In this document: in pieces, positions 1 to 53,425 of the stretch
Layout of the letters: each line of letters starts with the position of its first letter
Numbering within the stretch: position 1 is the stretch's first letter
DNA from: an uncultured Pirellulaceae bacterium
GTDB taxonomy: Bacteria > Planctomycetota > Planctomycetia > Pirellulales > Pirellulaceae
Assembly: GCA_938040995.1 (NCBI GenBank)
Contig: CALHZT010000017.1
Coordinates: 1 to 53,425, forward strand
Direction of reading: 5' to 3'
Length of the DNA: 53,425 nt
Position numbers and translations under genes: made by a program
Notes under the pieces: generated by a model
The model's input: the letters and a program-made list of their open reading frames with translations, nothing else
Databases searched by the model: none
What the model was told of the DNA's origin: nothing

Positions 1-126
1 CCTTGAGTGGATAACGACGATTGAGGATAGTTTTGAGTAGCATCCGGCTGAGCTTGCGTTTTTGTTTTGAACAAACTCAATTTACGTGAGATTTAGCCGG
101 ATGTGTTTTTGAAAACAAAAGAAGAT

Positions 127-207
127 GCCGCGAGCCCATTCCGCGTCGCCATCGTTCGGCCTGCGCAGCAACTTGAGGCCGGACGATGGCGATGTGGAAC
201 GGGCGGC
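127..207. repeat. Long imperfect inverted repeat
   Basis: The arms at about 127-162 and 176-207 are reverse complements with scattered mismatches, separated by about 13 bases (left arm ends TCGTTCGGCCT, right arm begins AGGCCGGACGA). A second, shorter pair (CATCCGGCT at 41-49 and AGCCGGATG at 95-103) lies just outside. As RNA this would form a long hairpin. It sits beside an IS110 fragment, so it may be debris of a small mobile or MITE-like repeat. No gene was found in 1-249. Confidence 0.5.
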
Positions 208-249
208 CCATTCTGAAGAGCTTGAGTGAGGATGCACTATCCTCTCAAA

Positions 250-408
250 TTACCCACTCATTCCGTGTGTGAGCCCTAAATTCGAGTGCAGTCCATTGAG
301 AAACGTCTTGCGCTTACCCAGTTTCTGCCCGGTATCATTGTTCATGGGAGCGACGCCGGCAAGCTTGGCGATTTCGCTACGGTTGAGTTCGCCGAGCTCC
401 GTGAACGG
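250..408 (-). pseudogene. IS110-family transposase, C-terminal fragment
   Basis: Reading the minus strand from 408 to the TAA at 250-252 gives 52 residues that include ELGELNRSEIAKLAGVAP followed by MNNDTGQKLGKRK. This matches the conserved C-terminal block of IS110/IS116/IS902 transposases (typically ELG-LNR--IAALAGVAP-N-DSG---GKR). An in-frame stop lies directly upstream (409-411) and the rest of the gene, including the DEDD catalytic domain, is missing. This is a decayed remnant, not a working element. Nothing else was recognised between 409 and 618. Confidence 0.75.
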
Positions 409-618
409 TTACATTTCCAGTAACCCGGATACCGCGTAGGCATGGGCAAGTGGTGGAACGGGCCACTACGTTTTAGAAGGTCGCGCGTTGCGGGCAGAAC
501 GTTTGGCGGGCGAATACGTTTCGCGGAACGAGCTTCCAATTGCCGGCACTGCGCGGCGTTGACCTTTGCCAGATTGAGAACCATCCGGCCGCTGGTACCA
601 GCCTACAATCAGTGGTTC

Positions 619-1662
619 CTACGCGGCCTTGGCGATTCCCAAGTTCCGCCGGGCCGTGTCCCACCAACCTGGTCGATCCAGACTGTGGTAAGCATTCTCC
701 GTTGGCAGCTTGTCGGAAAGATATGCGTGCGCTGCCGGAAGGTTGTGGTACGGAATGGTAGGAAACAGGTGATGCAGCGCGTGAAAGCGAATCGTGAACG
801 GAAAGAACAACCAGGTCAAAAAGTCGTTCTTGCTGTAGTTGCAGGAATCGAGAACATGATCCGCCATCGTCATTTGATCCCCGTCACTTTCGAAATGATG
901 ATCGGCAAGAAAACGCATCTGGTTACAAATCAGAATCGTCATCGCAATCAGATACATCTGCGGAATGCGAGTCCAATGGGCGACTCCGCTGATCACGCCA
1001 ATCGGAATCATCCAGGCTCGCAGGCAGCTCAATAGCTCGATAATGAAAAACGACTTGCGATCCAGTCGGCTGGTATTGCGTTCGTATTTCCAGTTCAGTG
1101 TGAACGAAGACATCCGGCTGAGCGTGAATTCCCGCCAGGCCGGGTTCAGCCATGAAATCGGCGCGAACAGAAAACGGCAAAGGACAAGCACCGGATAGAT
1201 CGCGAGTAAACCAACGTAGAACAAAATCCCACCAAGCGTTTCCGGATTAAAATAGTTCATCGCGTACTCGGGATCCTGTGGCGTTCCGTAATAGCGACCC
1301 GTGTGATGATCCCGGTGATGGGCAGTGAAGAAGGTTGATGGAAAGAGAACTGGAATACCCAGCAGCAGGTTCCACGCGACTTTGAATCCGACCAGTTGTT
1401 TCTCGTGCAGGTGCGAAACTTCATGCACCATCGAACTGCAGCGGTACAACCAGAAGACAGTGAACGGAAAGGCAACCAGTTTCAGCAGCGGTTGAGCCGC
1501 CATGGTGCACGTAAGAAAGACGGTGGCCGATGTGTAGGCGCAGGCAACGCACAGCAGAAAATCAATCCAGTATTTCTTCGCGTCGATCTCGAAAAAATCA
1601 ACGGGCGAATCCTTGATAGCCAATCGGGCATCATGTACCCAATCGTGAGTTACAGAACTCAT
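619..1662 (-). CDS. Fatty acid desaturase
   Basis: A 347-aa integral membrane di-iron desaturase or hydroxylase. The three histidine clusters of the family are visible: HEVSHLHE near residue 80, HHRDHH near residue 115, and HALHHLFP near residue 295, with an additional DHHFESD near 255. Hydrophobic stretches around residues 35-75, 95-110, 145-165 and 215-245 would be membrane spans. The family uses O2 and electrons from ferredoxin or cytochrome b5 to introduce double bonds or hydroxyls into acyl chains or related lipids. The substrate cannot be read from the sequence. It ends with TAG at 619-621 and stands alone, reading away from the island. Confidence 0.85.
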   Translation of the reverse strand: MSSVTHDWVHDARLAIKDSPVDFFEIDAKKYWIDFLLCVACAYTSATVFLTCTMAAQPLLKLVAFPFTVFWLYRCSSMVHEVSHLHEKQLVGFKVAWNLLLGIPVLFPSTFFTAHHRDHHTGRYYGTPQDPEYAMNYFNPETLGGILFYVGLLAIYPVLVLCRFLFAPISWLNPAWREFTLSRMSSFTLNWKYERNTSRLDRKSFFIIELLSCLRAWMIPIGVISGVAHWTRIPQMYLIAMTILICNQMRFLADHHFESDGDQMTMADHVLDSCNYSKNDFLTWLFFPFTIRFHALHHLFPTIPYHNLPAAHAYLSDKLPTENAYHSLDRPGWWDTARRNLGIAKAA

Positions 1663-1930
1663 AAAGTGCCTTTGTGCGAGGTTGCTTCGGTCGTCGATGG
1701 GAAGCGCACAAAGGGCGGCAAGCGTCTCAACGACTTGCCCCGTTCTTTGCGAGAAGAGCCAGCGAATTCGCGAAAAGAAAGATGAGCCGCGACTGTAGTC
1801 CGATCCGCCATCCAGAACAAGCGATTTTTAACGACACTTTCAGGGGGTTTGCTGCCGTTCAGACCTGATACCGCCTGAAAGCCACCGGTCGCCAGCATCT
1901 TTGCCAGCTGCAACAAGAATCAAACCAGGA

Positions 1931-2436
1931 TCAAACGACTCGTAATCGCTCTTTGTTCAGTCGCTGGACGATAAATTCCATCGCCAATCCGGCACCGCGT
2001 TGCACATACGGTTTTCGCCGGCCAAACAACCCTTTCACTGCCGTTGTATCGCTCTCAAACGGGACGCCAGTCGCATTCAGCTTCATGCGCAATCGGTCGA
2101 CGGCATTGAACACGTGCCAGTCATCAGGGTCACAACAGAAGAATTGATGCCGGGGCCAGTTCAGCGGATGGATATGCAGCAGCGCCGTATCCTGGCGGGC
2201 CCGTTCGACTTCTTCGTACATCGCGTAGAGGACCTCATCACCATCAAGAATATGCCGTTGGTAATCGAGATCAGGATTAATTGCCGCCACCACCGGAAAC
2301 AGGTTCGGATGCTTGTACGAGATTCGCAGCGCTCCCTGACCACCCATACCAACACCAAGCAGGCCAAGTCGCGGGGCCTCTGTTCCGACAACCCTACCAG
2401 CTGCCTGCCCAAAGACTGCGCTGCTTTCATTGAATT
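1931..2436 (-). pseudogene. 3' fragment of alpha/beta-hydrolase-fold gene (left copy of direct repeat)
   Basis: This 506-bp stretch is a gapless copy of the 3' part of the intact gene at 22286-23119. There are 9 base differences and the 138-aa C-terminal translations are identical. Homology stops abruptly at 2436 (TTCATTGAATT), after which the sequence is unrelated. An in-frame TGA lies four codons upstream of the junction, so the fragment has no start of its own and is probably not translated. It still begins and ends as the original gene's 3' end would if an island had entered the gene. Confidence 0.9.
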
Positions 2437-2489
2437 GCTTTCACTGAATTGCCAGCTGGTGGACACAAAACCCACATTCGCTAGCTAGT

Positions 2490-2699
2490 CTAGTTAATCG
2501 CACTCCAAACCAGGAAGCCTACGGCCACGATGGAGGTCAACGTTGCACCTCGTCTTGTCCAGTTCGAGTTGGACGACATCGCTGGTGCCGGTGAAATTTT
2601 TGCGTGACGAGGGACGAATTTCGTATATGAATTCGTGTTGTCAAAACTTACCGTTTGTCGCTCATAGTTCTCGCTGAGCCAACGGCCAATCTTGTCCAT
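2490..2699 (-). CDS. Small tail-anchored membrane protein (unknown)
   Basis: A 69-aa protein starting MDKIGRWLSENYE. The start at 2699 is supported by a GGAG six bases upstream. A longer reading frame exists but lacks such a site. The first 45 residues are polar. The C-terminus (about residues 50-69, TLTSIVAVGFLVWSAIN) is a single hydrophobic helix, which suggests a tail-anchored protein facing the cytoplasm. No family was recognised. It lies just inside the left island boundary and is divergent from the downstream island operon. The 2700-3021 interval shows no further gene. Confidence 0.5.
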   Translation of the reverse strand: MDKIGRWLSENYERQTVSFDNTNSYTKFVPRHAKISPAPAMSSNSNWTRRGATLTSIVAVGFLVWSAIN

Positions 2700-3021
2700 T
2701 TCGATTCTCCGATAACCAAAAAGAAATAACTCTCCTGGTATCGAAAGCCGCGAAGCCAGCAAAAGCGCACTCGAGTCGTGCAAGTAAGTGCACCACTCGC
2801 AACATTCGGCGTCAGTGATGACTAATCGACTCAGGTTCAAACGACCTTGAACTGTCACCCTTCACCGGGCCATTCAGGATTTCTGTAACTCCCCTATCCT
2901 TTCGATCAAAAATCGAAAAAGTCAGTGCGCAGCACACAAAAGGACGGCTTCTATCTCGAGAGGGCCCTTGCTCAGCAGCGTGCCGAGTCAGCGTCTATGG
3001 AAATCTGACCTTTTGAGAAAC

Positions 3022-3444
3022 ATGTCCCGCGCATTGAACTGGGAATTGATGTCGAAACTGGAACTCTACTTCTACGACGATGCCGGTCGAACCGCCGTGT
3101 TGGCGGGATCGGACGGGCAGTACACCCTCGAAGTCACACGCCGCTCCGAATCCAACACAGGAGCGACTTCCAGCGACTCAATCGCACCTAAAATCGGTCA
3201 ACCGACGCAACATTGGCGGATCGAGGTTCTCTTTCAGCCTACGAATGAGACTGGATTACCCGTGGGCACACCCATCGTGATCCTTAACGAACTTGCCGAT
3301 GTCGACATCCAGCCAGGGCGGGAGTTTGCGTTCGTAGCACTTCCCAATGGAATGCAACCGGATGTCATCGCCCATTGTCACGTGAGAGTGTCGACCGTCC
3401 AAATCGACGACACAATCTACCCGGATCTGGCTGCCGGGCATTGA
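3022..3444 (+). CDS. Small predicted beta-rich protein upstream of the DGR target (unknown)
   Basis: About 140 aa from the ATG at 3022. A TTG at 2968 or an ATG at 3049 (MSKLELYFYDDAG) are alternative starts, and no Shine-Dalgarno site decides among them. The sequence is acidic with alternating hydrophobic residues, as in a beta sandwich, and has no signal peptide or membrane segment. I recognise no family. It ends 20 bp before the start of the first DGR target on the same strand, so the two are probably co-transcribed and it may be a dedicated partner of that NTPase. Confidence 0.6.
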   Translation: MSRALNWELMSKLELYFYDDAGRTAVLAGSDGQYTLEVTRRSESNTGATSSDSIAPKIGQPTQHWRIEVLFQPTNETGLPVGTPIVILNELADVDIQPGREFAFVALPNGMQPDVIAHCHVRVSTVQIDDTIYPDLAAGH

Positions 3445-3463
3445 TGCCTGAGCCCGATATCAG

Positions 3464-6400
3464 TTGATAGTTCGGTGCCTTGACGTAGCCCCTGGAATGC
3501 TTCTACTTGATAGCATGAACATTGCACTTCAGGACTGCAGCGCCCCATGGGTAACGGACGCACCGACACACCAGGCTACAGTACTAAAAGACCATTGGTT
3601 GCGTGCCGAGTGCACCGCGCTAACGTGGGCTCGTCAAGCCTTTCAAATTGGCAACGAGGAAATTGACGGGAACCACCTGACCGAACTGTCTTCCCACCTT
3701 CTACCGCTGGTGTTCGATACCGGGATTCATCAACGGCTGGCAAGTTTTGTAGAAGGTCAGGCTAAGCGAGCCACTCGTGGCGAGAAATTGCGTCAACGCG
3801 CGATGGATCAACTCTCGGGCATGATTCATGCCATTCTCGCAACAGCAGCGCTTCGCGGCGTTAAGCAAATTGAACCAACCACGGAAGAATTTGACAAAAG
3901 CTCAGCAGCCACAGCAACGCTCAATCTTGAATTTCGTGAACAGGCCAGACAATGCATCGACGCCTATCGACGAGCCTGGGGGCAACTTGACCAGACACCA
4001 TGGCAACCACGAAAGGGTTCCGGATTTCAATCGACTCAATCGAAAAGCCAGACTGACGAGTCAGTTGATACGGATCAAAAAGAAGTAACAGTTGGCGACT
4101 GGTGGCAGGACGCCGAATCGCAACTCACCGATCTTGACATCAGCAACAGTGATTATTTGGTCCTTCGACGTCTGGTGACTTACCTCCTTGGTCACAGCGA
4201 ACTCGACGAAAATAAACACCCTTTAAAAACCGTCCTTGTCGATATTTTTGACAAAGGACACGTTCGAGATGCGTGGATTGACGTGTCCCGGGAAACTCTA
4301 CTGTCAGCGTATATCGACCCTGTTTCGACGGGCCTGACAACCTTCGACGACAACTTGATCAACAGCCTGAAATGGGCGTGGAAGAACAGTTGTACGGAAT
4401 TGCAAACTCAGATTAGCAATGCAGACGACAAAATTTCAACAGCCGCCGTGGTTAGAGTTCGCATGCCGTCCACGGAGCTCTTTTTGCTGGAAGGTGACTC
4501 TGCCAGTGGGCTGCTGTCTTGCGGAATCCTGCTGGCCGCCAAAAAGAAACCAACCTGGATCGATCCCGATTTGACCATTTCGGCCGCCGTCGTGGACGTC
4601 GATGGAAACCTGGGGCCAGTCGGCGGAATAAAGCCCAAGATCGAAGCCTTCAGTGCCGCGGGTGGGCGTCGCATGGTGATTCATCCCGACAACTGGGAAG
4701 AAGCCGCACCAATTGCAAAGAAGTGCCATGTTCGGCTGCTGACGGCTACCGCGCTACAATCCGCACTTGCCCATTCAACCGAAGCCTCATGGAAGTATTA
4801 TGCAATCGAATCCTGGTGTATGCACACGGTTAAGAACTGGGATCGGCTTACCTCAACACCGCCCGAGGGTAACGATGATGATTCACGCTTGTACCATTAC
4901 GTGCCTCACCATTATTCGTGGTTAAAGGATGGATGTGAACCATCAGAATCGAGCGCACTGCCTGCCAAAAACAATCAATCTGGCGAACCGGAAAAAGCCG
5001 ACAACCACTTCCAACCTGTCGCTGCCCCGGACGACGATGAATCGGCAGAACTAACCAAACTGCTTCTGGAACATCGGTACGTCTGCCTGGCGGAGGACTC
5101 CGGAGCGGGCAAGTCGGTTTTCACACAACGAGTCCAGGCCTTTCTTTCCACCCCGGAAGTATGGCATACGTTTTTTGGCGGTCGCCCCGTACTGTCTTTG
5201 CGTTTCGAAGCTGGTCGTTCCGCCTGGCCTGCGGATTTTGCAAAAGGGGGATTGCAGCAGGCGATCGCCACCGAAATTGCACCATTCGTCGATGAAAGAA
5301 ATGTCGATGAACTGTCCAGCTGGATTTTGGAAACTGGCCGGGTGTGCCTGATTCTTGATGCTCTGGACCAACTGAGCAACGATGAACTGATTCAATCGCT
5401 CTGCGAATTTCTGGCAACCAATAAGAAAAATGCACACCCTTGCCGCGTCATTCTCACCGGACGCCTCAAGGCGATTCTGGAATCGAAACGACTGATGTCA
5501 GCCGCTCCCTGGAAACATGGACGGGTGGACGGATTCTCGATCCAACAGCAGTATGAACTTCTTAACCGGCGGCACCCGAAAATTCTTCCAGACATTGAAG
5601 ATCCCACGGAACCCGATGCCATTAGGTCGGCCTTTGAAGCCCATCTGGTGTCGAGTTACGACGACGCAGCAGACCTGCTGCAGGTTCCAGTTATCCTCAG
5701 CCTGATTCGCGAGCTTTATGCGGATCGTATCTGGCGAGGCAACCAGGGCAAGCTTCAGCCGTTTCGCAATCGGGCGGAACTCTACGTTCAGGTTCACGAA
5801 AAACTGCTGACATCTGCCTGGAGCAAGAACACTGGCACAGAACCGCCCGTCGAAAAGAGTATTCGTTGGGGGCAGATTCTGGGGGCAGTCAGCTATCAAA
5901 TGATGCTCGACAAGAACCTGGGGTACTCCGTCACGGGGAAACGTGCTGTTGGAAACTTGAAGATCAAAGTTAAAAAGCGCGTATCTCCGGAGATTACGGC
6001 CGAGGATTGGGAGGAGATTGAGCAACTCTCCCTGTGGACACGACGCAGCACCATCGAATCAGCTGGCGAGGATTCCTGGGGATTCAAACACCGGGGCATG
6101 ATGGAGTTTTATTGCGGTTTACACCTGGCGGCAAATTCGCAACCTGAATGGCGGCGGGTACAGACCGACGACGATGGTAAGGAGATTGATCTTCGTTGTG
6201 GCGATGCGGATTTGCCAGCGACGATTCACGACCGCGAATGGTATTGGCCTTGGCGTTTTGCCGCAGAAATGACCGATGAACAGATCATTGGAAGCGAACC
6301 CATCCTGGCGGCGTCAATGGCAGAGCTCTTCCACCATCGACACGACCAGCGTCGCCCCACCGAATTGATCTACCGCTTTTGGCATCGATTGGAGGTCGAT

Positions 6401-7321
6401 CTTTTTCTACTGCGTCAACTGGGTTTACGTCAGCCACAAGAGGGCTCGATCACGGACGAGATGCTGCTCGACGACGGTCGCAAACGCGTTCTTCCCGATG
6501 CCAGTCTGCTACTGTCGGTATTCCGGCAGGGTCATCTCGCCGATGGAACCAGGGTCCCGATCGACGACCATCCGGAGCTGAAAGAATTCAAAAACACATT
6601 TTGCCGCTGCCCGCCGGAGGGGAAGGAAATCGTTAGTTGGATGGGGGGAAAAGAAATCGAGACCCCTTACTTCGATGAGAAACCTCGCCACAAGGTAAGG
6701 TTACCTGCATTCGAACTATCGGATGCACCAGTCACGCGCGCTCTGTTTCGCAGTTTTGACCCTTCCTGGGAAATCAGATTCCTGGATTGGAGCGAATTCC
6801 CCAAATCGGACGACGGTCCCGCGAATTTCGTCAACTGGTATGATGCCTTTTGTTTCGCAAAGCTTCTTGGAGAACACTATGGCCTGCCGGATGAATGCCA
6901 ATGGGAAGCTGGCTGTCGGGCGGACACCGAATCCGCATACTGGTTTGGAGACAATTCGGAACTCCTTTCGAACCATGCCTGGACGGGATCCAACGCAAAA
7001 GGCCCTGAAAGCGTAAGAGCAAAGGAACATTTCAACGATTGGGGGCTGTCCGACATGCACGGTAACGTGTGGGAGTGGACATGGGATTGGTACTCGGAAG
7101 CCTGGTACCGAACTCAAACATCTAACATCGGCGACATTCGCGAAGAGGATAGCGGGCCCCCACGCGGCTCTTCTCGCGTTTGCCGGGGCGGGTCGTGGGC
7201 TGACCTCAATCCCAGGGTCTTGCGCTCCGGTTTCCGCAACTACGGCAGACCCGATGATCACTACGGCCTTGTTGGATTTCGAGTATGTCGTCGTTTCGTC
7301 GCGTGTCCCAATCGTCCTTAG
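3464..7321 (+). CDS. DGR target 1: Lon-like protease / NACHT-type NTPase / FGE-sulfatase (C-type lectin) protein
   Basis: A 1285-aa cytoplasmic multidomain protein. Residues about 1-300 are unassigned. Residues about 330-410 look like the Lon protease domain: Ser346 in EGDSASG and Lys390 in GGIKPK, 44 residues apart (Ser679 and Lys722 in E. coli Lon, 43 apart). Residues about 535-900 form a NACHT/STAND-like NTPase with Walker A GAGKS (Lys550) and Walker B LILDALDQ (Asp632). Residues about 1043-1285 are an FGE-sulfatase fold (GNVWEW, RGGSW, GFRVC). VR1 encodes the last 50 or so residues, just before the TAG. The start is a TTG at 3464; ATGs at 3497 and 3515 are alternatives. avd, TR and RT follow on the same strand. 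I infer a sensor whose diversified lectin-like end controls NTPase assembly and proteolysis. Confidence 0.85.
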   Translation: MIVRCLDVAPGMLLLDSMNIALQDCSAPWVTDAPTHQATVLKDHWLRAECTALTWARQAFQIGNEEIDGNHLTELSSHLLPLVFDTGIHQRLASFVEGQAKRATRGEKLRQRAMDQLSGMIHAILATAALRGVKQIEPTTEEFDKSSAATATLNLEFREQARQCIDAYRRAWGQLDQTPWQPRKGSGFQSTQSKSQTDESVDTDQKEVTVGDWWQDAESQLTDLDISNSDYLVLRRLVTYLLGHSELDENKHPLKTVLVDIFDKGHVRDAWIDVSRETLLSAYIDPVSTGLTTFDDNLINSLKWAWKNSCTELQTQISNADDKISTAAVVRVRMPSTELFLLEGDSASGLLSCGILLAAKKKPTWIDPDLTISAAVVDVDGNLGPVGGIKPKIEAFSAAGGRRMVIHPDNWEEAAPIAKKCHVRLLTATALQSALAHSTEASWKYYAIESWCMHTVKNWDRLTSTPPEGNDDDSRLYHYVPHHYSWLKDGCEPSESSALPAKNNQSGEPEKADNHFQPVAAPDDDESAELTKLLLEHRYVCLAEDSGAGKSVFTQRVQAFLSTPEVWHTFFGGRPVLSLRFEAGRSAWPADFAKGGLQQAIATEIAPFVDERNVDELSSWILETGRVCLILDALDQLSNDELIQSLCEFLATNKKNAHPCRVILTGRLKAILESKRLMSAAPWKHGRVDGFSIQQQYELLNRRHPKILPDIEDPTEPDAIRSAFEAHLVSSYDDAADLLQVPVILSLIRELYADRIWRGNQGKLQPFRNRAELYVQVHEKLLTSAWSKNTGTEPPVEKSIRWGQILGAVSYQMMLDKNLGYSVTGKRAVGNLKIKVKKRVSPEITAEDWEEIEQLSLWTRRSTIESAGEDSWGFKHRGMMEFYCGLHLAANSQPEWRRVQTDDDGKEIDLRCGDADLPATIHDREWYWPWRFAAEMTDEQIIGSEPILAASMAELFHHRHDQRRPTELIYRFWHRLEVDLFLLRQLGLRQPQEGSITDEMLLDDGRKRVLPDASLLLSVFRQGHLADGTRVPIDDHPELKEFKNTFCRCPPEGKEIVSWMGGKEIETPYFDEKPRHKVRLPAFELSDAPVTRALFRSFDPSWEIRFLDWSEFPKSDDGPANFVNWYDAFCFAKLLGEHYGLPDECQWEAGCRADTESAYWFGDNSELLSNHAWTGSNAKGPESVRAKEHFNDWGLSDMHGNVWEWTWDWYSEAWYRTQTSNIGDIREEDSGPPRGSSRVCRGGSWADLNPRVLRSGFRNYGRPDDHYGLVGFRVCRRFVACPNRP
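7162..7316 (+). repeat. DGR variable repeat VR1
   Basis: 155 bp aligned without gaps to the TR at 7761-7915. I count 16 substitutions in the variable core, every one at a TR adenine (for example AAC AAC AAT becomes GAC CTC AAT, and AAC AAC AAC becomes AAC TAC GGC). The only other difference is C to T near the 3' end (7312 versus TR 7911). The invariant GC-rich 3' part (about 7270-7316) would be the IMH. This is the signature of adenine-specific mutagenic retrohoming. Confidence 0.97.
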
Positions 7322-7365
7322 CACTCTGAGATCCTGCAATCTGATATCTGCCCCTCTGACCTCTG

Positions 7366-7384
7366 GCGAAGGCGCAGCCTTCGC
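7366..7384 (+). promoter_or_regulatory. Post-VR hairpin of VR1 (DGR target recognition element)
   Basis: Perfect 8-bp stem GCGAAGGC / GCCTTCGC with a 3-base GCA loop, 50 bp after the end of VR1 and 27 bp before avd. The same hairpin and its flanks recur after VR2 (14117-14135) and after the VR remnant (9226-9244). In the Bordetella phage DGR a hairpin downstream of the IMH promotes target recognition; the same role is inferred here. A transcription terminator is less likely, because no T-run follows directly. Confidence 0.75.
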
Positions 7385-7411
7385 GCAAAAATTTTCCTGG
7401 GAGATTGACAC

Positions 7412-7759
7412 ATGGCATCAGCCAATACACCCCTCTTTGTAAAAACGCATGATTTTACGGTGTGGATGTTCACCCATACGCAGCGATTCCCGAAAAACTT
7501 TCGTCAAAGTTATACCCTTCGCCTCGAAAACGCATGTCTGCAGTTCGAGGAAGATATTGTGATCGCCAATCAACTGCGAGCAGAACGGCGAATTGCCCAG
7601 TTGGAATTGGCAGATGCCCGTCTGGCCACACTGCGAAATTTGCTTCGTTACACGCTTGATTTCCGTCTACTGGGTAGTCGGCAATTCGAATTTGCTGCAA
7701 AATCTGTCGATGAGCTTGGGCGTCTATTGGGCGCGTGGCTCAAGGTGACGAACCGCTAA
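7412..7759 (+). CDS. avd: DGR accessory protein Avd
   Basis: A 115-aa helical protein matching the Avd family (four-helix bundle that pentamerises and binds the DGR reverse transcriptase and template RNA). Family hallmarks are the N-terminal PLFVKTHDF, a FPKN..R segment, the TLRNLLRYTLDFRLL helix, and the C-terminal VDELGRLLGAWLK. The ATG at 7412 has a GGGAG about eight bases upstream. It lies between target 1 and the TR, a standard DGR order, and the TR begins two bases after its TAA. Avd is basic and would hold the RT on the TR RNA during adenine-mutagenic cDNA synthesis. Confidence 0.92.
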   Translation: MASANTPLFVKTHDFTVWMFTHTQRFPKNFRQSYTLRLENACLQFEEDIVIANQLRAERRIAQLELADARLATLRNLLRYTLDFRLLGSRQFEFAAKSVDELGRLLGAWLKVTNR

Positions 7760-7760
7760 C

Positions 7761-7915
7761 ACGCGGCTCTTCTCGCGTTTGCCGGGGCGGGTCGTGGGCT
7801 AACAACAATCCCAGGAACTTACGCTCCGGTTACCGCAACAACAACAGACCCGATAATCACAACAACAATGTTGGATTTCGAGTATGTCGTCGTTTCGTCG
7901 CGTGTCCCAACCGTC
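7761..7915 (+). repeat. DGR template repeat TR
   Basis: The donor copy for both variable repeats. Read in the VR frame it encodes eleven AAC/AAT asparagine codons grouped as ANNNPRN, YRNNN and DNHNNN. AAY codons are typical of TRs, because mutating the first two positions samples many residues without making stop codons. It is not itself part of a credible gene: avd stops at 7759, and the open frame running through the TR has no start context and no homologue that I recognise. Homology to the VRs ends at about 7915. Confidence 0.97.
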
Positions 7916-8020
7916 ATCAACCCCGCCCGATGCTGTGGCCTACGACGTGTACACCCAGCCTGCGCCAAGAGGACGATACGGTTTGTTTCCAGAGTGGTGT
8001 AACGCCGCCAAAGCCGCGGA

Positions 8021-8065
8021 GCGGGGGATAACTTCATTCTGGAAGCTATCTCCCGCATTTTTTTT
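8021..8065 (+). terminator. Intrinsic-terminator-like hairpin between TR and RT
   Basis: The arms GCGGGGGATA (8021-8030) and TATCTCCCGC (8047-8056) pair with one mismatch. The loop adds a CTTC/GAAG pairing, and eight consecutive T residues follow (8058-8065). It could end the template RNA and so lower RT expression, or be a structural part of the DGR RNA. It ends just before the RT ribosome-binding site (AGGA, 8067-8070). Confidence 0.6.
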
Positions 8066-8078
8066 CAGGACCTGAACC

Positions 8079-9200
8079 ATTCCCCGACAATACGCACAAC
8101 TTTGGAGCAAGGTCCATCACTGGGACAATTTGTTGCTGGCCTATCGACGATGTCGTCGACGCAAGCGATGCAAATTTGCTGCTGCTGACTTCCACGAAAA
8201 CTGGGAATCCAACCTTATTGAAATCCAGCAGGCCCTCGAGTCCGGTGGCTATACACCGGGGAAATATCATCACTTCCAGGTTTTTGAGCCCAAGAAAAGA
8301 AAAATCAGTGCCGCGCCTTTTCTGGATCGCGTCGTACATCACGCCCTTGTAAACATCCTTGAGCCAGTTTTTGAGCGACGGTTCATTTTTGATAGTTATG
8401 CTTGCCGCCGTGGAAAAGGGACACATCGAGCCATATTGCGTGCCCAGTCATATATGCGGCAGCATCCCTTTTATTTGAAAACCGACATTGTGAAGTTTTT
8501 TCCCAATGTCGATCACAAAGTGCTGATGTCGGTTATTGGCAATACGGTATGTGATGAAAGCGTTCTGGCGCTCGTCAGGATTATCCTCAAAAGCGGTGTG
8601 GGCATTCATGACGACGTTGCGCCATGTCGGTTGTACCCCGGTGATGACCTTCTGTCGCTCACGCGACCTCGTGGATTACCGATTGGGAATCTCACCAGTC
8701 AGTTCTTCGCCAACGTCTTACTCGACCCAATCGATCATTTCATCAAGGAGCAACTTCGGGTCCCGGGCTACGTACGTTACGCAGACGACCTTCTGCTCTT
8801 TGGACCATCAAAATCATTTCTGTGGGACACCCACACGCAGCTTGTGGAAAAATTTGGCAATTTTCGATTGTCCCTACACCCAAACAAGACGGTCCTCAAC
8901 CCAACCTGGCGAAAAATGAACTACCTTGGGTTTTCTGTTTCTACAAACGGACGAAGGCTGACGCAAGACGCCCTCCGACGATGGAATCGGCGACTGCGAA
9001 AACAAAAGTGGCTCGCGAAGCGGGGCAAACTGGCGCCGCAAGATGTGTCACGGTCGCTGAACGCGTGGTCGGCTCACGCCGACTTTGCCAATACCATTGG
9101 TGTTCGCAAAGCACTGTTTCACCGAACGGCGGTTACGTACTGCGCCCCAGAACAAGGGACGATAGAGGCAAAGTCCCCGGATGATGATGTTAAAAGGTGA
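8079..9200 (+). CDS. DGR reverse transcriptase
   Basis: A 373-aa retroelement reverse transcriptase of the DGR clade. Visible motifs are FEPKKRKISAAPFLDRVVHH (finger region), KTDIVKFFPNVDH (motif with catalytic Asp), RGLPIGNLTSQFFAN (the DGR-type I/L-G-x-x-x-S-Q motif 4), YVRYADDLLLF (catalytic YADD) and NYLGF. I place the start at the ATT at 8079, eight bases after AGGA at 8067-8070, because it restores the conserved N-terminus QLWSKVHHWDNLLLAYRR. A TTG at 8130 would cut into it, and an in-frame TGA at 8073 limits extension. Together with Avd it copies the TR RNA into cDNA with errors at adenines, which then replaces VR1 and VR2. Confidence 0.93.
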   Translation: MPRQYAQLWSKVHHWDNLLLAYRRCRRRKRCKFAAADFHENWESNLIEIQQALESGGYTPGKYHHFQVFEPKKRKISAAPFLDRVVHHALVNILEPVFERRFIFDSYACRRGKGTHRAILRAQSYMRQHPFYLKTDIVKFFPNVDHKVLMSVIGNTVCDESVLALVRIILKSGVGIHDDVAPCRLYPGDDLLSLTRPRGLPIGNLTSQFFANVLLDPIDHFIKEQLRVPGYVRYADDLLLFGPSKSFLWDTHTQLVEKFGNFRLSLHPNKTVLNPTWRKMNYLGFSVSTNGRRLTQDALRRWNRRLRKQKWLAKRGKLAPQDVSRSLNAWSAHADFANTIGVRKALFHRTAVTYCAPEQGTIEAKSPDDDVKR

Positions 9201-9223
9201 TACTAAATCACGCCAAGTCTTTT

Positions 9224-9320
9224 GCGCGAAGGCTGCGCCTTCACCAGAGGTCAGATAACAGATTGCAGGATCTCAGAGTGCTAAGGACGATTGGGACACG
9301 CGACGAAACGACGACATACT
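9224..9320 (-). repeat. Truncated third VR end with post-VR hairpin
   Basis: Reading the minus strand, 9286-9320 equals the last 35 bp of the VRs and carries the VR-type T, not the TR-type C. It is followed by the same TAG stop and the same roughly 60-bp tail as VR1 and VR2, ending in the hairpin at 9226-9244 (one base in the stem is changed, GCCTTCAC). The variable core and any target gene upstream are gone, and homology stops at 9320. This is either the relic of a lost third target or a copied cassette. The rest of 9201-9400 shows no gene. Confidence 0.88.
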
Positions 9321-9400
9321 GGCAAGCTGGTTCATTGCGGCAGGCCGCCCATTGCTGGCCGAATTCCGAAATTCGTAATCGGTCGCGTCAAAATGCCAAT

Positions 9401-9772
9401 CTAATGAATAGTGTCGATTGAGTCGGGTTCACCATCATCCGGACTGGATAGCGCGGTGGCATTCAACAATTGGTCAGTCGCGGCGAAAATTTGAAATGGT
9501 AAAAATTCCTCAATAGCATGACTTAACAATTGCCAACGCGGGTCCTCATCAACGAGAGCACTCCAGGCTGAGCCGCGAAAGAACTGCTTTAGCTCATTCG
9601 TTGGTCGTGACACGCCATCCCGAATCATTCGTTTGGCATCGCGAATTGCGTCGAATGCAACAAGTCTGTCGCGTGCCAACAATCGTCGCGATTCCTTCGC
9701 AACCCGTTTCGGATCGGTGTTCCCTTTCAGTGCGGTACCGATGGCTCGCAGAATTTCAATGGCGTCGGTCAT
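9401..9772 (-). CDS. Hypothetical protein (island)
   Basis: A 123-aa, mostly helical, charged protein (MTDAIEILRAIGTAL at the start) without signal peptide or membrane segment. The acidic C-terminus DDGEPDSIDT may be disordered. The start ATG at 9772 has only a weak AGAG upstream. It is divergent from the large membrane-protein gene at 10117 and is separated from the RT by the truncated VR. I do not recognise a family. Its place behind a VR remnant suggests it may have been next to a lost DGR target. Confidence 0.55.
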   Translation of the reverse strand: MTDAIEILRAIGTALKGNTDPKRVAKESRRLLARDRLVAFDAIRDAKRMIRDGVSRPTNELKQFFRGSAWSALVDEDPRWQLLSHAIEEFLPFQIFAATDQLLNATALSSPDDGEPDSIDTIH

Positions 9773-10116
9773 GCTCTAAATATACCGCCTCGATTCCCGT
9801 GGCGTGAAGCGGTAGCGCGTTCGCAATTCCGTTTGACGATGGAACCGTAAATGGTAGCCCGTCGTGTGTTCCAGATGGTTTGCGCGTGGGGCACGATTGG
9901 AGCGTTGACCTTGTAGGCCAATTCCTTTGTAAGCCAATTCGAAGGAGCTCGCGCACCATCCATTGCACAGAATTACAAAAAATGTGCATTCACCCTGATT
10001 TTCGCATTCTCCTATGGTTCACCAGTGCGCAGCGCTCCCTGCCATGGCTATTCCAGTTGTGACGAAACGGTTTGTCACGTCACTTTTTCACGGGACTCAA
10101 GCACAGGAGCGAGATA
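9773..10116. other. Gene-free interval with possible decayed coding relic
   Basis: No intact gene is supported. Minus-strand frames hold a short segment (NWLTKELAYKVNAP) that resembles helix-turn-helix regions of recombinases, but it is broken by frame changes and carries no catalytic part. The right end holds the ribosome-binding site (AGGAG, 10105-10109) of the next gene. Confidence 0.3.
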
Positions 10117-12957
10117 ATGTCGCACGAAAATCAGAAACTCAATTCGCAGCAATCCAGGCAGCCGGAAGAGCGTACGCCTCGAAAGCAAGAACCCGGCACT
10201 CAACCAGGGAATTCAGATTCCAACAGTCAACGGAATCAGAAACCAGCGTCGGCCCCAAAGAACAATTCACGGTCGAACGGTAATCGAGTGCCTAATCCGC
10301 CACCGCGACGATTGGCAACAGAGAACGAGGCAAATCAATCGACCTTGATGGCCTACACACGTAAAAAGATCATGGCTTTGGCCATGGCAGTTGGAAACTT
10401 CCTGCGTGAAGTCGCCGATATTGCCGCAACAGATACGGCTGCGCGGCAAAAGGGCGAACGTGCGAAGTGCATGCGAGAGCGACAATCGGCGAATGATCGA
10501 AAAGCTGCCGCACAGGCGAGATTTGAAAAAGCACGGCATCAGGAAAGCCAGCAGCCCCCCCGCATCGCTGAGGGCCGCACTCGCCAGCCGGGGATTATCG
10601 ATCGTTTTGTCGACTTGCTGATGGTATTGACGTTATTCGGGGTACTGTTTGTTGAGAACGGAGCCGCAGCGCAATTGCTTCAGAGCATCGCGGCATTAGG
10701 TGTCACCGACCTGGCAACGGCCCGTACAATCATGATTACGCCGATCGGTATCGGATTTGCGTTCGTGCTGGCAAAGCGACTGATGCCATGGCGGCTGCAG
10801 CGTCGCATCGTTCTGGTTGCCAGTGCCATCCTCGTTACGAGCTTCAGCATCTGGGTTTACGATTTTGCCTCACAGGTTGGACAGGCAGAAGTCGCGGCCA
10901 ACGCCGGTTTCAGCGAATCTGGTGAGGAGGGAACGCCACCTTGGCTGATGTTTGGAGCGATGGTTGCCATGATGGCCACCTCGTCATTCCTGGGTCACGC
11001 CGGCCTGGAATCCTTCTCTGGTCGATTGAACAATTGGGTAACCAACGCGGCACACCAGCAGGCCGTCGATGACATGATGGCCGCTGAGCTTGAGATCAAG
11101 ACCATCGATAAGGAACTCGCAGAGATTGACCGCAGGATGGAAGTGTTGGCCGACGAGAAGAAACAAGCCGTGGCTACCGCAATCGCCTTGTACAAGTCGA
11201 TTAAGCATGCGGCGAACTTCCTGCTGATGGCGACGATCGTGTTGACGTTGATTGGTTGCTCTAGTCCAAATGGCTCGTCCAACGGACCTTTCAAGGCAGC
11301 TAGTAGTCAGTCGGGTGTGTCTCCCGAGCACCGCGTCATTGCGATTTCGCCCAATCTTCCGGAAACCGAATTTAAGGCGGTTAACCAGTCTCTCAACCAA
11401 TCATACGACTGGTTATTGCGGAACGCGGCCATTGGTAGCACGCTGATTATTGTCGACGCCTGGGAAGGTGCTGTTATTGCCCGGCTGGAAGCCGTCGCCG
11501 GCGTCCCGCGAATTCGCAAACAGGCAATGGCGCACGGCGTGGAGTCTGTACGGTCGTACCTGAAGCAGACGAACCACGGCAAGGACGATGGTCGTGTGCA
11601 TCTCCCACGACTGGTACAGACAATTGCCCAGTTGTCACCGACGCCTGCGGATGTCGCGGTGCTTGGGCAGCCTTTGTTTGTGGCCGAATCCGGTGGGGAC
11701 GGGTACTTTTCCATGCTGGATGGCAGGTATCCAACGGATGGATGGTTGTTTCAACCGCCGAACGAAAGCCTGTTCTCGGTTGTCGGACGCGAGCGATTGC
11801 TTAAAGGGCAGTTTTACCACTTCGGTTGGCACAATAACCGGGCGTTTGCCGACGACAACCATCGGCAAGCCGTCTTGAGGTTCTGGCACCTGTACCTGAA
11901 AGAGCAGGGGGGGCTGCTTGTGACGGCTCAACAATCGCTACCGTCGGCCGTTACGTCCAGTGGATTGCGTAACCCCTTGATGCACGGTGTGGCTCGCCGG
12001 GATGAGAAGCCTGCCATGGTCAGCGTGGTATTCGACCCAAATGACAATGACGATCAGAAGATCATCCGTAAGTCGCGGGACAACGTGAACATTCGGCGAA
12101 ACGTCAGTCAAGAACGCAAGAAGAAGGAGCGAACAAACGTCAGCATCAAGCGAACTGGTGGTCATTCCACGCAAAACGAAAGTCGGGATGATGATGTTGA
12201 GGTTCGCCAGCGTGACAAATGGGGAAACCGGGTCGGTTCTTCCGCAGACTTGATTGACGATGGCCAAATGCTCGGCAAGAACATCCTGATGGTTCGGTTG
12301 TTCAATGATGAGAATGTGCGGCAATCACCACTCTGTGCCACGCTGCGGGAGAAAGGGTACACCGTGTCAATAATGGAAGGCCCACTTCCCTCAGCGGGAA
12401 AGTTTGCCAACCGCCTGAACATGATGGACCAGGTCTGGTTGTTTTCATCCAGGGAGTCGCAGGCAATGCCGTCGCAGCATGTCCGGTTGCTGGCAGATCG
12501 ATACCGCAATGGAAAGCTGTCAATCTGCTGCCTGGCAGAGAACAGTCCCTTTACGGCCCAGGCGACGGCGTTGTTTCGGGAGTTGGCTCCCGGGGCAACG
12601 ATTTCGGGCGACTACAAGGGCGAACAGCTCCTTCATCGACGAAATCGTAACCAGCCTGGTTTCGTGGAACATCCCGTCTTTCACAACATTGAAACGCTGT
12701 GGGAGGGCACCACGATTGCCAATATGAAGGGCGGAGGATTGCAACCAGTTTGCTTCGCGTCCAATGGCCAGCCGCTGATTGCCACGTTGGAAAACGGCCA
12801 ATCACGATTCGTCGTCCACGGTGGCTGGACATCGTTTTACAAACAATTCTGGCAGGACGCGGGGGTCAAGCGACTGGCGGTGAACGTGGCCGGATGGTTG
12901 AGTGGCGTATCGAATGGCAAGCAGTTGGCGTCGGTGGCGGCTGACTCCCGACACTAA
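10117..12957 (+). CDS. Large multi-pass membrane protein with C-terminal globular domains (unknown)
   Basis: 946 aa. The start at 10117 follows AGGAG by seven bases; an upstream TTG frame extension is not needed. Residues 1-70 are Gln/Asn/Pro-rich and disordered, and about 85-145 are charged helical. Hydrophobic segments lie near 155-177, 198-213, 225-245 and 275-295. A coiled-coil follows (about 320-370), then a fifth hydrophobic segment ending LIGCSS near 395. The region about 415-640 has alternating strands and helices (STLIIVDAWEG, ADVAVLGQPLFV), possibly VWA-like. The C-terminal 220 residues (NILMVRLFNDENV, RFVVHGGWTSF) resemble a glutamine-amidotransferase-like fold, without a convincing Cys-His pair. 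No family name is assigned. It ends in a strong terminator and precedes the hydrolase gene. Confidence 0.75.
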   Translation: MSHENQKLNSQQSRQPEERTPRKQEPGTQPGNSDSNSQRNQKPASAPKNNSRSNGNRVPNPPPRRLATENEANQSTLMAYTRKKIMALAMAVGNFLREVADIAATDTAARQKGERAKCMRERQSANDRKAAAQARFEKARHQESQQPPRIAEGRTRQPGIIDRFVDLLMVLTLFGVLFVENGAAAQLLQSIAALGVTDLATARTIMITPIGIGFAFVLAKRLMPWRLQRRIVLVASAILVTSFSIWVYDFASQVGQAEVAANAGFSESGEEGTPPWLMFGAMVAMMATSSFLGHAGLESFSGRLNNWVTNAAHQQAVDDMMAAELEIKTIDKELAEIDRRMEVLADEKKQAVATAIALYKSIKHAANFLLMATIVLTLIGCSSPNGSSNGPFKAASSQSGVSPEHRVIAISPNLPETEFKAVNQSLNQSYDWLLRNAAIGSTLIIVDAWEGAVIARLEAVAGVPRIRKQAMAHGVESVRSYLKQTNHGKDDGRVHLPRLVQTIAQLSPTPADVAVLGQPLFVAESGGDGYFSMLDGRYPTDGWLFQPPNESLFSVVGRERLLKGQFYHFGWHNNRAFADDNHRQAVLRFWHLYLKEQGGLLVTAQQSLPSAVTSSGLRNPLMHGVARRDEKPAMVSVVFDPNDNDDQKIIRKSRDNVNIRRNVSQERKKKERTNVSIKRTGGHSTQNESRDDDVEVRQRDKWGNRVGSSADLIDDGQMLGKNILMVRLFNDENVRQSPLCATLREKGYTVSIMEGPLPSAGKFANRLNMMDQVWLFSSRESQAMPSQHVRLLADRYRNGKLSICCLAENSPFTAQATALFRELAPGATISGDYKGEQLLHRRNRNQPGFVEHPVFHNIETLWEGTTIANMKGGGLQPVCFASNGQPLIATLENGQSRFVVHGGWTSFYKQFWQDAGVKRLAVNVAGWLSGVSNGKQLASVAADSRH

Positions 12958-12984
12958 CGGCAACTGAGGAAGCCGAACGCCAAA

Positions 12985-13026
12985 ACAGGCTGCCAGGGAA
13001 TACTCTCTGGCAGCCTGTCTTTTATT
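12985..13026 (+). terminator. Rho-independent terminator
   Basis: Perfect 12-bp stem ACAGGCTGCCAG / CTGGCAGCCTGT (12985-12996 and 13007-13018) with a 10-base loop, followed by CTTTTATT. It lies 28 bp after the stop of the 946-aa membrane protein gene and separates it from the hydrolase gene. Confidence 0.85.
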
Positions 13027-13237
13027 GAACTGAAATCCAGAGTAGGCGGCCCGGGAAATCGGCTTTGCCATCACCACGCTGAATTGTTCCCACTTCAACC
13101 ACCCATTTCGGCGTCCAAATCAGCCTGTCGCACCTCGATTCCTGATTTGTTTTGCCTTCCTTCCAAACCACTCGTGCGCATCCCCCGCCACGATGGCTTC
13201 TTTTTTGGGCACAAATTCCAGACAAAGGAGTGATGAG

Positions 13238-14092
13238 ATGACGAAGCGAGTTGCATTTGTACACGGCGTGGGAAATCACCCTGAACGTGGCAGGCTCAAC
13301 GAACATTGTCGCGAAATGCTGGCCAAGTGTCTTCGCGAAGATTTTGGAAAAGCCGCCAGTCCCAGTGTCGATTCTCTTTATTGGTGCGACATTGCCAATC
13401 GCGAGTTGGGCCGCGAGGATTTTGAAGGATTCTGCGTGGACCAGATCTGCCGTGTATTGGCAGCCAGGCGACTTGCCGTTCGTTCCTCGTGGTCCAGGTA
13501 TCTGCGGTCGGTTGTTGGCAGGGCATTGATCGGGTCACTGGAGCTTGTCAGTTGGACGCCCACACTGGCTGGTATGATGATGCCGGAGTTGGGTCGCTTC
13601 CTGGCCGCTGATGAATTCGCAACAATGGTGCGCCGACGTGTTCGTGAGCCACTCCAGCAATATCTGGAGCAGGGCGACGAAGTCCTTGTCCTTGCACACT
13701 CTTGGGGCTCCGTGATCGCCTACGAATCGCTCGTCGAATTGACTCAGACGTACCGCGGCCCAAATCGTATCCAGTCGTTTATCACGATGGGCAGTCCCAT
13801 TGCCGTTGAATCGGTGAAGCATCGGCTTCTGAACTGGAAGAATCCAGAAAGCCGCTTCCCCCGGCTAATTAAGGAGTGGCACAATATCGCCGATCCTACA
13901 GACGAAGTCAGCCATGACCCCACGGTCTCCGATGACTTTCACGATATGCAAACGACTGGTGCCATCGAGATGATCTCGGATCACCTGATCCAGAATCCGG
14001 CTAGAGCAGTAACCGGCGATCCGCACGATTTGACGGGATATCTCACACATCCTGTCACCGTAAGGCTGGTCGAAGACTTCCTGCGGAACTAG
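13238..14092 (+). CDS. Alpha/beta hydrolase (lipase/PGAP1-like)
   Basis: 284 aa, soluble. The start at 13238 is set by AAGGAG at 13225-13230, seven bases upstream; a longer frame from 13193 lacks a site. The fold is recognisable from VAFVHGVGNHPE (first strand and oxyanion loop, residues 4-15), the nucleophile elbow AHSWGS (Ser155), FITMGSP, an Asp-rich loop IADPTDE (about 230-236) and a late GYLTHP (His about 268). These give a plausible Ser-Asp-His triad. The substrate is unknown. Standing in a DGR island and converging on target 2, it may be an effector that attacks lipids or esters; this is inference. Confidence 0.8.
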   Translation: MTKRVAFVHGVGNHPERGRLNEHCREMLAKCLREDFGKAASPSVDSLYWCDIANRELGREDFEGFCVDQICRVLAARRLAVRSSWSRYLRSVVGRALIGSLELVSWTPTLAGMMMPELGRFLAADEFATMVRRRVREPLQQYLEQGDEVLVLAHSWGSVIAYESLVELTQTYRGPNRIQSFITMGSPIAVESVKHRLLNWKNPESRFPRLIKEWHNIADPTDEVSHDPTVSDDFHDMQTTGAIEMISDHLIQNPARAVTGDPHDLTGYLTHPVTVRLVEDFLRN

Positions 14093-14116
14093 CCAAACGG
14101 TTTGCAAAATTTTTGC

Positions 14117-14135
14117 GCGAAGGCTGCGCCTTCGC
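14117..14135 (-). promoter_or_regulatory. Post-VR hairpin of VR2
   Basis: Same 8-bp stem and 3-base loop as after VR1 (GCGAAGGC / GCCTTCGC), 58 bp beyond the end of VR2 on the minus strand. The tail between VR2 and the hairpin matches the VR1 tail except for two base changes and an 8-bp insertion near the hairpin, so the spacing is 58 instead of 50 bp. Confidence 0.75.
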
Positions 14136-14187
14136 CAGAGAAACAGAGGTCAGAGCGGCAGATATCAGATTGCAGGACCTCAGAGTG

Positions 14188-17100
14188 CTAAGGACGATTG
14201 GGACACGCGACGAAACGACGACATACTCGAAATCCAACATCGCGGCTGAGATTATCGGGTCTGCGGTTGAAGCGGTAACCGGAGCGTAAGACCCTGGGAC
14301 TGAAGCGAGCCCACGACCCGCCCCGGCAAACGCGAGAAGAGCCGCGTAACGGGGCGATCACTTCGTGCCCGTATATCAACGTTCTGCTCCGTTCCCCAAC
14401 TTCCTCCTGGTTTTCTGTCCAGTCGTCGCGATACTCGCTCGACGTCCATTCCCACATATTGCCAATCGTATGCTGCAAATCGAAAGGATTCGCATATTTT
14501 TTATCGGGTGATTCGCTACGACCCAACGAACGGCTTGCGCTGTGGTGACACCGGTCTTCTTCCAGACCACCATTCCACCAACGCGGCCACGAGGTGCCAC
14601 CTCGGGTGAAGAATTCTCGCTCGCTTTCACTCGGCAAGCAATAGATAAAGTTTTCAGAACAATCACAACAGGCAAGCCAGATGCCAGAATAGAAATCCGC
14701 TGCGTGCCAGGTCACACGGTGAACTGGTTGGTCGTCGGAACGACTGCGCCCATCGCGGCTGAAGAAATGAGAAGGATCGAATAACTCGTACTCGGCATTC
14801 GATACACCAAATTTCATCACATCGAGTTTTGGCACCAGGACTAGACGGGCAGGCTTCTCGTCATCCCAAGCTTCATGGTCCGAATCGTCGGACCCCATCC
14901 GGTAAACCCAACCTTCATGGCCCTCAGGAGCGGGAAACAGGTTGTCTGCCGATGCCATGTCAAACTCCGGCGAAGGGCAGGGCAGAAACAACTGCAGGAG
15001 GTTGCCGAACACGTCAAGCTCCGAAGCGCCAAGTTCACCAATAAAACCAGCGCCGAGCGATTGCTGCGCACTCTCCGGCAGCAAGTCCCAGGCGGAACGT
15101 ACCGTCTGGCTGTCTCGATAGCGACGATCAAGGTGTGAACCCAAAACACGGACGAATTCTTCGGCGTTATCGTTTTCGGGCCTCTCCGTTGCTCCCATTC
15201 CTTTATACCGCAAGTCGTCTCGTACCAGCCACCGACAGACATCTACCCACGGGCAGGGGACGGTTGCACCAGTCGTATCATCGGTTTGCCCAAAATGGTC
15301 TTCTCGTATCGCGTCCGCCAAAGTGAACGTGCCACCATAGGCGATCAGCTCGGCAGCAAGACGGTCCCTTTTTTCAACTGCCTTGGTTAGTTTTGTGCCA
15401 CTCGCTTTCTTTGTCAGTTCTTTCTTTGCGAATTCACTTCGCACCGCCGCATCCAGTCGTGACAACGCAAAGCGAAAGACCCAACGCCATTGTTCGCGAG
15501 GCGATTTTGAAATCTCGTGGGTTGCTTCAGGATCGTCCCACGCATGGCCTTCGCGGGCACGAGTTCGCGCTGCGACCATGTCCAGAATCCCACTCAGTTC
15601 GAAGCGCAATTCGTCCGGAGAAAGATAATCCGCCAGCCAGACGCCCGCAAAATATTCCGCGAAAGAGAGGTGACGCCATTGAAGGGAATCATTCTCCTCT
15701 TCCAAAGGGCCGCCGAGCAGGACGCCATTCTGTTTGAGCGTCTCTGCCATTTCTGTGGGGGCATTTCTTTCGTGGAGATACTCACTCAGGATTTCTAACG
15801 TATCGTCATACTGGTCACCTTCTACAAAACCTTCAAATCCGACATTTCGCAGCATATGCCACGCTACAAAGGCGTGAGCTTTCGTCAGCTTTCTCAGATT
15901 GGTCAGCGAGCCCCGACTCTCGCGTGGCACTGAATCCAGGCCCTTGCTCAGAAGACTGTAACTTTTGTTTGACTCGATCGCCTGGTAATACACCCGCTCC
16001 CGGTTATAGAGTGAATCGATCTCATCTTCGGGAATGCTCTGGAGCAAGTGCAGCACCATTGGCACCCGAAAAAACTCGTTTTCGACGCTGTTGCCATCCT
16101 CGATGCCCAATAACTTGCGGAAATGTTCGGCCTTTTCTTTCGTCAGAAACTCATTGACTTGATCGTCGGTCAACAATCCCACCTGACGCTCGTCCCAGGC
16201 TGAGAAACTCGACCGTGAACTCTGGCGGCCAGTAAAGTAGATCGGGCATTGGTCCACATTGCCGTGGCCCTCGAACCACAGCTGAATTTGATCGACTTGC
16301 CCACCGGCTTGATCGTGGGCGTCCAGCAGGTAAACCGCTTTGCCGTTGTCGTGGAGGTATTGCAACCAGTCTTGGACATGTTTCTTTTTGGAGCTGTCCA
16401 GGTGCTTACCGAACTCACTGGCAAGGTTGTTTCTGAATTTCTCGCTATCGTCCCAGGGGCGGCTTGCCAATTTGTCGCGGCGAATTGGCAAGAGGCCAAA
16501 TTTCCCTTCGGCGATTTGCTGTTCGAGGTAAATCAAGAGTGTCGATTTTCCCACTCCGGAATCGGCATAGAGAAATAACCTCGCTGGGCCATCGCCGGGC
16601 CCATGGAATCGTCCCTCGTTGATTTGGCAAAGTTCGTCATCAGAAATGGGAATCCACTTTTCCTGCTCCGATTGCGACGGTTCAACGTCGCCTTTCGCCC
16701 GATCTGGACCCTCTTGTTTAGACTTCAGGATGGGTGACGGAATATAACGCGATTCCGTCGCCGCATTGCATGTTTTGAGCAACGTCTGCCGCGCTTCCTC
16801 AGCCAGCCTCTCGTTGACCTGGGCCGTCATGGCCTCGAATAGCGAAAGCTCTTTGTAGGCATCTTCGAAGTCATCAACCGGCACCAGGCGAACTGTTCCA
16901 AGTTTGTCATCTGGCGTGTCACGTGGTTGCTTCGAGTGGATTGCAATCCGATTTACCGACTTGACCCGTGCAGCTGTCGCCAAGCCACGAATCTCGTCAG
17001 CTAAACACTTCTTGTTTATCTCGCCGACATGATCGATATGAAACGAGGCGGAACGTGGTGTCGCGAATTGAGCAGTTACGGCTGCATTACTGTCCAGCTG

Positions 17101-17994
17101 TTGATTCTGCCGTAGTGCCCGAAGTGCGCACGCTACTGCGACTTCGCCTGATCTTCCGTCCAAAGTCCTGTCTAACAATTTGCCGGTATTTGCATCCTTC
17201 ACTTCAACCCACCATCGAATGTCAAAATCGATACCCTTCGTTTGAAACTGGGGTCGTGTTAGATCGTAACCGATGGCGGCCCACCAGCCATTTTGCAATC
17301 CCTCCTGAAATTTACGCGTCACCTTCTGGCGGAATCCATTCCATGGATGAGGATAAAATGCTCCGATGCCCTGGTCGATTTTCTCCAGATACAACCGGGC
17401 GACGAATCCGAGCGGTTCGTCCTGCTTTGGATTTCTGGTGGCCGACAGTATGTAAGATTGAACTCTGGCTGCAACTTTTTTGGACAAAGTGTCTTCGTAG
17501 AGTACGCCTTGCCACCAGTCGGCGAGGATGCACACATAGGGATTCCAGTAGCCACCTGGTGCGGCATCGGCCAACTTGTTGAACAGATCAATTTGCCACT
17601 GTTCGGTATCAGAAAAAGGCATTGAGTTGATCGCCGCAGACCTCTGGTAGTTTTCGGCGTTTTCGAATCGATGCCCTTCGCTCTCGTTAAAAAACCACTG
17701 AAAATTTGCACGTGCGCTGATCGCGGAATACAGTTTCTCCAGTTGCTCTTCCCCAAGGGCTCCGTGCGGTGGACTAAGAGCGAACTTGCCGAATTGCGTG
17801 AGCAAATCGACCCGTTCGTCGCTGTCGCATATTTCTTGCCAAGAGGGCGAGGACAGTTTGGACAGCAGCCTCGCTCGAGGATCGCTGTTGTCTCGTTGGA
17901 GTTCCGAACGTGCGTTTCGCAGGGAAGAGAAAAGTTGATTTTCGTCCGAAGCAATAAACTCACTCGCAGACGATATCGATTCAATGGAAGTCAT
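14188..17994 (-). CDS. DGR target 2: Lon-like domain / NACHT-type NTPase / FGE-sulfatase protein
   Basis: 1268 aa from the ATG at 17994 (GAGAAG just upstream; a TTG three codons earlier is possible). Same plan as target 1 with strongly diverged sequence. Residues 1-265 are unassigned. Residues about 265-350 are Lon-like, with Ser282 in DGRSGEV; the position of the catalytic Lys reads VGEINKK, with Asn327 where Lys is expected and Lys328/329 next to it, so activity is uncertain. The NTPase has Walker A DSGVGKST (Lys483) and Walker B YLLDAHDQ. The FGE-like domain occupies about 1035-1268 (GNMWEW, RGGSW, GFRVC) and VR2 encodes the last 50 or so residues. It lies on the opposite strand to the DGR, 5 kb beyond the RT, so it is diversified in trans. 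A sigma/HTH-type gene lies directly upstream. Confidence 0.85.
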   Translation of the reverse strand: MTSIESISSASEFIASDENQLFSSLRNARSELQRDNSDPRARLLSKLSSPSWQEICDSDERVDLLTQFGKFALSPPHGALGEEQLEKLYSAISARANFQWFFNESEGHRFENAENYQRSAAINSMPFSDTEQWQIDLFNKLADAAPGGYWNPYVCILADWWQGVLYEDTLSKKVAARVQSYILSATRNPKQDEPLGFVARLYLEKIDQGIGAFYPHPWNGFRQKVTRKFQEGLQNGWWAAIGYDLTRPQFQTKGIDFDIRWWVEVKDANTGKLLDRTLDGRSGEVAVACALRALRQNQQLDSNAAVTAQFATPRSASFHIDHVGEINKKCLADEIRGLATAARVKSVNRIAIHSKQPRDTPDDKLGTVRLVPVDDFEDAYKELSLFEAMTAQVNERLAEEARQTLLKTCNAATESRYIPSPILKSKQEGPDRAKGDVEPSQSEQEKWIPISDDELCQINEGRFHGPGDGPARLFLYADSGVGKSTLLIYLEQQIAEGKFGLLPIRRDKLASRPWDDSEKFRNNLASEFGKHLDSSKKKHVQDWLQYLHDNGKAVYLLDAHDQAGGQVDQIQLWFEGHGNVDQCPIYFTGRQSSRSSFSAWDERQVGLLTDDQVNEFLTKEKAEHFRKLLGIEDGNSVENEFFRVPMVLHLLQSIPEDEIDSLYNRERVYYQAIESNKSYSLLSKGLDSVPRESRGSLTNLRKLTKAHAFVAWHMLRNVGFEGFVEGDQYDDTLEILSEYLHERNAPTEMAETLKQNGVLLGGPLEEENDSLQWRHLSFAEYFAGVWLADYLSPDELRFELSGILDMVAARTRAREGHAWDDPEATHEISKSPREQWRWVFRFALSRLDAAVRSEFAKKELTKKASGTKLTKAVEKRDRLAAELIAYGGTFTLADAIREDHFGQTDDTTGATVPCPWVDVCRWLVRDDLRYKGMGATERPENDNAEEFVRVLGSHLDRRYRDSQTVRSAWDLLPESAQQSLGAGFIGELGASELDVFGNLLQLFLPCPSPEFDMASADNLFPAPEGHEGWVYRMGSDDSDHEAWDDEKPARLVLVPKLDVMKFGVSNAEYELFDPSHFFSRDGRSRSDDQPVHRVTWHAADFYSGIWLACCDCSENFIYCLPSESEREFFTRGGTSWPRWWNGGLEEDRCHHSASRSLGRSESPDKKYANPFDLQHTIGNMWEWTSSEYRDDWTENQEEVGERSRTLIYGHEVIAPLRGSSRVCRGGSWARFSPRVLRSGYRFNRRPDNLSRDVGFRVCRRFVACPNRP
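14193..14347 (-). repeat. DGR variable repeat VR2
   Basis: 155 bp aligned without gaps to the TR. I count 16 substitutions, all at TR adenines (for example AAC AAC AAT becomes CGC TTC AGT, and AAC AAC AAT becomes AGC CGC GAT). It carries the same single 3' T as VR1. The bases outside TR adenines are unchanged, although the host gene is otherwise very different from target 1. This points to recent overwriting by the same TR. Confidence 0.97.
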
Positions 17995-18005
17995 GCTTCT
18001 CAAAA

Positions 18006-18049
18006 TGTACGTCTACGCTGCCATGCGACGAGTGACAGCGTAGTGTACA
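18006..18049. promoter_or_regulatory. Inverted repeat upstream of DGR target 2
   Basis: TGTACGTCTACGCTG (18006-18020) and CAGCGTAGTGTACA (18036-18049) form an imperfect inverted repeat with a 15-base spacer, 11 bp upstream of the target 2 ATG at 17994. It could be an operator for the neighbouring HTH protein, or, read on the minus strand with the TTTTG that follows, a weak terminator of that gene. Both are inference. Confidence 0.5.
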
Positions 18050-18086
18050 TTTTTAAATGAGTTGTTGACGTTTGTGCCGACGAAGG

Positions 18087-19625
18087 CTAAGCATTGGGAT
18101 CGGCGGCTTTCAACAGTTTTTGCACGTTCCTGACCCCGGTGCTCAGTCTATCGGCAATCTCGGCGGTGGAAAGTCCATCTTCTGTTAGCCTCAAGACTTG
18201 ACGCTGCCGTTTAGTCAGTCGGTTCCTGTGTTCCTCGTGTTGTCGCGCCTGGATTTTCTTCTGTCGCGCCTGAATTTCTTTTTCTTCCTGCACCATGAGA
18301 GGGTGCGGCGGCTCATCGTACGCAGGCGAGACAGTTTGTAAACCGACTTTTTCAAGCTTGGCATTCTCTGGGAAATGGAAGATGACTTCTTTGCGAAATC
18401 TCTTTGAGCCATTCAGGTAAGGAGTGCCATGGATCCAGCTATGCTGGTCGTAGTCGCAACCTGTGATCCTGGTTATTGCCTCGATGATCGTCTCATTCAA
18501 TATGTCTTCTTCGTTTGATTTGCCGTGCTTGTTCCTGGCTCGACGGCGAATCGAAGGACTTACATCCTCAGTGAACGCGGCCCACGCCCCCTTGTCACCG
18601 TTGTGCAAGCTCTCGAGCTGTGCGTGCAATTCAGGGTTGGTCACTCCCCATTGTTCTCTTTTCCCAAGCGCGACAACCCAGACGTTTGCATTCCCCTGGT
18701 CTTGTAGTATCAAAGGCTGGATAGGCGATGCAGAGGTCGAACACTGATTGAAGTAGCTTCTGGCAATGTCTCGATCCGCAACATCAAGCAGGTGAAGATC
18801 GCCTGGCGATGCCCGGCGGACTCTGAACCTGGCTGAGGAAAAGTCGCGGGCAATTAGATCAAAGGCAGGGTCCAAGTGACCTTGCAGATAGGTGCCGTCA
18901 CGAGTCAGTTGCACAATTGTGCGAACAGGGGAGAAGTCTTCTTCGTTGATAGGAATAATCTCTACAAGCGCTAGCGCATCATCTTCCTGTTCACGGGGAC
19001 TGAGGTCGCTTACCTCAAGACGATTCTTCTTCGTGAAGTAGACCACGTCTAACTTGTCATAAGTAGTCCATTGTTGCGGAGGAATTTTCTCTTCATCATG
19101 GCCAGAACAAGCCAATGAATACGATTCTTCATCAGCGTCGATATTCTCGAGAGTCTGATGCCTGAAAACACTCCGAGAGACCCGAACTTCGTGGGCATCC
19201 TCAGCGACACCTGGAAATTCGAAGCGATATGCATGGATAACGACAACGGAGAGGCCATCTGGCGTTCCCGACGGGAAATTGAATCCATGGGATTCGCGAA
19301 GGAGTTCGATCGTTTCCGTTCGCTCATTTCCGTTTTCGAGCCACCTTAATTCTGCCGGCGCAACGGGCAAATCTTGCTGCGAGGTTTTTAGCGAAATGGT
19401 GCAGACACGGTAGTTCTGACGGTCACCAAGAATTTCCATCGCAGTGGCAGTTGTCGATTGAGCAGTTGTCGCGGGCAGGGAGGGTTTTATTCCCATTTTG
19501 CGTGACAGTTCTACTAACCGCTCTGCCATCGAGGAATCGAGTGCCGCATCGATCTCCATCAGCTTCTGTAATTTAAGTTCGCCCCGAAGGTAATCGCGTA
19601 ACGTGGAATCGCTGTGCTTGCTCAT
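18087..19625 (-). CDS. Sigma/LuxR-type HTH regulator with large N-terminal region
   Basis: 512 aa. The start at 19625 follows GGGAGA by five bases; the ATG at 19649 has no site. The last 45 residues (LTKRQRQVLRLTEDGLST, then AEIADRLSTGVRNVQKLL) form a region-4/LuxR-like helix-turn-helix. About 110 residues before it, a helical segment (LESLHNGDKGAWAAF, then NEEDILNETIIEAITRI) resembles sigma region 2 of ECF factors. Residues 1-60 recall the short helical start of anti-sigma or sigma-linked proteins, and about 60-330 are beta-rich and unassigned. A plausible transcription regulator of the island, lying just upstream of target 2 on the same strand with an inverted repeat between them. Confidence 0.65.
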   Translation of the reverse strand: MSKHSDSTLRDYLRGELKLQKLMEIDAALDSSMAERLVELSRKMGIKPSLPATTAQSTTATAMEILGDRQNYRVCTISLKTSQQDLPVAPAELRWLENGNERTETIELLRESHGFNFPSGTPDGLSVVVIHAYRFEFPGVAEDAHEVRVSRSVFRHQTLENIDADEESYSLACSGHDEEKIPPQQWTTYDKLDVVYFTKKNRLEVSDLSPREQEDDALALVEIIPINEEDFSPVRTIVQLTRDGTYLQGHLDPAFDLIARDFSSARFRVRRASPGDLHLLDVADRDIARSYFNQCSTSASPIQPLILQDQGNANVWVVALGKREQWGVTNPELHAQLESLHNGDKGAWAAFTEDVSPSIRRRARNKHGKSNEEDILNETIIEAITRITGCDYDQHSWIHGTPYLNGSKRFRKEVIFHFPENAKLEKVGLQTVSPAYDEPPHPLMVQEEKEIQARQKKIQARQHEEHRNRLTKRQRQVLRLTEDGLSTAEIADRLSTGVRNVQKLLKAADPNA

Positions 19626-19767
19626 GTCAGTCTCCCGGTTAGTAGTCATTGTTGATGAAGAATCTCAGCTATATCTACAAGCCGGATAGTTGCTCGTGGC
19701 GCACTCCGATTGTCGTATTTCAAAAGAAAAACGTCCAATTCGATGTAAGCTATTATTTGCCAATTAC

Positions 19768-21066
19768 TTAGGGGCGACAGAATCGACATCCCTCGCCGTC
19801 GATCCACTCTACGGTGTCAAAATGGGGGCTTTGGCCCGATGGCCAGCTCAACTTTGTCCAGACGCTGGTTCGGAGTGAACCACCCAGCAAATCTAACCAA
19901 TGCTGAATCGCCGTGTTCACGATCATGCCGTTAAGCGTTACCAAGGATCCTCGTCGCTGTTCATTCCATGTTCGTCGTTGCCCGCGACTCATCGCCCCAA
20001 CTGGTGCCGAATATTCATAAAGTGCCTGGGATTGGTCATCAACGCCACCGATGCAGCAGACGCAGCCGTCGCCGGGGACGATCAATCGAATGTCACCGAT
20101 CAACCTCGTCGCATTGCCCTGCTCGACCAGGTCGGTGGCCACGTCGAGATGGACCATGTTCCGGCCAACCGCGACCTGGCTGACCGCGAACCGCGCCGCA
20201 TCGTTGTCCACGCATGTTACCAGTAGGTCCGATCGACGCTGCAGGATTTCGAGGCTGTCCTGGGTCGTTCGCTCGATCTGCGATATCAGGATGTTGGGGC
20301 GAAACGCTCGCAGCCGCTCGGCAACCGCGAGCGTTTTGAGCTTGCCGACGGAATCCGCCGACAGCCCCGGCATCGCATCCAGGTTGTGTGGCAAGAGAAT
20401 ATCATTATCGATCAGCCGCAGGTGAGCGACGCCGAGAGCCGCGAAATTCGATGCCATGACCGAACCGTTGCGGCCTAACCCAACAATGGTGACCGTCGCC
20501 GATTGAAGCTGACGTGTTACCCTCGCACCGAGGGCACCCACCAGTCGGCTGTACCGATTGTTATCATCGTTCGTTACATCGACGGCCGATTCAGCAGGAC
20601 TGCCCTCAACAGGTTGAAGAGAGTACATTCCCGATCCGATGATATCCAGCCCACCCATTGGCTGAACCGACCCGTCCTGAAACAACTCAACCTGGCAAGA
20701 TTCCATTCGCCTCGGATCAAGCAACACCACGGCCACGACCTGGGATGGCCGTGGCCTGAGTCGCTGCCACGTTTCTTCAAGTCGAAGGTCCTCGCCACAC
20801 CGGATGACGATCCACCGCGTGTAAGGGTGCGCCATCTGAAAATCGGGCAGCCGTTCGATGCCAACGTCGCTGACAAGGAATTCGCAACGGTTGCGATCTT
20901 TCCACGGTCGGAGCTTTCCTACAGCAGCAATTTCGTGTTCGGGACTGCCGGGAATCGGTAACAGGAGACCACGGCAGGCGGTTTCCCAGTGGCGTCGTGG
21001 GAGGATGATGCGCCATTTCTGGTCGGAAGGGCGAAATGTTGATTGGTTAGTCATGTCTGTCGTCAT
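19768..21066 (-). CDS. ThiF/E1-like adenylyltransferase, possibly with degenerate JAB-like N-terminus
   Basis: About 432 aa if MTTDMTNQ is the start (21066); ATGs at 21054 and 21087 are equally possible. The C-terminal two thirds are an E1/ThiF Rossmann domain: VTIVGLGRNGSVMASNFA (nucleotide-binding glycines), LRLIDNDILLPHNLDA, GKLKTLA, LVTCVDND. Cys pairs CVCC near 345 and CRFC at the end would bind zinc. The N-terminal 160 residues could be a JAB/MPN-like domain, but no metal-binding His-x-His was seen. E1-like proteins activate ubiquitin-like or sulfur-carrier proteins. No such carrier with a C-terminal GG is evident nearby. Confidence 0.75.
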   Translation of the reverse strand: MTTDMTNQSTFRPSDQKWRIILPRRHWETACRGLLLPIPGSPEHEIAAVGKLRPWKDRNRCEFLVSDVGIERLPDFQMAHPYTRWIVIRCGEDLRLEETWQRLRPRPSQVVAVVLLDPRRMESCQVELFQDGSVQPMGGLDIIGSGMYSLQPVEGSPAESAVDVTNDDNNRYSRLVGALGARVTRQLQSATVTIVGLGRNGSVMASNFAALGVAHLRLIDNDILLPHNLDAMPGLSADSVGKLKTLAVAERLRAFRPNILISQIERTTQDSLEILQRRSDLLVTCVDNDAARFAVSQVAVGRNMVHLDVATDLVEQGNATRLIGDIRLIVPGDGCVCCIGGVDDQSQALYEYSAPVGAMSRGQRRTWNEQRRGSLVTLNGMIVNTAIQHWLDLLGGSLRTSVWTKLSWPSGQSPHFDTVEWIDGEGCRFCRP

Positions 21067-21214
21067 TCGTGCTTTGTATGCAAGCATTGTGAGGTGTCGC
21101 AGTATTTTTGGAATGCCAGCGGCGGCGAGCACCGTGCCCGTTTGGTATCCAGGAAAGGCAAGGCACCTCGCGACAGGATTTCGCCGCAAGGTGCTCACGC
21201 CAGACATCAAAGGT

Positions 21215-21421
21215 CTAGTCCTTGAGTGCCCTTTGCATTGCTTCAAACTCCTGCTGTTGCCGTAAATCACGAGCGACCTGTTCGCGATGGCGAATTTCGC
21301 GGATATCGTCCGCGAAACCATCGGCCGTCATCACCGATTCGGATCGGACCGTGTTTTGCCCGGCAACGGGTTGGGAGTTCGTTAAATGCCTGAGGGCTGC
21401 CTTTGGTTCCACAGTTTCCAT
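21215..21421 (-). CDS. Small charged protein (unknown)
   Basis: 68 aa, beginning METVEPKAALRHL, with AAGGAG five bases before the ATG at 21421, one of the clearest ribosome-binding sites in the island. The C-terminal half (DDIREIRHREQVARDLRQQ) is a charged helix. The end is ALKD with no di-glycine, so it does not look like a classic ubiquitin-like carrier. It lies 148 bp upstream of the E1-like gene on the same strand and may be its partner. Confidence 0.65.
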   Translation of the reverse strand: METVEPKAALRHLTNSQPVAGQNTVRSESVMTADGFADDIREIRHREQVARDLRQQQEFEAMQRALKD

Positions 21422-21534
21422 AAGCTCTCCTTCTAGTTGTGATAAAACGCAAGACGGCGAAGTACCGTTGCTTCGCTCTACAGAAACAAGCCTCCAACTT
21501 GGCCGTCACGAACCAGGAAATGACAATGGCTACG

Positions 21535-21571
21535 AAAAAAAAGAGCAGTCCGGTAGTTAACCGAACTGCTC
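21535..21571 (-). terminator. Rho-independent terminator (minus strand)
   Basis: 12-bp stem with one mismatch, GAGCAGTCCGGT (21543-21554) and ACCGAACTGCTC (21560-21571), with a 5-base loop. On the minus strand it is followed by eight T residues (21542-21535). It lies after the small gene at 21699-21983 and isolates it from the 68-aa gene and the E1-like gene. Confidence 0.85.
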
Positions 21572-21698
21572 ATGCTGGCATTTACGTGTGCTTACATCAC
21601 ACATAACCAGCGTCACGCGGGACAGGCCCGTTCCCGCAAGATCGTTGCTTTTGACAAAAGATGGCTGTTGCTCAGGCCCGTTGATTAACGAACCGTCT

Positions 21699-21983
21699 TT
21701 AGCCGCGACCGGCACGCTTGAGAATCTGCTCATAAGCTGAGAATGATTCCGCTGGATCGGAGTCATTCTCCTGGGATTCCATTACCGCATAAGCATGCTG
21801 CACAGATGCGTGAGCCACAACCATTCCTGTGGCAACGTCTCGAGCGATTTGCATCATCGTAGCTGTCGAAATCGCCAGGAGTGCTGCTTCGTTTTTCCAG
21901 TTGACGGAAAGGCCAACACCTTCGCCGTCCACCTCGAATACGATTTGCATCGCTGCCTGAACCTGTTTTTTGTTGCCTGTCAT
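21699..21983 (-). CDS. Small hypothetical protein
   Basis: 94 aa from the ATG at 21983 (MTGNKKQVQAAMQIVFE), which has GGGAGC about seven bases upstream; a longer frame to 22079 lacks a site. A beta-strand-rich start is followed by a hydrophobic helix (AALLAISTATMMQIARDVA) and an acidic-to-basic tail. No signal peptide. It has its own downstream terminator, so it is probably a single-gene unit. Family not recognised. It is the last gene before the right island boundary. Confidence 0.6.
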   Translation of the reverse strand: MTGNKKQVQAAMQIVFEVDGEGVGLSVNWKNEAALLAISTATMMQIARDVATGMVVAHASVQHAYAVMESQENDSDPAESFSAYEQILKRAGRG

Positions 21984-22285
21984 CGAGTAGCTCCCTGAGT
22001 TTTGAGTTTCGGTATTAGGAGCTACACGCTGTAACTCGCTGTCCCACTGAGGTAAGCCGTTCATCCCCAAGATGCGCACTCAAAAACTTCAATTATCGCG
22101 ACGACGCACGCTACCGCTTATTTGGCCGCTTATAGAACGTGGCGAAACAAACGCGAGATAGACGGGGTAGAACTATGAAACGTCCACTGCTGTGCGTCGT
22201 TAAATTGTTTCAGGAGGGAGGGATGCTGACATACTTTTGCGGGTAATCAGCAGTACATTCACGGCCTCAAAACTCAAGTGACAGT
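21984..22285. other. Gene-free interval at the right island edge
   Basis: This interval separates the last island gene from the direct repeat at 22286. No gene or strong terminator was seen. A seven-codon reading frame at 22223 has an AGGAGG in front of it but nothing follows it on that strand. Confidence 0.5.
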
Positions 22286-22791
22286 TCAAACGACTCGTAA
22301 TCGCTCTTTGTTCAGTCGCTGGACGATAAATTCCATCGCCAATCCGGCACCACGTTGCACGTACGGTTTTCGCCGGCCAAACAACCCTTTCACTGCCGTT
22401 GTATCGCTCTCGAACGGGACGCCAGTCGCATTCAGCTTCATGCGCAATCGGTCGACGGCATTGAACACGTGCCAGTCATCAGGGTCACAACAGAAGAATT
22501 GATGCCGTGGCCAGTTCAGCGGATGGATATGCAGCAGCGCCGTATCCTGGCGGGCCCGTTCGACTTCTTCGTACATCGCGTAGAGGACCTCATCACCATC
22601 AAGGATATGCCGTTGGTAATCGAGATCAGGATTAATTGCCGCCACCACCGGAAACAGGTTGGGATGCTTGTACGAGATTCGCAACGCACCCTGACCACCC
22701 ATCCCAACACCAAGCAGGCCAAGTCGCGGGGCCTCTGTTCCGACAACCCTACCAGCTGCCTGCCCAAAGACTGCGCTGCTTTCATTGAATT
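22286..22791. repeat. 506-bp direct repeat flanking the island (right copy; left copy 1931-2436)
   Basis: The two copies lie in the same orientation exactly 20355 bp apart, without indels and with 9 mismatches (98.2% identity). All 9 mismatches are silent in the hydrolase-fold reading frame. The left boundary coincides with the stop codon (TCA AACGAC on the plus strand) and the right boundary lies inside the gene, after TTCATTGAATT. The region between them holds the DGR system. Confidence 0.93.
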
Positions 22792-23119
22792 CCGCAGCAA
22801 TCCATGGTGCCACATGCTGGCAGACGAATTGCTCCGGCGTGACAACCTCATCAAATCCGGAAGCGATTCGGTCGGCCCACCAACTGTGACCAGTCAACGG
22901 TGCGATGACCGTGAGACCATGGCTCTCAAACGACTTTTCAAAAATGGGTTGGGTGAACTCGTCGCCGAACCCGGCGAATGCGGCGTTCGATTTTGCCGGG
23001 GACGAATTCGCGACGAAGAGGTCGTGCAGCGCAACGACGACGAACCCGTGCTCATTCGGCTGGCGGGGCAAAAACACGCGGCATGCGTGATCGCCAAGTT
23101 GATGAAGACTCCAACCCAT
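22286..23119 (-). CDS. Alpha/beta-hydrolase-fold (esterase D-like) protein, probably catalytically impaired
   Basis: 277 aa resembling the esterase/S-formylglutathione hydrolase family: VVVALHDLF, the elbow region LGVGMGGQGALR, and NPDLDYQR. The elbow normally reads G-x-S-x-G, as in GHSMGGHGAL, but here it is GVGMGG, with Gly in the place of the nucleophile Ser, and I find no clear catalytic His near the C-terminus. It may be a non-enzymatic relative or use other residues. The last 168 codons lie in the 506-bp direct repeat whose other copy is at 1931-2436. It is divergent from hpt. Confidence 0.75.
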   Translation of the reverse strand: MGWSLHQLGDHACRVFLPRQPNEHGFVVVALHDLFVANSSPAKSNAAFAGFGDEFTQPIFEKSFESHGLTVIAPLTGHSWWADRIASGFDEVVTPEQFVCQHVAPWIAAEFNESSAVFGQAAGRVVGTEAPRLGLLGVGMGGQGALRISYKHPNLFPVVAAINPDLDYQRHILDGDEVLYAMYEEVERARQDTALLHIHPLNWPRHQFFCCDPDDWHVFNAVDRLRMKLNATGVPFESDTTAVKGLFGRRKPYVQRGAGLAMEFIVQRLNKERLRVV

Positions 23120-23392
23120 GATTCGCTCAATTTCCCAGCCAACAAACGCTGCAATTCTGGTTCAAATTTCGACCCTGGATTCGGACGCGTTTCCAAATCT
23201 CTCTACGTCGAATCCCAATGCATTGTTGCTCACGCCCCCAGTACGGCTCAAGGCGCGGACGATCTTTGATCGATTCCAGGTCTATTCGCTTCGGCACGGG
23301 CGACTTACAATGTGGGTCTCCTTCGACATTCACTCGGGCGTCCCGGTTTACCAGGGCGTCCGTTCACTATTTTGCTGCGGTCCAGTTGTTCC

Positions 23393-23926
23393 ATGAAAAC
23401 TCTCCTTACCGAAGAACAGGTTCAGGAAGGCGTCGGCCGCATGGCGGCTGAACTGAACGCCGCCTATCGAGATACGCCTCTGACGATCGTCGGAGTCCTC
23501 ACTGGCAGTATCGTGCTCATGGCCGATCTGATTCGCAAGCTGGAAATGCCGCTTCGAGTCGGTGTCGTCCAGGCCAGCAGCTATCGCGGCGCGACCACTA
23601 CTCGCGGCTCGTTGACCGTGAATGCAGAAATGATGCCGGACATCAGTGACCGGCATGTTGTGATCGTTGACGACATTTTTGATACGGGTCACACCATGCT
23701 CGAACTTCTCGCCATCATGGAACAGTTTGATCCCAAGTCCGTAAAGTCAGCCGTATTCCTTCGAAAGCATGGTCGCCAGGAAGTCGACATCACACCCGAC
23801 TATGTTGGTTTTGACATTCCCGATGAGTTCGTCGTCGGATACGGGCTGGACTATCAGGATGCCTATCGCAATCTTCCGTTTGTCGGGGCACTCGAACCTG
23901 CCGAAATCGAAAGCTGCCCTCCGTAG
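23393..23926 (+). CDS. hpt: Hypoxanthine phosphoribosyltransferase
   Basis: 177 aa, the usual length. The ATG at 23393 begins MKTLLTEEQVQEGVGRM. The PRPP-binding loop HVVIVDDIFDTGHTM (about residues 82-96) is intact, GVLTGSIVLMADL is the first loop, and the hood region has DEFVVGYGLDY and RNLPFVG. It salvages hypoxanthine and guanine with PRPP to IMP and GMP in the cytoplasm. It is divergent from the hydrolase-fold gene, with 273 bp between them, and 96 bp upstream of a glycosyltransferase on the same strand. A short tandem repeat of CTTTCGTAGT follows the stop. Confidence 0.93.
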   Translation: MKTLLTEEQVQEGVGRMAAELNAAYRDTPLTIVGVLTGSIVLMADLIRKLEMPLRVGVVQASSYRGATTTRGSLTVNAEMMPDISDRHVVIVDDIFDTGHTMLELLAIMEQFDPKSVKSAVFLRKHGRQEVDITPDYVGFDIPDEFVVGYGLDYQDAYRNLPFVGALEPAEIESCPP

Positions 23927-24022
23927 TCCTTTCGTAGTCTTTCGTAGTTGTCATCTCGTAACTCCCCGACGCCCCACGAAAAATACTTCCGCATTGTGCT
24001 GTGAACCATTACAGTAGCCGCG

Positions 24023-25138
24023 ATGAAGACTCGCCTCCTGCACGTCGTACCGCCCTGGAATTTTCAGGGGAGCGAGCAACTGTTTCTCACGCTCGCAGCG
24101 CGACTGGACCGTGACCGGTTCCAACCCTGCACGCTACTCATGGGCAGACAGATCCGGCTGGCGAAACAATTACTCGACGCGGGCGTGGAAATTCACCACG
24201 ACGATAAACGGGCTCAACTCCACCTCACCCACATTCGTCGTATCAAATCGCTGATTGCTAAAACCCAGCCGGACCTGATTCACGTCTGGAACGCGCCGCA
24301 CCATCCGACTCACTGGCTGGCCGCGCTGCAGCAGCAAGTTCCAGTCATTGCATCGGCAACACCGCCGGGGTTGCCGCTCACCACGATGCAGCGGTTGGCC
24401 AGGTTCGCGCTGCGAAGGCGAAGTCACGGTTATGCAATGATGGCTCCAGTCGCTGGAGATCTTCGCAATGATCCTGTCGATGCGATCCCGATGGGCATCG
24501 ACAGTGCCGAACCGGAGCTTTCCGCCGATCCGGCTGGCGACAGCAATGACAGGAGCGCCGGCGCAAACGCCTTTCGGGATAGCCTTGGGATCCCGGCGGG
24601 AGCCAGAATTGCGGTCGCAATCAACCCTTTCGTGCCTGCCACGGGTTTGAAAGATGCCATTTGGTCCACCGATTTGATCAAGTGCGTCCGCGACGATTTT
24701 CACCTGCTCATTCTCGGTAGCGGGCCGCAACGATGGCGACTTGACCGGTTTACCAATCAGACAAAAACCAACGATCGAATTCACTTCGTTAAGGACATTA
24801 GTGCCGCCGAGCTGCTTGGCCACGCCGACTTGGTCTGGCAGACATCGAGAATCGACACGGACCCTTCAATTGTTCTGCTCGCCATGTCACTTGGCGTTCC
24901 TGTCATTGCCACCGACCTCGCGTCGCACCGCCAGTTGGTCGTGGAAGGCGAAACGGGATACTTGATCACGCCGGGTGGTCGTGCTGACCTTGCGCGTCGC
25001 ACGCAACTGATACTTGATGACGAAACGCTGCAAAAGCGCATGCAAACCGCCAGCAAGGAGCGAGTCAAAAACCGCTTTCCTTCACAAAAGATGGTCGACT
25101 GCTACCAACGGATGTGCCTGAGCTGCTTGCGATCATAA
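24023..25138 (+). CDS. Glycosyltransferase, GT4-type
   Basis: 371 aa, GT-B fold. The N-terminal domain begins LLHVVPPWNFQGSEQ with the glycine-containing acceptor loop. The C-terminal domain has RIAVAINPFVPATGL, LLILGSGPQ and the sugar-nucleotide-binding segment DPSIVLLAMSLGVPV followed by EGETGYLI, as in GT4 retaining enzymes. It transfers sugar from an activated nucleotide donor to an unknown acceptor, probably in envelope polysaccharide or glycolipid synthesis. No signal peptide. It starts shortly after hpt and may share its promoter. An inverted repeat GAACGTG/CACGTTC (25148-25167) lies just after its stop. Confidence 0.85.
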   Translation: MKTRLLHVVPPWNFQGSEQLFLTLAARLDRDRFQPCTLLMGRQIRLAKQLLDAGVEIHHDDKRAQLHLTHIRRIKSLIAKTQPDLIHVWNAPHHPTHWLAALQQQVPVIASATPPGLPLTTMQRLARFALRRRSHGYAMMAPVAGDLRNDPVDAIPMGIDSAEPELSADPAGDSNDRSAGANAFRDSLGIPAGARIAVAINPFVPATGLKDAIWSTDLIKCVRDDFHLLILGSGPQRWRLDRFTNQTKTNDRIHFVKDISAAELLGHADLVWQTSRIDTDPSIVLLAMSLGVPVIATDLASHRQLVVEGETGYLITPGGRADLARRTQLILDDETLQKRMQTASKERVKNRFPSQKMVDCYQRMCLSCLRS

Positions 25139-25409
25139 ATTGTGCACGAACGTGTGATATCACGTTCCTGACCGCTTTCCCGCCAACTCTCGCGGCAAAT
25201 CCTGCACAATTCGCAGTATTAACCAATCTGTCTTCTTTCACATTTCAAAAGCCGATAAGATTCGCTGGATAAGGAATTTCCGCCATTCACCCAATCTGGG
25301 AGTGGTGGAATCAAGCGAAGACTTGGCACGGTAGGTTAGCCCTCTCCTCCATTCGCATCGAGCGAAACGGCGTGCGTGGGAACCGTGTGCAACTTGTGGA
25401 GCTGCAAGG

Positions 25410-26690
25410 ATGAATGATTGCCTCGCTGTAATTTTGGCGGGCGGAAAAGGGTCACGGCTGGAACCGTTGACTCGTGACCGCGCCAAGCCTGCGGTTCCGT
25501 TTGGTGGTGCTTACCGCATCATCGACTTTGTGCTCTCGAACTGTCTCAACAGTGGCATTCGTCGCGCCCTCGTGCTGACGCAATACAAAGCCATGAGTCT
25601 CGACCGCCACATCAATCTCGGGTGGCGCAAATTCTTCTGTCGCGAGCTTGGCGAGTTCATTGACGTCATGCCACCGCAGCAGCGGATCGACGAGCACTGG
25701 TACCAGGGCACTGCCGACGCGGTGTATCAGAACATTTACGCGATCGAAAAGGAAAAGCCGGAACACATCATCATTCTGGCGGGCGACCATATTTATAAAA
25801 TGGACTACGCCCAGATGCTCGAGCATCACAAGAAAAACAACGCTGACATGACCATCGGCGCTCTACGGGTTCCCGTCGAAGCCGCCCGGTCCTTTGGCGT
25901 CATGCAAGTGGACCCCAACAGCCGCGTGATGGGGTTCGAAGAAAAACCGGATCAGCCAAAACCGATTCCTGGTGACGGTGGACATAGCCTCGCTTCGATG
26001 GGCATCTACATCTTCAATGCGACATTCCTGTTCGAGCAGCTTTGCCAGGACGCCAACAAACCAGGCAGTCGCCATGACTTTGGACACGACCTCATTCCGT
26101 CCATGATCGAGCGATTCAATGTGTTCGCATTCCCGTTCCGTGACGAAAATCGCAAGTCCGATGCGTACTGGCGGGATGTTGGAACGCTGGATGCGTTTTA
26201 CGAAGCCAACATGGATCTCGTTGCCATCGATCCGCTACTGAACATGTACGATGACCGCTGGCCGATTCGATCGCACCAGCCGTACTATCCGCCACCGAAG
26301 TTTGTTTTTGGCGGCGAAGGCGAAGAGGATCGCGTCGGCTATGCGCTCGACAGTATCGTCTGCCAGGGTTCGATTATTTCCGGTGGACAGGTGCGGCACA
26401 GCATCGTCAGCCCCAATGTTCGCGTGAACAGCTATTCGGTTGTCGAAGACTCGATTCTGTTCCAGGGCGTTGATATCGGTCGTCGCGCCCGGGTTCGGCG
26501 CTGCATTGTCGACAAGGGTGTGCGGATTCCTGCCGAAGTCGAAATTGGATACGACCCGGACCTCGACAAGCGACGTGGCCTGACGATCACGGACAGTGGA
26601 ATCGTTGTCATTCCAAAAGGCGACTCATTCGACTACCTCAAGCCACGCCGTCAATCGTTCCCGGTAAAATCCCAGGTCGTTGACGCCTGA
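25410..26690 (+). CDS. glgC: Glucose-1-phosphate adenylyltransferase
   Basis: 426 aa, full length. The N-terminus carries LAVILAGGKGSRLEPLT (nucleotide-binding) and KPAVPFGGAYRIIDF. HWYQGTADAVYQN, AGDHIYKMDY and GFEEKPDQP follow, and SDAYWRDVGTLDA includes the glucose-1-phosphate contact region. The last 120 residues are the left-handed beta-helix with HSIVSPNVRVNSY and ILFQGVDIGRRARVRR. It makes ADP-glucose from ATP and glucose-1-phosphate, the committed step of glycogen synthesis. It stands alone here, with 271 bp of non-coding DNA before it and a terminator after it. Confidence 0.95.
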   Translation: MNDCLAVILAGGKGSRLEPLTRDRAKPAVPFGGAYRIIDFVLSNCLNSGIRRALVLTQYKAMSLDRHINLGWRKFFCRELGEFIDVMPPQQRIDEHWYQGTADAVYQNIYAIEKEKPEHIIILAGDHIYKMDYAQMLEHHKKNNADMTIGALRVPVEAARSFGVMQVDPNSRVMGFEEKPDQPKPIPGDGGHSLASMGIYIFNATFLFEQLCQDANKPGSRHDFGHDLIPSMIERFNVFAFPFRDENRKSDAYWRDVGTLDAFYEANMDLVAIDPLLNMYDDRWPIRSHQPYYPPPKFVFGGEGEEDRVGYALDSIVCQGSIISGGQVRHSIVSPNVRVNSYSVVEDSILFQGVDIGRRARVRRCIVDKGVRIPAEVEIGYDPDLDKRRGLTITDSGIVVIPKGDSFDYLKPRRQSFPVKSQVVDA

Positions 26691-26720
26691 TTGGCGACTT
26701 GATTGCCTTGCTCGTTCATC

Positions 26721-26755
26721 GAAGCCCGGACAATTCGCCCGGGCTTCTCCTGTTT
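26721..26755 (+). terminator. Rho-independent terminator after glgC
   Basis: Perfect 9-bp stem GAAGCCCGG / CCGGGCTTC (26721-26729 and 26739-26747) with a 9-base loop and a TCCTGTTT tail, 30 bp after the glgC stop. Confidence 0.75.
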
Positions 26756-26827
26756 CTGCCAATACCCGGCAGCTGATTTGCGGATGCCGCGTCTTTGCGA
26801 TTGTCACGCACCCGGTATCATCTATGC

Positions 26828-27196
26828 ATGACCGATACCGAAAACCTTCCTGACGATCAGACAACCGTCCAGTCACTTCGCGACATGGTTCGCAACTTTG
26901 TGGACGAACGGGACTGGCGACAATTTCACGCCCCCAAAAACATCAGCATGGCGATGGCGATCGAAGCCGCCGAACTGATGGAACACTTCCAGTGGATTGA
27001 TGTCGATCAGTCACGAGTCGAAGCGCTGGATGAACAGAAACTCGCGGACGTCGGCGAAGAACTCGCGGATGTTATCTGCTATGCACTGGCAATCGCTAAT
27101 GAACTGGGCCTCGATGTTTCGCAAACCATGCGCAAAAAAATGGCAAAGAACGTTGAGAAGTACCCTGCTTCCAGATTCCAGGGCCGATTTGAGTGA
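26828..27196 (+). CDS. MazG-like nucleotide pyrophosphohydrolase
   Basis: 122 aa, start ATG at 26828 (MTDTENLPDD). The all-alpha NTP-PPase motif is present: IEAAELMEHFQW (E-x-x-E type) and DVGEELADVICYALAIANELG (E-x-x-D type), with four acidic metal ligands, and a short basic end KKMAKNVEKYPASRFQG typical of single-domain house-cleaning dNTP or dCTP pyrophosphatases (RS21-C6/DUF550 type). It hydrolyses non-canonical or surplus NTPs to NMP and PPi. It converges on the 1000-aa gene, with 49 bp between them. Confidence 0.88.
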   Translation: MTDTENLPDDQTTVQSLRDMVRNFVDERDWRQFHAPKNISMAMAIEAAELMEHFQWIDVDQSRVEALDEQKLADVGEELADVICYALAIANELGLDVSQTMRKKMAKNVEKYPASRFQGRFE

Positions 27197-27245
27197 AAAG
27201 CCGAGTGGCATGACGAGCCGTTCAAATGAAGCTGGCTCGCCTGGG

Positions 27246-30200
27246 TTAACGGCGAATCGTCCCGCCAGCTTGCATCTTGCGGGCATATCGTCCCTGGTCG
27301 GCTCCTACAGACAGCCCCAGCCAACCATCACGTACCGTAAACTGGTTGACAAAGAGGATGGCCAATCGCGGGTCCGATGCAATCCGGTCATTAATCAACT
27401 GGAACTTGCGATTCGGGTCGAACACAATTCCGAAGATTCCACGCAAAGCGAACTGGTCTGTCGCTCGCAGCCGGCGTCCGACGAGCTCGACAACTCCGTC
27501 ACGCGCCAGCTCGATCTGAATGCCATCCTTGTCATTGGCAGCGTAGTTGGCACTCACCGAAAAGTTCTTCCATGTCCGGCGGCGTGTAGATAACTTGCGG
27601 ACGTTCAGTGTGACCCGGATCCGTCCCTCATCGAGGGAAACATGACATGCATCATGATGTGCCAGTGAAATCTCTACATCGTCACGCATGCCTTCCGGAA
27701 TTTGGAGGCCAGCGCTGGCAGGCATCTTGTCAATCATCTTTTGCATGACATCACGCAAGTTACCAGACTGTCCGTCGAGTCCCATTTGCTGAATGAAGTT
27801 GTTAAACGCAGACTGATGAAGCTGCACGCTGAAGAGACTGTCGGCCAGTGCCTGGGGGCGAGCCGTAAAGGCACCCATCTGATTCTTTCCGGCCAGTCGG
27901 CTGCGAATAATCGCACGCTGGTTGGTCGTGCTCATCGCCATCACTTCCGGATCCAGCCCCATTTTCTCGAGCGGGTCGAGGATACTTTGACGCATTCGCT
28001 GGTTCATGGCTGACAGGCTCCGCGTCACTTGTGCATCAATCTTGTCGCGAGCCTGATCTTCGACTCGTCGCTCAAAGATTCGACGAGCCAACTGTCGCTG
28101 CTCAAAGATTTGCTGCTGTGCGGCACGCCGGACAATTCCACCAATAATCGGAAACCGGTCGTAGTCCGTTCGCAATCCAAGGATGCGACTGCTTCCCTGG
28201 GCAACGGCAGTACTTCTGCCGATCTTCATACCGTCCTTGCCAATCACGATTGGTTTTCGCAGCTGAAAATGTGAAACGTTCTGATTCTGGAGTGTGACCG
28301 GCCCCTTCGTAGATCTCGTGTGCGCGTCAACAACTCCAGCAGCCAACATTTCCATCCGCAGGTGATCCGGATCCGACACCAGTTGAATTCCAACCTCAGT
28401 CCATGACGCCATGTTTCCCAGAACATCGGCACCAAGAATGTGGTCACGGATCGGCGTGCGGACATCCTGCATCACCGGCAACATCCGGTTCATAAAGTCC
28501 TGGGTAATCGCGACACGTGCATTCGCATTCCGGTAATGCCCGTCGATCCGGCGGGCAACATCGTTCTGGTACGGGTTCATGGACCAGTTCAGCTGCGAGC
28601 GAATCGCGGTGACTCCCAGACTGTTTGTGGTCGTTGGAAACTTCTCGTATCGTTCCAGCAAATACATGAGCTGACGATAATCGACGGGAGCCGTGGCCCA
28701 CTTCCGCAATTCCGACTCAAACTGCTGAAGCGGCAACCGCTGTAGAAACGCCATTTGCTGGTCCGTCACGGCAACATCAGTCATTCGATTGAGAACGCGA
28801 CCCGCCGTCGTGGCGCTGTCTGTGGTGTTCTGGTCAAAAGTCGAAGTGGCGAGCCCTTCCAGATCATCCAGCAGAAAGAAGTTGGCCCAACCCGTCGCAG
28901 CAGCGCCGCCACCTAACTGCTGACGGAACTGACCGATCAAACGTGTCATGACCTGAGGATCGACTTCTTCGTGAAGTCGCTGAATGTCGGCGGCGACCGT
29001 GGGATGCAGCGCGCGGCGCATCGAATTCCAGACGTCCAGTCGCCTCAGAATTGCGTATCGGGCCGACAGCAAACCGGTTTTCGTCAGGTGATCTTTCGCG
29101 ACCGGCGCGAGACTCGTGGCCTGTTCCGCCAACTGAGCCAGACCATTCAGCTGCGTCTGGGCCCGCACCGAATCCACTGACTGAATCGTTGCCAGCTCAT
29201 CAAACGCCTTGTTCACCTGATCCCGCCACCGTAGCGCCGACGGATCACGAAGCTTTTCGAGGCTGTCGATGAGTGCGACCGGTTTGGGCCATCCGGTAAC
29301 CGCATCACGAGCCGGCACTGGTGACTTGCTCGCCGCCGGCTTTTTGATCTTCCCTGTAGCGATCTTGTCTGGTGAAACATCAATATCCGGAGAAACACGC
29401 TTCGATGTCTTGATCGGCTGTTTCGCTCCGGTTTCGGACTCGACGATACGATTTAGCGGCGCGACCGGTTTCAGCACGTTAACCGGCGGCGAATTCACTT
29501 CCGCTCGACGCTCGGTAATCGTGTCGATCAGCGATTCGCTGGCTGACTTTTCATCAGTCGTCAAACTGGCAATCGGTGGATCGGGCAAGACTTGCGACTG
29601 AAGCAGGTCTTCAAGGTCGACTTCTGCTTCCACCGCAGGCTCTTCGACGACGATCATGTCCAGCGCTGGTACGGGAGCCGGCGGAACCTCAGCCGGAAGC
29701 AACAGGTTGTTCGGCGAATTGGGCTTCGAACGTTTCGGCAACGCGATTGAAATCCCTTCCGTTCGCTGCGGAAGAGCCAACTCGCCAATCACAAGCGATT
29801 CATCCTTCGAAGTCGACGGTTGCAGCAGCAACGACGAGACAGCATTGTCCGTGCTACCCGGAGTCCAGCCTTCCACCGGCTCATCAGCATGGTCGATCTC
29901 CGGCGAGATCGGAGCCGGCAGAGTCAAACGAAGTGGAGCAGGGCGAGTAATGGCAACTCGATTGGCGACGGGCGGAGCCACCGGTGCTTCGATCGGCGCC
30001 TGAATATCAACAATGCCTGGGGCGCCCTGATCGTTCATCGCGGGAGTTGCGAGAACATTCTCGGCAACGATTCTCGCACCGTATTTGGGAGCTGCGCAAA
30101 GTTCGCTCGTCGATGCGATCCCGTTCTCGCGGACGGCAACCGCCATACGAGGATGGCGGGTTTGCCAAATCTGAACCGACGTTGCCAGCAAAATGAACAA

Positions 30201-30248
30201 CGTGAACGCGATAAAAAGGTTCGACGGCCTGAATGACGACTGTGGCAT
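27246..30248 (-). CDS. Large membrane-anchored protein of unknown function
   Basis: 1000 aa. The ATG at 30248 has AAGGA five bases upstream. Residues 9-27 (SNLFIAFTLFILLATSVQI) form an N-terminal membrane anchor or uncleaved signal. Residues about 60-330 are Pro/Ala/acid-rich and look disordered. About 340-800 are helical, with repeated Gln- and Arg-rich segments. The C-terminal 120 residues are beta-rich (GRIRVTLNVRKLSTRRR, then KNFSVSANYAAND). This fits a large extracytoplasmic planctomycete protein. No catalytic motif was seen and no family is named. It may share a transcript with rsmD upstream. Confidence 0.8.
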   Translation of the reverse strand: MPQSSFRPSNLFIAFTLFILLATSVQIWQTRHPRMAVAVRENGIASTSELCAAPKYGARIVAENVLATPAMNDQGAPGIVDIQAPIEAPVAPPVANRVAITRPAPLRLTLPAPISPEIDHADEPVEGWTPGSTDNAVSSLLLQPSTSKDESLVIGELALPQRTEGISIALPKRSKPNSPNNLLLPAEVPPAPVPALDMIVVEEPAVEAEVDLEDLLQSQVLPDPPIASLTTDEKSASESLIDTITERRAEVNSPPVNVLKPVAPLNRIVESETGAKQPIKTSKRVSPDIDVSPDKIATGKIKKPAASKSPVPARDAVTGWPKPVALIDSLEKLRDPSALRWRDQVNKAFDELATIQSVDSVRAQTQLNGLAQLAEQATSLAPVAKDHLTKTGLLSARYAILRRLDVWNSMRRALHPTVAADIQRLHEEVDPQVMTRLIGQFRQQLGGGAAATGWANFFLLDDLEGLATSTFDQNTTDSATTAGRVLNRMTDVAVTDQQMAFLQRLPLQQFESELRKWATAPVDYRQLMYLLERYEKFPTTTNSLGVTAIRSQLNWSMNPYQNDVARRIDGHYRNANARVAITQDFMNRMLPVMQDVRTPIRDHILGADVLGNMASWTEVGIQLVSDPDHLRMEMLAAGVVDAHTRSTKGPVTLQNQNVSHFQLRKPIVIGKDGMKIGRSTAVAQGSSRILGLRTDYDRFPIIGGIVRRAAQQQIFEQRQLARRIFERRVEDQARDKIDAQVTRSLSAMNQRMRQSILDPLEKMGLDPEVMAMSTTNQRAIIRSRLAGKNQMGAFTARPQALADSLFSVQLHQSAFNNFIQQMGLDGQSGNLRDVMQKMIDKMPASAGLQIPEGMRDDVEISLAHHDACHVSLDEGRIRVTLNVRKLSTRRRTWKNFSVSANYAANDKDGIQIELARDGVVELVGRRLRATDQFALRGIFGIVFDPNRKFQLINDRIASDPRLAILFVNQFTVRDGWLGLSVGADQGRYARKMQAGGTIRR

Positions 30249-30543
30249 GTGCTTCCTTGCTCTTGCCGGAATTCATCGAATCGTGCGTTCGACGGATTTC
30301 AAAATTCAACCGGATCCATCCGGTCGGGCGCGCATTCGTCTTGGCGAATCGCACTCTTTGTTAATCGGGTGTGAGTAGCACAATGATCGAACGAGAATCC
30401 CGTGCCAGTCGGTGGGATTCTCCCGATTGGTCTGCGATGCGCGAAGCAAACCGGATTGATCTGAATGTGACGAGAGCCAGCACTGGTTGGCTAGCGAGGC
30501 TAGCGTTCTAAATGGTTGATGCAAACGAAGACCAAGTCGTCGG

Positions 30544-31122
30544 TCAGGAAGTCGGCTTTTCCCAGACACCAATCACCGCGGGATGGTACGTTCGAACGTC
30601 CCATTCGGCTGGATCAGGTAACGTGTCCCAGTCAAAATTCCCGTCGGCTTCGACAATGATCTTGCTCGAGACAGGCATGGCTTCGGCCAGCGTAGTAATC
30701 AGCCGCAACATATCTTCGGCGCGATCTGTATAGAGAGCATAAGGCGGCGAACAAAATACAACGCATGGATCCGTACCAAGATCGGGCAACCGTCGCCCCC
30801 AGATAAACGTATCGCCGGCGAAGACATCGACTTGCTCTTCGATTCCCAGTTCTTTGGCATTCTGGGTGATCAGGTCTGCGGAAGGGAAATGCCGCTCAAT
30901 CGCCAAGGAACGGAGTGAGCCCCGGCTGACCGCCTCGAGTGCCAAAGCACCGGTCCCGGCAAACAGGTCAATCGCGTACGTTCCCTTGATCGCCGGACCG
31001 ATCAGGTTAAATACGGCCTCGCGGGCACGATCTTTCATCGGACGTGTCCGCTCGTCGCCAGAATATCGAAACTTGCGACCACGGAGCCGACCACCAACAA
31101 TTCGCAATGTAGTTTCAGGCAT
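30544..31122 (-). CDS. rsmD: 16S rRNA (guanine966-N2)-methyltransferase
   Basis: 192 aa, the typical length. Family hallmarks are the start LRIVGGRLRGRKF, RPMKDRAREAVFNLIG, and the SAM-binding AIDLFAGTGALALEAVSRG. The catalytic motif reads CSPPY where RsmD enzymes normally have D-P-P-F/Y. The Asp to Ser change is unusual, since this position is usually D or N in amino-methyltransferases. The function is still probably methylation of G966 of 16S rRNA using SAM. The 250 bp upstream separate it from the divergent cyclophilin gene. Confidence 0.88.
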   Translation of the reverse strand: MPETTLRIVGGRLRGRKFRYSGDERTRPMKDRAREAVFNLIGPAIKGTYAIDLFAGTGALALEAVSRGSLRSLAIERHFPSADLITQNAKELGIEEQVDVFAGDTFIWGRRLPDLGTDPCVVFCSPPYALYTDRAEDMLRLITTLAEAMPVSSKIIVEADGNFDWDTLPDPAEWDVRTYHPAVIGVWEKPTS

Positions 31123-31374
31123 CTTGGTAACAACGTTTCCGGGATTCGACGAATTGAGGAATTGAGATTACTGCCCGGCCTGGCCGGACAGTCGCCAATG
31201 GCTAACCAGCCAACCAGCCAACCATTGTGGGTGATCTTTTTTAACGGCTTGTCCGTATGTTACTGTATTGGCCCGGGTTACGCCGGTTTCTCTACGGAAA
31301 CCAGCCGGCCTGAACATCGAATTTCCAAACACTGCATTTCACAAATGCGCATTAACGGTACGGGAGAAATTGCA

Positions 31375-32736
31375 ATGTCGCACAATCATTGGCCACATCT
31401 GCTTCGCGTTACGCACCTATTGTCAGCAATCCTGATCACATCCGCATTGGGCATATCATCCTGTTTCGCCCAGGAAGGCGCTGAAACGCCAGCACCACCG
31501 GCGGGCGAAGCCGTCGCAACGGAGGAACCGGCTGTAACTGGACAAGAGACAGGGCAAGAACCGCCGGTCGAAACGACCGACGAACCAGCCGCTGAAACGA
31601 ATGCGGAAGAAACTGCCGATGCAGCGCCGGCCGCAGAGCCATCGGAAACGGAGCAAACAAAGCCAGAAGAGACCGGGGAGGAAGCATCTGAACCACCCAA
31701 AGCTGCCGGTCCTGCCGCCAGGGAATTCGATAACGTCTTTGCTGAGTGGAAGAGCCTTCTCAAGGATCTTCGCGACCTGAAAATCGAAGCCCAAATTGCT
31801 GACGATCAAAAACTCAAAGAGTTGCAGTCGAAATGGGACGCAAAACTCCTTGCCGGTCGCGAGATGGAGCCAAAGCTGAAGAACGCGGCGGTCAAAGCCT
31901 ACAAAGAATCCCCAAACGCTGACCGCGAACTCGTTCGCTACCTGATTACCGTAACGTCGGACATGTTGCGAATCGACGATTATCAATCGGCACAGGAGCT
32001 TGTCACGGTCCTTGTGGAAAACAAGAGCGACGAAAAAGAGTTGCACGACCTCGCCGGGATCGCCGCGTTCGGAAGCAACGACTACGCCGCCGCCGAAGAA
32101 CATTTGAAGGCCGCCGACGAAGAAGGGACCATCTCGTCGCAGGGATCGAAGTTTCTTTCGCAAGTCGCGGAATGCAAAGACAACTGGGCGAAGGAACTAG
32201 AAATTCGGGAAGCGGAAGCCGCAGCGGACGACTTGCCACGGGTAAAACTGTCCACCGACGTCGGCGATATTGTTATCGAACTCTTTGAGAACGAGGCACC
32301 GGAAACCGTCGGCAACTTCATCAACCTCGTAGAAAATGGTTTTTACGATGGACTTTCATTCCATCGCGTACTCGGAGCCTTCATGGCGCAGGGCGGCTGC
32401 CCCAATGGAGACGGTTCTGGCGGACCCGGGTACAACATTTATTGCGAATGCGTGAATGACAATCACCGAAAGCACTTCGCCGGTAGCCTCAGCATGGCAA
32501 AGCAACAAGCCAAAAACACCGGCGGCGCGCAGTTCTTCATTACCTATGTTTCGACTTCATTTCTCGATGGCCAACACACCGTGTTCGGTCGAGTCGTTGA
32601 AGGGCTCGATGTGTTGCCGAAAATCACGAAACGCGATCCGGACGGGGCACCACCACTCCCGATCGCCACAAAGATCGAAAAAGCAACCGTCGTCCGAAAA
32701 CGGGACCATGACTATCGCCCCAACAAGGTCGGATAA
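31375..32736 (+). CDS. Secreted cyclophilin-type peptidyl-prolyl isomerase
   Basis: 453 aa. The start at 31375 follows GGGAG; the upstream frame extension is non-coding. A signal peptide ends near SSCFAQ (about residue 34). A Pro/Glu/Ala-rich linker (35-105) and a helical domain (about 110-280, with TPR-like spacing) come next, and a cyclophilin domain fills the last 165 residues. The active-site residues are present: SFHRVL (Arg), AFMAQGG (Phe, Met, Gln), GGAQFFIT (Gln, Phe) and LDGQHTVFG (His). It should catalyse Xaa-Pro isomerisation during folding outside the cytoplasm. It ends in direct repeats and a strong terminator. Confidence 0.9.
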   Translation: MSHNHWPHLLRVTHLLSAILITSALGISSCFAQEGAETPAPPAGEAVATEEPAVTGQETGQEPPVETTDEPAAETNAEETADAAPAAEPSETEQTKPEETGEEASEPPKAAGPAAREFDNVFAEWKSLLKDLRDLKIEAQIADDQKLKELQSKWDAKLLAGREMEPKLKNAAVKAYKESPNADRELVRYLITVTSDMLRIDDYQSAQELVTVLVENKSDEKELHDLAGIAAFGSNDYAAAEEHLKAADEEGTISSQGSKFLSQVAECKDNWAKELEIREAEAAADDLPRVKLSTDVGDIVIELFENEAPETVGNFINLVENGFYDGLSFHRVLGAFMAQGGCPNGDGSGGPGYNIYCECVNDNHRKHFAGSLSMAKQQAKNTGGAQFFITYVSTSFLDGQHTVFGRVVEGLDVLPKITKRDPDGAPPLPIATKIEKATVVRKRDHDYRPNKVG

Positions 32737-32741
32737 CGGCT

Positions 32742-32799
32742 GAGAAGCCAACCCGTCCGGGAGAAGCCAACCCGCCGCGGCGAAGCCAACGCGCCCAAT
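32742..32799 (+). repeat. Three degenerate tandem repeats
   Basis: Three units of about 19 bp (32742-32760, 32761-32780, 32781-32799) share GAAGCCAAC plus CCG/GCG. They lie between the cyclophilin stop and its terminator. Function unknown. Confidence 0.7.
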
Positions 32800-32838
32800 C
32801 CCGACCCACCCATTTGGCATAGTTGCATCTCAAATAAA

Positions 32839-32873
32839 GCCGCCTGGCTAACAGCCAGGCGGCTAGATTTATT
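32839..32873 (+). terminator. Rho-independent terminator after the cyclophilin gene
   Basis: Perfect 12-bp stem AGCCGCCTGGCT / AGCCAGGCGGCT (32839-32850 and 32854-32865) with a 3-base loop, followed by AGATTTATT. The stem is very stable but the T-run is imperfect. Confidence 0.75.
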
Positions 32874-32989
32874 GAATGGCCAGCAAACATCGGAGAAAGG
32901 ACGATTTCGGTTTGACACAAAGGGCAGTGTGGTTAAAACAGGCGGTCTACACAAATTTCGCTGAATTACAACATTTGAGGTTCAAAACT

Positions 32990-33634
32990 ATGAAATCCGT
33001 GAAACTGGCAGTCGCCGCCCTCGCTGCAGTGACCCTTATTGCCGGCACCGCAAACGCATGCCATCACCATCGTGCAGCCAGAACAGTGACGTATCTGGCT
33101 CCCCAGCCAGTATTCATGCCGGCTCCTGTCATGATCTACGATGCACCGGCTCCAATGATCTATCACGCTCCAGCCGTGCAATACGCACCGGTAATGCAAG
33201 CCGCCCCAATGATCGAAGCCGCCCCGGCCCCAATCGTTGAAGAAGCCGCTTATGTTGAAGCAGCACCAGCGATGGAAGTCGCGCCCGTCGAAGAAGCTGC
33301 TGTAATCGAAGCAGCCCCTGTCGAAGTCGGTATTGAGGAAGCAGCGCCCATGATCGAATCGGCTCCGATGATCGAAGGTGCCGGTGTCGAGATGGCTCCT
33401 TCAAACGTCACGCCTGGCGTAATGAACCCGGTGAACGATCTGGCTCCGTACTTCTACTCACTGGAAGCACCACTGACACAGCAGCCATACGCTCCGACCC
33501 CCGTGGCGACTCCTGTCTACAACACTCCTGTCTATAACGCTCCCGTCTACAACACGTCCTACGTACAACCAGCATCATTCATCGTGCCAGCTGCTCCGGC
33601 ACCTCGTCGATGCCCACACGGTGGTTGTCGCTAA
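32990..33634 (+). CDS. Secreted Ala/Pro-rich repetitive protein (unknown)
   Basis: 214 aa. A signal peptide (MKSVKLAVAALAAVTLIAGT, then ANA) is followed by CHHHRAAR and then low-complexity repeats: AP-M-YDAP, IEAAP, EEAA and MIESAP units (about 45-150), and later PVYN repeats (about 175-195). The C-terminus RRCPHGGCR adds a Cys pair. No enzyme motif was found. Small secreted proteins of this composition are common in planctomycetes and may be cell-surface material. No Shine-Dalgarno site is obvious at the ATG (32990). Confidence 0.8.
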   Translation: MKSVKLAVAALAAVTLIAGTANACHHHRAARTVTYLAPQPVFMPAPVMIYDAPAPMIYHAPAVQYAPVMQAAPMIEAAPAPIVEEAAYVEAAPAMEVAPVEEAAVIEAAPVEVGIEEAAPMIESAPMIEGAGVEMAPSNVTPGVMNPVNDLAPYFYSLEAPLTQQPYAPTPVATPVYNTPVYNAPVYNTSYVQPASFIVPAAPAPRRCPHGGCR

Positions 33635-34108
33635 GCCAACGAGAACGCACAGTACTTTTGCAGCAATGCAGAAAGTCGACAAAGAGCATCGCAGTGCCAT
33701 CCAGCGATTCGTGCTGGGTGGCATTTTTCATTGATAGTCCTCCCAATTCACAGCCGCGTGCATCACAGCCGCATGCATCGCAATCGCGCCTCACAGAAGC
33801 CGCATCGTAAGAACGCTTCACTGGCAATTCGTTGCCCAAGTTCGATATCCCACGGTTCACAGAACGACATGTCGAAATTTACGACATGCCGACACCAGAA
33901 TACTGACTTTTTCAACGTCAGCCCCAAATCCTATATGTAAAATAGGTACATCCAGGTTAAAAAGACCCGCCTCCGATGAACGTCCGCTGTGATGCGAACA
34001 CTGCGAGGCGACCAGGCGGTTGGCGAGTCCTCAGCCGCATCATCGAAATTCGAGGAGCAGGTCGATTTTTCACGCCGAAAGTCGAACCTAAAAAGCAAGG
34101 AAAATGCG
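33635..34108. other. Intergenic region upstream of the SulP transporter
   Basis: No gene is supported. It contains a near-perfect 15-bp tandem duplication, CACAGCCGCGTGCAT/CACAGCCGCATGCAT, around 33752-33781 and ends with the ribosome-binding site of the next gene (AAGGA, about 34097-34101). Confidence 0.5.
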
Positions 34109-35905
34109 ATGAATACCCGATCCACCAGCGCCGAAGGGTTCACAACCCACATTCGAAACGATTTCCTCGCTTCGATAGTGGTATTCCTCGTCGCCCTACC
34201 GCTCTGTATCGGTATCGCGGTCGCTGTCGGCGTGAATCCGGCTCGAGCCCTGATTACCGGAATCGTCGGTGGGCTATTCGTTGGACTTGTCGCGGGTTCA
34301 CCGCTGCAGGTTAGTGGACCGGCAGCGAGTCTTTTTGTCATCGTTGCTGACATTATCGTCACGCACCAGGATAACTATCTGGCAACCTATACCGGGGATG
34401 TTGCTTCCGATGCCGCCAAGGCAGAAGCAATGAGCCACGCATTGGCGGCGCTGGGGGTGGCGGTTGTCATCGCAGGGTCGTTGCAACTGGCGGCTGGCTA
34501 TCTCAAGTTCGGTCGCTGGTTTCGTGCCGTTTCGCCTGCCGTGATCAAGGGTATGCTTTCCGGGATCGGAGCACTGATCCTGATTTCACAGTTTCACGTG
34601 ATGCTGGATCACAAGGCGATGTGGAACGGAAAACCGGCGCACGGTGGACTTCAATACCTCGCTACAATTCCGGGCGCAATCCAGAAGTGCTTTACGGCTG
34701 GCGACACGACCCACCGACTTCCTGCATTGATCGGCGTGGTTACAATTCTGACCATTCTGCTCTGGAACAAATTCGCACCCAGGAAGATCAGCTTCATACC
34801 CGGCGCCTTGCTTGGAATTGTGGTGGCTACGGTTTTCTCGATGGTCGCCGGGTTTGATGTGATTCAGCTTTCCGTGCCCGACAACATGTTCAGCGAAACG
34901 TCTTTCCCAAACGCGACTTGGGGAGCCCTGCTGCTCGACCGGTCCATCTGGATATCGGGTGTGGTGATTGCCATCGTTGGAAGCGCTGCCACACTTCTGA
35001 CCGCGGCAGCAGTGGATGAGATGACGCGCGATATCGGTGTAAAAACCGATTTTGACAAAGAGCTGACCTCGCAGGGTTTTGGTAACCTGATCTGCGGATT
35101 CGTTGGGGCGTTGCCGATGACAGGCGTGATCGTCCGAAGCTCCGCCAATGTTCATGCTGGTGCGAGAACGCGCAAATCGACCATCATGCACGGAGCATGG
35201 CTGCTGCTATTTGTATGCCTGCTGCCACAACTTCTCACGTACATCCCAAAGTCCGCACTGGGAGCCTTACTGGTCTTCACCGGACTCAAGCTGCTTCATC
35301 CCAAACAGCTGAAGGATCTCTGGAAAGTTGGAAAGTCCGAAGCCGCCATCTATCTGATCACGCTGGGAATCATCGTTTCTGTAGACCTCCTGATTGGTGT
35401 CTTTGCCGGAATTGCGCTGTCGGCAGCAAAGCTGCTCTACCGCTTCAGTCATCTTGAGGTTGAAGTCGATGCTGACGAAGCGAACCACAAATATGAGCTC
35501 AAGTTGACCGGCGCGGCTACCTTCCTGCGGCTGCCAATTCTGGCCGAACAACTTGACAAGCTTCCCGACGATGCCGAATTGCACGTTTGTCTTGGCAACG
35601 TCTGGTATGTGGATCACGCCTGCTTCGAACTACTCATGAACTGGGCAAAGTCGCACGTTGACGACGGCGGAACGTTGATTATGGACTGGGATCAGCTCCA
35701 CGGAGCTTTCCATTCAGAGACGACTCCCGACAAGGAAAGCACCAAGATCTCGGCCACTACGGCTCCAGCCGAAGAACCACCGGCGACGATTAGTTCGACC
35801 GTGAAAGCCGCCTTGTCCGGCGACGCGCAACCGCCCGCAAGCGGCGCGGACTACTCAACGTCAGCGATGATCAATCTGACGACGAAGGACCAGCCTGACG
35901 ACTGA
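34109..35905 (+). CDS. SulP/SLC26-family anion transporter with STAS domain
   Basis: 598 aa. The start at 34109 follows AAGGA by about seven bases. The N-terminal membrane domain (about residues 15-430) has the family signature ALPLCIGIAVAVGVNPARAL in the first span, SPLQVSGPAASLFVIVADII, and later ELTSQGFGNLICGFVGALPM and GVIVRSSANVHAGARTR, giving about 12-14 spans. A cytoplasmic STAS domain (about 470-540, VWYVDHACFELLMNWAK) follows, and the last 60 residues are low-complexity. The family moves sulfate, bicarbonate or other anions, often with Na+ or H+. The actual substrate cannot be read from the sequence. Confidence 0.9.
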   Translation: MNTRSTSAEGFTTHIRNDFLASIVVFLVALPLCIGIAVAVGVNPARALITGIVGGLFVGLVAGSPLQVSGPAASLFVIVADIIVTHQDNYLATYTGDVASDAAKAEAMSHALAALGVAVVIAGSLQLAAGYLKFGRWFRAVSPAVIKGMLSGIGALILISQFHVMLDHKAMWNGKPAHGGLQYLATIPGAIQKCFTAGDTTHRLPALIGVVTILTILLWNKFAPRKISFIPGALLGIVVATVFSMVAGFDVIQLSVPDNMFSETSFPNATWGALLLDRSIWISGVVIAIVGSAATLLTAAAVDEMTRDIGVKTDFDKELTSQGFGNLICGFVGALPMTGVIVRSSANVHAGARTRKSTIMHGAWLLLFVCLLPQLLTYIPKSALGALLVFTGLKLLHPKQLKDLWKVGKSEAAIYLITLGIIVSVDLLIGVFAGIALSAAKLLYRFSHLEVEVDADEANHKYELKLTGAATFLRLPILAEQLDKLPDDAELHVCLGNVWYVDHACFELLMNWAKSHVDDGGTLIMDWDQLHGAFHSETTPDKESTKISATTAPAEEPPATISSTVKAALSGDAQPPASGADYSTSAMINLTTKDQPDD

Positions 35906-36387
35906 TCGGATCAGTCGCGAGAACGGAACGGAAGCCGAAACTCCCGGTCACGCGGCGTTTGCATTCTTCCTCCGTAGCCGGGCTGGCAACAGCTCGGGAG
36001 TGGCGCTTTCAGGCTCCACGCGTTTATCGGAGGCTGGAGCGTTACCCGCTTCGCCCGAAGTGTTGCCACTCCGGCTACATCACGAACAGTGCACTTGGCT
36101 AAGCATTCTTCCCTCCGCAGTTGCGGCAATTCCCTCGTCGACTAGTTAAGTAAGGCAATAGACACCGATTTCAGAACAAAAATGAAACCTGTCGCCACCA
36201 AACCGTCGTTTGTTCATTTTCAAATCTATAGCCGGACAATTTACCGAATTATCTACGAAGAACTCTCGACCGGCCATTGACCATCGACCAAACTCTGAGC
36301 TAGACTCAACATTCGTTTTGCTAATGCAACGACAACGCGAAATGCGTTTTTCTAATTTATCATTCTCCCCACTACTGGGACTTCTGG
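35906..36387. other. Intergenic region upstream of the LysR gene
   Basis: 482 bp with no supported gene on either strand. It should contain the promoter of the LysR-type regulator that starts at 36388, but no clear -35/-10 pair or Shine-Dalgarno site stands out. Confidence 0.5.
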
Positions 36388-37533
36388 ATGCAGCTCAAGT
36401 CGATACGTCTGTTTTGTGATGTTGCCCGAACGGGCAGCTTTTCCAAAGCCGCCGAGGAAAACGGACTTTCCCAATCCGCCGCCAGCCAGGTCGTCCAGCA
36501 GCTCGAGGAAGAACTTTCCGTCAAGCTTGTTGATCGGTCCAAGCGCCCATGGGTGCTAACCGCCGAAGGCGACTGCTACTACCGGGGATGTCGCAAAATC
36601 GTGCGACAGTACGACGATTTGCAGTCCCAAGTCCGTCTGTTCCACCAGGAAGTCGCCGGAACGATCCGGGTCGCTTCGATCTATTCGGTGGGGCTCAGCC
36701 ACATGAATCAGTATGTCAAGGATTTCCTGACTCTACATCCTCGCGCCAAAGTCCAGATGCAATACGAACATCCGGATCGGGTTTATGACCTTGTGGAGCG
36801 AGACGTTGTGGACGTCGGCCTGGTCAGTTTTCCAAAATCCTCCCGCTACGTTTCTGGCGATGCGTGGCGTGAAGAAGCCTTTGTTCTCGCCTGCGCTCCG
36901 GACCATCCGCTTGCAGAAAGAGCTTCGGTCGACCCTTCCGAGCTCGACGGAATGGACATGATCGGTTTCGAACAGGGTTTACGCATCCGGCAAAAGCTGG
37001 ATCGCGAATTGGGGACGAACGGCGTGTCGATCAATGTCATTATGGAGTTCGACAACACGGAGATTATCAAGCGAGCCATCGAGGGCGGACTTGGCGTTGG
37101 ACTCCTTCCAAGTCCGACCATTGAGCGAGAAGTCCAACTTGGATTGCTGGCAGCAATTCCGGTTCTTGATGAGTCGCAACAGCCTGCCTTCAAGCGCCCT
37201 CTCGGGATCATCCATCGACGTGGTCGCAATTTACCGATCCCGGCGCAAAAGTTTATTCGCGGCCTGCAAGCGATCGAGTCGCCTGAAGGAGACGAACCGA
37301 AAGCAAACCAGACGAACCAGACGAACCAGACGAAAACGAAGAAGAAAAAGCGGACCGTGGTTCCTGATGAGCCAGTCAACGGCAGCAAATCATCTGGCAA
37401 CGGATCAACGAATGGGTCGTCAAGCGGGTCAACGAATGGATCAGTAAATGGGTCAGCAAACGGGTCAGCAAACGGGTCAACGAATGGATCCGCATCGCAA
37501 ACCGGCTCATCGACAACAGTCAAACCCAGATAA
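36388..37533 (+). CDS. LysR-family transcriptional regulator with low-complexity C-terminal tail
   Basis: 381 aa. Residues 1-60 are the LysR winged helix (MQLKSIRLFCDVARTGSFSK, then QSAASQVVQQLEEELSVKL), and about 88-300 are the periplasmic-binding-protein-like effector domain (IRVASIYSVGLSHMN, GGLGVGLLPSPTIE). The last 80 residues are extra: three NQT repeats, a KTKKKKR basic patch, then many NGS-type units encoded by tandem repeats (37306-37332 and 37378-37491). It stands 75 bp upstream of gltB on the same strand, which suggests it controls glutamate synthase, as some LysR proteins do in other bacteria. This is inference. Confidence 0.88.
   Translation: MQLKSIRLFCDVARTGSFSKAAEENGLSQSAASQVVQQLEEELSVKLVDRSKRPWVLTAEGDCYYRGCRKIVRQYDDLQSQVRLFHQEVAGTIRVASIYSVGLSHMNQYVKDFLTLHPRAKVQMQYEHPDRVYDLVERDVVDVGLVSFPKSSRYVSGDAWREEAFVLACAPDHPLAERASVDPSELDGMDMIGFEQGLRIRQKLDRELGTNGVSINVIMEFDNTEIIKRAIEGGLGVGLLPSPTIEREVQLGLLAAIPVLDESQQPAFKRPLGIIHRRGRNLPIPAQKFIRGLQAIESPEGDEPKANQTNQTNQTKTKKKKRTVVPDEPVNGSKSSGNGSTNGSSSGSTNGSVNGSANGSANGSTNGSASQTGSSTTVKPR
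37306..37491 (+). repeat. In-frame microsatellite-like repeats in the LysR gene
   Basis: Three tandem 9-bp units AACCAGACG (37306-37332) encode NQT. At 37378-37491, degenerate units (AAYGGNTCN plus a spacer codon) encode NGS repeats. Unit lengths are multiples of three, so copy-number change would lengthen or shorten the tail without breaking the frame. Confidence 0.75.
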
Positions 37534-37608
37534 GAACAATCAACGATCGCGATCAGACTCGCGAAAATCAAGGCACACAAGACACACATAACGAAAGCAA
37601 AAGAATAC

Positions 37609-42153
<4,545 letters not shown>

Positions 42154-42281
42154 CAAAGAATCCCCTCCTTCCGGCAACGCGGTGGCATGCGAGGTACGAG
42201 CAGGTCATACCGCTTGTCGAGTGGGGAGGGTTAGGGAGGGGCCGTTGGAGTACATGCTTTAGCCTGCGACCGCGCACCGTC

Positions 42282-42342
42282 ACCTCTCCCTTCCGAGCTT
42301 GCGAGGATTCGGGGAGAGGTCGAGCCTAAGCGAGGGAGAGGG
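42282..42342. repeat. Hairpin repeat in the gltB-gltD spacer
   Basis: ACCTCTCCC (42282-42290) pairs with GGGGAGAGGT (42311-42320), and a further GAGGGAGAGGG follows. GGGGAGGGTTAGGGAGGGG at about 42223-42241 is related. It looks like an interspersed intergenic repeat of the type common in planctomycete chromosomes. It could stabilise or attenuate the gltB-gltD transcript. Confidence 0.55.
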
Positions 42343-42421
42343 TCCTTCCAACGACTCTTGCCGATCGAACAAAACACTGAATACAAAACACACGAACAAA
42401 GAACACTGAAACCTGACAATT

Positions 42422-44002
42422 ATGGGCAACCCAACCGGATTTAAAGAAATCGACCGCCGCACCGTTCCTTACCGGGACGCACTCGAACGCGCATCCGACT
42501 TCCTCGAAATCTACACACCCGCAGACACCAACCACCTGCAATCCCAGGGCGCACGCTGCATGGACTGCGGCGTTCCCTTCTGCCAGTCCACCACCGGTTG
42601 CCCGATCGACAACCTCATCCCCGAGTGGAATGACATGGTCTATCGGGGCCGCTGGGAAGAAGCACTAAAACGTCTTCACAAAACCAACAATTTTCCGGAG
42701 TTCACTGGCCGCACCTGCCCGGCTCCCTGCGAAGGCGCTTGCGTCCTTGGCATCACCAACCCGCCGGTCACGATCAAGAACATTGAAAATGCAATCATTG
42801 ATCGCGGTTTTGAAGAAGGTTGGGTTGTCGCCTCTCCGCCCGCCAAACGCACCGGGAAAAAGGTCGCCATTGTCGGTAGTGGCCCTTCCGGGCTAGCCGC
42901 CGCTGCTCAACTCAACAAAGTCGGTCACAACGTCACCGTCTACGAACGGTCCGATCGCATCGGCGGCCTGCTCATGTACGGCATCCCGAACATGAAGCTC
43001 GAAAAAGATTATGTGGATCGTCGAGTCAACTTGCTCAAGGAAGAGGGTATCACTTTCATCACGCGAACCAACATTGGCCGCCGCGAAGACGTTCCCGAAG
43101 GCCACGTCGTGAAAATCATGGAAGAGCATGACGGCGAACTGAACTTTATCGACCCAGCCGACCTCGTCGAGCAATACGACGCGGTCCTCATGGCCACGGG
43201 TGCCACCAAGCCTTTCGACCCTGTTGGGCGTTCCCCCGGCCGGGACCTTGGTGGCATCCATTTTGCCATGGATTTCCTGACGCGAAACACGAAGAGCCTC
43301 CTCGATTCCAAACTCAAAAACGGCAACTACCTTTCCGCCAAGGGCAAGAATGTCATCGTGATTGGTGGTGGCGATACGGGAGCCGACTGTATCGGCACCT
43401 CCCTGCGTCACGAGTGCAAAAGCGTCGTGAACTTTGAACTACTCGACAAACCGCCGGCTGATCGAGCCGACAATAATCCATGGCCACAATGGCCACGCGT
43501 TTATCGAGTCGACTATTCGCACGCCGAAGTCGAAGCCAAAACGGGCGACGACCCGCGTCAGTATTCGCTACTCACCAAGGAATTCATCGGCGAGAACGGT
43601 CAAATCACCGGTGTCCGCACCGTGAATGTTGACTGGTCCACGCCTGGCGAAAAAGCGCCATTTAGCGAAGTCGCCGGATCAGAAAAGGTCTGGCCCGCCG
43701 ATCTCGTCTTACTGGCAACCGGATTTGTCGGCCCTGAAAAGACCACACCGGAAATGTTGAATCTCGACTTTCAGAATCCACGCGGCAACTGGGAAACGAT
43801 TGGCGCCGAGCACGGCAAGTACACCACGAATCAGGACAAAGTCTTCGCCGCCGGCGACTGCCGTCGTGGCCAGTCGCTTGTTGTCTGGGCCATCAACGAA
43901 GGCCGCGGCGCCGCCCGCGCCATCGACGAATACCTGATGGGCCAAAGCGCGCTCCCCGCCCCCGGCCTCACCCTCGGCACCGCCCTCGCGCAACCGTCGT
44001 AG
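42422..44002 (+). CDS. gltD: Glutamate synthase small subunit
   Basis: 526 aa, somewhat longer than the usual 470-490. The N-terminal Fe-S region has [10 protein letters not shown] and [14 protein letters not shown], then [16 protein letters not shown]. The FAD site is [17 protein letters not shown] (about 147-163) and the NADPH site is [18 protein letters not shown] (about 312-329). It takes electrons from NAD(P)H and passes them through FAD and 4Fe-4S clusters to GltB. The final Ala/Pro/Leu-rich 20 residues are an extension. It is probably co-transcribed with gltB. Confidence 0.95.
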
Positions 44003-44373
44003 TGTCGTGGATCGCTCCGACGCGGTCACAGCTTACATCCCCACCCATGCCGAAGGCATACCAGCCTTTAGCCGGCGGTAAGCGCAGCGCCACCGCCGGT
44101 ACCCAACCACAACACCTCATCGGTCGAGCTCCGGCGAATTGACGTCCAGACTTGATGGCGATGGTAGCATCATCAACTTGACCGATTTGCCCGTGTTGTG
44201 GTGATGTTGGTATCGATGCCGTCCAACCGCCGCAATCGACCGTGCACGAAGTGCATGCACGTTGGCGAATTCCATGCAAAACCGGCTTGCAAGCCGGTGA
44301 AACTGTTCAGTACAGTTTGCCCCTCTTCAGAATACCGAATCGCTGGGAATCTAAAGCGAAACTGCCGTCGTTC
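44003..44373. other. Intergenic region with hairpin repeats
   Basis: CCGGCGGT (44072-44079) and ACCGCCGG (44092-44099) form a GC-rich hairpin shortly after gltD. A perfect 18-bp palindrome, ACCGGCTTGCAAGCCGGT, lies at 44281-44298 upstream of the porin. Both resemble dispersed intergenic repeats, and the first may also end the glt transcript. No gene is supported. Confidence 0.6.
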
Positions 44374-46032
44374 ATGCAATCACCTTCCAAGGCCATCATC
44401 AGCGCCCTGCTGACACTCATTCTGTCACACGTTGCGCTTGCGCAATCGGGAACCGTTCAATGGGACGATGATCCTGCCCCTGGCAACGACATCGTGATCA
44501 CTGACGACGTGGATTCCCCGAACGCCCCTGAGTTTTCCGGTGACTGGGAGATCCCGGTAGAATCCGGGGTAGTTCCTGATCAGCCAGAAATCGTGGTTCA
44601 AACAATACCACCTGCTGCCGGTCCGTTCCCCGAAAGCCTGCAAACCATCGAGCCGATCGAGGATGGTTCCGTCGGTTCGCCGGAGCAGATCATCAATGAA
44701 TCATCGCCCGCTGAGGCGCCCGTTATAGATCTCGCAGAATGGGAAACCCGATTAGGCGCAGTCGAAGGCAAACTGGAAGAACGACTTCAACAGCTGGAGC
44801 TGGACCGCGCGGAGATAGAGAAGAAAGCGGCACCCAAAAAGTCTTTTCCGACGGGTAAATGGACGGGGCGAATTCAACTGGACTACTGGGCATTTCCAAA
44901 CGAGTCGGATGGAATCGGGTTCTTCGAAAATCCGAACACCGGGTTTGATCCGGAAAACCGACTTGTCTTTCGCCGTGTTCGCCTCGGACTACAAGGCGAC
45001 ATTAACGACTCGATGCTGTACAAGATCGACTGGGAATTCAACAATCCGGCCGTCGGCGAATATAAAGATGTATATATCGGCTGGAAGAACTTGCCGCACA
45101 ATCAGCAGCTGCTAATCGGTCATCAAAAGCGGCCCCTTGGTCTCGATCACCTCAACAGCAGTAACTACAACACCTTCCTCGAACGCCCGATGGTGATCGA
45201 AACATTCAACTCGATCAACCGTCGAATTGGAGCGGCTGTCTACGGGCATACGGACGACGAGGTTTACCACTGGCGATACGGCATCTATACACTCGAAGAT
45301 ACCACGCGGGATGGACGCCACATCGGCGACACGTTTCAGCCGAGTATTAACGGACGGATTTCCGCAAGCCCCTGGTATGACGATGCTACCGATGGGCGCG
45401 GCTATTTCCACTGGGCGCTCGCCGGGATGTTCGCGTGGCCCGATGGAGATGGCGGAAACGAAACGAGTACGAATGAGGGCCGTTTTCGGACCCGAGCCGA
45501 AAACAGGTCGGCAACAAACTGGTTCGACACAGGCCGAATTGCGGATATCGACAATTACAGCATCGTCGCTGTCGAGACGATGTTGAATTTTGGTCGCTTT
45601 CATCTCGTCGGGGAATTTCAGACGGCACATGCAGAGCGACTGACGGGAAACAACCTCTTTTTCTACGGAGGCTATGTCAGTGTTTCCTGGTTCCTGACGG
45701 GAGAGCACATTCCACTGAATCGCAAGCGAGGCATCATCGGCCGCATCAAACCGTTCAACAATTTCACGCCGGCAAGTTCGCGTGGCAGCAGGGCGACTGG
45801 AATGGGAGCCTGGCAAATTGCGGCAAGATATTCCTTCCTCGACATCAGCGACGACGACATTACCGGCGGAGTCGGCGATACCATTACTGCAGCGCTGAAC
45901 TGGTATTGGTCGTCGCGATCGCGAATGCAGTTCGACTATACCTATGGCGACATCGCGGATCGCACCGAAGTGGCCGGTTTTACTGGCGGAACTTACGGTT
46001 CGCTCGGCGTGCGATTCTCGATGGATTTCTGA
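44374..46032 (+). CDS. OprO/OprP-type outer-membrane porin (paralogue 1)
   Basis: 552 aa from the ATG at 44374. It has a signal peptide (SALLTLILSHVALAQ, cleavage near residue 23), an acidic linker, and a short coiled-coil (EERLQQLELDRAEIEKK, about 145-165). The beta-barrel domain comes next: IQLDYWAFPNE, FRRVRLGLQGD, GHQKRPLGLDHLNSSNYNTF, and a C-terminus ending LGVRFSMDF with a terminal Phe, as outer-membrane proteins need for barrel assembly. The family forms trimeric channels for phosphate, polyphosphate or other anions. It converges on a paralogue, with 35 bp between the genes. Confidence 0.88.
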   Translation: MQSPSKAIISALLTLILSHVALAQSGTVQWDDDPAPGNDIVITDDVDSPNAPEFSGDWEIPVESGVVPDQPEIVVQTIPPAAGPFPESLQTIEPIEDGSVGSPEQIINESSPAEAPVIDLAEWETRLGAVEGKLEERLQQLELDRAEIEKKAAPKKSFPTGKWTGRIQLDYWAFPNESDGIGFFENPNTGFDPENRLVFRRVRLGLQGDINDSMLYKIDWEFNNPAVGEYKDVYIGWKNLPHNQQLLIGHQKRPLGLDHLNSSNYNTFLERPMVIETFNSINRRIGAAVYGHTDDEVYHWRYGIYTLEDTTRDGRHIGDTFQPSINGRISASPWYDDATDGRGYFHWALAGMFAWPDGDGGNETSTNEGRFRTRAENRSATNWFDTGRIADIDNYSIVAVETMLNFGRFHLVGEFQTAHAERLTGNNLFFYGGYVSVSWFLTGEHIPLNRKRGIIGRIKPFNNFTPASSRGSRATGMGAWQIAARYSFLDISDDDITGGVGDTITAALNWYWSSRSRMQFDYTYGDIADRTEVAGFTGGTYGSLGVRFSMDF

Positions 46033-46067
46033 TCCGTCTTCGCTTTTTGCCAGCGCACCTTGCCAAC

Positions 46068-47687
46068 TTAAAAATCAACCATAAAACGGGCTCCGACGAT
46101 ATCATAGTCGCCGCTCAAAGAGACTCCCGTGGACTCCTGATTGTCTTCGATGCTCCCGTGAATCCAGTTGAACTGCATCCTTGCGTTGGCGGTCCAGTAC
46201 CAGTTCAGCCCAACCGTCAGCGACTCGCCGATACCGCCAAAGATGTCGCCGTCGTTGAAGTCCGCGTAAGAGTATCTTGCCGCAATCTGCCATGCTCCCC
46301 AACCGCCGCGAACACCATCGGACGTATTCACCATGAAGAAGTTTTCGAATGGCTTGATCCGGTCGAGCGTTCCTGACTTGCGCTTCCATGGCATGTGCTC
46401 TCCCGTCAGGAAGAAAGACGCGTAAGCATAGGCACCCCAGAAATCAAGATCAGGTCCGGCACCCGCGTCGCGATTGACGTCGACATACTGGGCTTCGGCG
46501 ACCAGTTGCAAGGCGCCAATATTCAACACACCTTCCAAGCCGTACAGGTGATAGTCATCCGTACCAGCAATACGCCCGGTATCCAACCAGCGACTGGCTG
46601 ATCGTGCTTCGGGACGGTGCCGAAAACGGGCTTCGTTTTGATCCGGGCCTGGACCTCCATTGTCACCGTCAGTCAATCCATCTGGACTGGCCCACGAGTG
46701 TGAAAAGGCAAAGTGACCATAGCCACGACCGCCTGAAACTTCGTCGTACCAGAATGTCGTTGCCAGTCGCTGAGCGGCCTCCAACTGAAGATTATCGTTG
46801 GTGAAGTTGCCTTCATCCTGAATCAGCCGCTGATTGAAAACGCCGTACCGCCAGTTCCACCGTAAGTCTTCGGAATGGCCATACGATTGCAAACCCAATC
46901 GACGGGCATCCTGATTGAACGACTCGATCACAAACGGTCGTTCCAAAAACACGTTGTATCGACTGCTATTCAGATGATCGAGGCCGTAAGGCCGCTTCTG
47001 GTTTCCAAGCAAGACGGTCTGCAAGAAGGGCAAGTCATTCCAGCCAAAATATGCGTCGCGAAATTCCGAGTCGTTCCCACCAGCAAACTCCATTTCGATC
47101 TTGTAGACCATATTCGCCGACAGTTTTCCCGAAACGCCAAAACGCATCCGCCGAAACGCCAACCTCGCCTGAGGACCATCCGGACCACCTTCCAGTAGAT
47201 CAATACCGGGGTCATTCGCCGGGAACCCCCAGTAGTCGGCGTGAATTCGACCTGAAATTTTCATGGTCGATGCGCTGCTTCCGGAGTGGACGATTGTCTT
47301 GTCGCCACTGAATTCCTCAAAATCTTCCGTCAACGACTCCAGGTCTTCCTCGACGCCTTCGATCGTTTCCTGATTCTCTTCCGCCTGCTCTTCAAACTCT
47401 TCAACCTGTTCCTCAAAACCCTCTACCTGTTCCTCAAAACTTCCCAGTGATTCTTCAACCGTCTTGTCCAACTCCGCAAGCTGCTTTTCCAGATCCGTCG
47501 CATCAGCTACATCGGCGGCATCGGCGGCGTCAGCTGCATCGGCTTTTTTGTCTTGAGGAGCCAAGGAAGGCGTCGGGCGATACGACTCGCCGTGCGTCCT
47601 GAGCAAGGACGGATAAGTAGGAGATTCTTGCCCAAACGCTGTTAGTGAAGTCAGGGCGAAAATGAAGAAGAATATGCGACGTATCAT
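46068..47687 (-). CDS. OprO/OprP-type outer-membrane porin (paralogue 2)
   Basis: 539 aa from the ATG at 47687. A signal peptide (MIRRIFFFIFALTSLTAFGQ) is followed by an AD-A-ADA repeat stretch (about 50-65). A strongly acidic coiled-coil comes next (about 67-130, repeated VEGFEEQVEEFEEQ), which probably trimerises. The barrel domain has IHADYWGFPAN, FRRMRFGVSG, NQKRPYGLDHLNSSRYNVF and the terminal VGARFMVDF. It aligns along its length with the convergent porin at 44374-46032, so the pair is a duplication in inverted orientation. Substrate unknown, likely an anion. Confidence 0.88.
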   Translation of the reverse strand: MIRRIFFFIFALTSLTAFGQESPTYPSLLRTHGESYRPTPSLAPQDKKADAADAADAADVADATDLEKQLAELDKTVEESLGSFEEQVEGFEEQVEEFEEQAEENQETIEGVEEDLESLTEDFEEFSGDKTIVHSGSSASTMKISGRIHADYWGFPANDPGIDLLEGGPDGPQARLAFRRMRFGVSGKLSANMVYKIEMEFAGGNDSEFRDAYFGWNDLPFLQTVLLGNQKRPYGLDHLNSSRYNVFLERPFVIESFNQDARRLGLQSYGHSEDLRWNWRYGVFNQRLIQDEGNFTNDNLQLEAAQRLATTFWYDEVSGGRGYGHFAFSHSWASPDGLTDGDNGGPGPDQNEARFRHRPEARSASRWLDTGRIAGTDDYHLYGLEGVLNIGALQLVAEAQYVDVNRDAGAGPDLDFWGAYAYASFFLTGEHMPWKRKSGTLDRIKPFENFFMVNTSDGVRGGWGAWQIAARYSYADFNDGDIFGGIGESLTVGLNWYWTANARMQFNWIHGSIEDNQESTGVSLSGDYDIVGARFMVDF

Positions 47688-48222
47688 GATGGCTTGTTCA
47701 CTTGCATCGTTAGTCTTGCTGGACGGCCAGCGGCATAAGCCGCAAAGACCGTACATCCGGAGCATCGGCGATAAGTCACCTCACCCTTAACGATTATCAC
47801 GTCAGTCGTGCATGAACGAGCGTCGCTTCTGACAAAGAGATGACGCCAGGTTCAACGCACAGCCGCCGTTTCGAGAGAAAATGGCGGAATCAGACAAAGA
47901 GTGAAAGATGTATGAAGATCTGGCTCCCACCGAATTGAGTAGCGTCCGGATGGCGATCGAGCAGGCACCAACCTGATTCTTCGAGACCGCTGCGGGAACA
48001 ACTTGGATCCACTGGAGAATCGACGCTGACGGAGCGGGCGGAGGGTTGGCATGACAGAAGTGCTATCAGTGAATTCACCTGGGAACGTGCGACTCGAAGT
48101 CTCATCTGATTTCATGATTGAGTTTCAAACGTAAATCGGCCGAAAAGTAATCTGGCGAATGCAGCAGCTGACAGACTGCCGCTGCACGAACAACGACTGG
48201 TTTCTGTTTTGAGAGCTGTATC
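47688..48222. other. Divergent intergenic region
   Basis: 535 bp between two divergent genes, presumably holding both promoters. No credible gene, hairpin or conserved box was seen. Confidence 0.5.
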
Positions 48223-48996
48223 ATGCGCAAGTCACCTGTTTATCTACTGCTGATCTTTGCATTCGGGTTTAGCTGGCTGATGCCTGGATCCACGGTCGTG
48301 CAGGTCGCGAGCGCATTCGGCCACGGCGACTGTGGTTGCCTCTGCCCAAGCTGCGGAGAGCAGTGTTACCTTGACATTTCGGAAGGGAAAGAAAAGAAGC
48401 ACTACTGGGAAGTTGAAACGAAGCAGGTTTGCATTCCGCCGGTGAACTTTCCATGGCATGGTTGCAAAAAATCGGTCGATCAGCTTATGTGCACGCCTGC
48501 GAGAACCAGATTAGTTCGCGTTCTCAAGAAGAAAGAGTACGAATGTCCCAAATGCAAGTACGAATGGAAGCAGCTCGAAGTTGAAGAGGCCGAATGCACT
48601 CAGTCATCAGAAGAATCTGAGGAGCCCTCGGAAGCTGCTGAATCGGACGAACCGCCGGTCGAGTACGAATACGAGTCGGGCGAAGCCCTTCCGTCGACCC
48701 TCCCATCGAATATGGCTCCGATCATGGACCACAACGACGGCGGTATCGAGTCGTACTACGTACCAGAGAATTCCTTCCAGAGTGCACCCGCCTCGACGAC
48801 TCCGAATACTGAGTTGCCGGGCATTATCAATGCAGAAGAGATACCAGCGACACCGTCCACAACTTATCTCAATCCGCAGTATCGAATGCCGCAGCGGGTT
48901 CTGACTCGACCATCTGCTTCATCTTCAGTGAAGCCGCGAAAAACAGCGCGTCGGCTGTATACCGCAGGTCGTTCCAATCGCAACGCCACGCGTTAA
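48223..48996 (+). CDS. Secreted Cys-rich protein (unknown)
   Basis: 257 aa. A signal peptide (PVYLLLIFAFGFSWLM, cleavage near VASA, residue 31) is followed by a Cys cluster, GDCGCLCPSCGEQC, and later by CIPP, HGCKK, CTP and CPKCKYEW. The paired cysteines could bind zinc or form disulfides. Residues about 125-150 are Glu/Ser-rich, and the end is Pro/Thr-rich and then basic. It looks like a small exported planctomycete protein. No enzyme motif was found and no family is named. Confidence 0.75.
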   Translation: MRKSPVYLLLIFAFGFSWLMPGSTVVQVASAFGHGDCGCLCPSCGEQCYLDISEGKEKKHYWEVETKQVCIPPVNFPWHGCKKSVDQLMCTPARTRLVRVLKKKEYECPKCKYEWKQLEVEEAECTQSSEESEEPSEAAESDEPPVEYEYESGEALPSTLPSNMAPIMDHNDGGIESYYVPENSFQSAPASTTPNTELPGIINAEEIPATPSTTYLNPQYRMPQRVLTRPSASSSVKPRKTARRLYTAGRSNRNATR

Positions 48997-49163
48997 AGGT
49001 ACGTCAGGCGAATCAGGCACACACACGGCAGTCAAAACGGCAGGGCACACGTAAGAGGGATGCGAGCAAACCAAGGGTCGCATTTTGTACTTGCCAATTT
49101 CAGAGAGAGGCGTACGTCAGAGAAGCACAGAAAAGAGAACGCAGTTTCGCAGCTTCACTCGTT

Positions 49164-49412
49164 CTAGAGAACGTACAAGGCAAGACTGCCCATTGCTACA
49201 AACGCGACGACGATTCGCCAATCCCACATCGACGGATAATCCTGAACGACATCAAGCGTTGGGTGCATGTTCAAGAAGTTCACGTGCGAATATCTTTCAA
49301 AATCGTCAGCTGGTGCGGAGTGAGCAGCATCAACTCGGGCAACACTCGATGTCGGTGTTGGCCGAGGATCCTGTCGAGATAACTTTGGCGGCGCCGCTTC
49401 AGTCGTTTGCAC
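49164..49412 (-). CDS. Small tail-anchored protein (tentative)
   Basis: 82 aa with a GTG start at 49412, preceded by TTGGAG five bases upstream. The N-terminal 50 residues are Pro/Thr/Ala-rich, and the last 18 (WRIVVAFVAMGSLALYVL) form one membrane helix ending at the C-terminus. The layout parallels the small protein at 2490-2699. The rest of 48997-49783 shows no other gene that I can support. Confidence 0.45.
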   Translation of the reverse strand: MQTTEAAPPKLSRQDPRPTPTSSVARVDAAHSAPADDFERYSHVNFLNMHPTLDVVQDYPSMWDWRIVVAFVAMGSLALYVL

Positions 49413-49783
49413 CGAATCTCCAATTGTTTGATCTTAATGATCTCGAGATAAGCCGCCGATCGGCTTGGTACAAGTATCGTCCACGGAAGAACCTCGGGCG
49501 TGACGATTGTGTTAATGCCATGTGAAGATTCGATGAAGGGCTCTTCCAGCCGTGTCTCGCACCTCTTTTTGTCGGGAAATACAGGCAAAGTACTTCGCTT
49601 TTCGCCCGCAAATCCGGACCACGCGGGCAAAATGTGAATGCCAAGTTTTACGAATATGAAGAAGCCGCTTAGCGGGCAAGGGTCTGGCTCAATTTTTCAG
49701 CGGCAAACTGACTTATTTCGCTTTGCGGACAAACGCCGAAAATTTGTGCCTGACCCTCTCGAACCTGCTAACCGCCGCTCGCC

Positions 49784-51175
49784 TTATCGATTGGGCTGGC
49801 CGGCACTCCGCAATCTGGAGAACTCCCGCCACGCTGGAATATCAAAAATCAGCCACAAGAGAATCAGCCCAATAATCAGCGGCGACAATTGCCGCGTTGA
49901 TATCCACGGCGTAAGCACGACCAGAGAAATTGCGGCGATTGCTTCAGCGAATGGCTTGGCGATTCCTGCCACAAAAGCGATTGCCTGCCGGCGCAATCCG
50001 ATCTCCATCGGACTGTAGAGAATTTGAATCGACGGATCATTCAATCCTCGCTTCAGAGTATCGCACCCTTTGCTCAACGTCATGGCGGTCAAGAGTAGAC
50101 CGCTTGTTGTTGCCGCCAATGCGGTGAACGTGGCAGCAAGTAATGCGATGGGAAAAGCCAACAGTCCAGCCAGCAATCCGCGCCGCTGAAGGACTCGTCC
50201 CGTCACAAACAACTGAAGAAGTCCGGTAACGAAGTAGACGCTGCCGTAGAAGAATCCGAAATACCTTGCCAGCATTGCTGAATCTCGTTGAAACTCCGTG
50301 GCGGCGATGACTTTCCACTGAAACTCAACCAGGGTCGTCGCAAAGATGCAAAAGACCACGGCCGCCGCGATGAGCATGACGTAGCTTGACCGGCGCAAGT
50401 CGCGAAATCGAATGGTCGGTCGTAATCGGGATTCGATTCGATTTGGTGACTCGATCGTTTCTTCCGGCGCACCATTGCTGATGGAATCAGGGTTGCCTGG
50501 CGGCGGAATCGGTGGAAGGGACGCCATCGCTTTTCGCGACTGGGAAAGCAGCGACACAGGAACCATGGTCAACAAATCGATAACGGCAGCAAGATACAGG
50601 AAATTCTCTACGCCAATACGTTTGGAAAGAAATCCGATCAATACGCCGACGAGAATCCCGGCTAGCGTCGCACCCGCACCCACCAATCCGACAACACGCT
50701 CGGGTTGCCGCTGTGAAAACTGTTCATTCAGCATTGTCGCGTACTGAATCGTCCCGAGGGTGCCTCGCACTTGCGCCAACAAATAGGCAAGTGCAAACAC
50801 CGTTATTGACCTTGGATGACGAATCATCGCGGCAGGCAGGATCAACGATGCAAAGGCCAGAACACCAAGTGTCGAAAGCGTTGTACGTCGAAGGCCAATT
50901 TTCTGGACAGTATGCCCGTAGACAAGCGAAGCGAGCGCAACGACTCCAGCAGCCAGCATATAGAGCTGTGGTAGACGATCCGGACCGATTTGGCTGAGAA
51001 AAGCGCTGTCCGCGGTTGTCCTGGCGAGCACATAGGCGCCGGCATTTCCAAAGCCATACCAGAAAAGTAAAGCTACGCTTCGTCGTTCAGTGCCATTAAG
51101 TGCGTCGGTGCGCCAAGGAAACAAATTACGATCGAAGATTGGAAGGAATGGGACGGCCAGGGACGACATCGTCAT
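49784..51175 (-). CDS. Npt/MFS-like membrane transporter
   Basis: 463 aa with about 12 hydrophobic spans in two halves joined by a polar Pro/Ser/Glu-rich loop (about residues 220-250). Features such as SVALLFWYGFGNAGAYVLAR, GAGATLAGILVGVLIGF and TLSKGCDTLKRGLNDPSIQ resemble the ATP:ADP antiporter (Tlc/Npt)-like branch of the major facilitator superfamily found in planctomycetes. The true substrate is unknown, and a nucleotide exchange role should not be assumed. Starts at 51175 or 51169 are both possible. It is divergent from the oxidoreductase gene. Confidence 0.7.
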   Translation of the reverse strand: MTMSSLAVPFLPIFDRNLFPWRTDALNGTERRSVALLFWYGFGNAGAYVLARTTADSAFLSQIGPDRLPQLYMLAAGVVALASLVYGHTVQKIGLRRTTLSTLGVLAFASLILPAAMIRHPRSITVFALAYLLAQVRGTLGTIQYATMLNEQFSQRQPERVVGLVGAGATLAGILVGVLIGFLSKRIGVENFLYLAAVIDLLTMVPVSLLSQSRKAMASLPPIPPPGNPDSISNGAPEETIESPNRIESRLRPTIRFRDLRRSSYVMLIAAAVVFCIFATTLVEFQWKVIAATEFQRDSAMLARYFGFFYGSVYFVTGLLQLFVTGRVLQRRGLLAGLLAFPIALLAATFTALAATTSGLLLTAMTLSKGCDTLKRGLNDPSIQILYSPMEIGLRRQAIAFVAGIAKPFAEAIAAISLVVLTPWISTRQLSPLIIGLILLWLIFDIPAWREFSRLRSAGQPNR

Positions 51176-51567
51176 CGACTGGCTTGGGCAATGTTTTTGT
51201 AACTGCTGTTAACCATTCTATCGTTGAAGCCGCGATCGTTTCCACATCATTCACCTGCTACAGCTGCATAATCCAGCCATTGGTAATATTGATCGGCGGA
51301 ACCAATTTTGGCTCCTCTATGATCCAATGTCCACCGACGCTCACCGACTTGAGAACCGGGATTCACTCATTCCACCAAGTAACCAGTTGCATCATTGTAG
51401 CACTGGTGGATGACGCCAAATTCGAAGGTCCATATCAGGCAAAGCTTGACTATCTGTTTCTGACCGGGGACGATAACGCCTTCGGGAAATTCACTTCAAC
51501 CAGAGGCTTTCAACGAATGTCGCTCCCAAACCAGAACACAAAAGATTTCGGGTCCGGTCAAACATCC
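51176..51567. other. Divergent intergenic region
   Basis: About 390 bp between the transporter and the oxidoreductase. An open frame runs through it in phase with the oxidoreductase, but its translation lacks domain character and would place residues before a Tat signal. I treat it as non-coding promoter DNA. Confidence 0.55.
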
Positions 51568-53037
<1,470 letters not shown>

Positions 53038-53112
53038 AGTCCTTCCCGAATGCTGCGGGCTGATTCGCCTGAACGATTGCCGGCCCGAATTCTTACTTCT
53101 AGAGCTTTGTTA

Positions 53113-53257
53113 TGGTGTAGCGTTGCAAAACCAGAATATCCCTCGCTCACGCAGCGGGTTCGAATTCAGGACGCTACACCAATTGGGAAACCGCTTACGA
53201 ATCTGGCTACGACGAATTCAAACGTGCCTCAGAGCGCATCCAACTTTGGTGTAGCGT
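53113..53257. repeat. Three copies of an 11-bp motif, TGGTGTAGCGT
   Basis: TGGTGTAGCGT occurs at 53113-53123 and 53247-53257 in direct orientation, and at 53171-53181 inverted (ACGCTACACCA). Adjacent copies could pair into hairpins. They lie between two convergent genes, so a role in termination is possible. Confidence 0.6.
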
Positions 53258-53321
53258 CATTTCGTCTCTCTCGCCCGGGATTCGCGCCGCCCGAGACGCT
53301 TACACGTCCGTCGGACACCGA

Positions 53322-53425
53322 CTAGATAATTTCTTTCAGCAGCACGTCGAACACAATCGTGTCCGTACCACTAATACCGGCACGCGGATTTCCGTTCGGA
53401 CCATACCCAAGATCTGGCGGAATCA
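53322..53425 (-). CDS. FKBP-type peptidyl-prolyl isomerase, C-terminal part (cut by window end)
   Basis: The minus strand from the window end reads IPPDLGYGPNGNPRAG, then ISGTDTIVFDVLLKEII and TAG at 53322-53324. The I-P-P-x-L-x-Y-G motif and the closing FDV-L--I are the end of the FKBP fold. The rest of the gene lies outside the window. Confidence 0.88.
   Translation of the reverse strand, partial: IPPDLGYGPNGNPRAGISGTDTIVFDVLLKEII

Follow-up and report, generated by a model that had tools for sequence, protein, structure and literature searches.

The window analysed here, which spans all 53,425 bases of one contig from a planctomycete draft genome, contains an apparently intact and complete diversity-generating retroelement (DGR) with two target genes, T1 and T2. 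The gene order at the locus is VR-avd-TR-RT, and its features are as follows.

3464-7321, + strand: T1, 1285 aa; Lon-protease-like domain, STAND-type NTPase, C-terminal FGE/C-type-lectin domain
7162-7316, + strand: VR1, ungapped 155-bp alignment to TR
7317-7395, + strand: VR1 3' target tail; stop codon, spacer and hairpin, which the TR does not have
7366-7384, + strand: VR1 tail hairpin, GCGAAGGC-GCA-GCCTTCGC, perfect 8-bp stem
7412-7759, + strand: avd (accessory variability determinant), by profile matches
7761-7915, + strand: TR (template repeat), whose IMH* carries C at 7911
8130-9200, + strand: DGR reverse transcriptase (RT), with YADD and LPIGNLTSQ
9220-9320, - strand: orphan tail; VR 3' end over 35 bp, VR-type IMH, stop, spacer, hairpin
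14106-14192, - strand: VR2 3' target tail; same hairpin as in the VR1 tail, at 14117-14135
14188-18003, - strand: T2, 1271 aa; Lon-protease-fold N-terminus, STAND NTPase, C-terminal FGE/C-type-lectin domain
14193-14347, - strand: VR2, ungapped 155-bp alignment to TR
19768-21321, - strand: ThiF/E1-like protein, close to the target genes

As the sequence-only reading had it, avd, TR and RT lie side by side. All coding parts are open. The avd gene matches the NCBIfam profile DivGenRetAVD (2.6e-22; 79.1 bits, below the cutoff of 80) and bAvd (54 bits, gathering cutoff 40). The best PDB match of the RT is the BPP-1 DGR RT of the RT-Avd complex (8ub7, 1.4e-44), and the enzyme carries YADD at residue 217, while its motif 4, LPIGNLTSQ, has SQ in place of SP. 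The genome searched comprises 5.66 Mb and is 86.5% complete. Its other RT, on contig C87, was considered as a second DGR and rejected as a group II intron-type enzyme; it reads QGGPLSP, in contrast to the DGR-type SQ, and no repeat was found beside it in the 3.8 kb examined.

In both target genes the VR sits at the 3' gene end, within the C-terminal FGE/C-type-lectin domain. These domains match PF03781 (FGE E values of 3.3e-35 for T1 and 9.1e-23 for T2), and the nearest solved structure for both is the Treponema TvpA 2y3c (4.7e-15 for T1); a structure prediction of the FGE domain was set aside at a pLDDT of 43. The NTPase of T1 is recognised by a weak match to NPHP3_N (0.0046) together with alignment to the NACHT targets of relatives, and that of T2 by AAA_22 (3.7e-4) and the motif DSGVGKS. 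The Lon-like N-terminus of T1 is recognised by sequence against 1z0e and contains GDSASG (Ser346) and GGIKPK (Lys390); that of T2 is recognised by predicted fold (E ~2e-5, TM 0.67 to the Lon protease domain 3wu6, from an N-terminal model with a mean pLDDT of 61). T2 has the serine (S285), and because an N, in GEINKK, replaces the usual catalytic lysine, its protease may be inactive. The two host genes had been described as otherwise very different, which is true at the DNA level, but their products have one common architecture, including the Lon-like N-termini, with 38% amino acid identity over the FGE domain and 22% over the STAND region.

Template and variable repeats

VR1 and VR2 lie on opposite strands, 7.0 kb apart, and each matches the TR over 155 bp without gaps, as had been noted. 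Each VR differs from the TR at 17 positions, 16 of which are TR adenines, and direct TR/VR alignment confirms the 16 adenine substitutions per VR that were originally counted (8 A>G, 6 A>T and 2 A>C in VR1; 7 A>G, 6 A>T and 3 A>C in VR2). With adenines at 35 of the 155 TR positions, the probability of at least 16 of 17 changes falling on them is 2.5e-11 per VR (hypergeometric). The accompanying claim of no other core change needs correcting by one: a single non-adenine C>T in each VR was missed. This 17th change is the same in both VRs (TR 7911, VR1 7312, VR2 14197) and falls within the 3' IMH-like end, that is, at the position of IMH (VR) versus IMH* (TR). Outside the IMH change there are 0 non-A differences over approximately 238 sites (119 non-A sites per VR), and the constant parts of VR1 and VR2 are 100% identical at the DNA level.

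Directly 5' of base 7162 the identity of the two genes drops to chance, at approximately 27% ungapped, and at 55% when aligned compared with 51% for shuffles; the 5' edge of the homology is exactly the TR edge. Ten sites are mutated in both VRs, and the same base is present at 5 of them, with approximately 4 expected from base frequencies. This is consistent with independent rewriting of VR1 and VR2, and copying of one VR from the other was rejected, since allele agreement this close to expectation gives no sign of it. Given the sharp 5' edge at the TR edge, the A-only changes and the differing alleles in the two genes, the VR bodies are, judged from their sequences, best explained by repeated copying of the same TR. 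No further VRs were found in the genome, where the sole extra match is the orphan tail (9286-9320). The search of IMG/VR gave no exact backbone match, and the host genus is represented by one genome.

Shared 3' tails

Both VRs are followed by a 3' flank of 80 bp that has no equivalent in the TR and is 78-96% identical between T1 and T2. The tail hairpin, with an 8-bp stem and a GNA triloop (GCA), is perfect downstream of both VR1 and VR2, separated from the aligned VR end by 49 and 57 bp, and in this perfect form it is limited in the genome to this DGR. In the orphan tail behind the RT the hairpin has one stem mismatch, and no FGE reading frame is present upstream. Neither the 80-bp flank nor the orphan tail featured in the sequence-only reading. 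The tail was also considered as a genome-wide repeat (REP/MITE) and rejected, with just three copies, all at this locus, and as an intrinsic terminator, of which a terminator scan gave none there.

Since the flank is absent from the TR, TR overwriting accounts for the VR and not for the flank. The proposal that the identical backbones show recent overwriting by the TR can hence be kept for the VR bodies, but overwriting alone does not explain the likeness of the two genes, which extends into a flank without TR counterpart. The flank looks like a target tag that may have been gained or retained separately from the VR, and the tail-sharing pattern is also seen in at least 3 of the 6 other two-target DGRs compared.

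More tentatively, and as a possibility that we hold to be short of probable, DGR target status could be conferred by a portable 3' tag that lies mostly outside the TR, moves between gene bodies and is able to persist alone. Two-target DGRs would then form when tags are transferred and TR overwriting ensues, which here would have placed two Lon-protease-STAND-lectin sensors under one template. Such a tag would consist of the IMH-bearing final 35 bp of the VR, the stop, the spacer and the GNA-triloop hairpin, and the example offered of a tag persisting alone is the orphan copy behind the RT.

Relatives and known systems

In the phylum, 7 other loci have two VRs on one TR, and in 2 of the 7 (L102 and L072) the VRs are on opposite strands as here. 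The emphasis placed earlier on action in trans on the opposite strand is thus correct as to layout, but the arrangement is unremarkable, given that these relatives are alike. Multi-VR DGRs make up 28.6% in a published survey (PMC6642488), and many remote DGR targets have been reported (PMC7517822, PMC10907252). In L099, L102 and L107 both VRs likewise share one TR-to-VR change at the 3' end.

Relatives with an RT 54-58% identical to the present one have the same VR-avd-TR-RT order and NACHT+FGE targets. The two DGRs of one genome (L093 and L094, RT 57-58%) and L019 (RT 54%) resemble the locus in TR/VR pattern, NACHT+FGE targets, gene order and triloop hairpin, although in L093 and L094 the likeness to T1 begins only after its Lon-like part. 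L102 has two targets of the NACHT+FGE kind, the same TR/VR pattern and an inverted second VR, and L107, again with this TR/VR pattern, has a ThiF gene and two NACHT+FGE targets, of which the second is Lon-like but has a broken frame. The TR sequences of L093, L094, L019, L102 and L107 differ from the present TR.

The locus belongs to a published kind, the two-target STAND-CLec DGRs, and the system type is already well described. STAND-NTPase/C-type-lectin DGRs include Thiohalocapsa PB-PSB1 DGR 6 and clade 5D (Dore et al. 2024, PMC10907252), and STAND-FGS conflict systems were described by Kaur et al. 2021 (PMC8195603). Commonly, as here, one DGR has two targets with an N-terminal effector or adaptor, a central STAND NTPase and a C-terminal FGE/CLec domain carrying the VR. 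In contrast to those systems, both N-termini here are Lon-protease-like, and the second target lies approximately 5 kb from the RT and is inverted. The peptidases named in the main text of PMC8195603 are caspase and trypsin, and the word 'Lon' is absent from that text.

With the BPP-1 DGR of a Bordetella phage the locus shares the VR-avd-TR-RT order, A-specific changes, the IMH/IMH* difference, an 8-bp hairpin 3' of the VR and homologous RT and Avd, but it is chromosomal, with two targets that are STAND proteins instead of a tail fibre. The BPP-1-type hairpin has a 4-nt GRNA loop 4-34 bp from the VR (PMC3240598), whereas here a 3-nt GCA loop is found at 49/57 bp. The Treponema denticola TvpA DGR has the same FGE/CLec variable domain, but the solved TvpA (294 aa) is too short to accommodate the STAND and protease domains that the present targets have.

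Proposed role, alternatives and genomic setting

We consider it very probable that this is a chromosomal DGR with a BPP-1-type mechanism and two tail-recognised targets, most likely varying the recognition surface of invader sensors. We infer the following steps. The RT with Avd would copy TR RNA, with misincorporation at adenines during cDNA synthesis, and retrohoming of the mutated cDNA would replace the VR at the 3' end of either target gene, each recognised via its own 3' tail of IMH, stop, spacer and DNA hairpin. The targets would act as NLR-like proteins with a Lon-like protease, a STAND NTPase and a lectin-like sensor, in which sensing through the varied surface would activate the protease effector. 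Since rewriting affects the C-type-lectin/FGE domain of NLR-like proteins, variation of a recognition surface is the most likely role, and it is the domain architecture that suggests defence as the function of T1 and T2.

The high identity of the flank outside the TR, present a third time in the orphan, could also mean that one target received the 3' end of the other by duplication or recombination, and that the VR likeness owes nothing to TR overwriting. This accounts for the arrival of the tail but not for the present VR sequences, which begin their homology at the TR edge and, the IMH change apart, differ from the TR at adenines only and with different alleles; we regard it as very improbable. 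A DGR that is intact but dormant, with VRs rewritten in the past and now fixed, is unlikely, if less so. There is decay near the locus, where the orphan tail lacks a gene body and its hairpin stem is damaged, but every coding part is open, and any dormancy would have to be recent, given that non-A differences outside the IMH are absent. Equally unlikely, in our view, is that the variable FGE domains, like those of other CLec DGR targets, function in signalling or adhesion and not in invader sensing. In its favour, TvpA, the solved structure that comes nearest to both VR domains, is a Treponema DGR target and is not known for a role in defence. Against it, the STAND NTPase with a peptidase-like N-terminus is the NLR-like plan of STAND-FGS/DGR systems (PMC8195603, PMC10907252), and domain searches of both targets gave neither surface nor secretion domains.

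On the reading of a DGR that varies invader sensors, the locus adds to Planctomycetota a complete two-target chromosomal DGR whose targets resemble NLR-type immune receptors, with Lon-like protease ends as an effector class that the STAND-FGS survey (PMC8195603) does not name in its main text. The common tails and the orphan tail offer a testable idea of how DGRs gain and lose targets, by comparing tails and not whole genes, and the locus could serve as a system for asking if diversification of the two sensors is joint or separate.

The region is bounded by a 506-bp direct repeat of the 3' part of an esterase (1931-2436 / 22286-22791, 98%) and is possibly, though unproven, a genomic island. 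The stretch between the two repeat copies contains no recognisable integrase. In the relatives compared, the gene of the left flank was not detected in the vicinity of the esterase, and on the right side the esterase-glycosyltransferase neighbourhood is retained in several relatives. The ThiF/E1-like gene, of uncertain membership, is a possible partner of the DGR, and a homologue lies inside the two-target locus L107.

Template, targets and recent rewriting

The DGR lies in a 5.66-Mb draft genome (86.5% complete), and its avd, TR and RT are contiguous. Its parts are as follows:

7412-7759 (+), avd
7761-7915 (+), TR
8130-9200 (+), RT
3464-7321 (+), target gene T1 (1285 aa), with VR1 (7162-7316) as its 3' end
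14188-18003 (-), target gene T2 (1271 aa), with VR2 (14193-14347) as its 3' end
9220-9320 (-), orphan tail behind the RT: last 35 bp of a VR, VR-type IMH, hairpin with one stem mismatch

The TR and both VRs form a gap-free 155-bp alignment. The TR differs from each VR at 17 sites, 16 of which are TR adenines, with A making up 35 of the 155 TR bases (P = 2.5e-11 each). This agrees with the 155-bp matches and 16 A-only substitutions each of the sequence-only reading, but its claim of no other core change is corrected here, since the 17th difference is a C>T at TR 7911, five bases from the 3' end and common to both VRs. It is the expected kind of IMH/IMH* difference. In the mutable stretch, 17 TR codons have a potential of ~10^16 protein variants, and a stop is possible at only one of these codons.

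The RT matches the BPP-1 DGR RT structure 8ub7 (1.4e-44), carries YADD and LPIGNLTSQ motifs and has its closest named relatives in Planctomycetota; a second RT detected in this genome (contig C87) is of group II intron type. Avd scores over the Pfam bAvd cutoff and reaches 79.1 bits against NCBIfam DivGenRetAVD (cutoff 80). All needed parts look intact and, the IMH site apart, neither VR departs from the TR at a non-A position (~238 sites for the two together), so their latest rewriting is recent on a neutral-drift scale. For one consensus genome, the earlier 'apparently active' is thus better worded as 'apparently intact and recently used'.

Target proteins

Both VRs lie within PF03781 FGE domains, for which the nearest solved structure is Treponema TvpA, also a DGR variable protein. 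Both central regions are STAND-type NTPases, T2 having AAA_22 with DSGVGKS and T1 a weak NPHP3_N match together with alignment to relatives' targets that score as NACHT. The T1 N-terminus matches Lon protease domains in sequence (1z0e, 5.9e-4), with the Ser346 and Lys390 motifs present. A model of the T2 N-terminus (pLDDT 61), a region with no family match, hits Lon proteolytic domains (E ~2e-5, probability 1.00, TM 0.67 normalised to 3wu6_A); four aligned homologues keep the serine, and N stands at the usual lysine position. Given this common plan and amino acid identities of 38% (FGE) and 22% (STAND), T1 and T2 are distant paralogues in plan, not unrelated genes. That the host genes are otherwise very different therefore holds for DNA identity, which is at chance 5' of the TR edge, but not for the protein plan.

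In one published set, 28.6% of the DGRs have multiple VRs, mostly served by a single TR (PMC6642488). Cyanobacteria and Thiohalocapsa provide known cases of remote targets and of activity in trans (PMC7517822, PMC10907252). Among STAND-FGS proteins associated with DGRs, two copies with differing N-terminal effectors are frequent (PMC8195603), and two STAND/CLec targets, some with peptidase N-termini, are common in clade 5D (PMC10907252). The two-target STAND-FGE DGR is therefore of an already known kind. Its less usual features are that both targets have a Lon-like N-terminus, that the hairpin loop is a GNA triloop and that an orphan tail is present.

Overwriting and 3' tails

The 5' TR edge marks precisely where DNA identity between T1 and T2 drops to chance from 100%, the pattern expected from repeated copying-in of the TR. 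On the 3' side the identity extends ~80 bp beyond the TR end, through the stop codon, a spacer and a hairpin with a fully paired stem (GCGAAGGC-GCA-GCCTTCGC). Lying past the TR end, this flank cannot derive from the TR, so the overwriting first proposed for the identical backbones accounts for the VRs but not for the tails. That targets may be gained when CLec ends are duplicated and recombined is an earlier proposal (PMC10907252).

Only three tail copies were found across the genome (VR1, VR2 and orphan), and no FGE frame lies upstream of the orphan. The orphan and VR2 (14111-14227) tails are direct repeats flanking 4.9 kb, suggesting either the loss of a target gene body or an insertion of the two intervening plus-strand genes. 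These genes, on the opposite strand to the tails, encode a 961-aa protein that matches no family and an alpha/beta hydrolase.

Hairpin loops of 3 nt and GNA form recur at RT loci of Planctomycetota relatives (GAA in L093 and L099, GCA in L026, GGA in L046, and in L019 a GAA read from the opposite strand), whereas BPP-1-like phage DGRs have a 4-nt GRNA loop (PMC3240598).

Relatives and surroundings

At E <= 1e-40, the order sample (397 genomes) has RT homologues in 23 genomes and the phylum sample (392 genomes) in 35, the window's own genome included. A-dominated TR/VR pairs were found at 34 of the 55 short RT loci scanned, many loci being cut by contig ends. A single TR serves two VRs at seven loci (L045, L046, L072, L099, L102, L107, L109), the two being on opposite strands in L072 and L102. 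Six of these were examined more closely. Over the 45 bp 3' of the VR, the two targets show 80-91% identity in L099, L102 and L109 (shuffles 51-55%); over the 150 bp 5' of it, identity is close to background in L099 and L102 (54-57%) and somewhat raised in L109 (63%). L107 is mixed, and no clear tail was seen in L046 or, by the 45-bp comparison, in L072, which does have a 54-64 bp local match. Tails are thus conserved often but not always, which functional constraint or tag transfer could each account for.

The second target of L107 (14871-19297; Lon-like, NACHT, FGE) is split across different frames and may reflect decay or assembly errors. Close to the beginning of L046 (30-51), the VR ends have one more exact match of 20-21 bp, perhaps from a third target truncated at the locus edge. 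Genome G697 (a single 7.77 Mb contig) has two DGRs with identical TRs and different NACHT-FGE targets (L093:9313-9462, L094:9211-9360), ~7 Mb apart, or 0.8 Mb if the contig is circular; cross-talk between them is possible.

In the window, a 506-bp direct repeat (1931-2436 and 22286-22791, 98% identical), consisting of the 3' portion of an esterase gene, encloses a 20-kb stretch with the DGR and both targets. The full esterase copy is at 22286-23119 and the repeat homology begins at its stop codon, an arrangement like that left when an insertion restores the end of a gene; between the repeats, no integrase was recognised. A ThiF/E1-like gene (19768-21321) adjoins the targets and has a 36% identical homologue in the two-target locus L107 (11040-12281). 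Adjoining T2, a 520-aa protein (18087-19649) with a C-terminal sigma-70 region 4 / LuxR-type HTH is a possible regulator. An inverted repeat of ~250 bp (45691-45937 / 46166-46412, 69% identical) surrounds the junction of two convergent genes.

What the first reader, a model, noticed from the sequence alone, without database searches (positions are those of the whole stretch)
9224..9320. Orphan VR end and hairpin behind the RT
The last 35 bp of a VR, the stop codon, the tail and the hairpin are present, but the variable core and target are missing. It carries the VR-type 3' base. It may mark a deleted third target, or it may be a captured recognition cassette that could still attract cDNA.
Basis: seen in the sequence. 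Interest (0 to 1): 0.65.

Follow-up and report, generated by a model that had tools for sequence, protein, structure and literature searches.

The report
Leftover landing site of hypermutation element
Behind the reverse transcriptase of a bacterial hypermutation element lies a bare copy of the signal that marks its target genes, without any gene attached; it is most likely the stump of a lost third target, and comparing it with relatives shows that this signal contains a repeated 8-letter motif that we did not find described.

Summary
Window 9220-9320 (minus strand) is a free copy of the 3' module of this DGR's targets: 35 nt of VR end with the VR-type IMH base, stop codon, tail and hairpin. 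Variable core and reading frame are absent. It carries private changes (two substitutions, one 8-nt loss), so it is not an assembly echo of VR1 or VR2. None of 57 related planctomycete DGRs with a mapped VR has such a free module, so it is no conserved part. However, 9 of those 57, plus L133 in the window's own RT clade, have a complete target convergent behind the RT, where the stump lies. Best reading: remnant of a deleted convergent third target, probably inert because no TR homology precedes it. A cassette captured without a target is not excluded.

The more general result concerns the "tail". It is an array of 7-8-nt pyrimidine-rich units found at targets and not after TRs (lag 8 z = 13 versus -0.3 over 57 loci). 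It also occurs in five cyanobacterial plasmid DGRs but not in four gamma/betaproteobacterial or phage ones. The window's three copies differ by exactly one unit each (orphan -8, VR2 +8). I found no description of this array.

The parts
9286..9320 (-). Orphan: last 35 nt of a VR (IMH region, VR-type base at 9290)
   Evidence: alignment A1; repeats; 35-nt TR match
9281..9283 (-). Orphan: stop codon TAG in the target frame, not behind any open reading frame
   Evidence: translation of three frames; alignment
9245..9280 (-). Orphan: tail, array of ~8-nt CTCTGA-type units, one unit (8 nt) fewer than at VR1
9226..9244 (-). Orphan: hairpin, GCA loop; one C to T change leaves 6 contiguous pairs plus G.T plus one pair
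   Evidence: only three such hairpins in the assembly at <=1 mismatch
8130..9200 (+). DGR reverse transcriptase (start codon uncertain); its stop lies about 20 nt before the orphan
   Evidence: RVT_1 E 1.2e-20; tree
7760..7915 (+). Template repeat TR
   Evidence: 17 mismatches to each VR, fraction 0.94 at TR adenines
7412..7759 (+). Avd accessory protein
   Evidence: bAvd E 2e-14
3464..7321 (+). Target 1, FGE/C-type-lectin C-terminus (start uncertain)
   Evidence: FGE-sulfatase E 3e-35
7161..7316 (+). VR1
7322..7384 (+). Tail array and 8-bp GCA-loop hairpin of target 1 (hairpin 7366-7384)
14188..18003 (-). Target 2, STAND-like ATPase with FGE C-terminus (start uncertain)
   Evidence: FGE-sulfatase E 9e-23 and a sub-threshold AAA_22 match
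14193..14347 (-). VR2
14117..14187 (-). Tail array (one 8-nt unit more than VR1) and hairpin of target 2 (hairpin 14117-14135)
9401..9772 (-). Small ORF upstream of the orphan on the same strand; no relatives found, no target domain
   Evidence: 0 Pfam and 0 PADLOC families; no match in 97 other genomes

Best explanation
The feature is the stump of a third DGR target gene that stood convergent to, and directly behind, the reverse transcriptase. A deletion removed the gene and the variable core of its VR up to 35 nt from the VR end. Left behind was the 3' recognition module: IMH, stop codon, iteron-like tail array and hairpin. In intact targets this module marks the site where TR-derived cDNA is pasted (shown for IMH plus hairpin in BPP-1 by Guo 2011; inferred here). 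At the stump the RT-Avd-RNA complex may still recognise the module. Pasting cannot normally be completed, because no TR-like sequence lies upstream for the 5' side of the exchange; so it is inert or at most a weak decoy (inferred). Shown: sequence, boundaries, private changes, absence from relatives, and occupancy of the same slot by whole targets in other DGRs. Inferred: that this genome once had that target.
For: Matches the target 3' ends and not TR: VR-type IMH base, stop, tail, hairpin. A complete target in minus orientation behind the RT is found in 9 of 57 relatives with mapped VR (L077, L078, L099, L108, L148, L153, L161, L162, L163). It is also found in L133, same RT clade (support 100/99), with hairpin and tail starting about 25 nt behind the RT stop, against about 20 nt here. 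It is also found in Acaryochloris plasmid pREC1, a different phylum. No other relative has a free module (0 of 57). Signs of relaxed constraint: the hairpin lost a pair and the tail a unit. The three copies differ by private changes with VR1 central, as expected for three separate targets.
Against: No other fragment of a third target is recognisable between 9321 and 10071. Of the seven other RTs in the clade only L133 has a target there; L005, L073, L074, L131, L132, and L130 within the 573 nt available, do not. L133 is not the window's nearest relative. The about 62-nt perfect identity with VR1 means the event is recent, and no close relative with the intact state is held. The assembly is a draft (425 contigs, 86.5% complete), so linkage across a repeat could be wrong.
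Confidence: 0.55

Rival explanations
1. Captured module: IMH, tail and hairpin were copied behind the RT by recombination or aberrant retrohoming and never belonged to a target at this place. It would be a seed from which a new target could arise.
For: In 8 of 15 multi-target loci the DNA shared by two targets starts at the VR 5' end (within 13 nt) and runs 32-139 nt past the VR 3' end, into the tail, although the tail is outside TR; so VR plus tail behaves like a unit. In BPP-1, IMH plus hairpin is sufficient to target a foreign gene (PMC3240598, passages). The orphan shows the module without a core.
Against: No second example in 57 relatives. The other 7 of 15 loci share coding DNA upstream too, as in ordinary gene duplication. 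The neighbouring ORF ends 80 nt upstream and has no lectin-like end.
Confidence: 0.25
2. Scar of a rearrangement involving target 2: target 2 once stood directly behind the RT, and a block (about 9321-14105, three ORFs) came in with or between duplicated modules, leaving the left copy truncated.
For: Orphan and target-2 module are direct repeats 4.9 kb apart in the same orientation. Both abut the stop of a convergent gene: the RT stop lies about 25 nt before the orphan hairpin, and the ORF ending at 14092 lies about 25 nt before the target-2 hairpin.
Against: The orphan is closer to VR1 than to VR2 (tail 97% with one 8-nt gap against 94% with a 16-nt gap). VR1 and VR2 share a few more bases beyond the hairpin than the orphan does. 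The block has the same GC as the rest of the window (0.547).
Confidence: 0.12
3. The module is kept for a function of its own: transcription end of the RT gene, a decoy that titrates the RT complex, or inverted arms that let Avd-TR-RT flip.
For: The position directly behind the RT stop and the inverted-arm geometry. Few changes so far.
Against: No terminator-like site in 9100-9450. The hairpin is weaker than in both targets. Not conserved in any of 57 relatives. Use of the arms for flipping was not tested.
Confidence: 0.08

Closest known systems
Diversity-generating retroelement target 3' end (IMH plus hairpin/cruciform), Bordetella phage BPP-1 type (Guo et al. 2011, PMC3240598, passages seen)
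   Same: VR end with an IMH that differs from IMH*, followed outside TR by a short GC-rich hairpin on the target side only. [quoted passage not shown]
   Different: Here there is no VR core and no target. In this group the hairpin starts about 50 nt after the VR end (4-34 bp in Guo's set) and often has a 3-nt GNA loop instead of 4-nt GRNA. An array of 7-8-nt units fills the gap.
Multi-target DGRs with shuffled target N-termini in multicellular bacteria (Dore et al. 2024, PMC10907252, passages seen)
   Same: Several targets per locus, C-lectin ends on STAND-like proteins, degraded redundant DGR parts, duplication and recombination of target 3' regions.
   Different: That paper names transposons and MITE-like repeats as agents. 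Here the leftover is exactly the 3' recognition module, and the three ORFs between orphan and target 2 showed no transposase in Pfam.
Remnant targets in Treponema denticola DGR systems (PMC4891356, one passage seen)
   Same: Leftovers of DGR parts persist in genomes.
   Different: There target genes remain in strains lacking a complete system; here the RT core remains and only the 3' end of a target.

Membership tests
Diversity-generating retroelement (the locus) | DGR-type reverse transcriptase | tested here: met
   RVT_1 E 1.2e-20; groups with RTs most of which lie beside TR/VR pairs
Diversity-generating retroelement (the locus) | Accessory protein Avd | tested here: met
   bAvd E 2e-14
Diversity-generating retroelement (the locus) | TR/VR pair differing almost only at TR adenines | tested here: met
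   fraction 0.94 of 17 mismatches for VR1 and for VR2
DGR target site (the orphan) | IMH of VR type at the 3' end | tested here: met
   35 nt identical to VR1 and VR2, VR-type base at 9290
DGR target site (the orphan) | Hairpin/cruciform downstream | tested here: met
   present but weakened, 6 contiguous pairs against 8
DGR target site (the orphan) | TR homology upstream for 5' integration (8 bp minimal, 19 bp efficient in BPP-1, PMC3240598) | tested here: not met
   longest exact match 8 nt, 249 nt upstream, in 500 nt scanned
DGR target site (the orphan) | Open reading frame through the VR | tested here: not met
   TGA just upstream in the VR frame
DGR target site (the orphan) | Retrohoming activity | not testable with these tools
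   needs reads or a homing assay

The most novel reading that the evidence does not exclude
The target 3' end of this large group of cellular DGRs is a self-contained recognition module made of IMH, an array of 7-8-nt repeats and a GNA-loop hairpin. The array is a binding site for the retrohoming complex or a host factor, and the module spreads between genes as a cassette that turns the gene in front of it into a new target. The orphan would be such a cassette caught without a gene.
Probability: 0.2. Interest if true: 0.8.

Novelty: new variant of a known kind. Interest (0 to 1): 0.5.

Why it matters
How DGRs gain and lose target genes is raised as a question in recent work (PMC10907252, passages). 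A bare target 3' end beside an apparently intact Avd-TR-RT core shows which piece can exist by itself and gives a natural test substrate. The periodic array between VR and hairpin is target-specific and shared by planctomycete and cyanobacterial DGRs. If it is a recognition element, it would explain how a DGR tells its targets from its own template over and above the small IMH difference, and it would matter for moving these DGRs into laboratory hosts.

Tried and rejected
Transcription terminator of the RT: no terminator-like site. Known RNA family: none reached threshold in 7000-14500. Repeat element of the genome: the hairpin core occurs only three times at up to one mismatch. Assembly echo of VR1 or VR2: rejected because of private changes. 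Even if the linkage to the RT were wrong, a VR end joined to non-VR sequence must still exist somewhere in the reads (inference). N-terminal piece of a third target in ORF 9401-9772: no domain, no relatives, no match in the DGR loci. The structure model is poor (mean pLDDT 60), so no fold search was made. Tandem-unit indels as a general rule: the 8-nt steps are clear in the window, but indels between tails in other loci are mostly 1-6 and 10 nt, so this is not general. Viral contigs gave only three distant RTs (25-26% identity). Bordetella phage BIP-1 was fetched but my script found no TR/VR pair in it, so it served as no control. Prosthecochloris L182 was left out of the cyanobacterial periodicity test, because its TR/VR match ended before the VR end.

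Full report
What is there. The window holds a complete DGR. Target 1 (3464-7321, +) carries VR1 at its 3' end, followed by Avd (7412-7759), TR (7760-7915) and RT (8130-9200). A second target lies at 14188-18003 (-) with VR2. VR1 and VR2 each differ from TR at 17 positions, 94% of them TR adenines. Behind the RT, on the minus strand, 9320 down to 9220 repeats the 3' end of the targets: 35 nt of VR end, stop codon, tail and hairpin. The whole assembly contains only four places with this sequence: orphan, VR1, VR2 and the 35-nt end of TR. Upstream of 9320 all similarity to VR stops, and the target frame meets a TGA within a few codons.

How the copies relate. VR1 and VR2 modules are 97% identical over 79 aligned tail bases with one 8-nt gap. 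Orphan and VR1 are 97% over 66 with one 8-nt gap. Orphan and VR2 are 94% with a 16-nt gap. Changes are private to VR2 or to the orphan, and VR1 looks closest to the common form. The orphan's C to T change in the stem leaves 6 contiguous pairs, against 8 in both targets.

Relatives. RT relatives came from one scan of genome contigs and from searches of 98, 392, 241 and 397 whole genomes (sets overlap). 82 relative loci were read, of which 57 had a TR/VR pair that my script could map. In each of the 57 I searched the locus with the last 35 nt of VR plus 160 nt. Only the window has a module copy without a VR core. One candidate (L083) proved on extension to be a complete second target with an 801-codon frame. 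55 of the 57 have at least 500 nt behind the RT. Searching whole genomes for stray modules was possible for the window's genome and for G392, whose four matches are two VRs and two TRs. The other four genomes were searched with G392's module and gave nothing, which says little because the module diverges fast.

The slot behind the RT. A complete target on the minus strand behind the RT occurs in 9 of 57. L133, whose TR/VR pair the script missed, has FGE-type target 3' ends with the same kind of tail. One of them starts with its hairpin about 25 nt behind the RT stop. L133 belongs to the same 8-member RT clade as the window (100/99). The other six members have none there: L073, L074 and L005; L130, L131 and L132, L130 with only 573 nt to look at. 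Outside the phylum, the Acaryochloris plasmid pREC1 has a convergent FGE target 36 nt behind the RT gene. So whole targets do arise or stand exactly where the orphan lies, in several lineages. That makes a lost target the simplest reading, but the window's nearest relatives do not show it directly.

The tail. In 56 loci (one tail each) self-matches at 7 and 8 nt exceed dinucleotide shuffles with z = 12.5 and 12.8, with harmonics at 15 and 16. A rerun with 57 loci and controls gave z 11.6 and 13.0 for the tail, 0.0 and -0.3 after TR, -2.4 and -1.1 upstream of VR (56 loci), and -1.5 and -0.4 at 200-258 nt past VR. The unit is CTCTGA-like in the window's clade and near kin, and TTTTACC- or CCCTTT-like elsewhere. 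Five cyanobacterial plasmid DGRs show it as well (lag 8 z 5.1 against simple shuffles). Four gamma- and betaproteobacterial or phage DGRs do not, with lag 8 z 0.9 and a lone lag 7 z of 2.4. Those four have GATA-loop hairpins 28-33 nt after VR, in keeping with the GRNA loops of Guo et al. Among 56 planctomycete tails (the window's and L133 included) 29 have a perfect stem of at least 6 with a 3-4-nt loop (4.25 expected from shuffles), and 17 of these 29 loops are GNA. The orphan lost, and VR2 gained, exactly one 8-nt unit relative to VR1. In other loci tail indels are mostly not 8 nt, so I do not claim a general unit-wise turnover.

The module as a unit. In 15 multi-target loci (the window included) the DNA shared by two targets always runs past the VR 3' end into the tail (32-173 nt), although the tail is not in TR. 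In 8 of 15 it starts at the VR 5' end within 13 nt, and in 7 it includes 57-624 nt of upstream DNA. The targets of the window share 38% protein identity over the last 250 residues, VR included. Either the tail is homogenised between targets or it was carried along when a gene acquired its VR. Multi-VR DGRs have been attributed to gene duplication (PMC3521204, passages).

Mechanism. In BPP-1 the IMH plus the hairpin suffice to direct retrohoming to a foreign gene. [quoted passage not shown] Removing the inverted repeat severely but not completely impairs repair in E. coli (PMC12875486, passages). By these rules the orphan has the recognition part and lacks the completing part: the best TR match in 500 nt is 8 nt, at 249 nt distance. 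So it should be inert or a weak decoy. This is inference; nothing here measures activity.

Print search. Searches for DGR with hairpin, inverted or direct repeat, iteron, tandem repeat, stem-loop and cyanobacteria terms listed no paper whose title or shown abstract describes a repeat array between VR and hairpin or a free target module. I read passages of eight papers only. The library lacks most subscription journals.

Limits. The genome is a draft of 425 contigs, 86.5% complete, and no second genome of its genus appeared among the relatives. 25 of 82 relative loci had no mapped TR/VR pair and were not scored for free modules (L133 among them was read by hand).

Noticed in passing
L177, L178, L179, L181, L183 (cyanobacterial plasmids) and most planctomycete loci, first ~55 nt after the VR 3' end: Target-specific array of 7-8-nt pyrimidine-rich units between VR and hairpin; absent after TR.
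   Followed up: partly
window 3464-5000 (target 1 residues ~342-440): Target 1 has a Lon-protease-like stretch (1z0e E 1.9e-4; PADLOC CARF-Lon E 7.6e-4) before its ATPase and lectin-like parts, which suggests a protease-armed sensor.
   Followed up: partly
L161 and L162, end of the RT frame: The RT reading frame appears to run into the tail of the convergent target in antisense (frames end at 10658 and 10450; L162 tail homology reaches 92 nt past the VR end).
   Followed up: no
L133 9271-9548: FGE gene end that resembles the VRs but lacks the tail and has a different base in the IMH; no TR was found by script in this locus.
   Followed up: no
L073 and L074 (G392:C1 near 0.49 and 7.47 Mb): Two nearly identical complete DGR loci in one single-contig genome, with different VR sequences.
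   Followed up: no
window 10072-12957: 961-aa protein with hydrophobic N-terminal stretches, no Pfam family at the cut-off, and a partial relative in only one of 97 other genomes searched (50% over residues 708-946).
   Followed up: no
G000 contig C87:5785-6573: A second, distant reverse transcriptase (31% identity) in the same genome.
   Followed up: no
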